The notes: generated from the sequence alone by a model not told the origin. A stretch of DNA of 45,265 nucleotides from Deltaproteobacteria bacterium (GCA_016219225.1 JACRBX010000320.1:1-45265), one strand, 5' to 3'. Shown: positions 1-45,265, counted from the first letter of the stretch. Numbers and translations are program-made.

Positions 1-1
1 C

Positions 2-157
2 TACTATGGACTAGGCACGCTTGACGAAGCAATAGGAGAGTATAAAAAAGCAATAGAGTTATATCCAAACTATGCAGAAGCTCACTATGGCTTAGGACTC
101 GTTTACCGTAACCAAGGTAATAAATCCCAGAATGAGAAGGATAAGATTAATACGTAA
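2..157 (+). CDS. TPR-repeat protein, C-terminal end (partial)
   Basis: The reading frame is open from the window edge and stops at TAA 155-157, giving 51 residues. The sequence shows TPR consensus spacing: YYGLGTLDEAIGEYKKAIEL, then YPNYAEAHYGLGLVYRNQGN, i.e. the end of one 34-residue repeat and the first helix of another, followed by a short charged tail. TPRs mediate protein-protein contacts; the rest of the protein, and so its role, lies outside the window. It converges with the minus-strand ugp operon. Confidence 0.75.
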   Translation, partial: YYGLGTLDEAIGEYKKAIELYPNYAEAHYGLGLVYRNQGNKSQNEKDKINT

Positions 158-159
158 AT

Positions 160-215
160 AAAGCTTAGAGTTAAGAGTTCGGAGTTCGGAGAAACCCATT
201 TTTATATTTTATGGT
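160..215. repeat. Short dispersed repeat (TTAGAGTTaaGAGTTCGGAG type)
   Basis: The gap between the TPR gene and ugpE holds a run of related octamers (gagttaagagttcggagttcggag) followed by aaaccc. A similar string occurs at 19561-19590 (gagagtttagggttcggagtaaacc). This looks like an intergenic repeat family. No convincing terminator is seen; GGCCCC-gct-GGGACC near 220-235 is a weak stem without a T-run. Confidence 0.4.
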
Positions 216-263
216 CCCAGCGGGGCCATGAGGATTTATCTTGAAACCATTTTTCTGATGAGC

Positions 264-1118
264 TCATTTTTCACTTTCCAGCAGTCCATGCATGAACCAG
301 CGTTGCATGATGAGCACTACCAGTACAGGCGGGAGGAGGGCCATTATGGCCACCGCCATGACCAGGTTCCACTCCGGAGGCTGGGTTCCAGTGGGAATGG
401 TGGCGGCAATGCCCACCACGACGACCTTCATTTTTTCCGAGTTGGTAACCATGAGGGGCCAAAGGTACTCATTCCAGCCGTAGATGAACATGACCACAAA
501 AAGAGAGGCTATACTGGCCCCGGAATTGGGGAGCAGGACGGACCAAAGAAAGCGTAAAGGACCGGCCCCGTCAATTTTGGCCGCATCCACCAGCTCATCG
601 GGTATGGTCAGAAAAAATTGACGGAAGAGAAAAGTGGCCGTAGCCGAGGCAATCAAGGGAACGATCAGGCCCAGGTAGGTGTCCACCCATCCAAGCTGGC
701 TGATGACCTGATAGGTGGATAAGATGCGGACCGGCACCGGGAGCATTAACGTGACCAGAACCATCCAGAAAAAAATTTGCTTCCCCCGAAAATTAAAAAA
801 AACAATGGCAAAGGCGGAAAGAATGGCGATGGCGATCTTACCCAGGCTGACCCCCAGGGCCACGATGGTACTGTTGATGAGAAGCCGGCCCATGTGAAGC
901 CGGTCCCATATCTTGAGGTAATTTTCCCAGAGGTGCTTCGAAGGCCACAATTTTTGGGGAGTCTGGGTCACCTCATCCATACTCTGAGTGCTGAGCACAA
1001 AGGCATAGTAAATAGGAAAACAGATCAGGAGGATCGAAACGATCAAGAGGAAGTGGATCAGGAGGTTGGTCCCGTTCAGCTTTCCTTTTTTGGATTTAAA
1101 CGAGCGATTGCGGTTCAA
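264..1118 (-). CDS. ugpE: Glycerol-3-phosphate-type ABC transporter permease UgpE
   Basis: Inner-membrane permease of a carbohydrate-uptake-1 ABC importer (MalG/UgpE class), 284 residues, about the usual length. Six membrane segments can be drawn. The cytoplasmic EAA loop lies near residues 174-195 (DELVDAAKIDGAGPLRF) and docks the ATPase. The text closely follows E. coli UgpE as I remember it (LSAFAIV, RQFFLTIPDELV, FIYGWNEYLWPL, C-terminal ESEK). The start is a TTG whose bases overlap the ugpA stop (TTGA at 1115-1118), implying translational coupling. Third gene of ugpBAE; no ATPase gene follows. The substrate could be another phosphodiester or sugar; the family call is firmer than the substrate. 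Confidence 0.88.
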   Translation of the reverse strand: MNRNRSFKSKKGKLNGTNLLIHFLLIVSILLICFPIYYAFVLSTQSMDEVTQTPQKLWPSKHLWENYLKIWDRLHMGRLLINSTIVALGVSLGKIAIAILSAFAIVFFNFRGKQIFFWMVLVTLMLPVPVRILSTYQVISQLGWVDTYLGLIVPLIASATATFLFRQFFLTIPDELVDAAKIDGAGPLRFLWSVLLPNSGASIASLFVVMFIYGWNEYLWPLMVTNSEKMKVVVVGIAATIPTGTQPPEWNLVMAVAIMALLPPVLVVLIMQRWFMHGLLESEK

Positions 1119-1996
1119 TAAAACACCTTCTTTTCCGTAAAACGGAACTGGAGCACCGTCAGGGAAATCACCAGGACCATCAAGATGACCGATTGGGCCG
1201 CGGAGAGTCCCATGCGCATATGGACGAAACCATCCAGGTACGTTTTATAGACCATAATCGTAGTGGCATCTCCCGGTCCTCCCTGGGTGACAGCATGAAT
1301 TAATCCGAAGGTCTCGAAGAAAGAAAAGACCATATTCATAATGAACAGGAAGAAAGTCACCGGAGATAAGAGGGGAAAAGTGACCCAGCGGAAGAGCCTC
1401 AGACCGCTGGCCCCGTCTATCCTGGCTGCTTCGATAACCGATTGAGGAATGGTCTGCAAGGCAGCCAGAAAAAAGGCGATGTTGTATCCCAAATGGGCCC
1501 AACTGGCGGCAAAAATCACTAGAAGAAGGGCGATCCAACCCTGTAAAAGCCAGTTGAACTCATAGGTCGTTATCCGGGCCAAAAGATAGGTCAGGATCCC
1601 ATAAGAAGGATGGAAAACAAACAGCCAGATAATCCCGGCGATCGGAGGAGCGACCCCGAAAGTCCAGAGCAGGGCCGACCGATATAATGGCCGGCCCCGG
1701 ATTTTTTGGTTGGCCAATACGGCCAGGAAAAGCGAACCAGCCAGGGAAGAAAAGGTAACTCCCAGAGAAAAAATAAAAGACTGAACCACACTGTGGTAGT
1801 ATTCCTGTGAGGTGAGGAGATTGATGAAATTCTCCAGACCAACAAAGACCTGGACGTCCCCGAAAGGCGAGGTTTTGAAAACAGACAGTCGCAGCGAGTT
1901 GAAGGCCGGCCAGAAAAAGAAAACCAGGACGACCATCAACTGAGGGGCCACCAGAAGATAAGGGAGAAACCGATTATGGAAAATACTTTTTTTCAC
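1115..1996 (-). CDS. ugpA: Glycerol-3-phosphate-type ABC transporter permease UgpA
   Basis: First permease of the Ugp/Mal-type importer, 293 residues, partner of UgpE in the membrane heterodimer. The N-terminal segment LPYLLVAPQLMVVLVFFFWP is typical of UgpA/MalF-like proteins. The EAA loop lies at about 185-207 (SVIEAARIDGASGLRLF). The conserved GGPGDATTIMVY segment follows the fifth helix. The start codon is GTG (1994-1996), three bases after the ugpB stop. It ends in a 4-base overlap with the next start. Gene order B-A-E is that of ugp operons. Confidence 0.88.
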   Translation of the reverse strand: MKKSIFHNRFLPYLLVAPQLMVVLVFFFWPAFNSLRLSVFKTSPFGDVQVFVGLENFINLLTSQEYYHSVVQSFIFSLGVTFSSLAGSLFLAVLANQKIRGRPLYRSALLWTFGVAPPIAGIIWLFVFHPSYGILTYLLARITTYEFNWLLQGWIALLLVIFAASWAHLGYNIAFFLAALQTIPQSVIEAARIDGASGLRLFRWVTFPLLSPVTFFLFIMNMVFSFFETFGLIHAVTQGGPGDATTIMVYKTYLDGFVHMRMGLSAAQSVILMVLVISLTVLQFRFTEKKVFY

Positions 1997-1999
1997 GGT

Positions 2000-3322
2000 C
2001 TATTTATACAGGGAAGCAAACTCTTTCAAGGCCTGATTCCCTCTCTTCACGGCATCGTCAAGTCCCTGTTTGGGGGTCTTCTTGCCTGAAAAGATATTTT
2101 CCATCTCCTCTTCAATAATATCCCGGACGGCCATGAAGTTCCCCAATCGGATCCCCTGGCTGTTGGGAGTGGTCTTTCCGTGGGTAATCTGACCAAAGGC
2201 GGTCCACAAGTTAGGGTTCTTGCGGAAGTGATCGGCCGGCAGAGCTTTGACAGCGGCCTGACTGATCGGGAAATACCCCGTGGCAGAATGCCACAAGGCC
2301 TGCATATTGGGTTGCCCCAGAAATTCAAGAAACTTGGCCACACCCTTATAATGTTCCTGGGGTTGTCCCTTCAAGACCCATAGGCTGGCCCCTCCGATAA
2401 TTGAATTGCCTTGGGGATAACCGCTAAGTTTCGGTAAGTGCCCCGTGCCCCATTCGAACTTGGCGGTTTTGCTTAAAGTGCCCACCAGGGCGGTAGAAGC
2501 CAGACTGAAGGCGGCCTCTCCATTAATCGTGGGTTGATCTCCCTTGGGCCCCCGCCCGGAATAAGTAAAGATACCCTCTTTCTGCCATCGAGCCAGGGTT
2601 TCCATGACCTGAAGTCCCAGTTTCCCGTTGATCTTCAGTTCCGTAGCCATGTTCGAGAAACCGTTGTTGTTATTGGCGAAAGGTTGATCGTGCCAGGTAT
2701 GCATATTTTCCATGAGGGTCCAGGACGGCCAGGAAACGGTAAAGCCGGTTTTGGTCGCACCGGAGGAAACAGCCGCTTTGGCCATTTTTTCAATCTCTTC
2801 AAAGGTCTCCGGGGGCTTTTTAATATCGATGCCGGCTTTTTTCAAAATAGTCTTGTTGTAATAAAGGATGGGCGTGGAAGAATTGAAGGGCATGGAATAG
2901 AGATTCCCGTCTTTGGAGTAATAGGTCTTCACTACGCTGAGGTAATCATCCCAGTCGATCCTGATGCCCTGGTCCTTCATTAGTTGATAGACGGGATAAA
3001 CCGCCCCGGAGGAGAGCATCGTCTGGGTCCCTACCTCAAAGACCTGCATGATATCAGGCTGGGTCTTGGCCCGATAAGCCGCTATCCCGGCGGTCAGCGT
3101 TTCGGGATACCCCCCTTTGAAAACCGCCTTGACCTCGAATTCGTTTTGGCTGGTATTGAATTTATTGGTAATTTCATTTATCCGCTCACCAAGAAATCCG
3201 CCCATGGAGTGCCACCAGATGATCTCCGTCTTGGCCCAGGCACCGAGTGGAAAAGAAAGAAGGCTGATAGCCAGAACCAACGTCAGAAAGATTCTCTTTG
3301 GGGTGGATCCATTTTTTTTCAT
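2000..3322 (-). CDS. ugpB: Ugp-type periplasmic solute-binding protein
   Basis: Periplasmic binding protein (extracellular solute-binding family 1), 440 residues from the chosen ATG (3320-3322). That start has AAGGAGG at a good distance; the frame stays open 24 codons upstream but has no ribosome site there. A signal peptide (about residues 1-30) has a basic start, then LTLVLAISLLSFPLGAWA. The mature protein opens with TEIIWWHSMGG, as UgpB does. The motif YYNKTILKKAGID near the middle is typical of family-1 binding proteins. It delivers glycerol-3-phosphate or a glycerophosphodiester to UgpAE; the exact ligand is inference. Confidence 0.85.
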   Translation of the reverse strand: MKKNGSTPKRIFLTLVLAISLLSFPLGAWAKTEIIWWHSMGGFLGERINEITNKFNTSQNEFEVKAVFKGGYPETLTAGIAAYRAKTQPDIMQVFEVGTQTMLSSGAVYPVYQLMKDQGIRIDWDDYLSVVKTYYSKDGNLYSMPFNSSTPILYYNKTILKKAGIDIKKPPETFEEIEKMAKAAVSSGATKTGFTVSWPSWTLMENMHTWHDQPFANNNNGFSNMATELKINGKLGLQVMETLARWQKEGIFTYSGRGPKGDQPTINGEAAFSLASTALVGTLSKTAKFEWGTGHLPKLSGYPQGNSIIGGASLWVLKGQPQEHYKGVAKFLEFLGQPNMQALWHSATGYFPISQAAVKALPADHFRKNPNLWTAFGQITHGKTTPNSQGIRLGNFMAVRDIIEEEMENIFSGKKTPKQGLDDAVKRGNQALKEFASLYK

Positions 3323-3416
3323 CGCCGTTACCTCCTTTAAATAAAAGAATAATTTCTCATACCCTCTTATATTCAAAAAAGAACGATAAAACAAGGTTTT
3401 TTAAGTTACAAAAACT

Positions 3417-4799
3417 TCATTTTCCAATGCAGAACCGGCTGAAGACCTGGTCCAAAACATCTTCGGCAGTGGTGGTCCCGACCAAAGAACCTATGTCTTC
3501 CAATGCCTTCTGAATATCCAGGGCAATAAATTCCGGCGAGACCTTTTGATCCATTAATTGATAAGCCCGGGTTAAGGATTCAATCATTTGTTCGAATATT
3601 TTTTTTTGCCGGAGAGTTGGCATGAGATCAGGCAGCGCCTCGGGGAAATGGGTATGAATAAAAAGTTCATGGAGTTTTTCTTTTAGCGTTTCTATCCCCT
3701 GACCATAGCGGGCCGATAGGGGAAGCACCAGAGGGTTAGGGAATTTTTTTTGTACTTCTTCAAGGGCAACCACCGAGGGGAGGTCCATTTTATTCAGCAA
3801 GACGATCGTGGGCTTCGCCCCGATTTCCTCATAGATGGCCCGGTCTTCCGCCTCGATGGGACGGGAGGTATCCAGTAAAAATAAGACCATCTGGGCCTGC
3901 TGTACTTTCCCGCGAGTCCGCAGGATTCCGGCTTCTTCGACCTCATCCCGTGCCTGGCGAATCCCGGCCGTATCGACCAGCCGGAAGAGCAGACCTTTTA
4001 AGAGGATATTTTCTTCAATAGTATCCCTGGTCGTACCGGGGATGGAAGTGACAATGGCCCGGTCCTCGTTTAACAACCGGTTCAGCAGACTGGACTTTCC
4101 GACATTCGGTTTGCCCACCAGGACCAGGGAAAGGCCTTCCCGAAAAGGCAGTCCTTGTTCATAGGCCTGGGTGAGTTCCAATATAGGGGTCAAGACCTGC
4201 TCTTGGAGAATACGATTCCATTCCTTTCGATCCAGGATCTCCAACTCTTCTTCAGGAAAATCGATGGCTGCCTCTAATTGGGCCAGCAAAGATAATAAAT
4301 TTTTCTGGATACCCTGCAATCGTTTTTGTAAGGCCCCTTGGAGAAGTTTGTTGGCCTGGGTGAGGGCCTGGTCGGTTTGGGCTTGAATCAGTTCAATAAT
4401 CCCTTCGGCTTGGGTCAGGTCGATCCGGCCATTTAAAAAGGCCCGCAGGGTGAACTCCCCTGGGTCGGCCAGACGGGCCCCGCCAAGCAAGACCAGTTCC
4501 AGGATTTTTTTTAATACCAGAGGTCCGCTGTGGCAGTTGATTTCAATCACATCTTCCCGGGTATAGGTGTTTGGGGCCTTCATGACCGAAAGCAATACTT
4601 GATCAATAATCAATCCCCGGGCAGGATCGATGATATTTTCCAGGGTTAACTGATGGGATCGGCGTGTTTTAAGGGGGAATGCCGAGGGGAAAAGGGTTTG
4701 GGCTATGGCGATGGCCCGGGAACCGCTGATCCGGATGATACCGATACCTCCTATCCCGATCGGGGTGGATATGGCGGCGATGGTGTCATGGTCGGTCAT
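3417..4799 (-). CDS. mnmE: tRNA modification GTPase MnmE
   Basis: With MnmG, MnmE installs the carboxymethylaminomethyl group on U34 of tRNAs. At 460 residues it is full length. The N-terminal folate-binding domain begins DTIAAISTPIGIGGIGIIRI. The G domain has G1 at 229-237 (GKPNVGKSS), G2 around PGTTRD (254-259), G3 DTAG (276-279) and G4 NKMD. The C-terminal CIGK carries the essential cysteine. Last gene of the rpmH-rnpA-yidD-yidC-jag-mnmE cluster, separated from jag by 85 bases of repeats. mnmG is not in the window. Confidence 0.97.
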   Translation of the reverse strand: MTDHDTIAAISTPIGIGGIGIIRISGSRAIAIAQTLFPSAFPLKTRRSHQLTLENIIDPARGLIIDQVLLSVMKAPNTYTREDVIEINCHSGPLVLKKILELVLLGGARLADPGEFTLRAFLNGRIDLTQAEGIIELIQAQTDQALTQANKLLQGALQKRLQGIQKNLLSLLAQLEAAIDFPEEELEILDRKEWNRILQEQVLTPILELTQAYEQGLPFREGLSLVLVGKPNVGKSSLLNRLLNEDRAIVTSIPGTTRDTIEENILLKGLLFRLVDTAGIRQARDEVEEAGILRTRGKVQQAQMVLFLLDTSRPIEAEDRAIYEEIGAKPTIVLLNKMDLPSVVALEEVQKKFPNPLVLPLSARYGQGIETLKEKLHELFIHTHFPEALPDLMPTLRQKKIFEQMIESLTRAYQLMDQKVSPEFIALDIQKALEDIGSLVGTTTAEDVLDQVFSRFCIGK

Positions 4800-4804
4800 G
4801 GCGA

Positions 4805-4880
4805 AGGGTACAAGGTTTAAGGTGCAAGGTATAAGGTTTAAGGTCTAAGGGTTAAAGTGCTTCCTTGTACCTTGCACCCT
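4805..4880. repeat. AAGGT-type tandem repeat with inverted arms between jag and mnmE
   Basis: The strand shown reads aaggtttaaggtgcaaggtataaggtttaaggtctaagg, a loose AAGGT tandem. GGTGCAAGGTA at 4821-4831 is the exact reverse complement of TACCTTGCACC at 4868-4878, so a long hairpin can form in the jag-mnmE transcript. A related AAGGTTtagggTTCAAGGTTCAAGGT string is at 19526-19552. It may be a processing or termination site, or just a dispersed repeat. Confidence 0.55.
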
Positions 4881-4884
4881 TTCT

Positions 4885-5625
4885 TTATGTGTCCGAATCG
4901 GCAGGGGGTTCTGCGGTACGGTCTTTTTTCGCCGCAGAAATGATCATTTTTTTCAATTGCCCTTCCCCCCGGCTGACGGTTTTGAGGCTTTTATCCTTTT
5001 CCAGTGTCAAATGAATGATGCGGCGGTCATGGGCATTTAATGGGCTTATGACCACGGGTTTCCCGGTCTGTTTTGATTTTTCGGCCATCTTCAAGGCCAA
5101 ATCTTCCAAATACTGTTTCCGGCGGGTGCGGTAGTCTCCACTATCCATGACCACCTTGATTTTGTCAGGGCCTTTTCGATTCAAAATGCGGGTGATCAAA
5201 TACTGTAAGGCGTCCAGGGTTTGCCCTCTTCGACCGATCAGCAACCCGCTCGTTTCCCCTTCTATTTTGATATGGAGGGTCTCTTTTTCTTTTCGAATCA
5301 ATAAGGTGCCCTCTAACCCCATCAGGCTCAGGATATCTTGAGTCAGGGTTTTCGCTTCGGCGATCAATTCATCATCCGTCAGGGGAACGGGCAGCGGCTC
5401 AAGGCCGGGTTGCGTCTGGGGTTGCATTTCAGCGATTAGCTCAACAGGTTCTTCTTTGACCGTGGCCCGAATTCTGGCTTTTTTGGAACCTACAATACCG
5501 AATATTCCAGTAGACCCGGCGGTCAGGACCTCAACCACTAATTTTTCTTTGGGGACTTTTAACTGACTACAAGCCGTCTCAACGGCTTCTTCAACGGATT
5601 TTCCTTCTATTTCAAGGGATGCCAT
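4885..5625 (-). CDS. jag: Jag/KhpB RNA-binding protein (Jag-N, KH, R3H)
   Basis: Cytoplasmic RNA-binding protein, 246 residues, normally encoded beside yidC. Residues 1-55 are a Jag-N domain (SLEIEGKSVEEAVETAC, ending GIFGIVGSKKARI). A low-complexity linker (65-85) follows. The KH domain has the binding loop IGRRGQTLDALQYL near 130-143. The R3H domain near 180-225 has the arginine and histidine in NAHDRRIIHLTLE. The start is ATG 5623-5625 with GGAGG nine bases upstream. In Firmicutes KhpB acts with KhpA on mRNAs and division; here the role is inferred from family and position. Confidence 0.93.
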   Translation of the reverse strand: MASLEIEGKSVEEAVETACSQLKVPKEKLVVEVLTAGSTGIFGIVGSKKARIRATVKEEPVELIAEMQPQTQPGLEPLPVPLTDDELIAEAKTLTQDILSLMGLEGTLLIRKEKETLHIKIEGETSGLLIGRRGQTLDALQYLITRILNRKGPDKIKVVMDSGDYRTRRKQYLEDLALKMAEKSKQTGKPVVISPLNAHDRRIIHLTLEKDKSLKTVSRGEGQLKKMIISAAKKDRTAEPPADSDT

Positions 5626-5647
5626 GGGTCATCTCCTCCATCTTGAT

Positions 5648-7297
5648 TCAGTTGACATATTTATTGATGTAATATTGCTGACCTATGGAAAGGACATTAT
5701 TGACCAGCCAATACAGGACCAGGCCCGCGGCAAAGTTAATAAACATAAAGGTAAAAACAACCGGCAAGAAAAGCATCATTTTGGCCTGGGTCGGGTCCCC
5801 TGTAGTGGGGGTCATTTTTTGTTGAATAAACATGGAAGCCCCCATCAGCAGGGTCAAGACCGGAATCCCGTTGCCGACATAAGGGATCTGGATTCCGATG
5901 GGTAAGCGGTCCGGTGCCGAAAGGTCATTGATCCAGAGGAAAAATGGGGCATGACGCAGTTCAATGGCATATCCCAGCAGGCTATAAAGGGCAAAGAAAA
6001 CCGGAATCTGGATAACCATCGGTAGACATCCCCCCATCGGATTGACCTTGTAAGTTTTATACAGGGCCATCGTCTCCTGATTGAGCTTTTCCCGGTTGTC
6101 TTTATGTTTTTCCTTTAATTTGGCAATCTTGGGTTGAAGTTTTTGCATATCTTTCATGGACTTGTAACTTTTATGGGTCAAAGGCCAGAAAAGGATTTTA
6201 ACCAGGATGGTTAAGATAATGATCGACCAGCCGTAATTATGGAGGAAACCATTAAAAAAACGCAGGACCCACAATAAGGGCTTGGCAATAATATCGAAAA
6301 AGCCGAAATTGACCGCTTTTTCCAGTTCCAACCCCAGAGGTTGTAAGATCTGGGTGTCTCTCGGCCCGAAATACAGGGCATAACGGATCCTTTTTTCCCC
6401 CTTCGGGGCCAACGTCCAGGGGGCAGACACGAAGGCGATCTTTAATAATTCCGGGGCCGGTTTGGAAACCTTGAGACTGACCGTTTGCTGTTCTTCCAGA
6501 GGAACCACGGTCCCCATAAAATAGGTGTCAGCCAGGGCTCCCCACCGGATCTTCCCGGTCAGTACTTCTTCCTTGTCGACCTTTCCCAGGGCCACTTCTT
6601 TGTATTGCCCGTTTACCAGGTGCAGGGCGCCCTGAAAAGAGGCCGAATTATCCGATGCCTGCACAAATTTATTTTCCAGAAGGAGGGTTAAATTATCGTC
6701 CAGCGTTTGGGAGGTTCCATTGATCACCTGGATATCCAGGTCAATCCGGTACGAATCGTAGGAGAGGGTATAAGTCTTGACGATCGTCATTCCCTGGCTG
6801 GAGGTCCAGGTAAAAGAGAGGGTCCCTTTGGGTTGATCAGGAGACAAAATCAGGGAATTTTTATCGGCCTTGAATGGCGCCAGAGCCATATCCGGCTGGG
6901 ATTTTTTTATCCATTCCAGTTGCAAGGGAAAGGCCGAAGGCTGATCGGCCCAGATTATTTCTTTGAGATCCTTACCTCCCAATTGTTCTTTGTAGGCGGT
7001 TAATTTGTGGCTTTTTAATGTTCCGCCCTGCTCTGAAAAAACAGCTTCAAATTGTTTCGTCTTAACTAACACATCCCTGGCTGTTTGAGAGGAGGCCGCT
7101 TCCTGGGTCTTGGGCGTGGCGGCCGGCGCTGCCGGCCCGGGGGATGAAAGGGCCGGAGGGGATTCCTTCTGGGCAGAAACCGTCTTGGCCGTCTTATCCT
7201 GATGAGGCTTCGCTGGTTCCTCAGGGGCGAATAATAAAAAATAGGCGGCAAAGACCGCCATGGACAATACAAAGGCCAGAATTGCATTTTTTTCCAT
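5648..7297 (-). CDS. yidC: Membrane protein insertase YidC
   Basis: Inserts and folds inner-membrane proteins, alone or with Sec. 549 residues, as in Gram-negative YidC. An N-terminal anchor (AILAFVLSMAVFAAYFLLF) is followed by an Ala/Pro-rich linker (30-70). The large periplasmic beta domain runs about 75-345. The conserved core of five membrane segments starts near 350 (FGFFDIIAKPLLWVLRFFN). The coiled cytoplasmic loop (KSMKDMQKLQPKIAKLKEKH) and MGGCLPMVIQIPVFFALY are clear. GGAG precedes the ATG. The Gram-negative architecture supports an outer-membrane organism. Confidence 0.97.
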   Translation of the reverse strand: MEKNAILAFVLSMAVFAAYFLLFAPEEPAKPHQDKTAKTVSAQKESPPALSSPGPAAPAATPKTQEAASSQTARDVLVKTKQFEAVFSEQGGTLKSHKLTAYKEQLGGKDLKEIIWADQPSAFPLQLEWIKKSQPDMALAPFKADKNSLILSPDQPKGTLSFTWTSSQGMTIVKTYTLSYDSYRIDLDIQVINGTSQTLDDNLTLLLENKFVQASDNSASFQGALHLVNGQYKEVALGKVDKEEVLTGKIRWGALADTYFMGTVVPLEEQQTVSLKVSKPAPELLKIAFVSAPWTLAPKGEKRIRYALYFGPRDTQILQPLGLELEKAVNFGFFDIIAKPLLWVLRFFNGFLHNYGWSIIILTILVKILFWPLTHKSYKSMKDMQKLQPKIAKLKEKHKDNREKLNQETMALYKTYKVNPMGGCLPMVIQIPVFFALYSLLGYAIELRHAPFFLWINDLSAPDRLPIGIQIPYVGNGIPVLTLLMGASMFIQQKMTPTTGDPTQAKMMLFLPVVFTFMFINFAAGLVLYWLVNNVLSIGQQYYINKYVN

Positions 7298-7327
7298 AAT
7301 TACTCCAAAATGATAAGGGGGACATCC

Positions 7328-7597
7328 TTATGGTAATGGGTCCAATCCGCCTGAGGAAAAGGGATGGCATCTCCCGATCCTTTTCAGGGATAGAAATAAT
7401 CCCTTGGTTAACCCATATGTTTGAATAGCCTGAAAAGAATATTCAGAACAGGTGGGATAGAACCGGCAGGAAGATGGGAAAAGGGGCGAAATGACTCGTT
7501 GATATCCCCGTATTCCCAATAATAAAAATCCCTTAAGGTAATGGATCAAGAACCGCTTCCAACCATCAGGGGGGTTAATTCTTCCAAAACTTGACAA
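7328..7597 (-). CDS. yidD: YidD membrane protein insertion efficiency factor
   Basis: Small inner-membrane-associated protein that assists YidC; 89 residues from a TTG start (7595-7597). The signature [20 protein letters not shown] and [13 protein letters not shown] shows both conserved cysteines, followed by KRIGRCHPF. The start overlaps the rnpA end by 52 bases, which is usual for this pair; a start a few codons later is also possible because family members often begin near [11 protein letters not shown]. Located between rnpA and yidC, as in most bacteria. Confidence 0.92.
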
Positions 7598-7890
7598 TAG
7601 GTTAATGGGTCTGATCCTTTTAAGGCAACTATAATGATATCCTGGGAAGGAGGAAGCTTGTGTTTGGATCTTCTAAAGAATTCTCTTAAAAGACGCTTGA
7701 TTCGGTTTCGCTGGACTGCTCCCCCCCTGTTTTTTCCCACCGTTAAACCCAAACGGGTTATACCCAAATTATTGGGTTTCATGATAATCAGAAAATGGGG
7801 GAAAACCCTCTTTCTATCGTTTGAGGACCTTCGGATGAAATCCTTACGTTTCAGGACCTTTTCCTCTTTAGGTAAGGCAAAAGGCTTCAT
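7546..7890 (-). CDS. rnpA: Ribonuclease P protein component
   Basis: Protein subunit of RNase P, which removes tRNA 5' leaders with the RNA encoded by rnpB (not in window). I start it at ATG 7888-7890 ([20 protein letters not shown]), giving 114 residues, the normal length. The frame stays open 59 codons further upstream only because it runs through rpmH in another frame. The RNR signature is seen as [17 protein letters not shown]. Ribosome site is weak (AAGG close to the ATG), consistent with coupling to rpmH 23 bases upstream. Confidence 0.95.
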
Positions 7891-7913
7891 CCTTAAGGAA
7901 AACGACCCGGGTA

Positions 7914-8048
7914 CTAGACCGAAAGCCGTTTTCTTCCCTTTGCTCGTCTTCGGCTGATAACCTTCCGTCCGCCGGGAGTGCTCATTCGGACCAAAAATCC
8001 ATGAGTTCTGGATCGTTTCAGGTTGCTGGGTTGAAATGTTCTCTTCAT
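7914..8048 (-). CDS. rpmH: 50S ribosomal protein L34
   Basis: A 44-residue frame reading [18 protein letters not shown], then [21 protein letters not shown] and KRLSV, ending in TAG 7914-7916. This is the full L34 sequence pattern. It lies 23 bases upstream of rnpA in the universal rpmH-rnpA order. GAGGAG is about 11 bases upstream of the ATG. It overlaps a longer open frame that is only an upstream extension of rnpA, so it is easily missed. Highly basic, binds 23S rRNA. Confidence 0.98.
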
Positions 8049-8084
8049 AACTGCCACATCTCCTCAAATTTAAGATAAACTTAA

Positions 8085-8113
8085 TTTAAACCATAGGTTG
8101 TAATTAAAGTCAA
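8085..8113 (-). promoter_or_regulatory. Candidate sigma-70 promoter of the rpmH operon
   Basis: On the minus strand TTGACT (8113-8108) is followed after 17 bases by TTTAAA (8090-8085), about 37 bases before the rpmH ATG. The recJ-rpmH gap is AT-rich. Spacing and -35 are good, the -10 only fair. Confidence 0.45.
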
Positions 8114-8116
8114 GTT

Positions 8117-9841
8117 TTATTTGATATCTTTAATACGCAATTCCAGTCTGGGGGTCGATCCGTATTCCGAAATAAAAGGGGTATAGGCCAGGTCGACCCA
8201 ATCTCCAGGGGTCAGGACCTGGTTCCCCAGCCCGAAGCCGATGCCGTCCATAACGATCCCCTTTTGTTCCAACTTTAGGCGCAGATGGCCAGGGCCTCGG
8301 CTGGAGCCGAGCGTGTTGCCCACTATCCGGAGGGATTTGATTCGAGCTTGCCGGCTGGCGAGTAGAGGTTCCGGATTTTTTGATCCGAAAGGCGCTAACC
8401 GGGGCAGATAAGGGGCGATATCTTTTCCCAGCCCGGGGAAATCGATTTCTCCTTCTATGGTGAGCGACGGGAGGAAAGCCTCTTCCGGAACCGAATTTTT
8501 GACCAGGGCTTCAAAGGCCTGTTCAAAGGCCGGAAGGTCCTTGATCTTAAGGGTGGCTCCGGCGGCAGCCGCATGCCCCCCAAAGCCCAATAGGAACTCT
8601 TCCAGGGTCTCTAACCCTTTAAAGAGGTTGAAGCCTTCCATGCTCCGGCCCGAGCCATGGGCCGTTTCTCCCTCGAGGGCGAATAAAAAGACCGGTCTAA
8701 GCCATCGCTCAACCAGCCTGGAAGCCACCAACCCCAGGATCCCCCTATGCCAGGTTTCGGACCCCAGGACCAGGCTTTTCTTCCGGTCGGTTTCCAGGGA
8801 GGACCGTAATCCTTCATCGATTTCTTTAATCATAAGTTGTTCCAAGGTCTGTCGGCGGCTGTTCTCCTGGTTCATTAACCGGGCCAGGTCCCGGGCTTCC
8901 TGGACATCCTCCGTGGTCAGCAGGCAGACCCCGCCCTTGGCTTCCTGCATCCGGCCCAGGGCATTAAGTCGGGGGGCCAGGCGAAAGGCCACATCGAAAG
9001 AAGAAACCGCGCTCCCGGGTTGAATCCCGCAGACCTCTTTCAAGGCCGCTAAACCGATATGGGGGGAATGGGCCATCACCTCCAGACCCTCCCGGACCAG
9101 GATACGATTGACGCCCAGCAGAGGGACTACGTCGGCTACAGTCCCTAAAGCCACCAGATCCAGATAGGCCCTCAGGTTTGGTTTTCCATTTGGGAAGAAT
9201 CCCTGGTGCTCCAAGGCCTGGCGAAGGGCGATAATCAGATAAAAGGCCACCCCGACTCCGGCTAATTCTTTAAAAGGGAAGGCGCAGTCTTCCTGTTTTG
9301 GATTGAGAACGGCTATGGCCGGAGGGCTCCCTTTTTTGGAAATCTGATGATGATCCGTCACAATGGCCTCCAGGCCGAGCGTCTTGGCGAATTCAAGCTC
9401 CTGATGGTTGGAGATACCGCAATCCACCGTAATCAACAAGGAAACCCCCTGGTCTTTCAAGGCAGTTATTCCGGATAGGGAAAGTCCGTATCCTTCCCGG
9501 ACCCGGTGGGGGATATAGTATTGAATATCAGGGAAATAGGGCCTTAAGAAATGGACCAACAGGGCCGTGGCCGTAATGCCGTCGGCGTCGTAATCCCCAA
9601 AGACCGCAATATGTTCTTGTTGTTGAATGGCCTTCAGCAGGCGGTTGACAGCCTTATCCATGTCTTTCATCAGGTGAGGAGGGGGTAACCGGAGCAAAGA
9701 AGGAGAAAAAAAATCCAGGGCCTGGTCCCCCCGGTAAAACCCACGGTTAATTAAAAGTTGGGCCATCAGGGGAGGGAGGTCAAGTTCTTTGGCCAAAGGT
9801 CCGGCGCGGTGGGGATCAAAAGGTAAAAAGTTCCATTCCAT
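8117..9841 (-). CDS. recJ: Single-stranded-DNA-specific exonuclease RecJ
   Basis: 5'-3' single-strand exonuclease of recombination and mismatch repair, 574 residues. DHH-phosphoesterase motifs are present: DYDADG at 83-88, ITVDCGISN near 137-145, and the DHH triad in VTDHHQIS (163-165). The DHHA1 motif GFGGHAAAAGATL is near 440. The C-terminal OB-like domain is present. I start at ATG 9839-9841 because AAGGTG stands six bases before it; a GTG three codons earlier is an alternative. Its stop is 68 bases before the rpmH ATG, so recJ sits where dnaA often does. Confidence 0.96.
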   Translation of the reverse strand: MEWNFLPFDPHRAGPLAKELDLPPLMAQLLINRGFYRGDQALDFFSPSLLRLPPPHLMKDMDKAVNRLLKAIQQQEHIAVFGDYDADGITATALLVHFLRPYFPDIQYYIPHRVREGYGLSLSGITALKDQGVSLLITVDCGISNHQELEFAKTLGLEAIVTDHHQISKKGSPPAIAVLNPKQEDCAFPFKELAGVGVAFYLIIALRQALEHQGFFPNGKPNLRAYLDLVALGTVADVVPLLGVNRILVREGLEVMAHSPHIGLAALKEVCGIQPGSAVSSFDVAFRLAPRLNALGRMQEAKGGVCLLTTEDVQEARDLARLMNQENSRRQTLEQLMIKEIDEGLRSSLETDRKKSLVLGSETWHRGILGLVASRLVERWLRPVFLFALEGETAHGSGRSMEGFNLFKGLETLEEFLLGFGGHAAAAGATLKIKDLPAFEQAFEALVKNSVPEEAFLPSLTIEGEIDFPGLGKDIAPYLPRLAPFGSKNPEPLLASRQARIKSLRIVGNTLGSSRGPGHLRLKLEQKGIVMDGIGFGLGNQVLTPGDWVDLAYTPFISEYGSTPRLELRIKDIK

Positions 9842-9901
9842 GACCTGCACCTTACTCTATGCAGGAGGATGGTTCAAGACCAATTTTTTTTCGGTACCAG
9901 T

Positions 9902-9977
9902 TCAGCCACTAAGACACGAAGGCGCAAAGAAGGGATATGATGTTTAAACCTTTGTGGCTTAGTGACTTGGTGGCCGA
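9902..9977. repeat. Inverted repeat with 28-bp arms (CCACTAAGACACGAAGG type)
   Basis: Left arm 9902-9929 and right arm 9950-9977 are reverse complements at 22 of 28 positions (GCCACTAAGACACGAAGGCG against CTTTGTGGCTTAGTGACTTG). The 20-base loop includes TTTAAA. The strings 'ccactaagacacgaaggc' and 'cctttgtggcttagtg' are familiar to me from intergenic regions of environmental bacteria, but I cannot check this. It lies between divergent recJ and selA and could act as a terminator-like or mobile palindrome. Confidence 0.65.
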
Positions 9978-9994
9978 ATTATTACCTTTTTCGG

Positions 9995-10023
9995 TTGCCA
10001 ACTTATCTTAAATACAGTATAAT
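9995..10023 (+). promoter_or_regulatory. Sigma-70 promoter of selA
   Basis: TTGCCA at 9995-10000, exactly 17 bases, then a perfect TATAAT at 10018-10023. The selA ATG follows 57 bases later, with CGGAGAG as ribosome site. Confidence 0.65.
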
Positions 10024-10079
10024 TTTTTACTTGGAACTTGCATCTTGAAACTTTATTTTCGAACTAAACCCGGAGAGCC

Positions 10080-11480
10080 ATGAATACGCCCCATCCCGAT
10101 TTATTAAGAAAGATACCTTCCATGACCCTGCTGCTGGAGCAGCCGGAGTTTGGAAAATTATTGTCCAGGACTTCCCGAAAACATCTGTTAACCGTGATTC
10201 GGGAACTCTTGGCTGATAAAAGAAAAGAGATCCTCTCCGGCTATGATCCCGAATTAGCTTTGCCGAACCTCTGGAAGGAAATCGAAATGAAGCTGTCGGC
10301 CCGGGCTGCTTATCATCTTTGCCGGGTCGTCAATGGAACCGGCGTTATTGTCCATACCAATCTGGGGCGGTCTTTGCTGGCCCCTCAGGCCCTGGAGCAG
10401 GTTCTGCGGGTAGCCCGATATTATTCCAACCTGGAATTCGACCTGGAATCAGGGCAGCGTGGAAGCCGCTACAGCCACGTGGAAGCCCTTTTAATCGAAC
10501 TGACCGGGGCTGAAGCCGCTCTGGTGGTCAATAATAATGCCGCGGCCGTTTTACTGGCCCTCGATACCCTGGCTAAAGGAAAAGAGGTTGTTGTTTCCAG
10601 AGGCCAATTGGTTGAGATCGGGGGGTCTTTCCGCATCCCGGAAGTTATGTCCCGTAGCGGGGCTATTTTGCGGGAAGTCGGGGCGACCAATAAGACCCAT
10701 CTGCGGGATTATGAAGCGGCCCTGACGGACCGGACGGCCATGCTGCTCAAGGTCCATACCAGTAATTACCGGATCATCGGTTTTACCGCCGAAGTCCCTT
10801 TGGAAGACCTGGTGGCCTTGGGGCAGGGCCATAATCTGCCGGTCATGGAAGATCTGGGGAGCGGTAGTTTTATAGATGTCTCGTCCTTTGGGTTGGAAAA
10901 AGAACCGACTGTCGGCGAAGTGGTCCGGGCCGGGGCCGACCTGGTTACCTTCAGCGGCGACAAGCTTCTGGGAGGCCCCCAGGCCGGGATAATCGTGGGC
11001 CGGAAAAAATATGTTCAGGCCTTGCGGAGCAATCCCTTAAACCGGGCCTTGCGGATCGACAAACTGACCCTGGCGGCCTTGGAAGCCACTTTGAAACTCT
11101 ACCGGAACGAAGAACAGGCCTTAAAAGATATACCTACTCTGGCCCTGTTGTCCATTCCCCTGCCCAGGCTCCATGAGCGGGCCAAAAGCCTCCACCGGCA
11201 GCTTAAAAAAAATCCGGTCCCCGGTTTAACCATCGAAATCATGCCTACCACCTCCCAGGTCGGCGGCGGTGCCTTACCCTTATCGTTTATGAATTCTTAT
11301 GCCCTGGCTTTAACTTCTGAAAGCCATCCCTCTGCCGAAATAGAAAAACGATTTCGTTCCTTTTCGCCGGCCATCATCGGAAGGATTGAGAAAGAACGAT
11401 TCCTGTTGGATGTGCGGACCCTGCAAAAAGAGGATTTTCCTTATATCGCCCAATGTCTTAAAAAGTGGGATGATTTCTGA
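10080..11480 (+). CDS. selA: L-seryl-tRNA(Sec) selenium transferase
   Basis: PLP enzyme converting seryl-tRNA(Sec) to selenocysteinyl-tRNA(Sec) with selenophosphate; 466 residues, full length. The N-terminal tRNA-binding region starts NTPHPDLLRKIPSM. The motif NGTGVIVHTNLGRSLL and the PLP lysine at about 295 in SGDKLLGGPQAG are diagnostic. A sigma-70 promoter lies upstream. selB, selC and selD are not in the window, so they must lie elsewhere if the pathway is complete. Its presence implies that the organism makes selenoproteins, common in anaerobic Desulfobacterota. Confidence 0.96.
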   Translation: MNTPHPDLLRKIPSMTLLLEQPEFGKLLSRTSRKHLLTVIRELLADKRKEILSGYDPELALPNLWKEIEMKLSARAAYHLCRVVNGTGVIVHTNLGRSLLAPQALEQVLRVARYYSNLEFDLESGQRGSRYSHVEALLIELTGAEAALVVNNNAAAVLLALDTLAKGKEVVVSRGQLVEIGGSFRIPEVMSRSGAILREVGATNKTHLRDYEAALTDRTAMLLKVHTSNYRIIGFTAEVPLEDLVALGQGHNLPVMEDLGSGSFIDVSSFGLEKEPTVGEVVRAGADLVTFSGDKLLGGPQAGIIVGRKKYVQALRSNPLNRALRIDKLTLAALEATLKLYRNEEQALKDIPTLALLSIPLPRLHERAKSLHRQLKKNPVPGLTIEIMPTTSQVGGGALPLSFMNSYALALTSESHPSAEIEKRFRSFSPAIIGRIEKERFLLDVRTLQKEDFPYIAQCLKKWDDF

Positions 11481-11560
11481 TAGATCTGAAAATATCTTTC
11501 GCCGCACCTCGATGGGTATCCTTTTTTGTTTTGAACTATTTTCGAACTAAGGAGAATGCC

Positions 11561-13498
11561 ATGAATACTTTGAAACACATCTTGTCCCCCATCACTATCA
11601 AGTCCATGTTTTTAGCCAACCGGGTGGTCATGCCCCCCATGGGGACGAACCTGGGCAATGACGACGGTACCGTAAGCGATGCCAATCTGGCCTATATGAA
11701 GCGCCGGGCCAAAGGGGAGCCGGGTCTGATTATCACGGAAATTACCGGGGTTCATCCCGGAGGGATCGTCAGCCCGAACCAGTTGGGGGCCTATGAGGAC
11801 CGTTTCATCCCAGGTCTGAAGAAGCTGGTGGCCGTGGTCCACGAAGCCGGCCCCCGGATCGCGCTGCAGATCCACCATGCCGGCCGGGAGAGCCTGTTGC
11901 TCGGCTCCCAGGGAAAGGCCATGGGCCCTTCGGCCATTCCCAGCATCGTTTTTCGCACAACGCCGCGGGAAATGACCCTGGAGGATATCCAGGAAGCCAT
12001 CGCCGCCTTCGGTTCGGCCGCGGCCCGGGCCAAAGAAGCCGGCTTTGATGCCGTAGAGATCCATTGCGCCCACGGTTATCTCCTGACCCAGTTTCTCTCG
12101 ACCCTGTCGAACCGCCGGACGGACGAATACGGTGGATCGACCTTAAAGGAACGATCCCGTTTCGTTCTGGAGGTCATAGAAGCGGTGCGACGGAAGGTGG
12201 GAGCGGATTTTCCAATCTCCGTGCGCATATCCGCGGAAGAGTCCATCCGGGGCGGATACACGGCCGATGATATGCAGACCATCCTGCCGGACATGGTCCA
12301 GGCCGGGGCCGATATTATCCATGCCTCTTTCGGGACCCACGGCAGCCCGGCCGGGATTACCCAGGCCCCGGCCGAGTACGGACCGGGGTTTAATGCCTGG
12401 CTGGCCAGAAAAGTAAAAGAGGTTGTGGATGTTCCGGTCATTGCCGTGGGCAGGTTCAATGAGCCGGCTCAGGCTGATGAGGTGATCGCCCGGGGCGACG
12501 CGGACCTGGTCGCCTTCGGCCGGCAATTTTTAGCCGATCCCGATTTCCTGATCAAGGCCAGGGCCGGCCGGTCGGCCGATATCCGGAAGTGCATTGCCTG
12601 CAACCAGGGGTGCATCGAGCGCGAGATCTTAGGGGAGGGCAATATCCGCTGCTCCATCAACCCCGAAACCGGACAGGAGACGATTTATCCCCAAGGTCCG
12701 GCTAAAGGTCCCAAGGAGGTCTGGGTGGTAGGCGCCGGACCCGGCGGTTTGACAGCAGCCTTTGAAGCAGCCCGCCTGGGACACCGGGTGACCCTTTTCG
12801 AACAGGAGAAGGATTTGGGCGGTCAGATCCGCTATGCCCGCATACCGCCCCACAAGGAAATCTACGGGGAATGGATCGACTGGCAGATCGATCAGGTCCG
12901 GAAGGCCCCTATATCGATTCAAAGCAGCACCACCGTCACCGAGGCCATGCTGCGGGAAAACCATCCCGGCTTTGTCATCCTGGCTGCCGGCGGGGAGAAG
13001 ATCATCCCCGAGATACCGGGAAGAGAAAAAGGCAACGTTTGTGACGCCTGGCAGATCCTGGGGGGCCGGGTTAAACCGGGGAAGAATGTCCTGGTCGTCG
13101 GCGGAGGACTCATCGGCATGGAAACGGCCGACACCTTAAGCGAACAAGGCAGTCAGGTGACTCTGGTAGAGATGCTCAAGCGCTCACCGGTTCTGAAGAT
13201 CACCTCCCACGGTTATATGCTCCATACCCGCTTGCGGGAAAAGAACTGCCGTCTCCTTTTCAACACGACTTTGAAATCGATCGGCGAGGGAAGCGTAGAG
13301 ATCGAAAGTGAAGGAAACCCATCGATTTTATCGCCCATCGACCAGGTGGTGCTGGCCGTAGGCTTGAAAGCCAGGGATGAGCTGAAGGGGGCACTGGAGG
13401 CCTTGAAGATTCCATACACCGTGGTCGGTGACGCCCAACGTCCCCGGCGGATTATCGAGGCCGTCGAAGAGGGTGCCCGGGCGGCCTGGGCATTATAA
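11561..13498 (+). CDS. Iron-sulfur NADH:flavin oxidoreductase (OYE / 2,4-dienoyl-CoA reductase type)
   Basis: Multidomain flavoenzyme, 645 residues from ATG 11561, which has GGAG six bases upstream. Residues 1-335 form an old-yellow-enzyme TIM barrel with FMN (PMGTNLG, AHGYLLTQFLS, NRRTDEYGGS). Four cysteines of a 4Fe-4S cluster lie at about 344, 347, 351 and 363 (CIACNQGC, then C). A FAD/NAD(P) half has VVGAGPGG near 390 and VVGGGLIG near 512. This is the layout of FadH, trimethylamine dehydrogenase and BaiCD-like enoate reductases. The natural substrate cannot be read from sequence; an enoyl-CoA, enoate or N-methyl compound are all possible. It is convergent with livF. Confidence 0.9.
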   Translation: MNTLKHILSPITIKSMFLANRVVMPPMGTNLGNDDGTVSDANLAYMKRRAKGEPGLIITEITGVHPGGIVSPNQLGAYEDRFIPGLKKLVAVVHEAGPRIALQIHHAGRESLLLGSQGKAMGPSAIPSIVFRTTPREMTLEDIQEAIAAFGSAAARAKEAGFDAVEIHCAHGYLLTQFLSTLSNRRTDEYGGSTLKERSRFVLEVIEAVRRKVGADFPISVRISAEESIRGGYTADDMQTILPDMVQAGADIIHASFGTHGSPAGITQAPAEYGPGFNAWLARKVKEVVDVPVIAVGRFNEPAQADEVIARGDADLVAFGRQFLADPDFLIKARAGRSADIRKCIACNQGCIEREILGEGNIRCSINPETGQETIYPQGPAKGPKEVWVVGAGPGGLTAAFEAARLGHRVTLFEQEKDLGGQIRYARIPPHKEIYGEWIDWQIDQVRKAPISIQSSTTVTEAMLRENHPGFVILAAGGEKIIPEIPGREKGNVCDAWQILGGRVKPGKNVLVVGGGLIGMETADTLSEQGSQVTLVEMLKRSPVLKITSHGYMLHTRLREKNCRLLFNTTLKSIGEGSVEIESEGNPSILSPIDQVVLAVGLKARDELKGALEALKIPYTVVGDAQRPRRIIEAVEEGARAAWAL

Positions 13499-14209
13499 GC
13501 CCATTTTTTTGAGGCCTAAAAAGGCATCGATCAGACCGGCATCGGACCGGGCCTGATCGGCGGTCCCTTTCCAGACGGTGCGCCCAGACTCCAGAACACA
13601 CACCTGGTCGGCCACTTCCAAGGCCCGCTGGGTACTTTGTTCGACCAGGATGATGGTCAACCCCTGTCGATTGAGGCCGGTGATGGCTTCATAGCAGATG
13701 TCGACGGCCTTGGGCATAAGGCCCAGGGAGAGTTCATCGATCAGCAATAGCTCCGGCTCGGCCATCAAGGCCCGGCCGATGGACAGCATCTGCTGCTCGC
13801 CGCCGGAAAGGGAACCGGCCACTTGGTCCAGACGTTCTCCCAGGCGGGAAAAGATGGCCACCACCCGGTCGATGGCGGCCGAGGTCTTCCTGGCCGGCCG
13901 GGAATATCCTCCCACCACCAGGTTTTCCCGGACGGTCAATCGGGAAAAGAGCCGGCGGCCCTCGGGTGCCAGGGCAATCCCGGCCTTGACCCGGTCCATG
14001 GGCGAGAGATGGGAGATGTCCCGGTCCTCAAGGAGGAGGCGGCCTTCGTGGACCTCCACCAGGCCGGCGATGCACAGCAGGGTGGAGGACTTGCCGGCAC
14101 CGTTGGCCCCCAAAAGGGCCGTAATGCCCCCCCGGGCCACTTCCAGGTCCAGTCCCTGCACCGCCCGCATAGGTCCGTATCCACAGCCCAGGTTTTCAAG
14201 CCGCAGCAT
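13493..14209 (-). CDS. livF: Branched-chain amino acid-type ABC transporter ATPase LivF
   Basis: Second ATPase of a LIV (HAAT) importer, 238 residues from ATG 14207-14209. Walker A is GANGAGKSS, the signature is SLSGGEQQMLSIGRAL, and Walker B is ELLLIDELSLGLMP. LivF-type ATPases are short and end soon after the H loop (VEQSTQRAL). The start lies 14 bases inside livG, whose GGGGG end may serve as ribosome site. The stop overlaps the convergent oxidoreductase stop in the palindrome TTATAA. Confidence 0.93.
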   Translation of the reverse strand: MLRLENLGCGYGPMRAVQGLDLEVARGGITALLGANGAGKSSTLLCIAGLVEVHEGRLLLEDRDISHLSPMDRVKAGIALAPEGRRLFSRLTVRENLVVGGYSRPARKTSAAIDRVVAIFSRLGERLDQVAGSLSGGEQQMLSIGRALMAEPELLLIDELSLGLMPKAVDICYEAITGLNRQGLTIILVEQSTQRALEVADQVCVLESGRTVWKGTADQARSDAGLIDAFLGLKKMGL

Positions 14210-14960
14210 CACAGCCCCCTTTTCCCACGTAGGCGGCCCGGACCGCCGGATCATGCATGACCTCTTCCGGATCCCCGTCTCCGATTTTTATTCCGTTATC
14301 CAGGACCACCAGCCGGCGGCTGACCCGCAGCACCTCGCCCAGGTTGTGTTCGATCATGACCACGGTCAATCCCTGGCGGTTGATTTCTCCAATCGTATCG
14401 GCCAGGCGGCCGGCTTCGATGTTGTTAAGCCCGGCTAAAGGTTCGTCCAAAAACAAGACCTTGGGTTCCAGGGCCATGGCCCTGGCTACTTCGAGGCGTT
14501 TGAGAACGCCCAGGGGCTGACCTAATACACCCTTTCCGGCCATATCCGAGATCCCGACCGATTCAAGCAGTTCCAAGGCCCGACGCCGCTCTTTGGTGCG
14601 GTCCCAGTAGACCAGGGCCGGCAGGACCCGGCCTAATCGTTGATGGCCCACGGCCAGAGCCACATTGTCCAGAAGCGTCATGGACCTCAGGGGCCGGACG
14701 ATCTGATGGGTCATGGCCAGGCCGAGGCGGACCCGGGAATGGGTGGCCAGGTGAGTGATATCCTGCCCGGACAGCAGGATCCGGGCTTTTTCCGCCTTGA
14801 CCTGACCGAAGACCACCTTAAGCAAAGTGGTTTTACCCGCTCCATTCGGTCCGATGAGGCTCAAGAATTCCCCCTCTTCGATATCGCAGGAGACATCGGA
14901 TAAGGCCTTTACGCCACCGAAACGGACCGATACGTCCCTGATTTCCAGGAGTCGGCTCAT
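14196..14960 (-). CDS. livG: Branched-chain amino acid-type ABC transporter ATPase LivG
   Basis: First ATPase of the LIV importer, 254 residues from ATG 14958-14960; the frame extends 27 codons upstream but through the livM end. Walker A is GPNGAGKTT and Walker B VLFLDEPLAGL. The signature region reads LGVLKRLEVARAMA instead of LSxGxQ, a variation I know from some LivG proteins. The start overlaps the livM stop by four bases (14957-14960). The H loop is VMIEHNLGEV. Confidence 0.93.
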   Translation of the reverse strand: MSRLLEIRDVSVRFGGVKALSDVSCDIEEGEFLSLIGPNGAGKTTLLKVVFGQVKAEKARILLSGQDITHLATHSRVRLGLAMTHQIVRPLRSMTLLDNVALAVGHQRLGRVLPALVYWDRTKERRRALELLESVGISDMAGKGVLGQPLGVLKRLEVARAMALEPKVLFLDEPLAGLNNIEAGRLADTIGEINRQGLTVVMIEHNLGEVLRVSRRLVVLDNGIKIGDGDPEEVMHDPAVRAAYVGKGGCDAAA

Positions 14961-15835
14961 GGTCCCTCCGCCCGGTCCGATGACCGCCGGCCCTGGCGTC
15001 CGGCCAGACTTGCATACAAGCCGGCTAATCCGTCGGGCCAAAAACGCATGGCCCCGAAGAGAAGCGCACCGTAGACCAGGAGTTTGTAGTCGCTCAGGAA
15101 TTGAAAAAATTCCGGCATGAGGGTCAAAAAGATGGTCGAGACCAGGACGCCAAAGACCGACCCGATCCCACCCACGGCGACCATGGAGAGGATGGAGATG
15201 GAGGTGACGAAACCGAAGTTGTCCGGTGAAATAAAGCGGGCGAAAAAAGTGTACAATCCTCCGGCCAACCCGGCCAGGGCCGTGCCCAGGGCAAAGGCTG
15301 TCAGCTTGTAGCTGCTGACGTCGAGACTGAGGACCCGGGCCGTGTCTTCGTCGTCGGCCACGGCCTCAAAGGCAAAGCCCATCCAGGATTTTTTGACCCA
15401 AAGGTTGAAAACCGTGGTCAAGGCGGCCAGGATAAGGACCATGGCCAAAAAGCCGGCTTTGGAAAGCCCGATAGCCGGGATGGCCGAGATCCCCATTTCA
15501 CCCCCTAAAAAGGCGTTCTGGCGGACAATCCCGATAAACAGAAAACCCACACCCATGGTGGTAATGGCCAGAAAATCTTCCCGGACCCGCAGGCTGGTCA
15601 GCCCGACGATCAGACCGGCCAATCCGGCCAGGGCCATACCGGCCAGCAGGGCGGCTGGAAAGGGGAGACCGGCTTTGGCCAGGATGGCGGCCGTGTAGGC
15701 ACCGATCCCGTAAAAGGCTGCATGGCCCAGGCTGATCTGGCCGCAAAAACCGGAGATCAGGTTCAGCCCCAGGGCGGAGATGACATTGATGGACACCAAG
15801 GTTGCCAGACTGATTTCGTAGATGCCCATAGTCAT
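14957..15835 (-). CDS. livM: Branched-chain amino acid-type ABC transporter permease LivM
   Basis: Integral permease, 292 residues. The motif LNLISGFCGQISLGHAAFYGIGAY (residues about 24-47) is the hallmark of LivM. The EAA-like loop lies near DDEDTARVLSLDVSSYKL, and GIGSVFGVLVSTIFLTLMPE follows. About eight membrane segments. ATG 15833-15835 overlaps the livH stop as ATGA. The C-terminus ends in a short basic tail. Confidence 0.93.
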   Translation of the reverse strand: MTMGIYEISLATLVSINVISALGLNLISGFCGQISLGHAAFYGIGAYTAAILAKAGLPFPAALLAGMALAGLAGLIVGLTSLRVREDFLAITTMGVGFLFIGIVRQNAFLGGEMGISAIPAIGLSKAGFLAMVLILAALTTVFNLWVKKSWMGFAFEAVADDEDTARVLSLDVSSYKLTAFALGTALAGLAGGLYTFFARFISPDNFGFVTSISILSMVAVGGIGSVFGVLVSTIFLTLMPEFFQFLSDYKLLVYGALLFGAMRFWPDGLAGLYASLAGRQGRRSSDRAEGP

Positions 15836-16692
15836 TGCCGCGTGAAGAGCCCTTGGGGGCGGATCATCAGGATAACGATTAAAAGGGCAAAGGCGATGGC
15901 GTCCCGGTCGAGCAATTTACCGATATAGATGGTGCCGAAGGCCTCCACCACCCCCAGGACCAGGGAAGCGATCAGGGTGCCCTTGACATTGCCCAGACCT
16001 CCCAAAACGATAATAGCCAGAGCCTTGTAGCTGGGGACCCCGCCCATGGTCGGCTCCACTACATTGCTGAGCAGAGAGACGAAGACGCCGGCCATGGCGG
16101 CCAAAGAGGAGCCGATGAAGAAGTTGAGATAACGGACCTTGATCGTATCCACTCCGAAGGCCCTGGCCATTTGAGGGTCATCCACCGTGGCCCGCCAGGC
16201 CACCCCGATGCGGGTCTTCTGGGATAAATAGGAAAGCCCTCCCAACAGGACTACGGCCATGAGGATCAGCCCGCATTCCGCCTGACGCAGATTGACCCCC
16301 AGGACCAGGACCTTGGCCTGAAGCGGGGGGACCTTATAGGTGAGTCCATAGGGGCCGAAGATCAACCGGAAGATTTCCTCCATGGCAATAAACAGGCCGA
16401 TGGAGGCGATGAGGGCCACGTAAGGAGGCCGGTCCAGGATCGGTTGATAGCACAAGCGGTAGAGGAGCATGCCGGCCAGACCCACGATCAGGGCCGAACC
16501 CAGGAGGCCCAGGGCCAGACTGCCGGACCAGTTGGTAATCAACAACCCCAGGTAGGCGCCCAGGGCGAAGAGACCGGCATGGGCCACGTGGAGGATGCGC
16601 AACAGACCGTAGACCAGGGTCAGGCCTACGGCGATGACTGCATACATACAGCCGTAGACCAGACCTTGGATCAGGAGTTCAAGATAGAGCAC
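15832..16692 (-). CDS. livH: Branched-chain amino acid-type ABC transporter permease LivH
   Basis: Integral permease, 286 residues, partner of LivM. It begins LELLIQGLVYGCMYAVIAVG, the usual LivH opening, followed by LTLVYGLLRILHVAHAGLFA. The cytoplasmic loop DDPQMARAFGVDTIKVRYL and the C-terminal AIIVLGGLGNVKGTLIASL are family-typical. It starts 13 bases after the livK stop. Confidence 0.93.
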   Translation of the reverse strand: MLYLELLIQGLVYGCMYAVIAVGLTLVYGLLRILHVAHAGLFALGAYLGLLITNWSGSLALGLLGSALIVGLAGMLLYRLCYQPILDRPPYVALIASIGLFIAMEEIFRLIFGPYGLTYKVPPLQAKVLVLGVNLRQAECGLILMAVVLLGGLSYLSQKTRIGVAWRATVDDPQMARAFGVDTIKVRYLNFFIGSSLAAMAGVFVSLLSNVVEPTMGGVPSYKALAIIVLGGLGNVKGTLIASLVLGVVEAFGTIYIGKLLDRDAIAFALLIVILMIRPQGLFTRQ

Positions 16693-16704
16693 AAAAGGGA
16701 TCCC

Positions 16705-17853
16705 TTATTTGTCCGGCGGTTCCAGGAGCTTCGGGTCATCAATGACCGAATGCCTGTGCCAGAGACCGTTCTTGACCACCTGGTTCTGAACGGCCTTTTT
16801 TACCTCTCCCAGACTGTTGAATGAGATCAGACCGGTGGAGGCCTTGATCCTGGTTTTGGAAATGGCCGCCCGGAGGGCTTGAGGGTCCGTAGAACCGGCA
16901 GCCTTCAAGGCCGAGGCCGCTACCATCACAGCCGTATGGGCCGAGGCCGCCACCATGTCGGCCTTGAACCCGGCCTTCTTTTCGAAGGCCTGGATGAAAT
17001 TCTTGGTCTCCGGTACATCCGAATCGCGATCCAACGAAGTGGTGATGATCACCCCTTCGGCCGCCTGGCCGGCTATCTCGATAAATTTTTGGGAATCATA
17101 GCCTTCCTGTCCGATGAGGGGGGCGGTCACCCCGGCGGCCCGCAGTTGACTGACCAAAGGTCCGGCCGTGAAGTAATAACCGGAGGCGTAAATAGCCTCG
17201 GGATTGTCCGCCTTGACTTTGGCGACCAGAGAACCGAACTGGCGGTCCTTCATGGAGTATTCATACTCATTGATGATCTTGATCCCGAACTGGCCGGCCG
17301 CTTCCTTGAAGCCGGCGGCCAGGGATTTCCCGAAGTCGTTTTGCAGGGTGATCATGACCACCCGCTTTTTGCCGAGGAGGTCACCGATCAGTTTGGCCCC
17401 GCCCCGTCCCTGGATCTCGCCCAGGAAGGAAGTGCGGAAGCAGTAATCTCCGGCCCTGGTGATATCCGGATGTATGGCATAGGCCGAGATATAGGGGATC
17501 TTGGCCTCCTGGAAGACAGTGGCCGCCGACCGGGTGGGGGCCGAGTAGCTCCCGGAAACGCCGATCACGACCTTGTCCTGGCCGATCAGTTTGTTGGCAA
17601 TAGTGATGGACAGTTCCTGCTTGGCCTGATCGTCGTAGACCACCAGCTTTAAAGGCCGGCCGTTGATCCCGCCGGTGGCGTTGACCTGTTCCACCGCCAA
17701 CTCGGCCCCGATGCTGGCCGACTTGCCGTCCGAAGCGGCAAAACCGGTCAGAGGGGCATGAAAACCGATCTTGATCGGGTCGGCAGCCCAGGCTGACAGG
17801 GTGAAAGCGATTAAACAACAGGTGCTCAACAAAATAAAAAATTTTCTACCCAT
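16705..17853 (-). CDS. livK: LIV-type periplasmic substrate-binding protein
   Basis: Periplasmic binding protein of peripla_BP_6 type, 382 residues from ATG 17851-17853, which has AAGGAGG upstream; ten upstream codons are disregarded. The signal peptide is MGRKFFILLSTCCLIAFTLS, cleaved after AWA. The mature start (DPIKIGFHAPLTGFAASDGK) and NATGGINGRPLKLVVYDDQA are typical. First gene of livKHMGF. The ligand is unknown: branched-chain amino acids are the default, but the operon lies just downstream of the hut genes on the same strand, so histidine or urocanate is possible. Confidence 0.9.
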   Translation of the reverse strand: MGRKFFILLSTCCLIAFTLSAWAADPIKIGFHAPLTGFAASDGKSASIGAELAVEQVNATGGINGRPLKLVVYDDQAKQELSITIANKLIGQDKVVIGVSGSYSAPTRSAATVFQEAKIPYISAYAIHPDITRAGDYCFRTSFLGEIQGRGGAKLIGDLLGKKRVVMITLQNDFGKSLAAGFKEAAGQFGIKIINEYEYSMKDRQFGSLVAKVKADNPEAIYASGYYFTAGPLVSQLRAAGVTAPLIGQEGYDSQKFIEIAGQAAEGVIITTSLDRDSDVPETKNFIQAFEKKAGFKADMVAASAHTAVMVAASALKAAGSTDPQALRAAISKTRIKASTGLISFNSLGEVKKAVQNQVVKNGLWHRHSVIDDPKLLEPPDK

Positions 17854-17946
17854 GATTAAACCTCCTTTTTTTGATTTCTTCAAAGTTGATAAGCATTTTT
17901 TGCCGATACATCGACAAAGTTTTATCGATCACGTGGCTAAATTTCT

Positions 17947-18050
17947 GTAGGGTGGGTGCAGCAAAGCGTAACCCACCAAAATATTTAAAACACAATAGAG
18001 ATAAAGACCTCATTAACCGGTGGGTTCCGCTATCACTCCACCCACCCTAC
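17947..18050. repeat. Paired GTAG-headed REP-like palindromes (BIME-like)
   Basis: The left unit begins GTAGGGTGGGTGCAGCAAAG and ends ACCCACC (17947-17977). The right unit is inverted and ends CCACCCACCCTAC at 18050. Each unit has a GTAG head and a GGTGGGT...ACCCACC stem, the layout of REP elements mobilised by RAYT transposases. A decayed single copy lies at 30151-30181 beside a RAYT relic. The surrounding gap 17854-18289 holds only this and the next repeat; no gene is seen there. Confidence 0.65.
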
Positions 18051-18076
18051 ATTTTGTTGATGACTATACAAAAACT

Positions 18077-18202
18077 CGTCATTCCCGTTTCCGTCCCGTA
18101 GGGTACTACACCCCGGAAGGCGCAGGCGGGATTCCAGACCATAGGCAACAAATTAATCCCGCCTTTGGGCGGGACTGGATTCCCGTTTTCACGGGAATGA
18201 CG
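18077..18202. repeat. CGTCATTCCCG-type palindromic repeat
   Basis: CGTCATTCCCGT at 18077-18088 is the exact reverse complement of ACGGGAATGACG at 18191-18202. Inside are two tight hairpins: TCCCGCC-tttg-GGCGGGA (18157-18174) and ATTCCCGT-tttc-ACGGGAAT (18179-18198). I know strings of the form CGTCATTCCCGC...GGAATCCAG as dispersed intergenic repeats of many bacteria. It may end hutI transcription. Confidence 0.65.
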
Positions 18203-18289
18203 GAAATGGGATCTTCCGGACTTTTTCCGATTCTCCCCATTCTGAATGCTGGCTCCTGGCTCCTGGATTCCAGAACTTCAAGCATTTCA

Positions 18290-19510
18290 TTACCGTCGTG
18301 CAATCACCACGCCGTCTTTGACAATCATCTTCACCGGGTTATATCCGAACCGATAGGCCAGTTCGGCCGGCTCGGCAATATCCCAGGCCGCAAAATCGGC
18401 CGTCTTTCCCGGTTCGAGGGTCCCCAAACGATCGGCCAGGCCCAGGGCCGCGGCCCCATTCCGGGTCACCCCGGCCAGGGCCTCTTCCGGGGTCAAACGA
18501 AATAAGGTACAGGCCATATTCACCATCAAAAGCAGGGACCCGCAAGGCGAGCTGCCGGGATTCGAGTCGCTGGCCACGGCCAGGGGTAGGCCGTGCTTCC
18601 TCAACAGGTCCACCGGCGGCCTTTGGGTCTCCCCCAGGAAATAAAAGGCCCCGGGCAATAAAACGGCCACGGTCCCGGCCTGGGCAATGGCCTCTACGCC
18701 TTTTTCATTCAGGTGTTCGAGGTGATCCACAGAAAGGGCCTTATACCTGGCGGCCAGCACAGATCCCCCCATATCGGAAAACTGTTCGGCATGGAGCTTC
18801 ACCGGCAGGTGATACGAGGCGGCGGCCTGAAAAATCCGTTCGGTCTGGGAAAGAGAAAAACCGATCCCTTCGCAAAAGGCGTCCACAGCGTCGGCCAACC
18901 CTTCCTCGACCAGGCGGGGGAGGGCCTTCTGACAGATGAAATCCACATAGTCATCAGCCCGGCCCTCGAATTCCGGCGGCAGGGCGTGGGCCCCCAAATA
19001 AGTGGTGAAGATACGGACCGGCTCTTCCCGGCCCAAGCGTCTGGCCACCCGAAGGAGGCGGCCTTCGCCTTCGAGGTCCAGACCGTATCCGGATTTGATC
19101 TCCAGGGTCGTCACCCCTTCGGCCATAAGGCTTCGCAAGCGGGGAAGGGATTGGTTATAGAGACTATTTTCATCGGCCTGCCGGGTAGCGGCAACAGTGG
19201 AACGGATGCCGCCGCCCTGGCGGGCGATCTCTTCATAGGTTGCCCCCTTAAGACGCAGTTCGAATTCCCCGGCCCGGCTGCCGCCATAGACTAAGTGGGT
19301 GTGGCAATCCACCAGACCGGGTGTAACCCAACATCCGCCAAGGTCATGAATCTCAGCCGCCGCATCCTCTGCCCCGGCCGGAAGATCCGATCGTTTTCCC
19401 ACCCAACTGATCCGATCCCCGGTTACAATAAGAGCGCCATCCTTGATAGCCCCATAAGGTCCAATGGGTGACATAGTCGCCAGGTTGGCATTTAAAAAAA
19501 GTGCGTCCAT
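18290..19510 (-). CDS. hutI: Imidazolonepropionase
   Basis: Hydrolyses 4-imidazolone-5-propanoate to N-formimino-L-glutamate, third step of histidine breakdown. 406 residues, full length. Amidohydrolase metal motif HTH in [15 protein letters not shown] (about 71-82), then [26 protein letters not shown] and the metal-binding aspartate in ASDSNPGS. The product feeds the formiminotransferase encoded upstream. Within the hut cluster it is separated from that gene by a methyltransferase and repeats. Confidence 0.96.
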
Positions 19511-19525
19511 GTGCGTCCGAAAAAA

Positions 19526-19590
19526 GGTTTAGGGTTCAAGGTTCAAGGTCCGGAAAATCAAGTTGAGAGTTTAGGGTTCGGAGTAAACCA
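19526..19590. repeat. AAGGTT/TTCGGAG dispersed repeat upstream of hutI
   Basis: aaggtttagggttcaaggttcaaggt is followed by gagagtttagggttcggagtaaacc. It shares its two halves with the repeats at 4805-4880 and 160-215. Non-coding. Confidence 0.4.
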
Positions 19591-19650
19591 TTTTCAAGCT
19601 TCGTGGTGCCCCTTGAGAGGGATGAAGGTTGATTTCGAACATGCAAATAA

Positions 19651-19713
19651 TTTCGAATCATGAGGGATTTATTTTTACCTTACTTCGACATTCATTATTC
19701 GATATTCGATATT
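19651..19713 (-). repeat. ~64-bp repeat, copy A (left flank of methyltransferase)
   Basis: Read on the minus strand this starts AATATCGAATATCGAATAAT and continues through AAATCCC and TCATGATTCGAA. It matches copy B (20493-20556, plus strand) at about 55 of 64 positions with one gap. The two copies are inverted relative to each other and flank the methyltransferase gene. Confidence 0.7.
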
Positions 19714-19728
19714 TTCCATTGTCCGTCG

Positions 19729-20409
19729 TTAGGGCCTGGGGGACATCTCGCAAAAAAGACTGGAGCCGTCCACTTCGGTGATCCCGGGTTCCAGCCCCAA
19801 GGAACGGGCCAGATCGATAAAATCCTTTGGTCCGAAAGTCGAAGCCTTAAAACCATCCCGGCACATAATCACCCCGTTGCCGGTCCGCTCCTCATCGATC
19901 TCGCCGAGCAGCCCCTCATGGGCCTGGGCCCGGAACCAATCCAGCCGTTCGGACCAGAAGGCTCCGGCGTAGCTGGAAAAAAGCACCGATCCTCCCTGGC
20001 GAGTGACCCGCAATCCCTCTTGCATCAAGGCCAAGGGGTTGCCCTTAAAGGCCGATATCCCGTTCTGGATGCAGACCACCAGGTCGAAGAAACCTGTGCG
20101 AAACCCAAGGTGAAAGGCGTCCATGGCCGCCACTCCAAAAGGCGGATGGCCCTGGTAGTTTTCAAGACACAGGGCCAGGCTGGCTCGGGAAGTATCAATA
20201 CCGAAGACCCGTTGGGATTTCGTGCTCAATCGTTCCAGGACGCGGCCATACCCGCAGCCCAGCTCGAGCACACAATCGCCAGGGCCTACCCGGCTCAATA
20301 TAAAATCGATCTCGGCCTGAAGATATTGCCGCACCCGGGGCGAAGCGATTTCATAGACCCGCCTGAGTCTTTCGGCCGAGAGCTTTTCCTGATAATAGGC
20401 CCAGGCCAT
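19729..20409 (-). CDS. Class I SAM-dependent methyltransferase
   Basis: 226 residues from ATG 20407-20409; a GTG four codons earlier is possible but has AAAGG directly against it. The SAM-binding motif I is VLELGCGYGRVLERL, followed by an acidic residue ending strand 2 (VFGIDTS), motif II AMDAFHLGF with FFDLVVCIQNG, and a post-motif RVTRQGGSVLFSS. The substrate is unknown. It is cytoplasmic, with no membrane segments. It interrupts the hut gene order between the cyclodeaminase and hutI and is flanked by inverted copies of a 64-bp repeat, so it may be an insertion rather than a hut enzyme. Confidence 0.8.
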   Translation of the reverse strand: MAWAYYQEKLSAERLRRVYEIASPRVRQYLQAEIDFILSRVGPGDCVLELGCGYGRVLERLSTKSQRVFGIDTSRASLALCLENYQGHPPFGVAAMDAFHLGFRTGFFDLVVCIQNGISAFKGNPLALMQEGLRVTRQGGSVLFSSYAGAFWSERLDWFRAQAHEGLLGEIDEERTGNGVIMCRDGFKASTFGPKDFIDLARSLGLEPGITEVDGSSLFCEMSPRP

Positions 20410-20492
20410 CCGCGGAATCACCCTTTCTTTCAGCTTTCTGCTAATTCCTCATGCCCGTTGGAGCAACACGGACAAGAAAAATTCGAATGTCG

Positions 20493-20556
20493 AATGCCGA
20501 ATGTCGAATAATGAATATCGAAGGAAGGCAAAAACAAATCCCTTCATGATTCGAAG
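20493..20556 (+). repeat. ~64-bp repeat, copy B (right flank of methyltransferase)
   Basis: Starts AATGCCGAATGTCGAATAAT and ends CCCTTCATGATTCGAAG. Additional TCGAAT/CGATATTCGATATTC units extend it on both sides (20481-20573). It ends just before the cyclodeaminase stop. See copy A for the comparison. Confidence 0.7.
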
Positions 20557-20578
20557 TTCGATATTCGATATTCTTTTT

Positions 20579-21208
20579 TTAAGCCAGCTTTTCCTCTACA
20601 ACTCCTTCCAACTTCATGACTTCTTTTAGTATCCGCTGCAAGGTCCTTTCGGTCTCGGCCAGGAGTTTCATGGCTTGTGATTGATCTTTCAGTCCCTTGG
20701 CGTTAATCCGCACATTATAGGCGGCACCGAAGGCCCCTGCCCGGACCAGTTGTATGGCCACGCCGGCATCAGTCAGACAATTGGGATTGCCAAGCTCCAG
20801 GGCCTGACGGGCCAATTCCGGCAATGGAGATAAAGTCTTTAAGGTTTTCAGAGGGACTTGGGCCGCCCCATAGATGGCCGCCTGGATGGCCGTGAGCCTC
20901 TTGGCCTGTTGTTCCTTGTTCTCTTTCGGCAGCCGGTAAGCCTCCGTAACCCGGTTATAGGCCTCGGTATCGGCATCCACCAATCGAAGGAGTTCGGTCG
21001 CTATGGCCTCGGCCTCATCCCTTACTTTGGCCATGGCCGGCCAGGCCTTTTCCTGATTTTTACGGCCTACGGTCAGGTTCCCGACCATGGCGCACAAGGC
21101 AGCGGCCAAGGCTCCGGCCAGAGCGGCCACACTTCCGCCTCCGGGTGCCGGTTTCTCACTGGCCAACTCCTGAACAAAATCCCGGATGGACAATTCACCC
21201 AGGCTCAT
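20579..21208 (-). CDS. Formimidoyltetrahydrofolate cyclodeaminase
   Basis: Converts 5-formimino-THF to 5,10-methenyl-THF and ammonia. 209 residues, the single-domain (FchA/FTCD-C) form. The motifs LASEKPAPGGGSVAALAGAL (about 14-33) and the long helical bundle are typical. ATG 21206-21208 overlaps the formiminotransferase stop as ATGA. The one-carbon unit from histidine thus enters the folate pool. Confidence 0.93.
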   Translation of the reverse strand: MSLGELSIRDFVQELASEKPAPGGGSVAALAGALAAALCAMVGNLTVGRKNQEKAWPAMAKVRDEAEAIATELLRLVDADTEAYNRVTEAYRLPKENKEQQAKRLTAIQAAIYGAAQVPLKTLKTLSPLPELARQALELGNPNCLTDAGVAIQLVRAGAFGAAYNVRINAKGLKDQSQAMKLLAETERTLQRILKEVMKLEGVVEEKLA

Positions 21209-22143
21209 AAGGTTTCCTTTCCCGTCTTTCCCTCGTCTTCCTCCATCTCCAGCAAGCGCAGTTCCACCACCTGGTTGGGGTCGAAGCCGCTGAGTTGCAG
21301 ATAATAGGCCGCGCTGTCCAGCAAAGCCGCGGCCGGCATCATCCCGTCGACCTCGGTTTCAACCAGATTGACCCCCCAGCGGCGGGCCTCCATACGGATC
21401 AGTTCCACCACCCGGTAAAGGGCGTTCTTTTCGAAATCAACGATGTTCAAAGAGACCTGAACCAGACCCCGGTCCTTAAGGGCCAGTCCGATCCCTTTGA
21501 CATGACAAAGGCCGCCGGAGGAGGCCCGCACGGCCCTGGCGATTTTCCGGGCCACTTCGATATCAGTGGTGCCCAGGTTGACGTTGAAGGCGATCAAAAA
21601 CTTGCGGGCCCCGATGACCGTGGCTCCGGCCGTGGGATGCAGTCTCGGTTCCCCCACATCGGGTCGGCGGGCCGGATCGGCAACGGCGGTTTTGAGTCCC
21701 TCATACTGGCCCTGGCGGATCCTTTCCAACTGGCGGCGTTCCGGCCTGATGGCCGCCTCCTCGTAAAAATAAACCGGGATGCCGGTTTCCTGATAATACC
21801 TCTCCCCGAAATCGCGGGCCAGGGTTATGCAGTCCTCCATGGTGATATTTCTGAGGGGCACAAAGGGGATTACATCCACGGCGCCGATGCGGGGATGACC
21901 GCCCTGGTGGGTCTCCAAATCGATCCGTTCCACGGCGATTTTAGCCGCTTCGATTAAGGCCTCCTGGATCGGTTCGGGCTGGCCAACCAGAGTAACCACC
22001 AGGCGGTTATGGTCCGGGTCGGCCCGGTGGTCGAAAAGGGAACAACCCCGGCGATTTCGAAAGGGGGCCACCAGGGCCTCGATCACTTCATGGCGGCGGC
22101 CTTCGCTGAAATTGGGGACACATTCGATAAGCGGACCGGACAT
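21205..22143 (-). CDS. Glutamate formimidoyltransferase
   Basis: Transfers the formimino group of N-formimino-L-glutamate to THF, releasing glutamate. 312 residues. Opening motif LIECVPNFSEGRRHEVIEAL and later HPRIGAVDVIPFVPL are diagnostic, as is FLIAFNVNLGTTDIEVA. In animals the two FTCD activities are fused; here they are separate but translationally coupled genes. GGAGG lies upstream of the ATG, 13 bases after hutU. Confidence 0.95.
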   Translation of the reverse strand: MSGPLIECVPNFSEGRRHEVIEALVAPFRNRRGCSLFDHRADPDHNRLVVTLVGQPEPIQEALIEAAKIAVERIDLETHQGGHPRIGAVDVIPFVPLRNITMEDCITLARDFGERYYQETGIPVYFYEEAAIRPERRQLERIRQGQYEGLKTAVADPARRPDVGEPRLHPTAGATVIGARKFLIAFNVNLGTTDIEVARKIARAVRASSGGLCHVKGIGLALKDRGLVQVSLNIVDFEKNALYRVVELIRMEARRWGVNLVETEVDGMMPAAALLDSAAYYLQLSGFDPNQVVELRLLEMEEDEGKTGKETL

Positions 22144-22155
22144 GGGGGTGGCCTC

Positions 22156-23868
22156 CTAAGGGAAGAGATTGAGCATGGGGATCTTTACCCCCCGTTCGGC
22201 GGCCACCTCGACGGCCCGGGGGTAACCGGCGTCGGCGTGGCGGATGATGCCCGTTCCCGGATCATTGCGCAGGACGGTGGTCACCCGGAGTTCGGCCTCG
22301 GGTGTGCCGTCGGCTACGGTCACCTGGCCGGCATGCAGGGCATAGCCGATGCCCACCCCGCCACCGTCATGGAAGGAAACCCAACTCGCCCCTGAGGCCA
22401 CGTTGACCATGCAATTGAGGATGGCCCAATCAGCCACGGTATCCGAGCCGTCCCGCATGGCTTCGGTCTCCCGGAAGGGGGAGGCCACGGAGCCACAATC
22501 CAGATGGTCCCGGCCGATGACCAGCGGGGCCTTGACCGCGCCGGAGCGGACCAGGTCATTGAAGATTTTGCCGGCTCGGTCCCGTTCCCCGTAGCCCAGC
22601 CAGCAGATGCGGGCTGGAAGCCCCATGTGGGCCACCTTCTCGCCGGCCAGCGTCAGCCAGCGGACCATCCGCTTTTTTTCAGGGAAGGCCTCGATCAAGG
22701 CCCGGTCGGTGACGGCGATGTCCTGGGGGTCGCCTGAAAGGGCCGCCCAGCGGAAGGGCCCCTCCCCTTCACAGAACAGGGGCCGCACGTAAGCCGGAAC
22801 AAACCCCGGGTAGTCCATGGCATTAGACACCCCGCGTTTCAGGGCCTGCCCCCGCAGGTTGTTGCCGTAGTCAAAGGCAATGGCCCCCCGGGCCTTCATA
22901 TCGAGAATGGCCCGGCAGTGAACGGCCATAGAATCCATGGCCAGTTCGACATACTTTTTGGGGTCATCCTTCCGCAGCCGGAAGGCTTCTTTGTACGGGA
23001 TGCCGTGAGGTACGTAGCCGTTCAATTCATCGTGAGCCGAGGTCTGGTCGGTGACTACGTCGGGGATGAATCCGATTTCAACCATCTTTGGCAGGACTTC
23101 GGCAGCATTTCCCAAAAGGCCGATGGATTTGGGGACCTTGGCCTGGGCCGCTTCCCGGGCCATTTTTATGGCCTCATCCAGGTCCTCGGTCATAACATCT
23201 AAATAACGGGTATCCAAGCGGCGCTGGATCCGGGCCCGGTCCACCTCGACAATCAAGGCCACGCCTTCATTCATGGTCACGGACAGCGGCTGGGCCCCGC
23301 CCATGCCGCCTAATCCGGCGGTGACCACGATCTTTCCCTTAAGGGAAGCCTGGTAATTCAGATCGGCCAGGGCGGCAAAGGTTTCATAGGTGCCCTGCAG
23401 GATCCCCTGGGTGCCGATGTAAATCCAGGAACCGGCGGTCATCTGACCGAACATGATCAGGCCTTTCCGGTCCAGCTCGTGGAAATGGTCCCAGTTGGCC
23501 CAATGGGGCACGATGTTGGCATTGGCGATGAGCACCCGGGGGCAGTGGACGTGGGTTTTGAGGATGCCCACCGGTTTGCCCGATCCGACCAGCAGGGTCT
23601 CGTCATTTTCCAGCACGAGCAGGGAGCGGACCAGGGCATCGAAGCAAGGCCAGTTGCGGGCGGCCTTGCCGTACCCGCCGTAGACGATGAGTTCATCGGG
23701 TTTTTCCCCGGTTTGGGGGTCCAGGTTGTTGCAGAGCATGCGCAGGGCCGCTTCTTGTTGCCATCCCTTGCAATGAAGCTCCAGACCCCGGGGGGCCTTT
23801 ACCGGCCGGGGTTGGCCGAGGCCGATCTGTAATTCCTTAAGCAGTCTTTCTTGGGCCTGAGTTCCCAT
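22156..23868 (-). CDS. hutU: Urocanate hydratase
   Basis: Hydrates urocanate to imidazolonepropionate using tightly bound NAD+. 570 residues, full length. Seen motifs: [14 protein letters not shown], the NAD loop [12 protein letters not shown] (186-197), YGNNLRGQA, and a cysteine in [13 protein letters not shown] near 410 where the family has its active cysteine. ATG 23866-23868 has GGGAGGT six bases upstream. First gene of the minus-strand hut operon, divergent from the GntR regulator. Confidence 0.97.
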
Positions 23869-23950
23869 GGTCTGACCTCCCGATGGAGCGAATAGCCGTC
23901 AGCCTGCAGCCATTTTCAGAGTTTTTCCTAAAAGCTGAAAGCTAATCGCT

Positions 23951-23979
23951 CTCATCCGGAATTGTTTTCTCCGGATGAG
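23951..23979. promoter_or_regulatory. Hairpin-forming inverted repeat in the hutU leader
   Basis: CTCATCCGGA (23951-23960) and TCCGGATGAG (23970-23979) form a perfect 10-bp stem with a 9-base loop. There is no T-run on either side, so it is not a simple terminator. It may be an operator or an RNA structure in the hutU leader. Confidence 0.4.
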
Positions 23980-23991
23980 AATATTTTCAAA

Positions 23992-24019
23992 TTGACATTC
24001 ATCTATACATGTATATACT
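23992..24019 (+). promoter_or_regulatory. Candidate hutC promoter with internal operator palindrome
   Basis: TTGACA (23992-23997), 16 bases, then TATACT (24014-24019). The spacer holds the perfect 12-bp palindrome TATACATGTATA (24004-24015). GntR/HutC-family operators are short palindromes rich in GTATA/TATAC, so this is a good candidate for autoregulation and for control of the divergent hutU operon. Confidence 0.5.
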
Positions 24020-24098
24020 TCTATAACCGAAAAATCTCCGGTCTGTCAAATGAAAAGAGGACAGGAACCGAGGCTAAAAAAGAAAGCGGGTTTGAGCT

Positions 24099-24920
24099 AT
24101 GTCCCAAAGATCTTCCATAACCCACCCCAAGGCAAATTATCGGCTATTCACCCAGGGCTCCGCGGGGGCGAAGAGAGAAGACCAGGCCCTTGGGCCGCAC
24201 CCCCACTATCTTCGGGTAAAAAATTTCATCATCGACCATATCCGAAGCGGCCAATGGGGGGCGGAAACCAGGATCCCCTCGGAAAAAGAATTGGGAGAAC
24301 ATTTTCATATTTCCCGGATGACCGTCAACCGGGCCATCAGGGAACTGATGGCCGAAGGATTCGTCACCCGGCTTCAAGGGGTGGGCACCTTTGTGGCCAG
24401 GCGAAAACCTCAAGGGGCCTTGTTGGAGATTAAAAGTATTGCCGATGAGATCGCAGAAGGGGGAGGCCGGCACACCAGTCGGGTGCTGCTTTTGGCCCAG
24501 GAGACCGCTTCCAGTGAACTGGCCCGGGAGATGGGGCTGATCGAGGGGGCCGGGGTTTTCCATTCCATTATTGTCCATATAGACAACGGCCTGCCGGTGC
24601 AACTTTCCAACCGCTATGTCAACCCGGCCGTTGCCCCGGAATTTCTCCAACAGGACTTCACCACCATGACCCCCAGCGAATACCTGCTGCGGGTGGCCCC
24701 CTTGGAGGAGGCCGAACAGGTGGTCGAGGCGGCCATGCCCGATGCCTTCACCCGAAAGGCCCTGAAGATTCGGGCCGGGGAGCCTTGCCTGGTGCTTTAC
24801 CGCCGCACCTGGTCTTTTGGGAAGGTGGCTACCCGGAGCCGTCTGATCTATCCCGGCTCCCGCTTTCGCCTGGGGGGCCGTTTCAATGCCTCTTTCAGCG
24901 TCCATCCGACCCTGGCCTGA
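24099..24920 (+). CDS. hutC: GntR-family regulator, HutC subfamily (histidine utilization repressor)
   Basis: 273 residues. After an unusual 35-residue N-terminal extension the winged helix begins PHYLRVKNFIIDHIRSGQWG, with RIPSEKELGEHFHISRMTVN as the recognition helix region (about 58-77). The UTRA ligand domain follows (from about 105). In HutC proteins urocanate is the inducer. Family members usually end near GGRF; here NASFSVHPTLA is added. An ATG nearer PHYLRV is not available, so the true start may be a later alternative codon. A near copy of the last 21 bases and of the following downstream DNA lies at 28452. Confidence 0.88.
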   Translation: MSQRSSITHPKANYRLFTQGSAGAKREDQALGPHPHYLRVKNFIIDHIRSGQWGAETRIPSEKELGEHFHISRMTVNRAIRELMAEGFVTRLQGVGTFVARRKPQGALLEIKSIADEIAEGGGRHTSRVLLLAQETASSELAREMGLIEGAGVFHSIIVHIDNGLPVQLSNRYVNPAVAPEFLQQDFTTMTPSEYLLRVAPLEEAEQVVEAAMPDAFTRKALKIRAGEPCLVLYRRTWSFGKVATRSRLIYPGSRFRLGGRFNASFSVHPTLA

Positions 24921-24948
24921 TCGCCGGTGGCCCGATGGAGTGCGATTC
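24900..24948. repeat. Direct repeat, copy 1 (hutC 3' end)
   Basis: Starts GTCCATCCGACC, contains the hutC stop, and ends GATGGAGTGCGATTC. It is identical to 28452-28500 at 46 of 49 positions. The three differences fall in the last two sense codons (CTG GCC versus ATC GTC). Weaker similarity goes on for about nine more bases. Confidence 0.85.
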
Positions 24949-25017
24949 GGGAACGAGACATGCCAATCGACGGCCTTCCCCTTTCCTTAAAAAAATGACT
25001 GCTTTTCTTCACTTTTT

Positions 25018-25221
25018 ATGTTTCGGCAAGAGTTAAGTCGGATTGATAGCATCCCCATTTTCTTTTTGACGAAGTCCCCGAATATAAAAATTGGAATTCA
25101 GAACGAATATGTTTCTAAAAGCGATAACGATTTTTCTAAAAGCGATCAATTTAAAAACATCGTATCTGAATCAATAATAGAATATCGGAGTGGTAAAACT
25201 GAAGATATGGATATATTATAA
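25018..25221 (+). CDS. Hypothetical small AT-rich frame
   Basis: A 67-residue frame (MFRQELSRIDSIPIFF..., serine/asparagine/lysine-rich) in a strongly AT-rich patch unlike the hutC gene beside it. No known motif is seen and no clear ribosome site. The gap 24921-25273 otherwise holds only the direct repeat at its left edge. It may be a remnant of transferred DNA. Confidence 0.2.
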   Translation: MFRQELSRIDSIPIFFLTKSPNIKIGIQNEYVSKSDNDFSKSDQFKNIVSESIIEYRSGKTEDMDIL

Positions 25222-25273
25222 CTTTGGATTCGAAAAGGACAAAGGCTTTTAAGGAGCTGTTTAACCGGGTAAG

Positions 25274-25480
25274 TTATTCTTTCCAATTAGCCCTGGCTCG
25301 TTTAAATATTTCATCAATGGTTTGACCTTCATAGAGACGACGAGAAATTTCTACGTAATCGGTTGGTTCACGATGAAACATAGTGAGAAACCTCAATGCA
25401 GCAGACGGACCCAGGGCCTTATTCAATGCTTCTATGCCCTTGAATTTAATTTCTGCATCGTCAAATTGTTGCGCTTTCAT
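25274..25480 (-). CDS. Small putative antitoxin-like protein paired with PIN protein
   Basis: 68 residues: MKAQQFDDAEIKFKGIEALN, then KALGPSAALRFLTMFHREPT, DYVEISRRLYEGQTIDEIF. I recall this pattern from conserved hypothetical proteins next to PIN-domain genes, where they are presumed antitoxins. GGGAGG lies upstream of the ATG, inside the end of the PIN gene, which it overlaps by 20 bases. No DNA-binding motif is obvious. Whether it still has a function is unclear because the partner is truncated. Confidence 0.55.
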   Translation of the reverse strand: MKAQQFDDAEIKFKGIEALNKALGPSAALRFLTMFHREPTDYVEISRRLYEGQTIDEIFKRARANWKE

Positions 25481-25775
25481 TTTTGTTAGCCTCCCTTATA
25501 TAATCCACGGGATTCATGACCCCCATGGAAAGGTTCAATCGTTTTGCGCGTTTTATTAGTTCCTCGTCGCAGGTAAGAAAAAAAGTACATCCTGTGAAAT
25601 GTGAACAGGCGAGATGTAACGCATCTTTCGAGGACAATCCTGCTTTGTCCTGAAAGTTCTTTGCAGCAGTGTATATTTCTTCTTTAGGGCCTATTCTTAC
25701 TTTGCAAAGGGAGGAAAGGCGCAATATTTCCAACTTCCTCTCGATAAAGGGACACAGAACATTCTCACTCGGCAC
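25461..25775 (-). pseudogene. PIN-domain (VapC-like) protein lacking its N-terminus
   Basis: 104 residues from GTG 25773-25775, with TAA directly before it in frame. The C-terminal two thirds of a PIN domain are clear: LSSKDALHLACSHFTGCTFF and LTCDEELIKRAKRLNL, ending NPVDYIRE. Family members are about 145-150 residues and begin with a beta strand bearing the first catalytic Asp (YLDxxxxNRPFDD). That part is absent, so an active Mg-dependent RNase is unlikely. The first codons overlap the end of the truncated MqsA-like gene by 11 bases, suggesting a deletion joined the two. Confidence 0.6.
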
Positions 25776-25980
25776 TTAGGTCTCCCTTTCCCCCACGCAA
25801 CAGGGAAGCCTGAGCCTCGGTATACCGCCGGTAGCTCTCGGCATCCCAAACGCCTTCGCCGCAGGCCGGACAGAAATCACCATGCATTATGTGGAGTGTC
25901 AATGACTGGTTTCCATAAGAAAGAGTCTCATCTTGAGTTTTCGCCACCATCTTTGGATGACCGCAGGCTGGACATTTCAT
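25765..25980 (-). CDS. MqsA/YgiT-type zinc-finger protein without HTH domain
   Basis: 71 residues from ATG 25978-25980 (MKCPACGHPKMVAKTQDETL). The zinc site is two CxxC pairs (CPAC and CPAC, about 3-6 and 37-40), as in the MqsA N-terminal domain, followed by YRRYTEAQASLL. Full MqsA has a C-terminal XRE helix-turn-helix for DNA binding; here a TGA ends the protein just where it should begin. No mqsR toxin gene is adjacent. It could be an independent short YgiT protein, but the junction with a truncated PIN gene favours a deletion product. Confidence 0.6.
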   Translation of the reverse strand: MKCPACGHPKMVAKTQDETLSYGNQSLTLHIMHGDFCPACGEGVWDAESYRRYTEAQASLLRGGKGDLSAE

Positions 25981-26045
25981 AGTTACCTCATTTCTCCTTA
26001 AACTGAATGACCGGCGGACGATCCCCTGAAATTTTCCCAAAATAA

Positions 26046-26324
26046 TTATGAATCTTTGGTGCGGATATTTGCGCGAGCGGTCCGTTTCAAGCGGCCCTCT
26101 CGCTTGATATCTTCAGTATTCCAAGGCATCGGCTGGCCGCTATTTAGTCCGTCGTGGATATCCTGCCGTAACTGTTCGGGTTTGGCCGCTTGCAGGCGGT
26201 CTTGAGCTTCCATGAGGCGTAACGCCTCGCGAACCACCTCGCTGGCCGAGGTATAAAGTCCGGATGCCACTTTCTGCTTGACCATGTCCTCAAGGTGAGG
26301 AGTTAGGTTAACGTTCATCGTCAT
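26046..26324 (-). CDS. ParD-family antitoxin (orphan)
   Basis: 92 residues. The ribbon-helix-helix half reads NVNLTPHLEDMVKQKVASGL and YTSASEVVREALRLME, typical of ParD/CC2985-type antitoxins. The C-terminal half (PWNTEDIKREGRLKRTARAN) would bind ParE. ATG 26322-26324 has GGAGGG six bases upstream. No ParE toxin gene follows; the next gene downstream is the MqsA-like fragment. It may be a leftover antitoxin. Confidence 0.72.
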   Translation of the reverse strand: MTMNVNLTPHLEDMVKQKVASGLYTSASEVVREALRLMEAQDRLQAAKPEQLRQDIHDGLNSGQPMPWNTEDIKREGRLKRTARANIRTKDS

Positions 26325-26613
26325 GGAACCCTCCGGTTTTTATTTTATAGCCATTTCGGAAACATCAGTATTGTCATAATATGTCAAAGTTTGCCATTTG
26401 TCAAATCGATCTTTATCGTCAAAATTAACTGGTTAAGAAAATAAACCGCTGGTCGTCTTTTAGTCAGGTGCTCCTGGCTTACTTCTTAATCGAAGTAAAT
26501 GGCAGGCTTTCTGCTCGTAGATAATAAGGCATCAGACTTACCAGGCCCGCCCCCGCTCAAGCCCTTCCCACCTGCCGAACATGGATAAGCTACGGGAAAA
26601 TTGAATCCACTTA

Positions 26614-26853
26614 CTACTCGTTTAGAAAGGGGGTCCAGTGTCCGGAAGGCCGGAAATGGAGTTGGAATTTCTCGCACCTTGGACAAAAATAATCACCATC
26701 GGTGAGCGCGACTTGTTCATTCCGGGACTGGGGCAAATTCCAGGAGACAATGATTTTGGCGCCAGGCTTTTGGATCATTTTGGGATCGGCGTAAGGCACC
26801 GGCGCTTGGCCCGGAAAAGCCGGGCTTTCCAGCTTGTCGGACATGAGGTTCAC
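26614..26853 (-). CDS. Hypothetical protein with CPRC zinc-knuckle motif (doubtful)
   Basis: 79 residues (MNLMSDKLESPAFPGQ... DGDYFCPRCEKFQLHF). The frame stays open about 18 codons upstream without ATG (…YCLQKKGLVLVNLM). I do not recognise it. It is read here on the minus strand because of the CPRC motif, but the opposite frame is equally open. The stretch 26325-26613 next to it holds no gene I can support, only the AT-rich upstream region of the ParD gene. Confidence 0.25.
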   Translation of the reverse strand: MNLMSDKLESPAFPGQAPVPYADPKMIQKPGAKIIVSWNLPQSRNEQVALTDGDYFCPRCEKFQLHFRPSGHWTPFLNE

Positions 26854-26954
26854 CAGAACCAGGCCTTTCTTCTGGAGGCAATAGGCAGGAAATTTGCAAT
26901 CCGGTAGGCCAAAAAATTACAAAAGGCTAAACTGATACAAAATTTAGAATTGGT

Positions 26955-28364
26955 TCAAATCATCCAGTGGGGCAACAGGACTATCTTTGTTTTTCCCTCT
27001 TCAATGATATCGGCATCAACGAAACGGCCCACCAGGATTCCGGTCTTCTCCTTTTCCTTTTGCAGAAAGCTTCGGAGCCCTTTCAGATGCCGGGTCTGGA
27101 CCTTCTTGTCGCTTTTTACTTCCAGCGGAATCAGCCGGTCTGGGGTATAGATGACCAGATCAACTTCATCTTTGGATTTGGTCCGCCAATAATGGAGCCG
27201 TGCCGCCGGGTTCCATCGGGACAAATAGGTATTTAGCCGGTCAACCATGGCATTTTCCAGGGCGATACCGTATTGATTGAGTCGTTCCAATTGGGATAGT
27301 TCGGTCAGGCCCAGCAGAATGTTTCTTAGGCCCAGATCGGTGAAATAGACCTTGGGTGTTTTAAGAACTTCATTTCTGAGGTTCCTTGAATAAGTGGTTA
27401 GATTGATAATGATGAAGGTCTTTTCCAGGAGCATGGTGTATCGCTTTATGGTGTCCACGGTCACTTCAAGCTGTGTGGCGATGGTTGAATAGTTGAGAAT
27501 GTCCCCCACCCGAGCGGCCATAAGCTCCATTACCTTCTGATAGACCCAGAGCTTGTCTTCCCTTACCAGGTTTCTTATGTCTTGCTCAAGATAGGTGTCC
27601 CGGTAGTTTCTCAGGAGGACCTGTTTTCTTTCCGGATCAGCGCTGAGGGCCACGGCTGGAAGACCGCCAAAGACCATGGTTTCATCGAGAAACCGAAGGA
27701 TTTTCTGCTTGTGAGGCATCAATTGGGCCTGATGCTGTTTCAAGGCCTTTCGGTCGAAGGTCGCCTTCCCAAAAAGAAAATTTCGTATTCCGGATTTGTC
27801 CGGAGGCGGATAGCCATATCCTTTGAATATTTCGGTCTCGGAAAAGGGAAGAATTGACAATGACAGGACCCTTCCGGCGAGGCTTTCTTTTATCTGGGCC
27901 TTGAGCGTAAGAGAGGAAGAGCCTGTAAGGACCCACTTGACCGGCAGCCGCAGGTCGTACAAAGCCTTGATGTACTCCACGAATCCCGGAAGTTTCTGGA
28001 CTTCATCAATAAAGATGTAGAGTCTGGTTTTCAGCTGCTCTATATCTTCTCCCAGAAATCGTTCCATGATACTGAGAAAATGGGCCGGGGATGCGGAAAG
28101 CTCCTGACGCAGGGAAAGGTCGTCCAGCGTGAAGTAGAATATCCTCTCCGGACCGATGCCTTTTTTCAGTAAGTCGGAAATAAGCTGAAGTACCAGGGTA
28201 CTTTTCCCGGTTTGTCTCAGGCCAATAAGGGTCAGGATCTCTTTATCATTGAGGAAGCGGACCGCCAAATCATGGATGTCCCGTTCGACAATACCTGCCG
28301 GCAGACTGAAACCGCCGCTTTTCCAGGCATTGGTGCTATAAAACAGCCTTTCATCCAAAGTCAT
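26955..28364 (-). CDS. AAA ATPase with DUF4143 domain
   Basis: 469 residues. The N-terminal P-loop domain has Walker A LIGLRQTGKSTL (47-58) and Walker B LYIFIDEVQK (115-124), then the sensor LTGSSSL. The C-terminal DUF4143 region carries the restriction-endonuclease-like motif DEVDLVIYTPDRLIPLEVKS, with D, E and K positions of a PD-(D/E)XK fold. Such proteins are very common in prokaryotes and mobile islands; the function is not established. ATG 28362-28364 has GAGAGG upstream and an inverted repeat just beyond. Single-gene unit. Confidence 0.88.
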   Translation of the reverse strand: MTLDERLFYSTNAWKSGGFSLPAGIVERDIHDLAVRFLNDKEILTLIGLRQTGKSTLVLQLISDLLKKGIGPERIFYFTLDDLSLRQELSASPAHFLSIMERFLGEDIEQLKTRLYIFIDEVQKLPGFVEYIKALYDLRLPVKWVLTGSSSLTLKAQIKESLAGRVLSLSILPFSETEIFKGYGYPPPDKSGIRNFLFGKATFDRKALKQHQAQLMPHKQKILRFLDETMVFGGLPAVALSADPERKQVLLRNYRDTYLEQDIRNLVREDKLWVYQKVMELMAARVGDILNYSTIATQLEVTVDTIKRYTMLLEKTFIIINLTTYSRNLRNEVLKTPKVYFTDLGLRNILLGLTELSQLERLNQYGIALENAMVDRLNTYLSRWNPAARLHYWRTKSKDEVDLVIYTPDRLIPLEVKSDKKVQTRHLKGLRSFLQKEKEKTGILVGRFVDADIIEEGKTKIVLLPHWMI

Positions 28365-28370
28365 ACACCT

Positions 28371-28398
28371 CTCGAAATTTTATTGAGATAATTTCGAG
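28371..28398. promoter_or_regulatory. Inverted repeat upstream of the DUF4143 ATPase
   Basis: CTCGAAAT (28371-28378) and ATTTCGAG (28391-28398), perfect 8-bp arms 12 bases apart, 7 bases upstream of the start codon and so over the ribosome site. It could be an operator or an mRNA hairpin hiding the ribosome site. Confidence 0.4.
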
Positions 28399-28451
28399 TG
28401 TAGTCTATAAAAAGGAGGAATGCAAGCCCAAAAAATCTCCCCCCGGCTTAT

Positions 28452-28500
28452 GTCCATCCGACCATCGTCTGATCGCCGGTGGCCCGATGGAGTGCGATTC
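28452..28500. repeat. Direct repeat, copy 2 (second hutC-like 3' end)
   Basis: Matches 24900-24948 at 46 of 49 positions. Read in the hutC frame it gives VHPTIV-stop versus VHPTLA-stop, conservative changes, followed by the same non-coding DNA. No hutC coding sequence precedes it. The rest of the gap 28501-28641 holds only a CTCTCCG...CGGAGAG hairpin (28582-28610). Confidence 0.85.
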
Positions 28501-28641
28501 AGGGCCGAGTAGAGATCTGGCGCCGGGGAATATACGCCCTTTAATGCATGAGGAAATCCGGGGCCTAAGTGGATTGACTCCCTCTCCGGGGTTTGTTCCC
28601 TGTCGGAGAGAATCCTAAAGAAGAGAGGGCCAGGAAACGGT

Positions 28642-28857
28642 CTATTTTAAAAATTCAAAAGGATAATATCGATGCCCTATTTTGATCCGATAGGTCTCAA
28701 AATCATCACGGTCAATCGTGAATATCCGCTTCGTCCTTAATGTCTCTGCGGCCGCGACTAAAGAGGCATCCGCCAGATCCATCGGATGATCGGCGTATTT
28801 CTTCTTCAAATCAAAGGCCTGGAAAAGGGCACCATCATCCATAGACCAGATAGACAA
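28642..28857 (-). pseudogene. VapC-type PIN toxin, C-terminal stump
   Basis: 71 residues from a TTG. YADHPMDLADASLVAAAETL and RTKRIFTIDRDDFETYRI are the C-terminal half of a PIN domain, with the DLADA and D-x-DF acidic motifs. The N-terminal half with the first catalytic Asp is missing; VapC proteins are about 130 residues. Upstream the frame runs only four more codons to TAG, and at 28861 the DNA turns into an istB fragment on the other strand. No antitoxin gene remains. IS insertion followed by decay explains it. Confidence 0.65.
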
Positions 28858-28860
28858 CCC

Positions 28861-28988
28861 TTCGAAATCCTAACCAGTAACCGGCCTCTCGGGATCGGAT
28901 CGCTCTCTTCCCCGATCCGGTCACGGCCAATGCGATCTTGGACCGCCTGGCCCATCACGCCTACCGCAAGACGGTGGACTGGGTCGCT
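28861..28988 (+). pseudogene. istB: IstB (IS21-family ATPase) C-terminal fragment, frameshifted
   Basis: Frame one gives FEILTSNRPLG, and after a shift of frame near 28895 a second frame gives IALFPDPVTANAILDRLAHH followed by AYRKTVDW. Together these spell the C-terminal end of IstB (TSNRPL..FPDPV..AILDRLAHHA). No istA, no N-terminal part and no terminal inverted repeat are visible. It lies directly against the VapC stump, marking an old IS21-type insertion. Confidence 0.75.
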
Positions 28989-28989
28989 G

Positions 28990-29850
28990 CTATTTGTTAT
29001 GTCTCCCATCCTTCGTTGCCTTCTTTTCCTTGATGTATTTACGCAACTTTCCCAATGTGGAAAGAGGTGGTTCAATATTCGTGGTACCATAGTCGTGGAT
29101 TGTGCCTTTTTCAGTCTTCTTCGTATATGGCCCTATAATGTATTGTTTCCAATTTGAAATGTTGAAGTCATCAGTCAATGGCTTATTGCTGTTTCTTTCA
29201 CCGTAGTTTGATAGTTGACCCGTGAAGTTCTTGGCAGTCTTCTTGCCTTGCTGCTCGGCAAATGAGAAAGCGATCTTGTAGTCTATGATGCCTTTGTCGT
29301 TCTTGAACAAATCGATCATCGCTTCCCATGGAGCATTATACGATCCTCCTGCACTTGCGGTTGTTACCTTGATGGGGTACTTCACTTCAGCTATCTTGGC
29401 CTGAATCGGAAAAGTGGCGCTCTGCGGACCTTTTTCTGATGCAAGGCCAATGAGCGTAAGGGCTAACTGCCGAAGCAGTGCAGGGCCATCAAGGATGTCG
29501 ATTGCATAGTTCTCTTGCATTTGTATGTTTCTTGTGAGCAGGACTCGCCCTGCTATCAGTATAGCCTCGCCACTCGACCCGTCAACGGTAGGAACAAGAC
29601 CATCAAGTTTTATGTGCATATCGTCGTTTTCCATAAGTTGTACGGTAAATGAAGGGTTTCCTTGAATCCCCTTTGGCTCCAGCTTCAGCGTGAAATCTCT
29701 TGCCGAATACCATTTAGAATTCCTGGCACACAGGTGCCCCTCGTGGACCCGGTGCTCAAACGATGATCCCGAGATCGCAGCCGTACAACAAAGAAATACT
29801 ATAAATGTACAAAGAAACCATTCGATCAGAAACAATTGAGGTCTATGCAT
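28990..29850 (-). CDS. Secreted hypothetical protein
   Basis: 286 residues. The N-terminal hydrophobic segment FLIEWFLCTFIVFLCCTAAI is followed by SGSS, a likely Sec signal peptide with cleavage near 27-30. The mature part is mixed alpha/beta with motifs LDGLVPTVDGSSGEAILIAG and PWEAMIDLFKNDKGIIDYKI, and a basic, lysine-rich C-terminus. I do not recognise a family. The codon usage is more AT-rich than in the metabolic genes. GGAG lies upstream of the ATG. Its stop abuts the istB fragment. Confidence 0.6.
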   Translation of the reverse strand: MHRPQLFLIEWFLCTFIVFLCCTAAISGSSFEHRVHEGHLCARNSKWYSARDFTLKLEPKGIQGNPSFTVQLMENDDMHIKLDGLVPTVDGSSGEAILIAGRVLLTRNIQMQENYAIDILDGPALLRQLALTLIGLASEKGPQSATFPIQAKIAEVKYPIKVTTASAGGSYNAPWEAMIDLFKNDKGIIDYKIAFSFAEQQGKKTAKNFTGQLSNYGERNSNKPLTDDFNISNWKQYIIGPYTKKTEKGTIHDYGTTNIEPPLSTLGKLRKYIKEKKATKDGRHNK

Positions 29851-29979
29851 TTCTTTATCTCCTTCTACGGGATATCGATTGCCTTAACCAGTAGGGCCAC
29901 AGATGTAGGAATAAAAAAAGGAAGAGCGTTATTTTCCCGTCTGGTTGAAGGCTGGGAAAGGGAACGTTGTCCATTCCAT

Positions 29980-30150
29980 TCAGTTTTTTCGCTGCATTCA
30001 ACCCCTTAATCTCCATGGCCACCCTGTTGTTCCAACCCCTCCATGACGAGCGACCTCAGTCACAGGAATCCCCAGTTCCAGATAAAAGTAAAAACAGATT
30101 TTCTTCCGGAGTTCCGATACGGCCCTTTTGGCGGCTCCCTGATAGTTCCC
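29980..30150 (-). pseudogene. RAYT (REP-associated tyrosine transposase) C-terminal relic
   Basis: On the minus strand the frame reads YQGAAKRAVSELRKKICFYF, then YLELGIPVTEVARHGGVGTT. A frameshift near 30022 leads to VAMEIKGLNAAKK. This is the DnaA-C-like helix-turn-helix found at the end of RAYT/Y1 transposases (ELGIPxTEVARxLGVGTSAxAMAIK). The catalytic HUH domain is absent. A decayed REP-like unit starts at 30151. The rest of the gap 29851-30368 shows nothing else that I can support. Confidence 0.6.
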
Positions 30151-30181
30151 GTAGGGTAGGTGGAACGAAGTGCAAATCACC
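30151..30181. repeat. Decayed GTAG-headed REP-like unit
   Basis: GTAGGGTAGGTGGAACGAAG continues TGCAAATCACC. It aligns with the units at 17947-17977 (GTAGGGTGGGTGCAGCAAAG, ending ACCCACC) and the inverted unit ending at 18050. It is single and mutated in the stem. Confidence 0.5.
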
Positions 30182-30368
30182 AATATCTTCCATACAATCC
30201 AAATTGTTGGGTTCCGTTTTCTCATTTTTATCACCTCTTTTACTCTTTTTTACATTTATTTTACAAATTTTTACAAGCCTAAAAAAGATTCTTTACATCT
30301 CTGAAATAAGATACGAGAAAAATTAAGCTGAAAATCCTTAGCCGCAGCACAAAGAAAGGAGAGGGAAT

Positions 30369-31055
30369 ATGGGGAAAATGACTCGAAGGGAATTTATCCT
30401 GAACAGTTCGATGATTGCCGGAGGAACCCTTGGAGGCCTGGCCATGGGGAGTGGGGTATTTACACCCCCCCAAGCCTTAAGTGCAGAAATTAAATTTCCG
30501 GAATCAAGCTGCCAGGCCAAAAAGAAAAGCAAAAAGAAAATCCTGATCGGCTATGCCAGTTTTTGCGGATCTACCGGCGAAGTGGCTGAGGCTTTAGGGC
30601 GGGAGTTGTGTCAACAAGGGGCCCAGGTTGATATACGAGTCCTAAAAAACGTTAGGGATATTTCTTCCTATGACGGAGCCGTCTTGGGCAGCTCGGTGCG
30701 TAGTGCGTCCTGGCTGCCCGAGGCTATTGAATTCGTGCAAAACAACCAGGAGAGGTTGAGCCGGATCCCGGTGGCCTTCTTTTTGACCTGCCTGGCCTTA
30801 TATAAGGATACCGAGGAAAGTCGCAGGGTAGCCGGGAGTTATATGAATCCGGTTCTCAAATCTGCACCTTCCGTTCAACCGGTTGACCTGGGGTTATTTG
30901 CGGGGGTATTGGATTACAGTAAATTAACTATTATGTATCGCATGATCATGAAATCAAAAATGAAAGACCGGGGTGTACCGGAAGGTGACTTCCGAAACTG
31001 GGAGGCCATCCAGGCCTGGGCAAGGGCCATTTATCCTTCTTTGTCAGTCGGTTAG
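30369..31055 (+). CDS. Flavodoxin-domain protein with twin-arginine-like leader
   Basis: 228 residues. The N-terminus MTRREFILNSSMIAGGTLGG has an RR-x-F motif and a hydrophobic stretch ending in SAE, a likely Tat signal or anchor. From about residue 58 a flavodoxin fold of HemG/Flavodoxin-5 type begins: ILIGYASFCGSTGEVAEALG, the FMN phosphate loop, then YDGAVLGSSVR and FLTCLALYKD. HemG is protoporphyrinogen oxidase, but export of a flavodoxin-like protein points to a different role in the periplasm. AAAGGAGAGG precedes the ATG. No operon partner. Confidence 0.75.
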   Translation: MGKMTRREFILNSSMIAGGTLGGLAMGSGVFTPPQALSAEIKFPESSCQAKKKSKKKILIGYASFCGSTGEVAEALGRELCQQGAQVDIRVLKNVRDISSYDGAVLGSSVRSASWLPEAIEFVQNNQERLSRIPVAFFLTCLALYKDTEESRRVAGSYMNPVLKSAPSVQPVDLGLFAGVLDYSKLTIMYRMIMKSKMKDRGVPEGDFRNWEAIQAWARAIYPSLSVG

Positions 31056-31118
31056 CGCCGAGCCCGGAATTCCACTCCAATGAAAGTTAATAAGGAAGAA
31101 ATCGTTATAATCGTATTC

Positions 31119-31300
31119 ATGCCGCCGGTAATTAAAGTCAACGGTATAACTTGCGAGATTGCAATCGATAGGTAAAGGCCCTTACTCTGGTACTTCAGGG
31201 GTCATCTGGGACTGATGGGGACCAAATAGTGCTGCGGTATCGCCGGATGCGGGGCTTGCACGGTCCATGTGGACGGCGAGCCGGTCCCGCAAATCCTGTC
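31119..31300 (+). pseudogene. [2Fe-2S] subunit of xanthine dehydrogenase/CO dehydrogenase family, decayed
   Basis: From ATG 31119 the frame reads MPPVIKVNGITCEIAIDR, stop (TAA 31173-31175), RPLLWYFRGHLGLMGTK, stop (TAG 31227-31229), CCGIAGCGACTVHVDGEPV. This follows the N-terminal domain of CoxS/XdhC-like small subunits: (I)KVNG, PLLWxLRxxLGLTGTK, then the cluster motif CGxxxCGACTVHVDG. Two in-frame stops and loss of the C-terminal four-helix domain make it a pseudogene. No large-subunit remains are seen nearby. Confidence 0.85.
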
Positions 31301-31315
31301 TAATAAACAAACGTA

Positions 31316-31732
31316 TCATCGGTCATCTCCCCGCAGGAGTACAGGCTTGATATCAACGATTGGCGTCCCGTCGATGGCCTCCACCGGCGCAACCTTCAAC
31401 CTGTTCCCGGAGACCTCCAAGACCGAAACCCGATGAAGCCCTACCGGGTTGGGACGATGGGGCGACCGGGTCGCAAACACGCCTCTTAACGGTGCCTCGG
31501 CCTTCCCGCGCGGGTGCACCTGAAGCAGGTCACGTCGGGCGCGATGAAACCAGGTTAGAACGATAAGCTCGTCGCCGGCCCTGATGCCGAGAAGTCCTTG
31601 GGCTACTCGATCCGTGAGCTCCAGCCAGGCTTCGGGAGCGCCTTCGTCACCCTGGAGGGGTGCCGCCTCGAGACTGGTCAACCCGGAGCGTATGATCCCG
31701 ATTGGTTCGATGGTATAGCTCATTTCGATCAT
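31316..31732 (-). CDS. trmO: tRNA (N6-threonylcarbamoyladenosine37-N6)-methyltransferase TrmO
   Basis: 138 residues, UPF0066/TsaA family, which uses SAM to methylate t6A37 of tRNA(Thr). Motifs: YTIEPIGIIRSGLTS, LIVLTWFHRARRD, and GVFATRSPHRPNPVGLHRV, then VEAIDGTPIVDIKP. Shorter than E. coli TrmO, lacking the C-terminal extension, as in many archaeal and anaerobe versions. The ATG shares one base with the stop of the upstream sigma-54 regulator (TAATG), so the two are cotranscribed. An ATG three codons later is an alternative start. Confidence 0.88.
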   Translation of the reverse strand: MIEMSYTIEPIGIIRSGLTSLEAAPLQGDEGAPEAWLELTDRVAQGLLGIRAGDELIVLTWFHRARRDLLQVHPRGKAEAPLRGVFATRSPHRPNPVGLHRVSVLEVSGNRLKVAPVEAIDGTPIVDIKPVLLRGDDR

Positions 31733-34700
31733 TATCCTTTACTCAGGCCGAGTTTCTTCATTCGGAAAAACAGGGTGGTCGGCTTCAAACCGAGTATGGC
31801 GGCGGCCCCGTTTCTGCCGCTGACTTTCCAGTGGGTGGCATTCAGGACCTTTTCCAGGTAGTCACGCTCCATCTCGGCCAGGGGCATCAGCCCGGTCGGC
31901 CCGGTTAAATCCCTCTGGGCCGGGACATGGTCCAGACCGGAAAAGCCGATCCGAGGGCCGTCGGACAAAATGACCGCCCTTTCGATGAAATGTTTTAATT
32001 CCCGCACATTGCCCGGCCAATGATATTCGACCAGCTTTTTTAATTCTTCCCTGGGGATCCGTTTGACCTCTTTACCCATCTGTTGGCAGAACTGGTTAAG
32101 AAAATGCCGGGCCAGCAGGGGGATGTCTTCCTGACGTTCTCTTAAAGGGGGAACCCGGATGGGAAATACATTTAACCGATAATAGAGGTCTTCCCGGAAG
32201 CTTCCTTCTTCGACCTGATTGACCAGATCCTTATTGGTGGCGGCCACCACCCGGAAATCGGACTTTACCTGTCGGCTGCTTCCCAGCCGTTCAAAGGTGC
32301 CTTCCTGCAGGACCCTCAATAACTTTACCTGAACCTGGGCGGAGAGGTCTCCGATTTCATCCAGAAAAATGGTCCCGTGGTCCGCCAGTTCAAAACGCCC
32401 CCTGTGTCTCCCATAAGCCCCGGTAAAGGCCCCTTTCTCATGACCGAATAGTTCACTGGCCACCAAATCCGGGGGAAGGGTCACCAGGTTGACCGGAATG
32501 AAAGGCCCGTCTTTTCTCCCGCTCATATTATGAATGGCCTTGGCCACCAGCTCTTTCCCCACGCCGGTTTCACCCAAAATTAAAACCGAACTATCCGTGG
32601 GGGCCACCTGGCGTATCTGTTCGACAACCCGGCCCAGCGGGTCCGAATGTCCGATGAGGGCCTCAACCGGATTGGCAATCCCCATCTCGCGCCGGTAGAA
32701 GGTGGTCTCGTCCTCCAGGCGATCCCGGCGCACCTTCATCTCATCGTACATTCGGATGTTGGAGAGGCCTACGGCGATCTGGTTGCTGATGAGTCGTACC
32801 AGCGGAAGGTTGTCGGCCGGAAAGGGCTTTAGCCCGAGACGGTTGTCCAGGTAGAGGTACCCGTGGGTTTGGTCGGCCAGTCGGACCGGCAGACAGATGA
32901 GGGAATGAATACCCGCCTCCCGGAGGGAGGTCTCGGAAAGATGGAATTCCGGGCTTAGCTCCGGCAGAACCGCTTCCCGGCCCAGCCGCGCCACTTCCCT
33001 TACGACTCCCAGGAGACCGGTGACCTGCTCCTGCCGGAGGATGGCAGGGTCCAGATTCCGGCTGGCGGTCAGTGTGAGTTCCCCTCCCGGGCCATGGGTG
33101 AAAAAAGCGCCACGCATGGCCATCGTCAAATCCAGGGCCAGATTGATGCCCCGTTCCAGAAAAGAAGACAGGTCCTGCAGGGTTCCGAGGGATTCGTTGA
33201 TTTCGATGATCCGGTCGATCATCACTTCCATCTTTTGCTCCTGGGGCATGATCGCCAGCAGATCTTTGGGAAAGAGGCTCTGGTCTACATTGGAAAAGAA
33301 CCGCCAGGCCTTTCCCAGAAAAGTCTGGGCCGGTTTCATCTCGCCCTTCTTGAAGTAGAGATTCCCCAGTGCGATCCGCGTGCGGGCCAGTTCAATTTCC
33401 GCCCCCGATTGATTGAGATATTTTTCGCTCTTTTTTAAGTCGGCCAGGACCCGGCTCAGGGGTTGTTGTTTTTCCAAAAGGCGCAAGGCCCGATAGCGAT
33501 AGGACACTCCTTTCATGTAAATATCGTCCCAGTTGAGCATCCTTTTTATTTCATTCCGGTAATTCCATTCGGCATGGACAAAGCCCCTCGACTCCAGCAC
33601 CTCCAGCAACTCGAAGTTCCAGGCGCCGTTCTGATGCAACCAGCCCACAAACCGGGAATGGTCCACCGCCCGTTTCAGGTGTTCAAAAGCACCGTCATAG
33701 TCTCCCCGCATGCAGCGGATGTAGCCTTTACAGGCCTCTACCGGCCAGAGGATATAATGCCCTACCTGTTCCGGTGGAAGGGCGGACAGACGGTCCAGAT
33801 ACCCCTCGGCTTCGGTCGTCTTCCGCAGTTCAAAAAGGGCGATAAGGGTCATCAAATCCGAAAAAATGGCCATCTGCGGCAGGCGGAGCAGTTCGGCCTT
33901 GGCCCGGACGGTATCGATCATACCCATGCCCCGGGCAATGCGACCGCAGCGCACATAGCATAAGCCCACCCGGGCCGTGGCCCTCAAGGTGGCCTCGTCA
34001 TCGCCGAATTCTTCCAGGTCCTCGACCACTTCTTCGTAGCGGCGGACCACTTCGGCGAATTTTCCCTTCCAGTGGAGAAATTCACTCATCATCAAAGTGG
34101 CCATTTTCAACATACGGGCCTCTCCGACCTTTTCGGCCAGTTTCCAGAAATCGCTCATATAGCGGAAGGCCTTCTTGTTCTGACCGGCCGCCTGAAGATC
34201 GAAGCCCAGGGCCAGTTTGATCTTGGGCAGGTAGTCCCAGCGCTGGAAACGTTTAGCCGCCTTCTCGGCCCGGCTGAGCAAGGCCACCTGTTCCGGGATG
34301 GTCATCAGGTGTTTGGCGGAGGAAATTTTTCCGAGGACGCTGTCTAAAAAATCCCCGGCGTTTTCTTCGGTTACCGGCTGACCCTGAAATTTTTTCAGGA
34401 GTACCTCGTAGTAAGCCAGGGCCTGGTCTTTCTGCCCGGTAAGACACAGGATGTCGGCGGCCTTTTTTATCAACTGCCCGCCTTGGGCGACATCTCCAAG
34501 TTTGTGGTACAATTCGGCCAAAATCAGAGTCTTGGTTTCTCCTTCCTCCAGGGTGCGGGTATAATATTCGATCAGGCGCTTGACGGCCGGCCGGCTTTCT
34601 TCATCGACTGCCTCTTCCCGGACCCGATTAGTCAGTCGATCCAGGTTGGGGAAATAAATCCCTTTGGGAGTTCCTCTTTTTCGGAACACCAGTCCTTTCT

Positions 34701-34863
34701 TTTGCAGGCCCTCCAGGACATTCAATACCGGCAGGGCAGGAGCGCCGGTCAGGGCGCACAGGGTATCAATGGAAACTGGGGGTTGGGTGTGAAGGAGATA
34801 TAAAAGGAGGTCTTTTTCAACAGCATTCCAGTTTTCTATCCGTATTGTGTCCAATTCTATCAT
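31732..34863 (-). CDS. Sigma-54-dependent activator with wHTH, TPR, GAF, AAA+ and Fis domains
   Basis: 1043 residues from ATG 34861-34863; a TTG four codons earlier is possible. Residues 15-75 look like a winged helix (LLLYLLHTQPPVSIDTLCAL). Residues 80-590 are helical TPR-like repeats resembling LuxR/STAND sensor arms. A GAF domain spans about 590-725 (SLICLPVRLADQTHGYLYLD). The AAA+ domain has Walker A GETGVGKE near 762 and an intact GAFTGA loop near 807-812, required to contact sigma-54. The C-terminus has a Fis-type HTH (GRNGAAAILGLKPTTLFFRM). No receiver domain. It is divergent from the liv-corrinoid operon, its likely target. Confidence 0.92.
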   Translation of the reverse strand: MIELDTIRIENWNAVEKDLLLYLLHTQPPVSIDTLCALTGAPALPVLNVLEGLQKKGLVFRKRGTPKGIYFPNLDRLTNRVREEAVDEESRPAVKRLIEYYTRTLEEGETKTLILAELYHKLGDVAQGGQLIKKAADILCLTGQKDQALAYYEVLLKKFQGQPVTEENAGDFLDSVLGKISSAKHLMTIPEQVALLSRAEKAAKRFQRWDYLPKIKLALGFDLQAAGQNKKAFRYMSDFWKLAEKVGEARMLKMATLMMSEFLHWKGKFAEVVRRYEEVVEDLEEFGDDEATLRATARVGLCYVRCGRIARGMGMIDTVRAKAELLRLPQMAIFSDLMTLIALFELRKTTEAEGYLDRLSALPPEQVGHYILWPVEACKGYIRCMRGDYDGAFEHLKRAVDHSRFVGWLHQNGAWNFELLEVLESRGFVHAEWNYRNEIKRMLNWDDIYMKGVSYRYRALRLLEKQQPLSRVLADLKKSEKYLNQSGAEIELARTRIALGNLYFKKGEMKPAQTFLGKAWRFFSNVDQSLFPKDLLAIMPQEQKMEVMIDRIIEINESLGTLQDLSSFLERGINLALDLTMAMRGAFFTHGPGGELTLTASRNLDPAILRQEQVTGLLGVVREVARLGREAVLPELSPEFHLSETSLREAGIHSLICLPVRLADQTHGYLYLDNRLGLKPFPADNLPLVRLISNQIAVGLSNIRMYDEMKVRRDRLEDETTFYRREMGIANPVEALIGHSDPLGRVVEQIRQVAPTDSSVLILGETGVGKELVAKAIHNMSGRKDGPFIPVNLVTLPPDLVASELFGHEKGAFTGAYGRHRGRFELADHGTIFLDEIGDLSAQVQVKLLRVLQEGTFERLGSSRQVKSDFRVVAATNKDLVNQVEEGSFREDLYYRLNVFPIRVPPLRERQEDIPLLARHFLNQFCQQMGKEVKRIPREELKKLVEYHWPGNVRELKHFIERAVILSDGPRIGFSGLDHVPAQRDLTGPTGLMPLAEMERDYLEKVLNATHWKVSGRNGAAAILGLKPTTLFFRMKKLGLSKG

Positions 34864-34901
34864 CTTTTTTTCCAATCCGATAAATCAAATCAAATAAAAA
34901 A

Positions 34902-34934
34902 TACAATATACTGTAAAAATTATATTATATTGTA
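34902..34934. promoter_or_regulatory. Candidate activator binding site (9-bp inverted repeat)
   Basis: TACAATATA (34902-34910) and TATATTGTA (34926-34934) are perfect inverted arms with a 15-base spacer, in the AT-rich divergent gap. Its centre lies about 105 bases upstream of the start site expected from the -24/-12 element, a usual distance for an enhancer of a sigma-54 activator. Confidence 0.5.
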
Positions 34935-34997
34935 ATAAAAAATCAATAAAAAGACGAAAAAATTAAAAAATTTATTAAATTTAATAAGTTATATTAA

Positions 34998-35013
34998 TGG
35001 CATCAAGATTGAA
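34998..35013 (+). promoter_or_regulatory. Candidate sigma-54 (-24/-12) promoter of liv-corrinoid operon
   Basis: TGGCATCAAGATTGAA: the -24 TGGCA and the -12 TTG are present with the exact GG-N10-G spacing; the usual GC at -12 is GA here. Transcription would start near 35024, leaving a leader of about 36 bases to ATG 35060. It excludes the in-frame ATG at 34997 as start. Confidence 0.55.
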
Positions 35014-35059
35014 TATTATATCCAATTGTGAAACCATCATTAATCATAATGAAAAATTT

Positions 35060-35932
35060 ATGACTCTTTTCTCCCAAATCCTCCAATATGCCATTTCCGG
35101 AATAACCGGCGGCAGCATCTATGCCGTTCTCGGGATCTGCTGGAGCGTGGTCTATCTACTCACCCGGGTGCGGCCCGTCACCACCGGCGAGTTCGTGATG
35201 CTGGGCGGGATGTGGACCTGGGGCTTTCATGGTGCGGGTCTGGGGCTGTTGCCGGCTTCTCTGCTGGCGGTGGCCGCCACCGTCGCTATCGCCGTCCTCA
35301 TGGAACGAACGGCCATACGACCGGTGAGACAGCCTTCGGAAATGGTCTATATGATGCTGACCATCGCCCTGGCTTCCATCCTCAAAGGCCTGATACTGCT
35401 CCAATGGGGCTCGGAAACCCGGAAAATAGAGCCCATGTTCGGCAATACCCCCCTTCATCTGCTGGGAGCCACCCTGACCCCTCAGGGTATCGTGGTCTTC
35501 GCCTTCCTGGGGATCGTCACCGCCGGACTCTCCTGGTTTCTTAACTATACCTTGTTCGGTAAGGCGCTCCGGGCTTCGGCCGTCAACCCTACCGGGGCCA
35601 AACTGATGGGCATTGACATCAGCCGTTTCCGGCTTTTCTGTTTCGGGCTGGCCGGAGGATTGGGGGCCCTGACCGGCATTATCACCGCCCCGATCACCTT
35701 TACGGGTTATGAAATCGGGCTGTTAAATGGATTGAAGGGGCTGGTCGCCGCCATTGTGGGCGGTTGGACGATCATCGGTACGGTCCTGGCCGCTCTGGCC
35801 CTGGGGTTGCTGGAAGGATTTTGCGCCGGTTTCATCTCTGCCAGCTTAAAGGATGTATTTTCCCTTCTGGTAATGGTGCTTTTCCTGGTTCTCAGCACCT
35901 ACCGGCTGCGTTTTCGGAGAAAGGTCCAATGA
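35060..35932 (+). CDS. livH: LIV-type ABC transporter permease LivH (second system)
   Basis: 290 residues from ATG 35060 (MTLFSQILQYAISGITGGSI). An upstream ATG at 34997 would add 21 polar residues and lies in the candidate promoter. LivH motifs: GSIYAVLGICWSVVYLLTRV, and GLKGLVAAIVGGWTIIGTVL near 235-255. The loop PTGAKLMGIDISRFRLF is the ATPase contact. No clear ribosome site. First gene of a seven-gene operon with ATGA overlaps. Confidence 0.9.
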   Translation: MTLFSQILQYAISGITGGSIYAVLGICWSVVYLLTRVRPVTTGEFVMLGGMWTWGFHGAGLGLLPASLLAVAATVAIAVLMERTAIRPVRQPSEMVYMMLTIALASILKGLILLQWGSETRKIEPMFGNTPLHLLGATLTPQGIVVFAFLGIVTAGLSWFLNYTLFGKALRASAVNPTGAKLMGIDISRFRLFCFGLAGGLGALTGIITAPITFTGYEIGLLNGLKGLVAAIVGGWTIIGTVLAALALGLLEGFCAGFISASLKDVFSLLVMVLFLVLSTYRLRFRRKVQ

Positions 35933-36921
35933 CCCCGGCTTCACGATTTCCTCTTCCTTTCCTGGTCTTTGCCCTGGCTGTTTTCCTGCTGCCCCTTTTG
36001 GTATCCGGCTCCTACGTCATCGGGGTCATGTGTTTTGTCGCTATTTACGGAGCCTTGGCTCTGGGGAAAGGCGTGCTCCTGGAACAGGCCGGAATTTTCT
36101 CCCTGGCCCATCCCACCTGGTTCGGACTCGGTGCCTACGTGACGGGTATCGCTGCCGTGAAAGGTGTCCCTCCCCTGGGGGCCATCATTCTGGCCGCTGT
36201 GTTCGTAGCCTGCGTTGCCTTTATTTTAGGCGCACCGTTGCTTAGACTCAAAGGATATTACCTGGCCTGTGCCACTTTCTCACTCTTGTTGATCGTCGAG
36301 ATCATCATCGCCAACCTGGGATCGCTGACCGGCGGCCATGACGGTCTCATGGGCATCCCGCCGCTGTCCGTCTGGGGTCTGGCCCTGGAGGGGGATCGCC
36401 CTTTTTATTTCCTGTCCTGGGGGCTCTGTCTGGGAACCTACTGGTTTCTTAACAACCTGATGCACTCCCGGATGGGCCGGGCCATCATCTCCTTCAACGA
36501 CAGTGAAACGGCCAGCCGTTGCCTGGGGATCAACGTGGCGGCTTATAAACTCCGGTTGTTCATCATCACCGCCATTATGGCCAGTCTGGCGGGCAGTCTC
36601 TTCTGTTTCTGGATTCGTTATATCATGCCGGCACTTTTCGGGTTTCCGCTGCTGGTGGAGTTGATCACCATGATCATCATCGGTGGCGGGAAAACCCTTT
36701 ACGGCCCTCTACTCGGGAGTTTGGTAGTCATGTGGCTCCGGGAGCTGATCCATACCTACCTGGGGAAAGTGTTGCCGGTCATGACGGCCGAAGTGGACGC
36801 CCTCTTTTTCGGGATCATCATCGTGGTTATTCTTATTTTTATGCCCGGCGGGCTGGCCGGGTGGCTGGAACGGTTGAGCCCGGCCGGAAGGAGGTCCCGT
36901 GCACGGATCAACCCCTCCTGA
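35929..36921 (+). CDS. livM: LIV-type ABC transporter permease LivM (second system)
   Basis: 330 residues from ATG 35929, overlapping the livH stop as ATGA; the frame is open 55 codons further upstream, but inside livH. The LivM motif is LGKGVLLEQAGIFSLAHPTW (about 45-64); the usual SLGHAAF is SLAHPTWFG here. Loop DSETASRCLGINVAAYKLRL. Eight or nine membrane segments, ending in a basic tail. Confidence 0.9.
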   Translation: MTPASRFPLPFLVFALAVFLLPLLVSGSYVIGVMCFVAIYGALALGKGVLLEQAGIFSLAHPTWFGLGAYVTGIAAVKGVPPLGAIILAAVFVACVAFILGAPLLRLKGYYLACATFSLLLIVEIIIANLGSLTGGHDGLMGIPPLSVWGLALEGDRPFYFLSWGLCLGTYWFLNNLMHSRMGRAIISFNDSETASRCLGINVAAYKLRLFIITAIMASLAGSLFCFWIRYIMPALFGFPLLVELITMIIIGGGKTLYGPLLGSLVVMWLRELIHTYLGKVLPVMTAEVDALFFGIIIVVILIFMPGGLAGWLERLSPAGRRSRARINPS

Positions 36922-37690
36922 AGGCTGGTTGGCGATAAAGGAAATCAGCCGGCACTTTGGCGGTATTTTAGCCTTGAACCGGGTTTCCTTCCAATTGGAT
37001 CGGGGCGGTATTACTTCCTTGATCGGGCCTAACGGGGCCGGAAAAACGACTTTAATTAATGTCATCGCCGGTCTCTATCCGGCGGACCGCGGTCGAATCC
37101 ATTTTCAGGGAGAAAATATCGCCGGTCTGGCGGCCCATAGTATTGCCGCCCGGGGCATAGGCCGGACCTTTCAACTGGAAGAGCTCTTCGGCAGCCTCTC
37201 TGTCCTGGAAAATGTCATGGTGGGCGGCCATGTGCGCAGCCGCTCCGGCATGGTGTCCTGCGGCCTGGCTTTGCCTTCGGCCCGGAAAGAGGAAAAACAG
37301 GCAAGGGAGGCCGCCCTGGCCAATCTGCAGTTGATCGGCCTGGAACACAAGGCCGAGGACCCGATTGCCAGACTGCCCCTGGGTGAACGAAAACTGGTTG
37401 GGGTGGCCCGGGCGCTGAATATGGACCCTCGATTTCTCATGCTGGATGAACCGGTAGGCGGTCTGGCGGCCCACGAGATCAGTAAACTGGTTGATCTGAT
37501 TTATAAGCTCCAGTCTGAAGGGCTGACCATCTTCATCGTGGAGCACAATATGCCTTTTGTCATGTCTCTTTCGGAAAAAATCCTGGTGCTTGACGGCGGT
37601 TCCCTGATCGCCGAAGGACTTCCGGAGGAAATCAGGCGGAACGAAGCGGTGATCAATGCCTATCTGGGCGAGGAGGTGACCGTTGCCTGA
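36899..37690 (+). CDS. livG: LIV-type ABC transporter ATPase LivG (second system)
   Basis: 263 residues from GTG 36899, with AAGGAGG five bases before it, inside the livM end (23-base overlap). Walker A GPNGAGKTT, Walker B FLMLDEPVGGL, H loop FIVEHNMPFV. The signature reads LPLGERKLVGVARAL instead of LSxGxQ. Confidence 0.92.
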   Translation: MHGSTPPEGWLAIKEISRHFGGILALNRVSFQLDRGGITSLIGPNGAGKTTLINVIAGLYPADRGRIHFQGENIAGLAAHSIAARGIGRTFQLEELFGSLSVLENVMVGGHVRSRSGMVSCGLALPSARKEEKQAREAALANLQLIGLEHKAEDPIARLPLGERKLVGVARALNMDPRFLMLDEPVGGLAAHEISKLVDLIYKLQSEGLTIFIVEHNMPFVMSLSEKILVLDGGSLIAEGLPEEIRRNEAVINAYLGEEVTVA

Positions 37691-38459
37691 ACGGCCGGTT
37701 TCCGGAACAATATCGGGTTCCCCGGAAAACGCCGGGGTGGATCGACTCCGGCTGGAAAAGGTTTCCACCTTTTACGGGGAAGCCCAGGTCTTGAAAGAGA
37801 TTTCCCTGACCGCCCGGGCGAGACAGATCGTGGCTATCCTGGGGAGCAACGGCGCCGGGAAAACCACCCTGCTTAAAACCCTTACGGGATTGCTGGTACC
37901 CCGGTCCGGGAGAATCCTTTTTGAGGGCCGGCCCATTGAAGGTCTGCCGGCTCATCGGGTCATTGCCCAGGGGATCGCCAGCGTTCCCGAGGGGCGGGAA
38001 CTATTCGGCTCCCTGAGCGTGATGGATAATCTGCTGATCGGTACTTACTCCCTGACCGCCGAAAGAAGGAAAGAAGCTCTGGCCGATCGCCTGAAAATGG
38101 TCTTCACCCTTTTTCCCATCCTGCAGGAACGGGTCAGGCAGAAAGCCGAAACCCTATCCGGCGGCCAACAGCAGATGCTGGCCATCGGGAGAGCGCTGAT
38201 GGCCATGCCGAAGCTGCTGGCTCTGGATGAACCTTCGCTGGGGCTTTCGCCCCTGCTGGTGGCGGAGATGATGCGGGTCCTGAAAGAAATTGCCCGGCAA
38301 GGGGATATCTCCCTGTTGCTGGTGGAACAGAATGCCCGGGCGGCCTTGAAGATTGCCGACTATGTTTATGTCCTGGAAAGGGGGGAGTTGGTATTGAGCG
38401 GGACGACCCTGGAAGTGATTGAGAGTCCGGTCATCCAATCCGCCTATCTGGGCGGATAA
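37683..38459 (+). CDS. livF: LIV-type ABC transporter ATPase LivF (second system)
   Basis: 258 residues from TTG 37683, overlapping livG by 8 bases, with GAGGAGG upstream. An 18-residue N-terminal tail precedes the ATPase fold (LRLEKVSTFYGEAQVLKEIS). Walker A GSNGAGKTT, signature TLSGGQQQMLAIGRAL, Walker B LLALDEPSLGLSP, H loop LVEQNARAALK. Confidence 0.93.
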   Translation: MPERPVSGTISGSPENAGVDRLRLEKVSTFYGEAQVLKEISLTARARQIVAILGSNGAGKTTLLKTLTGLLVPRSGRILFEGRPIEGLPAHRVIAQGIASVPEGRELFGSLSVMDNLLIGTYSLTAERRKEALADRLKMVFTLFPILQERVRQKAETLSGGQQQMLAIGRALMAMPKLLALDEPSLGLSPLLVAEMMRVLKEIARQGDISLLLVEQNARAALKIADYVYVLERGELVLSGTTLEVIESPVIQSAYLGG

Positions 38460-38501
38460 TAGCTGAACAAATTCGGATAACCAAAATTAAGGAGGAGCAT
38501 T

Positions 38502-39692
38502 ATGAAACGCATGTTTGGTACAATCTTGGTTTTGTTGTTGGCAACGGTCGGCTTCCTGCCCGGCTACAGCCAGGCGGAGAAAGCCCCCTACCTCATCGGC
38601 GGCACTCTGGATATGACCGGCCGTCAGTCCAACCTGGGAATCGGCGGAAAACGGGGCATGGAGATCGCCGTGGATACGATCAATGCCGCCGGCGGTGTAA
38701 ACGGTCGGCAACTGAAGGTGATTTATTATGATACGGAAAGCGAACCGGCCAAAGCGGTCATTCACACTAAACGATTGATCGAAGTGGACAAAGTTGTCCT
38801 GCTCGGCGGTTATAGTTCTTCCGGCGCCGCCATGGCAGTGCTGCAGACCATCGAATCCAGCAAAACCCCGATGATCGCCGCCACCCCCATAGACAAGCTC
38901 TGGATCCCCACCAAGAAGTGGGTCTTCAACGTCGTGCCCCGGCAGCGGGAGGCCTCCATCCCCGTGTTGTTGGATAACCTGCTGCAGCGGGGGGCCAAGA
39001 AAATCGCCTACTTGTACATCGACACGGCCTACGGCCTGGCCGGAAAGGAAGTCTTCGATTGGGCGGTCAAAGAGCTGAAAATCACCCCGGCCGTGGTAGA
39101 GAAATACGCCCCGGGAAGTACCGATATGAGTCCCCAGATCACGCACCTTAAAGCCGCCGGAGTGGACGGACTGCTGATTACCGGAAACGTCCCCGATACG
39201 GTGGTTGTGATCAAGAACGCCCGGGACCAGGGGTTCAACCATCCCATCGTCAGCGATTATGCCATTGTCAGCCCCGAGTTCATCGACCTGGCCGGGAAAT
39301 ACGCTGAAGGGATCGTCAGCACCTCCCTTAAAACCCTGATCGCCCAGGACCTGCCGGCCAAAGACGTCCAGAAAAAAGTGGCCATGGATTTGTATACCAA
39401 ATATACCAGGCTCCACGGGGCCTTCAGCCTCTATGCCGGCCACCCCTGGGATCAGATCTATTTGACGACCGAAGCCTTGAAAAAAGTGGACCCCAAGCTG
39501 GATCCCGCCGTTCCTGCGGATTTGATTAAAATCCGGGAACAGCTTCGGGACAACCTGGAAAAAATTAAGGGCTTTGTCGGTCAAAATGGCGTCTTCAATT
39601 ATTCGCCGGAAAATCATAACGGCCTGGGGCCTAAATGTTATGTGCCGGTCGTTATCGAGAAAGCTGCCTGGAAACTTTATAAGGGAAAATGA
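38502..39692 (+). CDS. LIV-type periplasmic substrate-binding protein (second system)
   Basis: 396 residues, Peripla_BP_6 family. The signal peptide is MKRMFGTILVLLLATVGFLP up to the SQA-EKAPY region. Typical motifs: IGGTLDMTGRQSNLGIGGKR, INAAGGVNGRQLKVIYYDTE, and the hinge IAYLYIDTAYGL. AAGGAGGAG precedes the ATG. The ligand is not readable; being last of the transporter genes and just before a corrinoid protein and a methyltransferase, it probably binds a methylated or methoxylated compound. That is inference from context only. Confidence 0.88.
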   Translation: MKRMFGTILVLLLATVGFLPGYSQAEKAPYLIGGTLDMTGRQSNLGIGGKRGMEIAVDTINAAGGVNGRQLKVIYYDTESEPAKAVIHTKRLIEVDKVVLLGGYSSSGAAMAVLQTIESSKTPMIAATPIDKLWIPTKKWVFNVVPRQREASIPVLLDNLLQRGAKKIAYLYIDTAYGLAGKEVFDWAVKELKITPAVVEKYAPGSTDMSPQITHLKAAGVDGLLITGNVPDTVVVIKNARDQGFNHPIVSDYAIVSPEFIDLAGKYAEGIVSTSLKTLIAQDLPAKDVQKKVAMDLYTKYTRLHGAFSLYAGHPWDQIYLTTEALKKVDPKLDPAVPADLIKIREQLRDNLEKIKGFVGQNGVFNYSPENHNGLGPKCYVPVVIEKAAWKLYKGK

Positions 39693-39718
39693 AAAATAGC
39701 TGATTAAGGAGAAATTTA

Positions 39719-40360
39719 ATGGGTAAAAAACGGTTAATAGATCTCATGGCCGACCTGAAGGAAGGGGAGGTATATGCCCTGGTCGAAGAATTGATCAACA
39801 GCGGGACCGACCCCCTGAAAATCCTGGACGATGCACGCTCGGCCATGGAGATCGTGGGCAAGCGTTTTGAAACCGAGGAATACTTTATCCCCGACCTCGT
39901 CCTGGCCGGGGAGATCCTTAAGGTCATCTCGGACAGAGTCAAGCCCTTTCTTAAAACAGAAGACGATTTACAAAAAAAGGGCAAGGTCTTGATCGGCACC
40001 GTGGCCGGAGACATTCACGACATCGGAAAAGATATCGTCACCTTTATGTTGGATGTCGGCGGCTTTGAGGTTCTTGATCTCGGCATCAATGTGCCGGTTC
40101 CGGTCTTTGTTGAAAAAATAAAAGAATTCCAACCGAGGGTAGTCGGTTTGAGCGGTTTTCTCACCCTGGCCTTCGATTCAATGAAGAAAACCGTGGAGGC
40201 CATAGAAGAGGCCGGGCTGCGGGATCAGATAAAGATCATGATCGGCGGCGGTCAGATGGATGATGAGGTCAGGAAATACGCCCGGGCCGATGCCTATGGG
40301 AAGGACGCCGCTGCCGCCGTAAATCTCTGTAAGCAATGGATCGGAGGACAAGCATCATGA
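39719..40360 (+). CDS. Methyl-accepting corrinoid protein (MtbC/MtmC type)
   Basis: 213 residues, the normal length of corrinoid carriers of methylotrophic systems. A helical cap domain (1-85) is followed by the B12-binding Rossmann domain. The base-off motif is GDIHDIGKDIV with the axial histidine at 100, then GLSGFLTL (S-x-L, about 143-150) and IMIGGGQMD (174-182). It carries a methyl group on cobalt between two methyltransferases. AAGGAG lies upstream of ATG 39719. The UroD-family gene follows with an ATGA overlap; no separate substrate methyltransferase of MttB/MtaB type is in the operon. Confidence 0.94.
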   Translation: MGKKRLIDLMADLKEGEVYALVEELINSGTDPLKILDDARSAMEIVGKRFETEEYFIPDLVLAGEILKVISDRVKPFLKTEDDLQKKGKVLIGTVAGDIHDIGKDIVTFMLDVGGFEVLDLGINVPVPVFVEKIKEFQPRVVGLSGFLTLAFDSMKKTVEAIEEAGLRDQIKIMIGGGQMDDEVRKYARADAYGKDAAAAVNLCKQWIGGQAS

Positions 40361-41604
40361 AAACCCCGGAAGAACTTTATCAGCAACGGGAAAAGCGGGT
40401 CCAGGATGCCATCGCCCTGCGCGTCCCGGACCGGGTGCCTATTCTGGTCCTTTTTGCTTTTTTCCCGGCCAAGTACTGCGGGATGACCATTCAGGAATTG
40501 ATGTACGACCCGGAAAAGATTTTTCAGGCCGAGTGGAAGACCATGATCGATTTTGAGCCGGATATGGACAATAATCCATTCGGGATCAGGCTACTAGGCC
40601 CCCTCCTGGAAACTCTGGATTTCAAGCCCTTGAAATGGCCCGGTCACGGGGTGGCCGCCAACCACACCTACCAGTATATTGAGGGGGAGTACATGAAGGC
40701 GGAGGAATACGATCATTTCCTTCTGGACCCCACTGACTTCATGATCCGGAGGTTCTGGCCCCGCATCATGGGTGGTTTGAGCGGGTTGCAGCAGCTTCCC
40801 CCCCTCCACAACATTATCAGCTATTACCTGGGGATGCCTATGGGCTTTCGTGGATTTACCCAGCCGGAGGTCAAAGAGGCACTGGAAACCCTGGTGAAGG
40901 CCGGTGAAAAATCGTTGGAGATCGCCGCCTACTCCATGCGGTTTAGCAAGGAGGCCCGGGAGGCGGGTTTCCCCATGCAGTATGGGGCATTGTGTCAAGC
41001 CCCCTTCGACACCTTGACCGATTTCTTCCGGGGTATGAAGGGCGCCATGCTGGACCTGTATCGGAGGCCCGAGAAGGTTATTCAAGCCTGCGAGAAGCTG
41101 TTACCCTTTATGATCGAGATGGCCTTAAACGGCACCCGGGCCAGCGGAAACCCCCGGGTCTTTATCCCCATCCACTGGGGATTGGATAACTTCATGTCCC
41201 GGGAGCAGTTCAACCGGTTCTTCTGGCCCACCCTCCGGGACCTGATGGTAACCCTGATCCATGAAGGATTGAACCCCTGCCCCTTGTGGGAAGGCAACTG
41301 CACTACCCGGCTGGAGACCATCAAGGACATCCCTGCCGGTAAGGCCTGCTATGCCTTTGAAGCCACCGATATGGTCAAGGCCAAGGAAATCCTGGGCGGC
41401 ACGGTCTGCATTCGGGGAAATGTTCCGCTGTCCATCATAGCTACCGGCACCCCGGACCAGGTCCGGGCCTGTTGCAAAAAATTGATCGATACGGTGGCCC
41501 AGGGAGGCGGCTATATCATGGACACCTCCACCGGCCTGGACGACGCCAAACCGGAAAATGTGAAGGCCTTGATTGATTTTACCCGGGAATACGGGGTGTA
41601 TTAG
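40357..41604 (+). CDS. Uroporphyrinogen decarboxylase-family methyltransferase (MtaA/CmuA-like)
   Basis: 415 residues from ATG 40357, which overlaps the corrinoid gene stop (ATGA). UroD/MtaA-type TIM barrel: RVQDAIALRVPDRVPILVLF at the start, GLDNFMSREQFNRFFWPTLR in the second half, and GTVCIRGNVPLSIIATGTPD near the end. In MtaA-type enzymes a zinc site HxC...C activates the methyl acceptor; by eye the equivalent positions here read PLWEGNC and MDTSTGL, so those ligands seem replaced. Its length and features exclude haem biosynthetic HemE. It probably demethylates the imported substrate or passes the methyl group on; direction is unknown. Confidence 0.85.
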   Translation: MKTPEELYQQREKRVQDAIALRVPDRVPILVLFAFFPAKYCGMTIQELMYDPEKIFQAEWKTMIDFEPDMDNNPFGIRLLGPLLETLDFKPLKWPGHGVAANHTYQYIEGEYMKAEEYDHFLLDPTDFMIRRFWPRIMGGLSGLQQLPPLHNIISYYLGMPMGFRGFTQPEVKEALETLVKAGEKSLEIAAYSMRFSKEAREAGFPMQYGALCQAPFDTLTDFFRGMKGAMLDLYRRPEKVIQACEKLLPFMIEMALNGTRASGNPRVFIPIHWGLDNFMSREQFNRFFWPTLRDLMVTLIHEGLNPCPLWEGNCTTRLETIKDIPAGKACYAFEATDMVKAKEILGGTVCIRGNVPLSIIATGTPDQVRACCKKLIDTVAQGGGYIMDTSTGLDDAKPENVKALIDFTREYGVY

Positions 41605-41820
41605 ATTCGAAAAGAGCGCAATCGACGATGCCGCCCGGATGAAACCGTTTATCCTGGCCGTGGATCTCATGCTGGGCCGGGATTCCACGGCCAGGTCCTA
41701 TACGAATCACAACCGAAAGCTGAAACAGGAATTTAAGACTCTCTCCGTGAGTTCAAAACCCGATTCTATTTTTCGAAACAACCCATATCGTTACTGGCCT
41801 TATCTGTTCCCGGAAGAAAA
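41605..41820. other. Gap without a supportable gene
   Basis: The gap between the methyltransferase gene and the PAS regulator (41605-41916) has a GC-rich first third and an AT-rich rest. A frame is open across it (…DDAARMKPFILAVDLMLGRD…), but it has no recognisable motif and no ribosome site. The right part holds the promoter listed separately. Confidence 0.4.
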
Positions 41821-41827
41821 TTCGAAT

Positions 41828-41856
41828 TTGCAGTTTTTCGCAAAGACCATTATAAT
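41828..41856 (+). promoter_or_regulatory. Sigma-70 promoter of the PAS-type activator
   Basis: TTGCAG (41828-41833), 17 bases, then a perfect TATAAT (41851-41856), 60 bases before the GTG start. The regulator is therefore probably expressed independently of the liv-corrinoid operon. Confidence 0.6.
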
Positions 41857-41916
41857 AAAATCTTTCAAAGAATATTTGAAAATTGAAAATCCGGAAAAGA
41901 TCAGACAGGGATCCAG

Positions 41917-43569
41917 GTGAAAGAAACCCCCAAAACAAAACAGCAACGCCTTTTGGAAATAGAAAGACTTCGCAAGAAGCCGGAGGCTACGGAGCGCCGG
42001 ATACAAGACCGGACCGATCAGAGGCAATCGGAAGAGGCGCTGAAAATTTCTGAAACACGTTACCGGCGTCTCTTCGAAACAGCCCAGGACGGCATATTAA
42101 TCCTCGATGCCGAGACAGGGCAAATTTCGGATGTTAATCCATTTCTGGTAGAAATTCTGGGTTATTCCTATGAGGATTTCTTAGGGAAAAAACTTTGGGA
42201 AATCGGTCCCTTTAAAAATATGGAAGCCTCGAAAGCCGCCTTTTCGGAATTGCAGAGCGAAGGATATGTCCGGTTCGAGGATTTACCCCTGGAGACGAAA
42301 GAGGGACACCCGATTGCCGTGGAATTTGTCAGTAATGTCTATCTGGTCAATCATCAAAAAGTGATTCAGTGTAATATCCGCGATATCACCGAACGGAAAC
42401 GTCTGGCCGAGGCCTTGCAAAAAGCCCATAACGAACTGGAACGACGGGTGGAAGAACGGACCATCGAACTTCGGACCGCCAACGAACAACTGGGGCATGA
42501 GATTGAAGAACATCGCCTGTCCGAGGAATCCCTGCGCACGGCCCTTTTTGAAATCAAGACCTTGAAAGACCAATTAGAGACCGAGAATATCTACTTCCGT
42601 CAACAGTCCAAAATGAAACATCAATTCGACCATATTCTCGGTCAAAGCGATGGCATTAAATATGTTCTTTACCGGGCGGAACAGGTCGCTCCTCAGAACA
42701 CAACGGTTCTCATCCTCGGTGAGACCGGTACGGGAAAGGAACTGATCGCCGCCGTCATCCACAGCCTGAGCCCCCGCCAGGATCGGCCGCTGATCACCGT
42801 CAACTGTGCCGCCCTGCCGGCCAATTTAATAGAGAGCGAATTGTTCGGCCGGGAGAAAGGGGCCTTTACCGGGGCCGATACCCGCCAGGTAGGCCGATTC
42901 GAGGTCGCCCACGGCTCAACCCTTTGCTTAGATGAGATAGGGGAACTACCGCTGGAGTTGCAGGCCAAACTGCTCCGGGTGATCCAGCATAACGAGTTTG
43001 AGCGCCTGGGCTCATCCCAGACCATTAAAGTCGACGTGCGAATCGTGGCCACGACCAACCGAAATCTTGAAGAGGAGGTCCGCAAGGGCCGGTTTCGGCA
43101 GGACCTTTACTATCGGCTCAACGTCTTCCCCATCACGGTCCCTCCCTTACGGCAGCGCCGGGAAGACATACCGATCCTGGTCCAGGCATTCACGGAACGA
43201 TATGCCAGAAAATTAGGGAAGCAGATTACCTCCATCCAGAAGGAAACGATGAAGGCCCTCCAGGATTACCCCTGGCCCGGGAACATCCGGGAGTTGGAAA
43301 GTATCATTGAACGGGCCGTGATCTTGTGCCCCGGGCCGGTATTGCAATTGGCGGATAAACTGGAGATTCCATCCCTTCCCTTTCCGGCCGGCATGAATAC
43401 CCTGGAAGAGGTGGAGCGAAACCAAATCGTTAAGACCCTATCGGAAACCCGCTGGCGCATCGAGGGAAAAGACGGGGCCGCGGTCATCCTGGGCCTCCAC
43501 CCGAGCACCTTGAGGGCCAGGATGCATAAGCTCGGGATAGTTCGTCCGGAGATCAAAGAGTCGGATTAA
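41917..43569 (+). CDS. PAS-domain sigma-54-dependent activator
   Basis: 550 residues from GTG 41917 (CAGGGA six bases upstream). A basic coiled start (1-45) leads to a PAS domain at about 44-160 ([20 protein letters not shown], then ITERKRL). A coiled coil spans 160-230. The AAA+ domain has Walker A GETGTGKE (268-275), GAFTGA (315-320) and Walker [10 protein letters not shown]. The C-terminal Fis HTH reads [20 protein letters not shown]. No receiver and no membrane segment, so it senses a cytoplasmic ligand or redox state. It may activate the preceding operon together with, or instead of, the large TPR-GAF activator. Confidence 0.93.
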
Positions 43570-43647
43570 GCGGTCCGGCATCCCTATGCGGACAGGACCT
43601 GGTCCACCTGGTTGATCGCGGCAACCAAACCTTCAAGGCTGATATCT

Positions 43648-44811
43648 TCAAAGAAGCTCCGTTCCTTCATTCATCACATCGATAAACTTTCGATACGCGT
43701 ATACCCGGTTTCTATTCCTGCCCGTGATTTCCCGGACCATCCCGGCATCCTCCAGAGCCTTCAGGGTCTTGTTGACCGTGTTTGGAACCAGCCCGGTAGA
43801 TTGACAAAGTCTGGCGGCATCCGCTAACGGCCTTTGCATAAGACTCTGGTGGACCATCAGGGCTGATCCTGCGATGCGACCCAGACCACGCACGGCAACC
43901 CTGTCTTCTTCGGCCAACCGGATCAGTCTCTTGGCTGTTTCTGCTGATTGCTCCGCCGTTAAAAGGATCGCTTTGGCAAAAAAAGAAAGCCAGCCTTCCC
44001 AATCGTTTTCAAGCCTGGTTTTCTGAAGCAGGTCGTAATATTCATCCCGGTGGTTTTTGAAATAAAGACTCAGGTAGAGCAGGGGTTCATGCAGGATAGC
44101 GTCATTACAAAGTATGAGCGTAATCAGCAGTCTGCCAAGCCGTCCATTCCCATCCAGAAAGGGATGTATGGTCTCGAACTGGGCGTGGGTCAGCGCTGCT
44201 TTCTCCAGGGTACTAATTTTCCCCCGTTCATTATTGTAGAAAAGCTCCAACTCTCCCATGCACCCCTGAACAGCATCCGGTGGAGGAGGTACATAGACTG
44301 CGTTGCCCGGGCGTGTTCCGCCAATCCAGTTCTGGCTCCGCCTGAATTCTCCGGGATCTTTTCTGCTGCCCCGGCCGCTTTTTAAAAGAATGGCATGGAT
44401 TTCCTTCAATAAGCGGTTGGAAAGGGGGAAGCCTGATCGGATTTTGTCCAAACCATAGGTCAGAGCTGCCACATAGCACGAAACCTCTTCTACGTCATCT
44501 ATAGGAACGCCCGGCACGGCTTCCATCTCAAAAAGAAGGAGGTCCGACAGGGACGACTGAGTTCCTTCGATCTGTGAGGATAAAACCGCTTCTTTTCTGA
44601 TATACATGTACAGAAGCAGGTTCGTATCGGGCAGATAAGCAGAGGCGCTATCCAGCCGCCCCAGGGCGATAAGAGCCCGATCCAACTCATCCCGAAGCTC
44701 CGGTGATATTTTCAGTGGAGGATCAGGAGGCAACGGATCGGGTATGAATGCCCGTACCGGCTCCCCCGCCGTGCTTACGGTCCGGTATCGCCCCATTGAC
44801 CTTCTTTTCAT
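43648..44811 (-). CDS. Fic-family AMP-transferase with C-terminal winged helix
   Basis: 387 residues. A DUF4172-like N-terminal part carries the inhibitory helix motif SSQIEGT (78-84; [S/T]xxxE[G/N]). The catalytic motif HPFLDGNGRLGR is at 216-227, complete. The beta-hairpin region near 172 reads YVPPPP. The C-terminal 70 residues form a winged helix (SLMQRPLADAARLCQSTGLV, then NTVNKTLKALEDAGMV). This is the class II Fic layout: AMPylation of a target is blocked by the internal Glu. GGAGG precedes the ATG. It may regulate its own promoter, given the inverted repeat upstream. Confidence 0.93.
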   Translation of the reverse strand: MKRRSMGRYRTVSTAGEPVRAFIPDPLPPDPPLKISPELRDELDRALIALGRLDSASAYLPDTNLLLYMYIRKEAVLSSQIEGTQSSLSDLLLFEMEAVPGVPIDDVEEVSCYVAALTYGLDKIRSGFPLSNRLLKEIHAILLKSGRGSRKDPGEFRRSQNWIGGTRPGNAVYVPPPPDAVQGCMGELELFYNNERGKISTLEKAALTHAQFETIHPFLDGNGRLGRLLITLILCNDAILHEPLLYLSLYFKNHRDEYYDLLQKTRLENDWEGWLSFFAKAILLTAEQSAETAKRLIRLAEEDRVAVRGLGRIAGSALMVHQSLMQRPLADAARLCQSTGLVPNTVNKTLKALEDAGMVREITGRNRNRVYAYRKFIDVMNEGTELL

Positions 44812-44870
44812 TTTTTCCTCCGACCCTTATGTAATAGGGTTAATGCATTTTCTGTATTTACCAATTTAAC

Positions 44871-44900
44871 TATTGCACGAATATGCCATAATGTGCAATA
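44871..44900. promoter_or_regulatory. Candidate operator upstream of fic
   Basis: TATTGCAC (44871-44878) and GTGCAATA (44893-44900), perfect 8-bp arms with a 14-base spacer, 60 bases upstream of the fic ATG. A good size for a dimeric winged-helix protein such as the C-terminal domain of this Fic protein. Confidence 0.45.
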
Positions 44901-44929
44901 AGAAAATTATTTCTAATCCTCAAAAATTC

Positions 44930-44970
44930 CCTCCATATATGGAGGTTCCACCAAATATGGAGGCTCCTCC
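44930..44970. repeat. CCTCCATATATGGAGG palindrome and partial repeat
   Basis: A perfect 16-bp palindrome (44930-44945), then a direct copy of ATATGGAGG at 44955-44963, itself followed by CTCCTCC, giving a second imperfect palindrome GGAGG-ct-CCTCC (44959-44970). Two spaced palindromes 18 bases apart suggest tandem operators, for either fic or the gene at 45089. Confidence 0.45.
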
Positions 44971-45088
44971 TATCGTTTTAACCTTCCACCCTATTCTCTC
45001 CTCTTAATAAAACCCTGCGATATCAGACCTGATTCCAAGATTTTTCTTTTTTCGGAATTTTGGCTACTCCTTTGCATTAACTTTTTTT

Positions 45089-45265
45089 ATGATTCTGGTC
45101 GTCATACGCATGAAGGTTCTTCCCGAGAAGCACCTGGAGCTGTCACAAACGATAGCTTTATTGATCGGATCCATACGGACCGAAAAGGGCTGCCTGCGCT
45201 GTGACTGTTGCCAGAATGTGGATAACGAAAATGAACTCTGTCTTCTTGAGGAATGGGATACCCAG
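45089..45265 (+). CDS. Antibiotic biosynthesis monooxygenase (ABM)-domain protein, N-terminal part
   Basis: 59 residues to the window edge, from ATG 45089. ILVVIRMKVLPEKHLELSQT, then LLIGSIRTEKGCLRC and LCLLEEWDTQ follow the ferredoxin-like ABM fold (V-x-V-x-P-x-x..., EKGCL, EEW). Members are small dimeric quinol monooxygenases or haem-degrading enzymes. Four cysteines in the EKGCLRCDCC stretch are unusual. No good ribosome site is seen (T-rich before ATG); a later ATG (45110) is possible. Incomplete. Confidence 0.65.
   Translation, partial: MILVVIRMKVLPEKHLELSQTIALLIGSIRTEKGCLRCDCCQNVDNENELCLLEEWDTQ

Follow-up and report, generated by a model that had tools for sequence, protein, structure and literature searches.

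Results

Gene content and organization of the operon

The window, the whole 45,265-nucleotide stretch of DNA analyzed here (GCA_016219225.1, JACRBX010000320.1, Deltaproteobacteria bacterium), corresponds to contig C320 in a draft genome (G000) of 5.93 Mb and 98.9% completeness. The closest genomes among those searched include groundwater Deltaproteobacteria MAGs. Seven ORFs on the plus strand at positions 35060-41604 encode, in order, LivH, LivM, LivG, LivF, a periplasmic substrate-binding protein (SBP), a corrinoid protein, and a UroD-like protein (Table 1). Neighboring ORFs overlap or nearly abut over the whole length, and the Pfam assignments of all seven lie above the model cut-offs. The ORF calls and Pfam assignments bear out the seven-gene operon with overlaps and short gaps that the initial annotation described. 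The LIV (HAAT) ABC importer set is complete and consists of two permeases, two ATPases, and one Peripla_BP_6 protein. Another LIV set in the window adjoins histidine-degradation genes.

Table 1. Features of the operon and its divergent upstream region
Feature	Position	Strand	Basis or remark
Sigma-54 activator, TPR + GAF + AAA+ + Fis-type HTH	31732..34875	-	Pfam; divergent, probable operon regulator
Inverted repeat TACAATATACTGTA, 14 nt	34902..34915	.	Divergent intergenic region; possible activator site
Weak -24/-12-like element, TGGCAT-N5-TTGAA	34998..35013	+	Upstream of livH
LivH-type permease	35060..35932	+	PF02653
LivM-type permease	35929..36921	+	PF02653
LivG-type ATPase	36899..37690	+	PF00005 + PF12399
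LivF-type ATPase	37683..38459	+	PF00005
SBP	38502..39692	+	PF13458; nearest cluster B-III aromatic-acid binders, clamp Arg replaced by Pro204
Corrinoid protein (putative methyl carrier)	39719..40360	+	PF02607 + PF02310
Predicted UroD-superfamily substrate:corrinoid methyltransferase (MTI)	40336..41604	+	PF01208; CdmB (9rui) match; fold
MTII remnant, last 36 residues	41618..41725	+	~75% identity to the L093/L152 MTII C terminus

The divergent sigma-54 activator is retained at the related locus L152 (81%) and, as two ORFs, at L162 (46 and 34%). The palindrome of the intergenic region is also present in L152 at position 3860 (TACAATATATTGTA) and was not found in L162 or L149. The -24/-12-like element aligns with a counterpart in L093 (TGGTAT-N5-TTGAA), and a better match precedes livH in L162 (CGGCAT-N5-TTGCA). 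A strict sigma-54 consensus was searched for and not found. The palindrome and the -24/-12-like element are suggestive, and only suggestive, of sigma-54 control of the operon.

The UroD-type protein is a predicted methyltransferase I

The UroD-type protein is 422 residues long and had been labeled MtaA/CmuA-like in the initial annotation. That assignment was rejected: the protein scores 26.2 bits against TIGR01463 (mtaA_cmuA), which has a cut-off of 235.4, and it also falls far short of the cut-offs for the MtaA and HemE models. CdmB (9rui) is the sole strong solved homolog, matched at 8e-43 with the single sequence and at 1.5e-70 (241 bits) with a profile of 62 homologs. HemE comes next in the profile search at 29 bits (4e-6), and no MtaA-type structure was detected by sequence with this profile. 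AlphaFold2 predicts a UroD-like TIM barrel with high confidence (pLDDT 95.6, pTM 0.92). The best Foldseek matches to this model are UroD and the 4ay7 methyltransferase; CdmB is unlisted, and 9rui is probably newer than the fold library.

CdmB has been shown biochemically to be a methyltransferase I (MTI), and its authors grouped it with MtvB, OdmB, VdmB, and MtoB, enzymes that demethylate methoxylated aromatics. Judged by its sequence, the UroD-type protein is an MTI of the ~420-residue branch that holds CdmB, with the membership of MtvB, OdmB, and MtoB in this branch taken from the literature. We infer both the MTI role and the direction of methyl transfer. The Moorella mulderi member L209, which is 44% identical to the window MTI, is a candidate MtvB relative only.

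H280, E319, and R325 are invariant in the 62 homologs and D345 is present in 60 of them. The predicted structure places H280, E319, and D345 at the C-terminal ends of barrel strands. The profile alignment shows W, Q, L, and N in CdmB at the H280, E319, R325, and D345 positions, respectively. Replacement of H280, E319, and D345 in a haloalkane enzyme would be expected if these residues serve ether cleavage. Judged by alignment, the His-Cys-Cys zinc site of the S-type UroD methyltransferases is absent from the window MTI, where the HxCG stretch reads LWEGN (L-W-E319) and the later Cys position varies. The E-x14-E-x20-H zinc motif of Acetobacterium O-demethylases is absent from the window MTI as well. 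Carboxylates or non-ligands have been described at the places of the His-Cys-Cys site in O-type enzymes. MtaA, CmuA, and Mlp share the UroD superfamily with the window MTI, but they are ~340 residues long and carry the His-Cys-Cys zinc site.

An MTII remnant follows the operon and partner genes lie elsewhere

A fragment of a pterin-binding MTII gene, overlooked in the initial annotation, begins 13 nt past the UroD stop codon; the rest of the MTII gene is gone. The orthologous operons at L152 and L134 close with an MTII gene, and pairs of corrinoid protein and MTI that lack the orthologous LIV set in L133 and L137 also run into MTII. Since orthologous operons carry MTII at their end and 36 residues of it survive in the window, the comparison indicates that the absence of MTII from the operon is a secondary loss and not new chemistry. 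G004:C327 is a second locus with only the C-terminal part of MTII after the MTI, and it lowers, without removing, the chance that the truncation in the window is an assembly error.

G000:C71 encodes an intact MTII next to a corrinoid protein that shares ~82% identity with that of the window, and this MTII is, as far as found, the one intact stand-alone MTII in the genome. A genome search for RACE-type activators, which the initial annotation had proposed, located five copies, all outside the operon and with C315 and C319 among their contigs. ACS and an AcsE-like protein are encoded on C162, and BamA/Oah, the ring-opening hydrolase of the benzoyl-CoA pathway, is encoded and scores above its curated cut-off. 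MttB is absent from the whole draft genome, and MttB-type amine demethylation was rejected on these grounds. Common use of a corrinoid protein and MTII by several MTIs has been described in acetogens, and we infer that the window MTI uses the C71 MTII in trans.

Corrinoid proteins cluster by genome and MTIs cluster by operon

The corrinoid protein has B12-binding_2 and B12-binding domains with a DxHxxG motif and is MtbC/MtgC/MtvC-like. The motif (D98-x-H100-D101-x-G103) is invariant in eight homologs, and the best solved relative is 4jgi (3.8e-52). The four corrinoid proteins of G000 group in a single clade (99/96), and the G004/G003 ones group in a second (100/100). The MTI partners pair by operon across genomes (100/100), though they are down to 37% identical within a genome. 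A tree that forces the corrinoid proteins of operon-mates together is rejected with an AU p = 4e-9, a value that is indicative because the constrained group was chosen after the identities were known. DNA similarity between the window corrinoid gene and its paralogs is confined to 39734-40342, inside the corrinoid-protein gene. Genome-wise clustering of this kind would follow from gene conversion or from repeated replacement, and the corrinoid proteins are perhaps kept alike by the need of each to work with a single MTII and a common set of activators.

The importer is conserved with the MTI

Four other genomes carry orthologous LivHMGF-SBP-(corrinoid protein)-UroD operons, with identities of 56-92%. 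The operon at L152/L093, from another genus of the same family, has LIV components and an SBP that are 82-92% identical to those of the window, a corrinoid protein that is 68% identical, and an MTI that is 87% identical. Identities are 67-71% for L134, 56-64% for L162, and 57-70% for L149, the last without a corrinoid protein. The same gene order recurs at all of these loci, which argues that the operon did not arise by chance. The neighborhood survey called for in the initial annotation therefore finds the importer, corrinoid protein, and MTI kept together across genomes, apart from the corrinoid protein missing in L149. The earlier suggestion that one UroD-family protein may carry out substrate demethylation is supported, and its gene is conserved jointly with that of the corrinoid protein. 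L141 has an MTI of the same clade (61%) located 62 nt behind a LIV set that is not orthologous (28-46%), and importers have thus joined this MTI clade more than once by independent pairing.

LIV neighbors are common in the window's own genome because it holds ~56 LivG-type matches. A same-strand LIV set lies within 8 kb at 8 of the 40 related loci with room for one, against ~7% expected (P = 0.006, rough), an expectation that applies the own-genome LIV density as a rough guide to all loci. The wider LIV-MTI association is only moderately above this own-genome expectation. A corrinoid-protein gene lies ≤400 nt away at 45 of 75 related MTI loci; an adjacent one is absent at the other 30, including loci from marine Rhodospirillaceae. 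Pairs of corrinoid protein and MTI without LIV genes are common among the related loci. The LIV importer fixed to a UroD-type MTI appears to be the new element of the operon, and a literature search limited to open-licence papers found no paper describing such a coupling. To our knowledge, few importers have been assigned to corrinoid O-demethylases.

The SBP is related to receptors for aromatic compounds

In a profile search with the SBP, the seven top-ranked solved relatives comprise R. palustris-type ligand-binding receptors and IadK2, the auxin binder of Variovorax; among the seven, the documented ligands considered here are those of CouP and IadK2. CouP (RPA1789) binds coumarate, caffeate, and methoxylated ferulate; IadK2, a member of the aromatics-binding cluster B-III, binds auxin. 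The carboxylate-binding Arg of CouP (R197) and IadK2 (R199) corresponds to Pro204 in the window SBP by a column match counted along the printed alignment, and Pro is present in all four orthologs. Replacement of this carboxylate-clamp Arg leaves a simple aromatic acid uncertain as the ligand. The predicted SBP structure is poor (pLDDT 45 with five sequences).

A methoxylated aromatic is favored as the substrate because the nearest solved SBPs bind aromatic acids, the zinc site is absent from the MTI, and MttB is absent from the genome. The presence of BamA/Oah and of the Wood-Ljungdahl ACS in the genome also speaks for such a substrate. We regard it as the most likely substrate, with confidence slightly above even. 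It is also the best fit among the three substrates offered in the initial annotation; a methyl thioether is disfavored by the missing His-Cys-Cys site and a quaternary amine by the missing MttB. CouPSTU of Rhodopseudomonas palustris is a comparable ABC uptake system with a related SBP, but the genes of that operon are devoted to coumarate metabolism, and the paper on CouPSTU reports no accompanying corrinoid demethylase.

Discussion

The balance of evidence leans toward an operon that imports a methylated substrate, probably a methoxylated aromatic, and demethylates it inside the cell with MTII and activators supplied in trans. The SBP and LivHMGF would carry the methylated compound into the cell, where the MTI would position it above the Co(I) of its corrinoid partner. 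Attack of Co(I) on the methyl group would yield methyl-Co(III) corrinoid protein, and the C71 MTII would pass the methyl to tetrahydrofolate and on to the Wood-Ljungdahl pathway. RACE-type activators from other loci would re-reduce the cobalt, and the demethylated ring would enter the benzoyl-CoA pathway.

The initial annotation had also read the locus as an import-and-demethylation operon. The gene set and its conservation uphold that reading; its MtaA/CmuA label falls away, as does its statement that no described pathway has exactly this set, since a UroD-type MTI with a corrinoid protein is the Mtv/Odm/Mto/Cdm arrangement. The Mtv, Odm, Vdm, and Mto O-demethylases are known from Moorella, Acetobacterium, Methermicoccus, and Archaeoglobus and combine a UroD-superfamily MTI, a small corrinoid protein, a pterin-binding MTII, and a RACE-type activator; the MTII and corrinoid protein may serve several MTIs. 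The window operon resembles these systems but has lost its local MTII and has no activator gene, and it includes an ABC (LIV) importer where the archaeal Mto clusters have MFS transporters. CdmBCA of Acetobacterium dehalogenans, a chloromethane system, shares the MTI barrel architecture and a corrinoid partner, but it acts on haloalkanes and not on methoxylated aromatics.

The alternative that survives best, a real though minority possibility, is that the same machinery acts on another O- or N-methyl compound, such as a non-aromatic methyl ether, and not on a known methoxylated aromatic acid or phenol. The loss of the clamp Arg from the SBP and the just 44% identity between the MTI and L209, its nearest Moorella member, fit such a substrate, but the nearest solved SBPs bind aromatics and the genome encodes a benzoyl-CoA-type hydrolase. 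It is improbable that the LIV importer serves other cargo, such as amino acids, and shares a transcript with the methyltransferase pair by chance. The very many LIV systems of the genome, including the one beside the histidine-degradation genes, and the frequency of LIV-free pairs would allow this, but the same five LIV genes accompany the MTI across five genomes, with identities as low as 56%, and L141 records an independent joining of another LIV set to the same MTI clade. An MtsA/Mlp-like methyl thioether or methyl-selenide demethylase is very improbable given the absent zinc site and an mtaA_cmuA score far under the cut-off, even though the UroD superfamily includes S-methyltransferases. 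Least likely of all is a CdmB-like haloalkane (chloromethane-type) dehalogenase: CdmB is the solved protein closest to the window MTI, but the H280/E319/R325/D345 set is W/Q/L/N in CdmB, and a small gas requires no ATP-driven importer.

Import and demethylation of a methylated compound, the preferred reading, could be extended to a doubtful but broader proposal. The importer and MTI may have evolved together into an uptake and demethylation module dedicated to a methylated compound that is used by no known corrinoid system and is not a simple methoxybenzoate, with gene conversion keeping the corrinoid proteins alike so that one shared MTII serves several substrate-specific MTIs.

One importer tied to one MTI offers a direct handle on substrate identity: with one SBP fixed to one MTI, the SBP ligand and the MTI methyl donor should agree. 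The genome also presents a case of modular methyl metabolism, in which a number of divergent MTIs, corrinoid proteins that closely resemble one another, and apparently a single intact stand-alone MTII occur together in one anaerobic aromatic degrader.

Corrinoid-protein genes and methyltransferase relatives

The corrinoid-protein genes, comprising the window copy (39719-40360) and its paralogues in loci L111, L113, L114, L093, L096 and L124, show a pattern of concerted evolution inside each genome, and their MTI (substrate:corrinoid methyltransferase) partners remain diverged. Five MTI-family loci (L172, L174, L176, L177 and L184), hosted by Burkholderiaceae and marine Rhodospirillaceae MAGs, have no corrinoid protein nearby.

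Features within and outside the window
Feature	Location	Remarks
selA	window 10080-11480	
Second LIV importer	window 13493-23868	adjoins urocanase, formiminotransferase/cyclodeaminase and amidohydrolase
Second sigma-54 activator	window 41917-43569	PAS domain; directly 3' of the operon, same strand
Fic-domain protein	window 43648-44811	
Second truncated MTII (pterin-binding methyltransferase)	G004:C327 (L124, ~9511-9850)	C-terminal part only; behind an MTI
Fused protein, ~880 residues	G000:C327 (L115:1002-3632)	UroD, pterin-binding and B12-binding domains in a single protein
MtaA-like UroD protein	G000:C159:4600-5586	in-frame TGA; loci L119, L003

The second LIV importer and its neighbors probably serve the uptake and breakdown of histidine or imidazole, and the Fic-domain protein is a possible AMP-transferase.

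Fused and TGA-containing genes for probable methyltransferases

The domains of the fused protein in G000, the genome of the window, resemble those of an MTI, an MTII and a corrinoid protein, and its gene is followed by a RACE (reductive activator) gene. In the related genome G004, contig C351 carries a comparably long reading frame that encodes pterin and B12 domains. The in-frame TGA of the MtaA-like gene occupies the position of the last zinc-ligand cysteine of MtaA, in the context FAPG-U-DMPYD. Because the counterparts in G004 (94%) and G023 (86%) share this TGA, the predicted protein is probably a selenocysteine methyltransferase.
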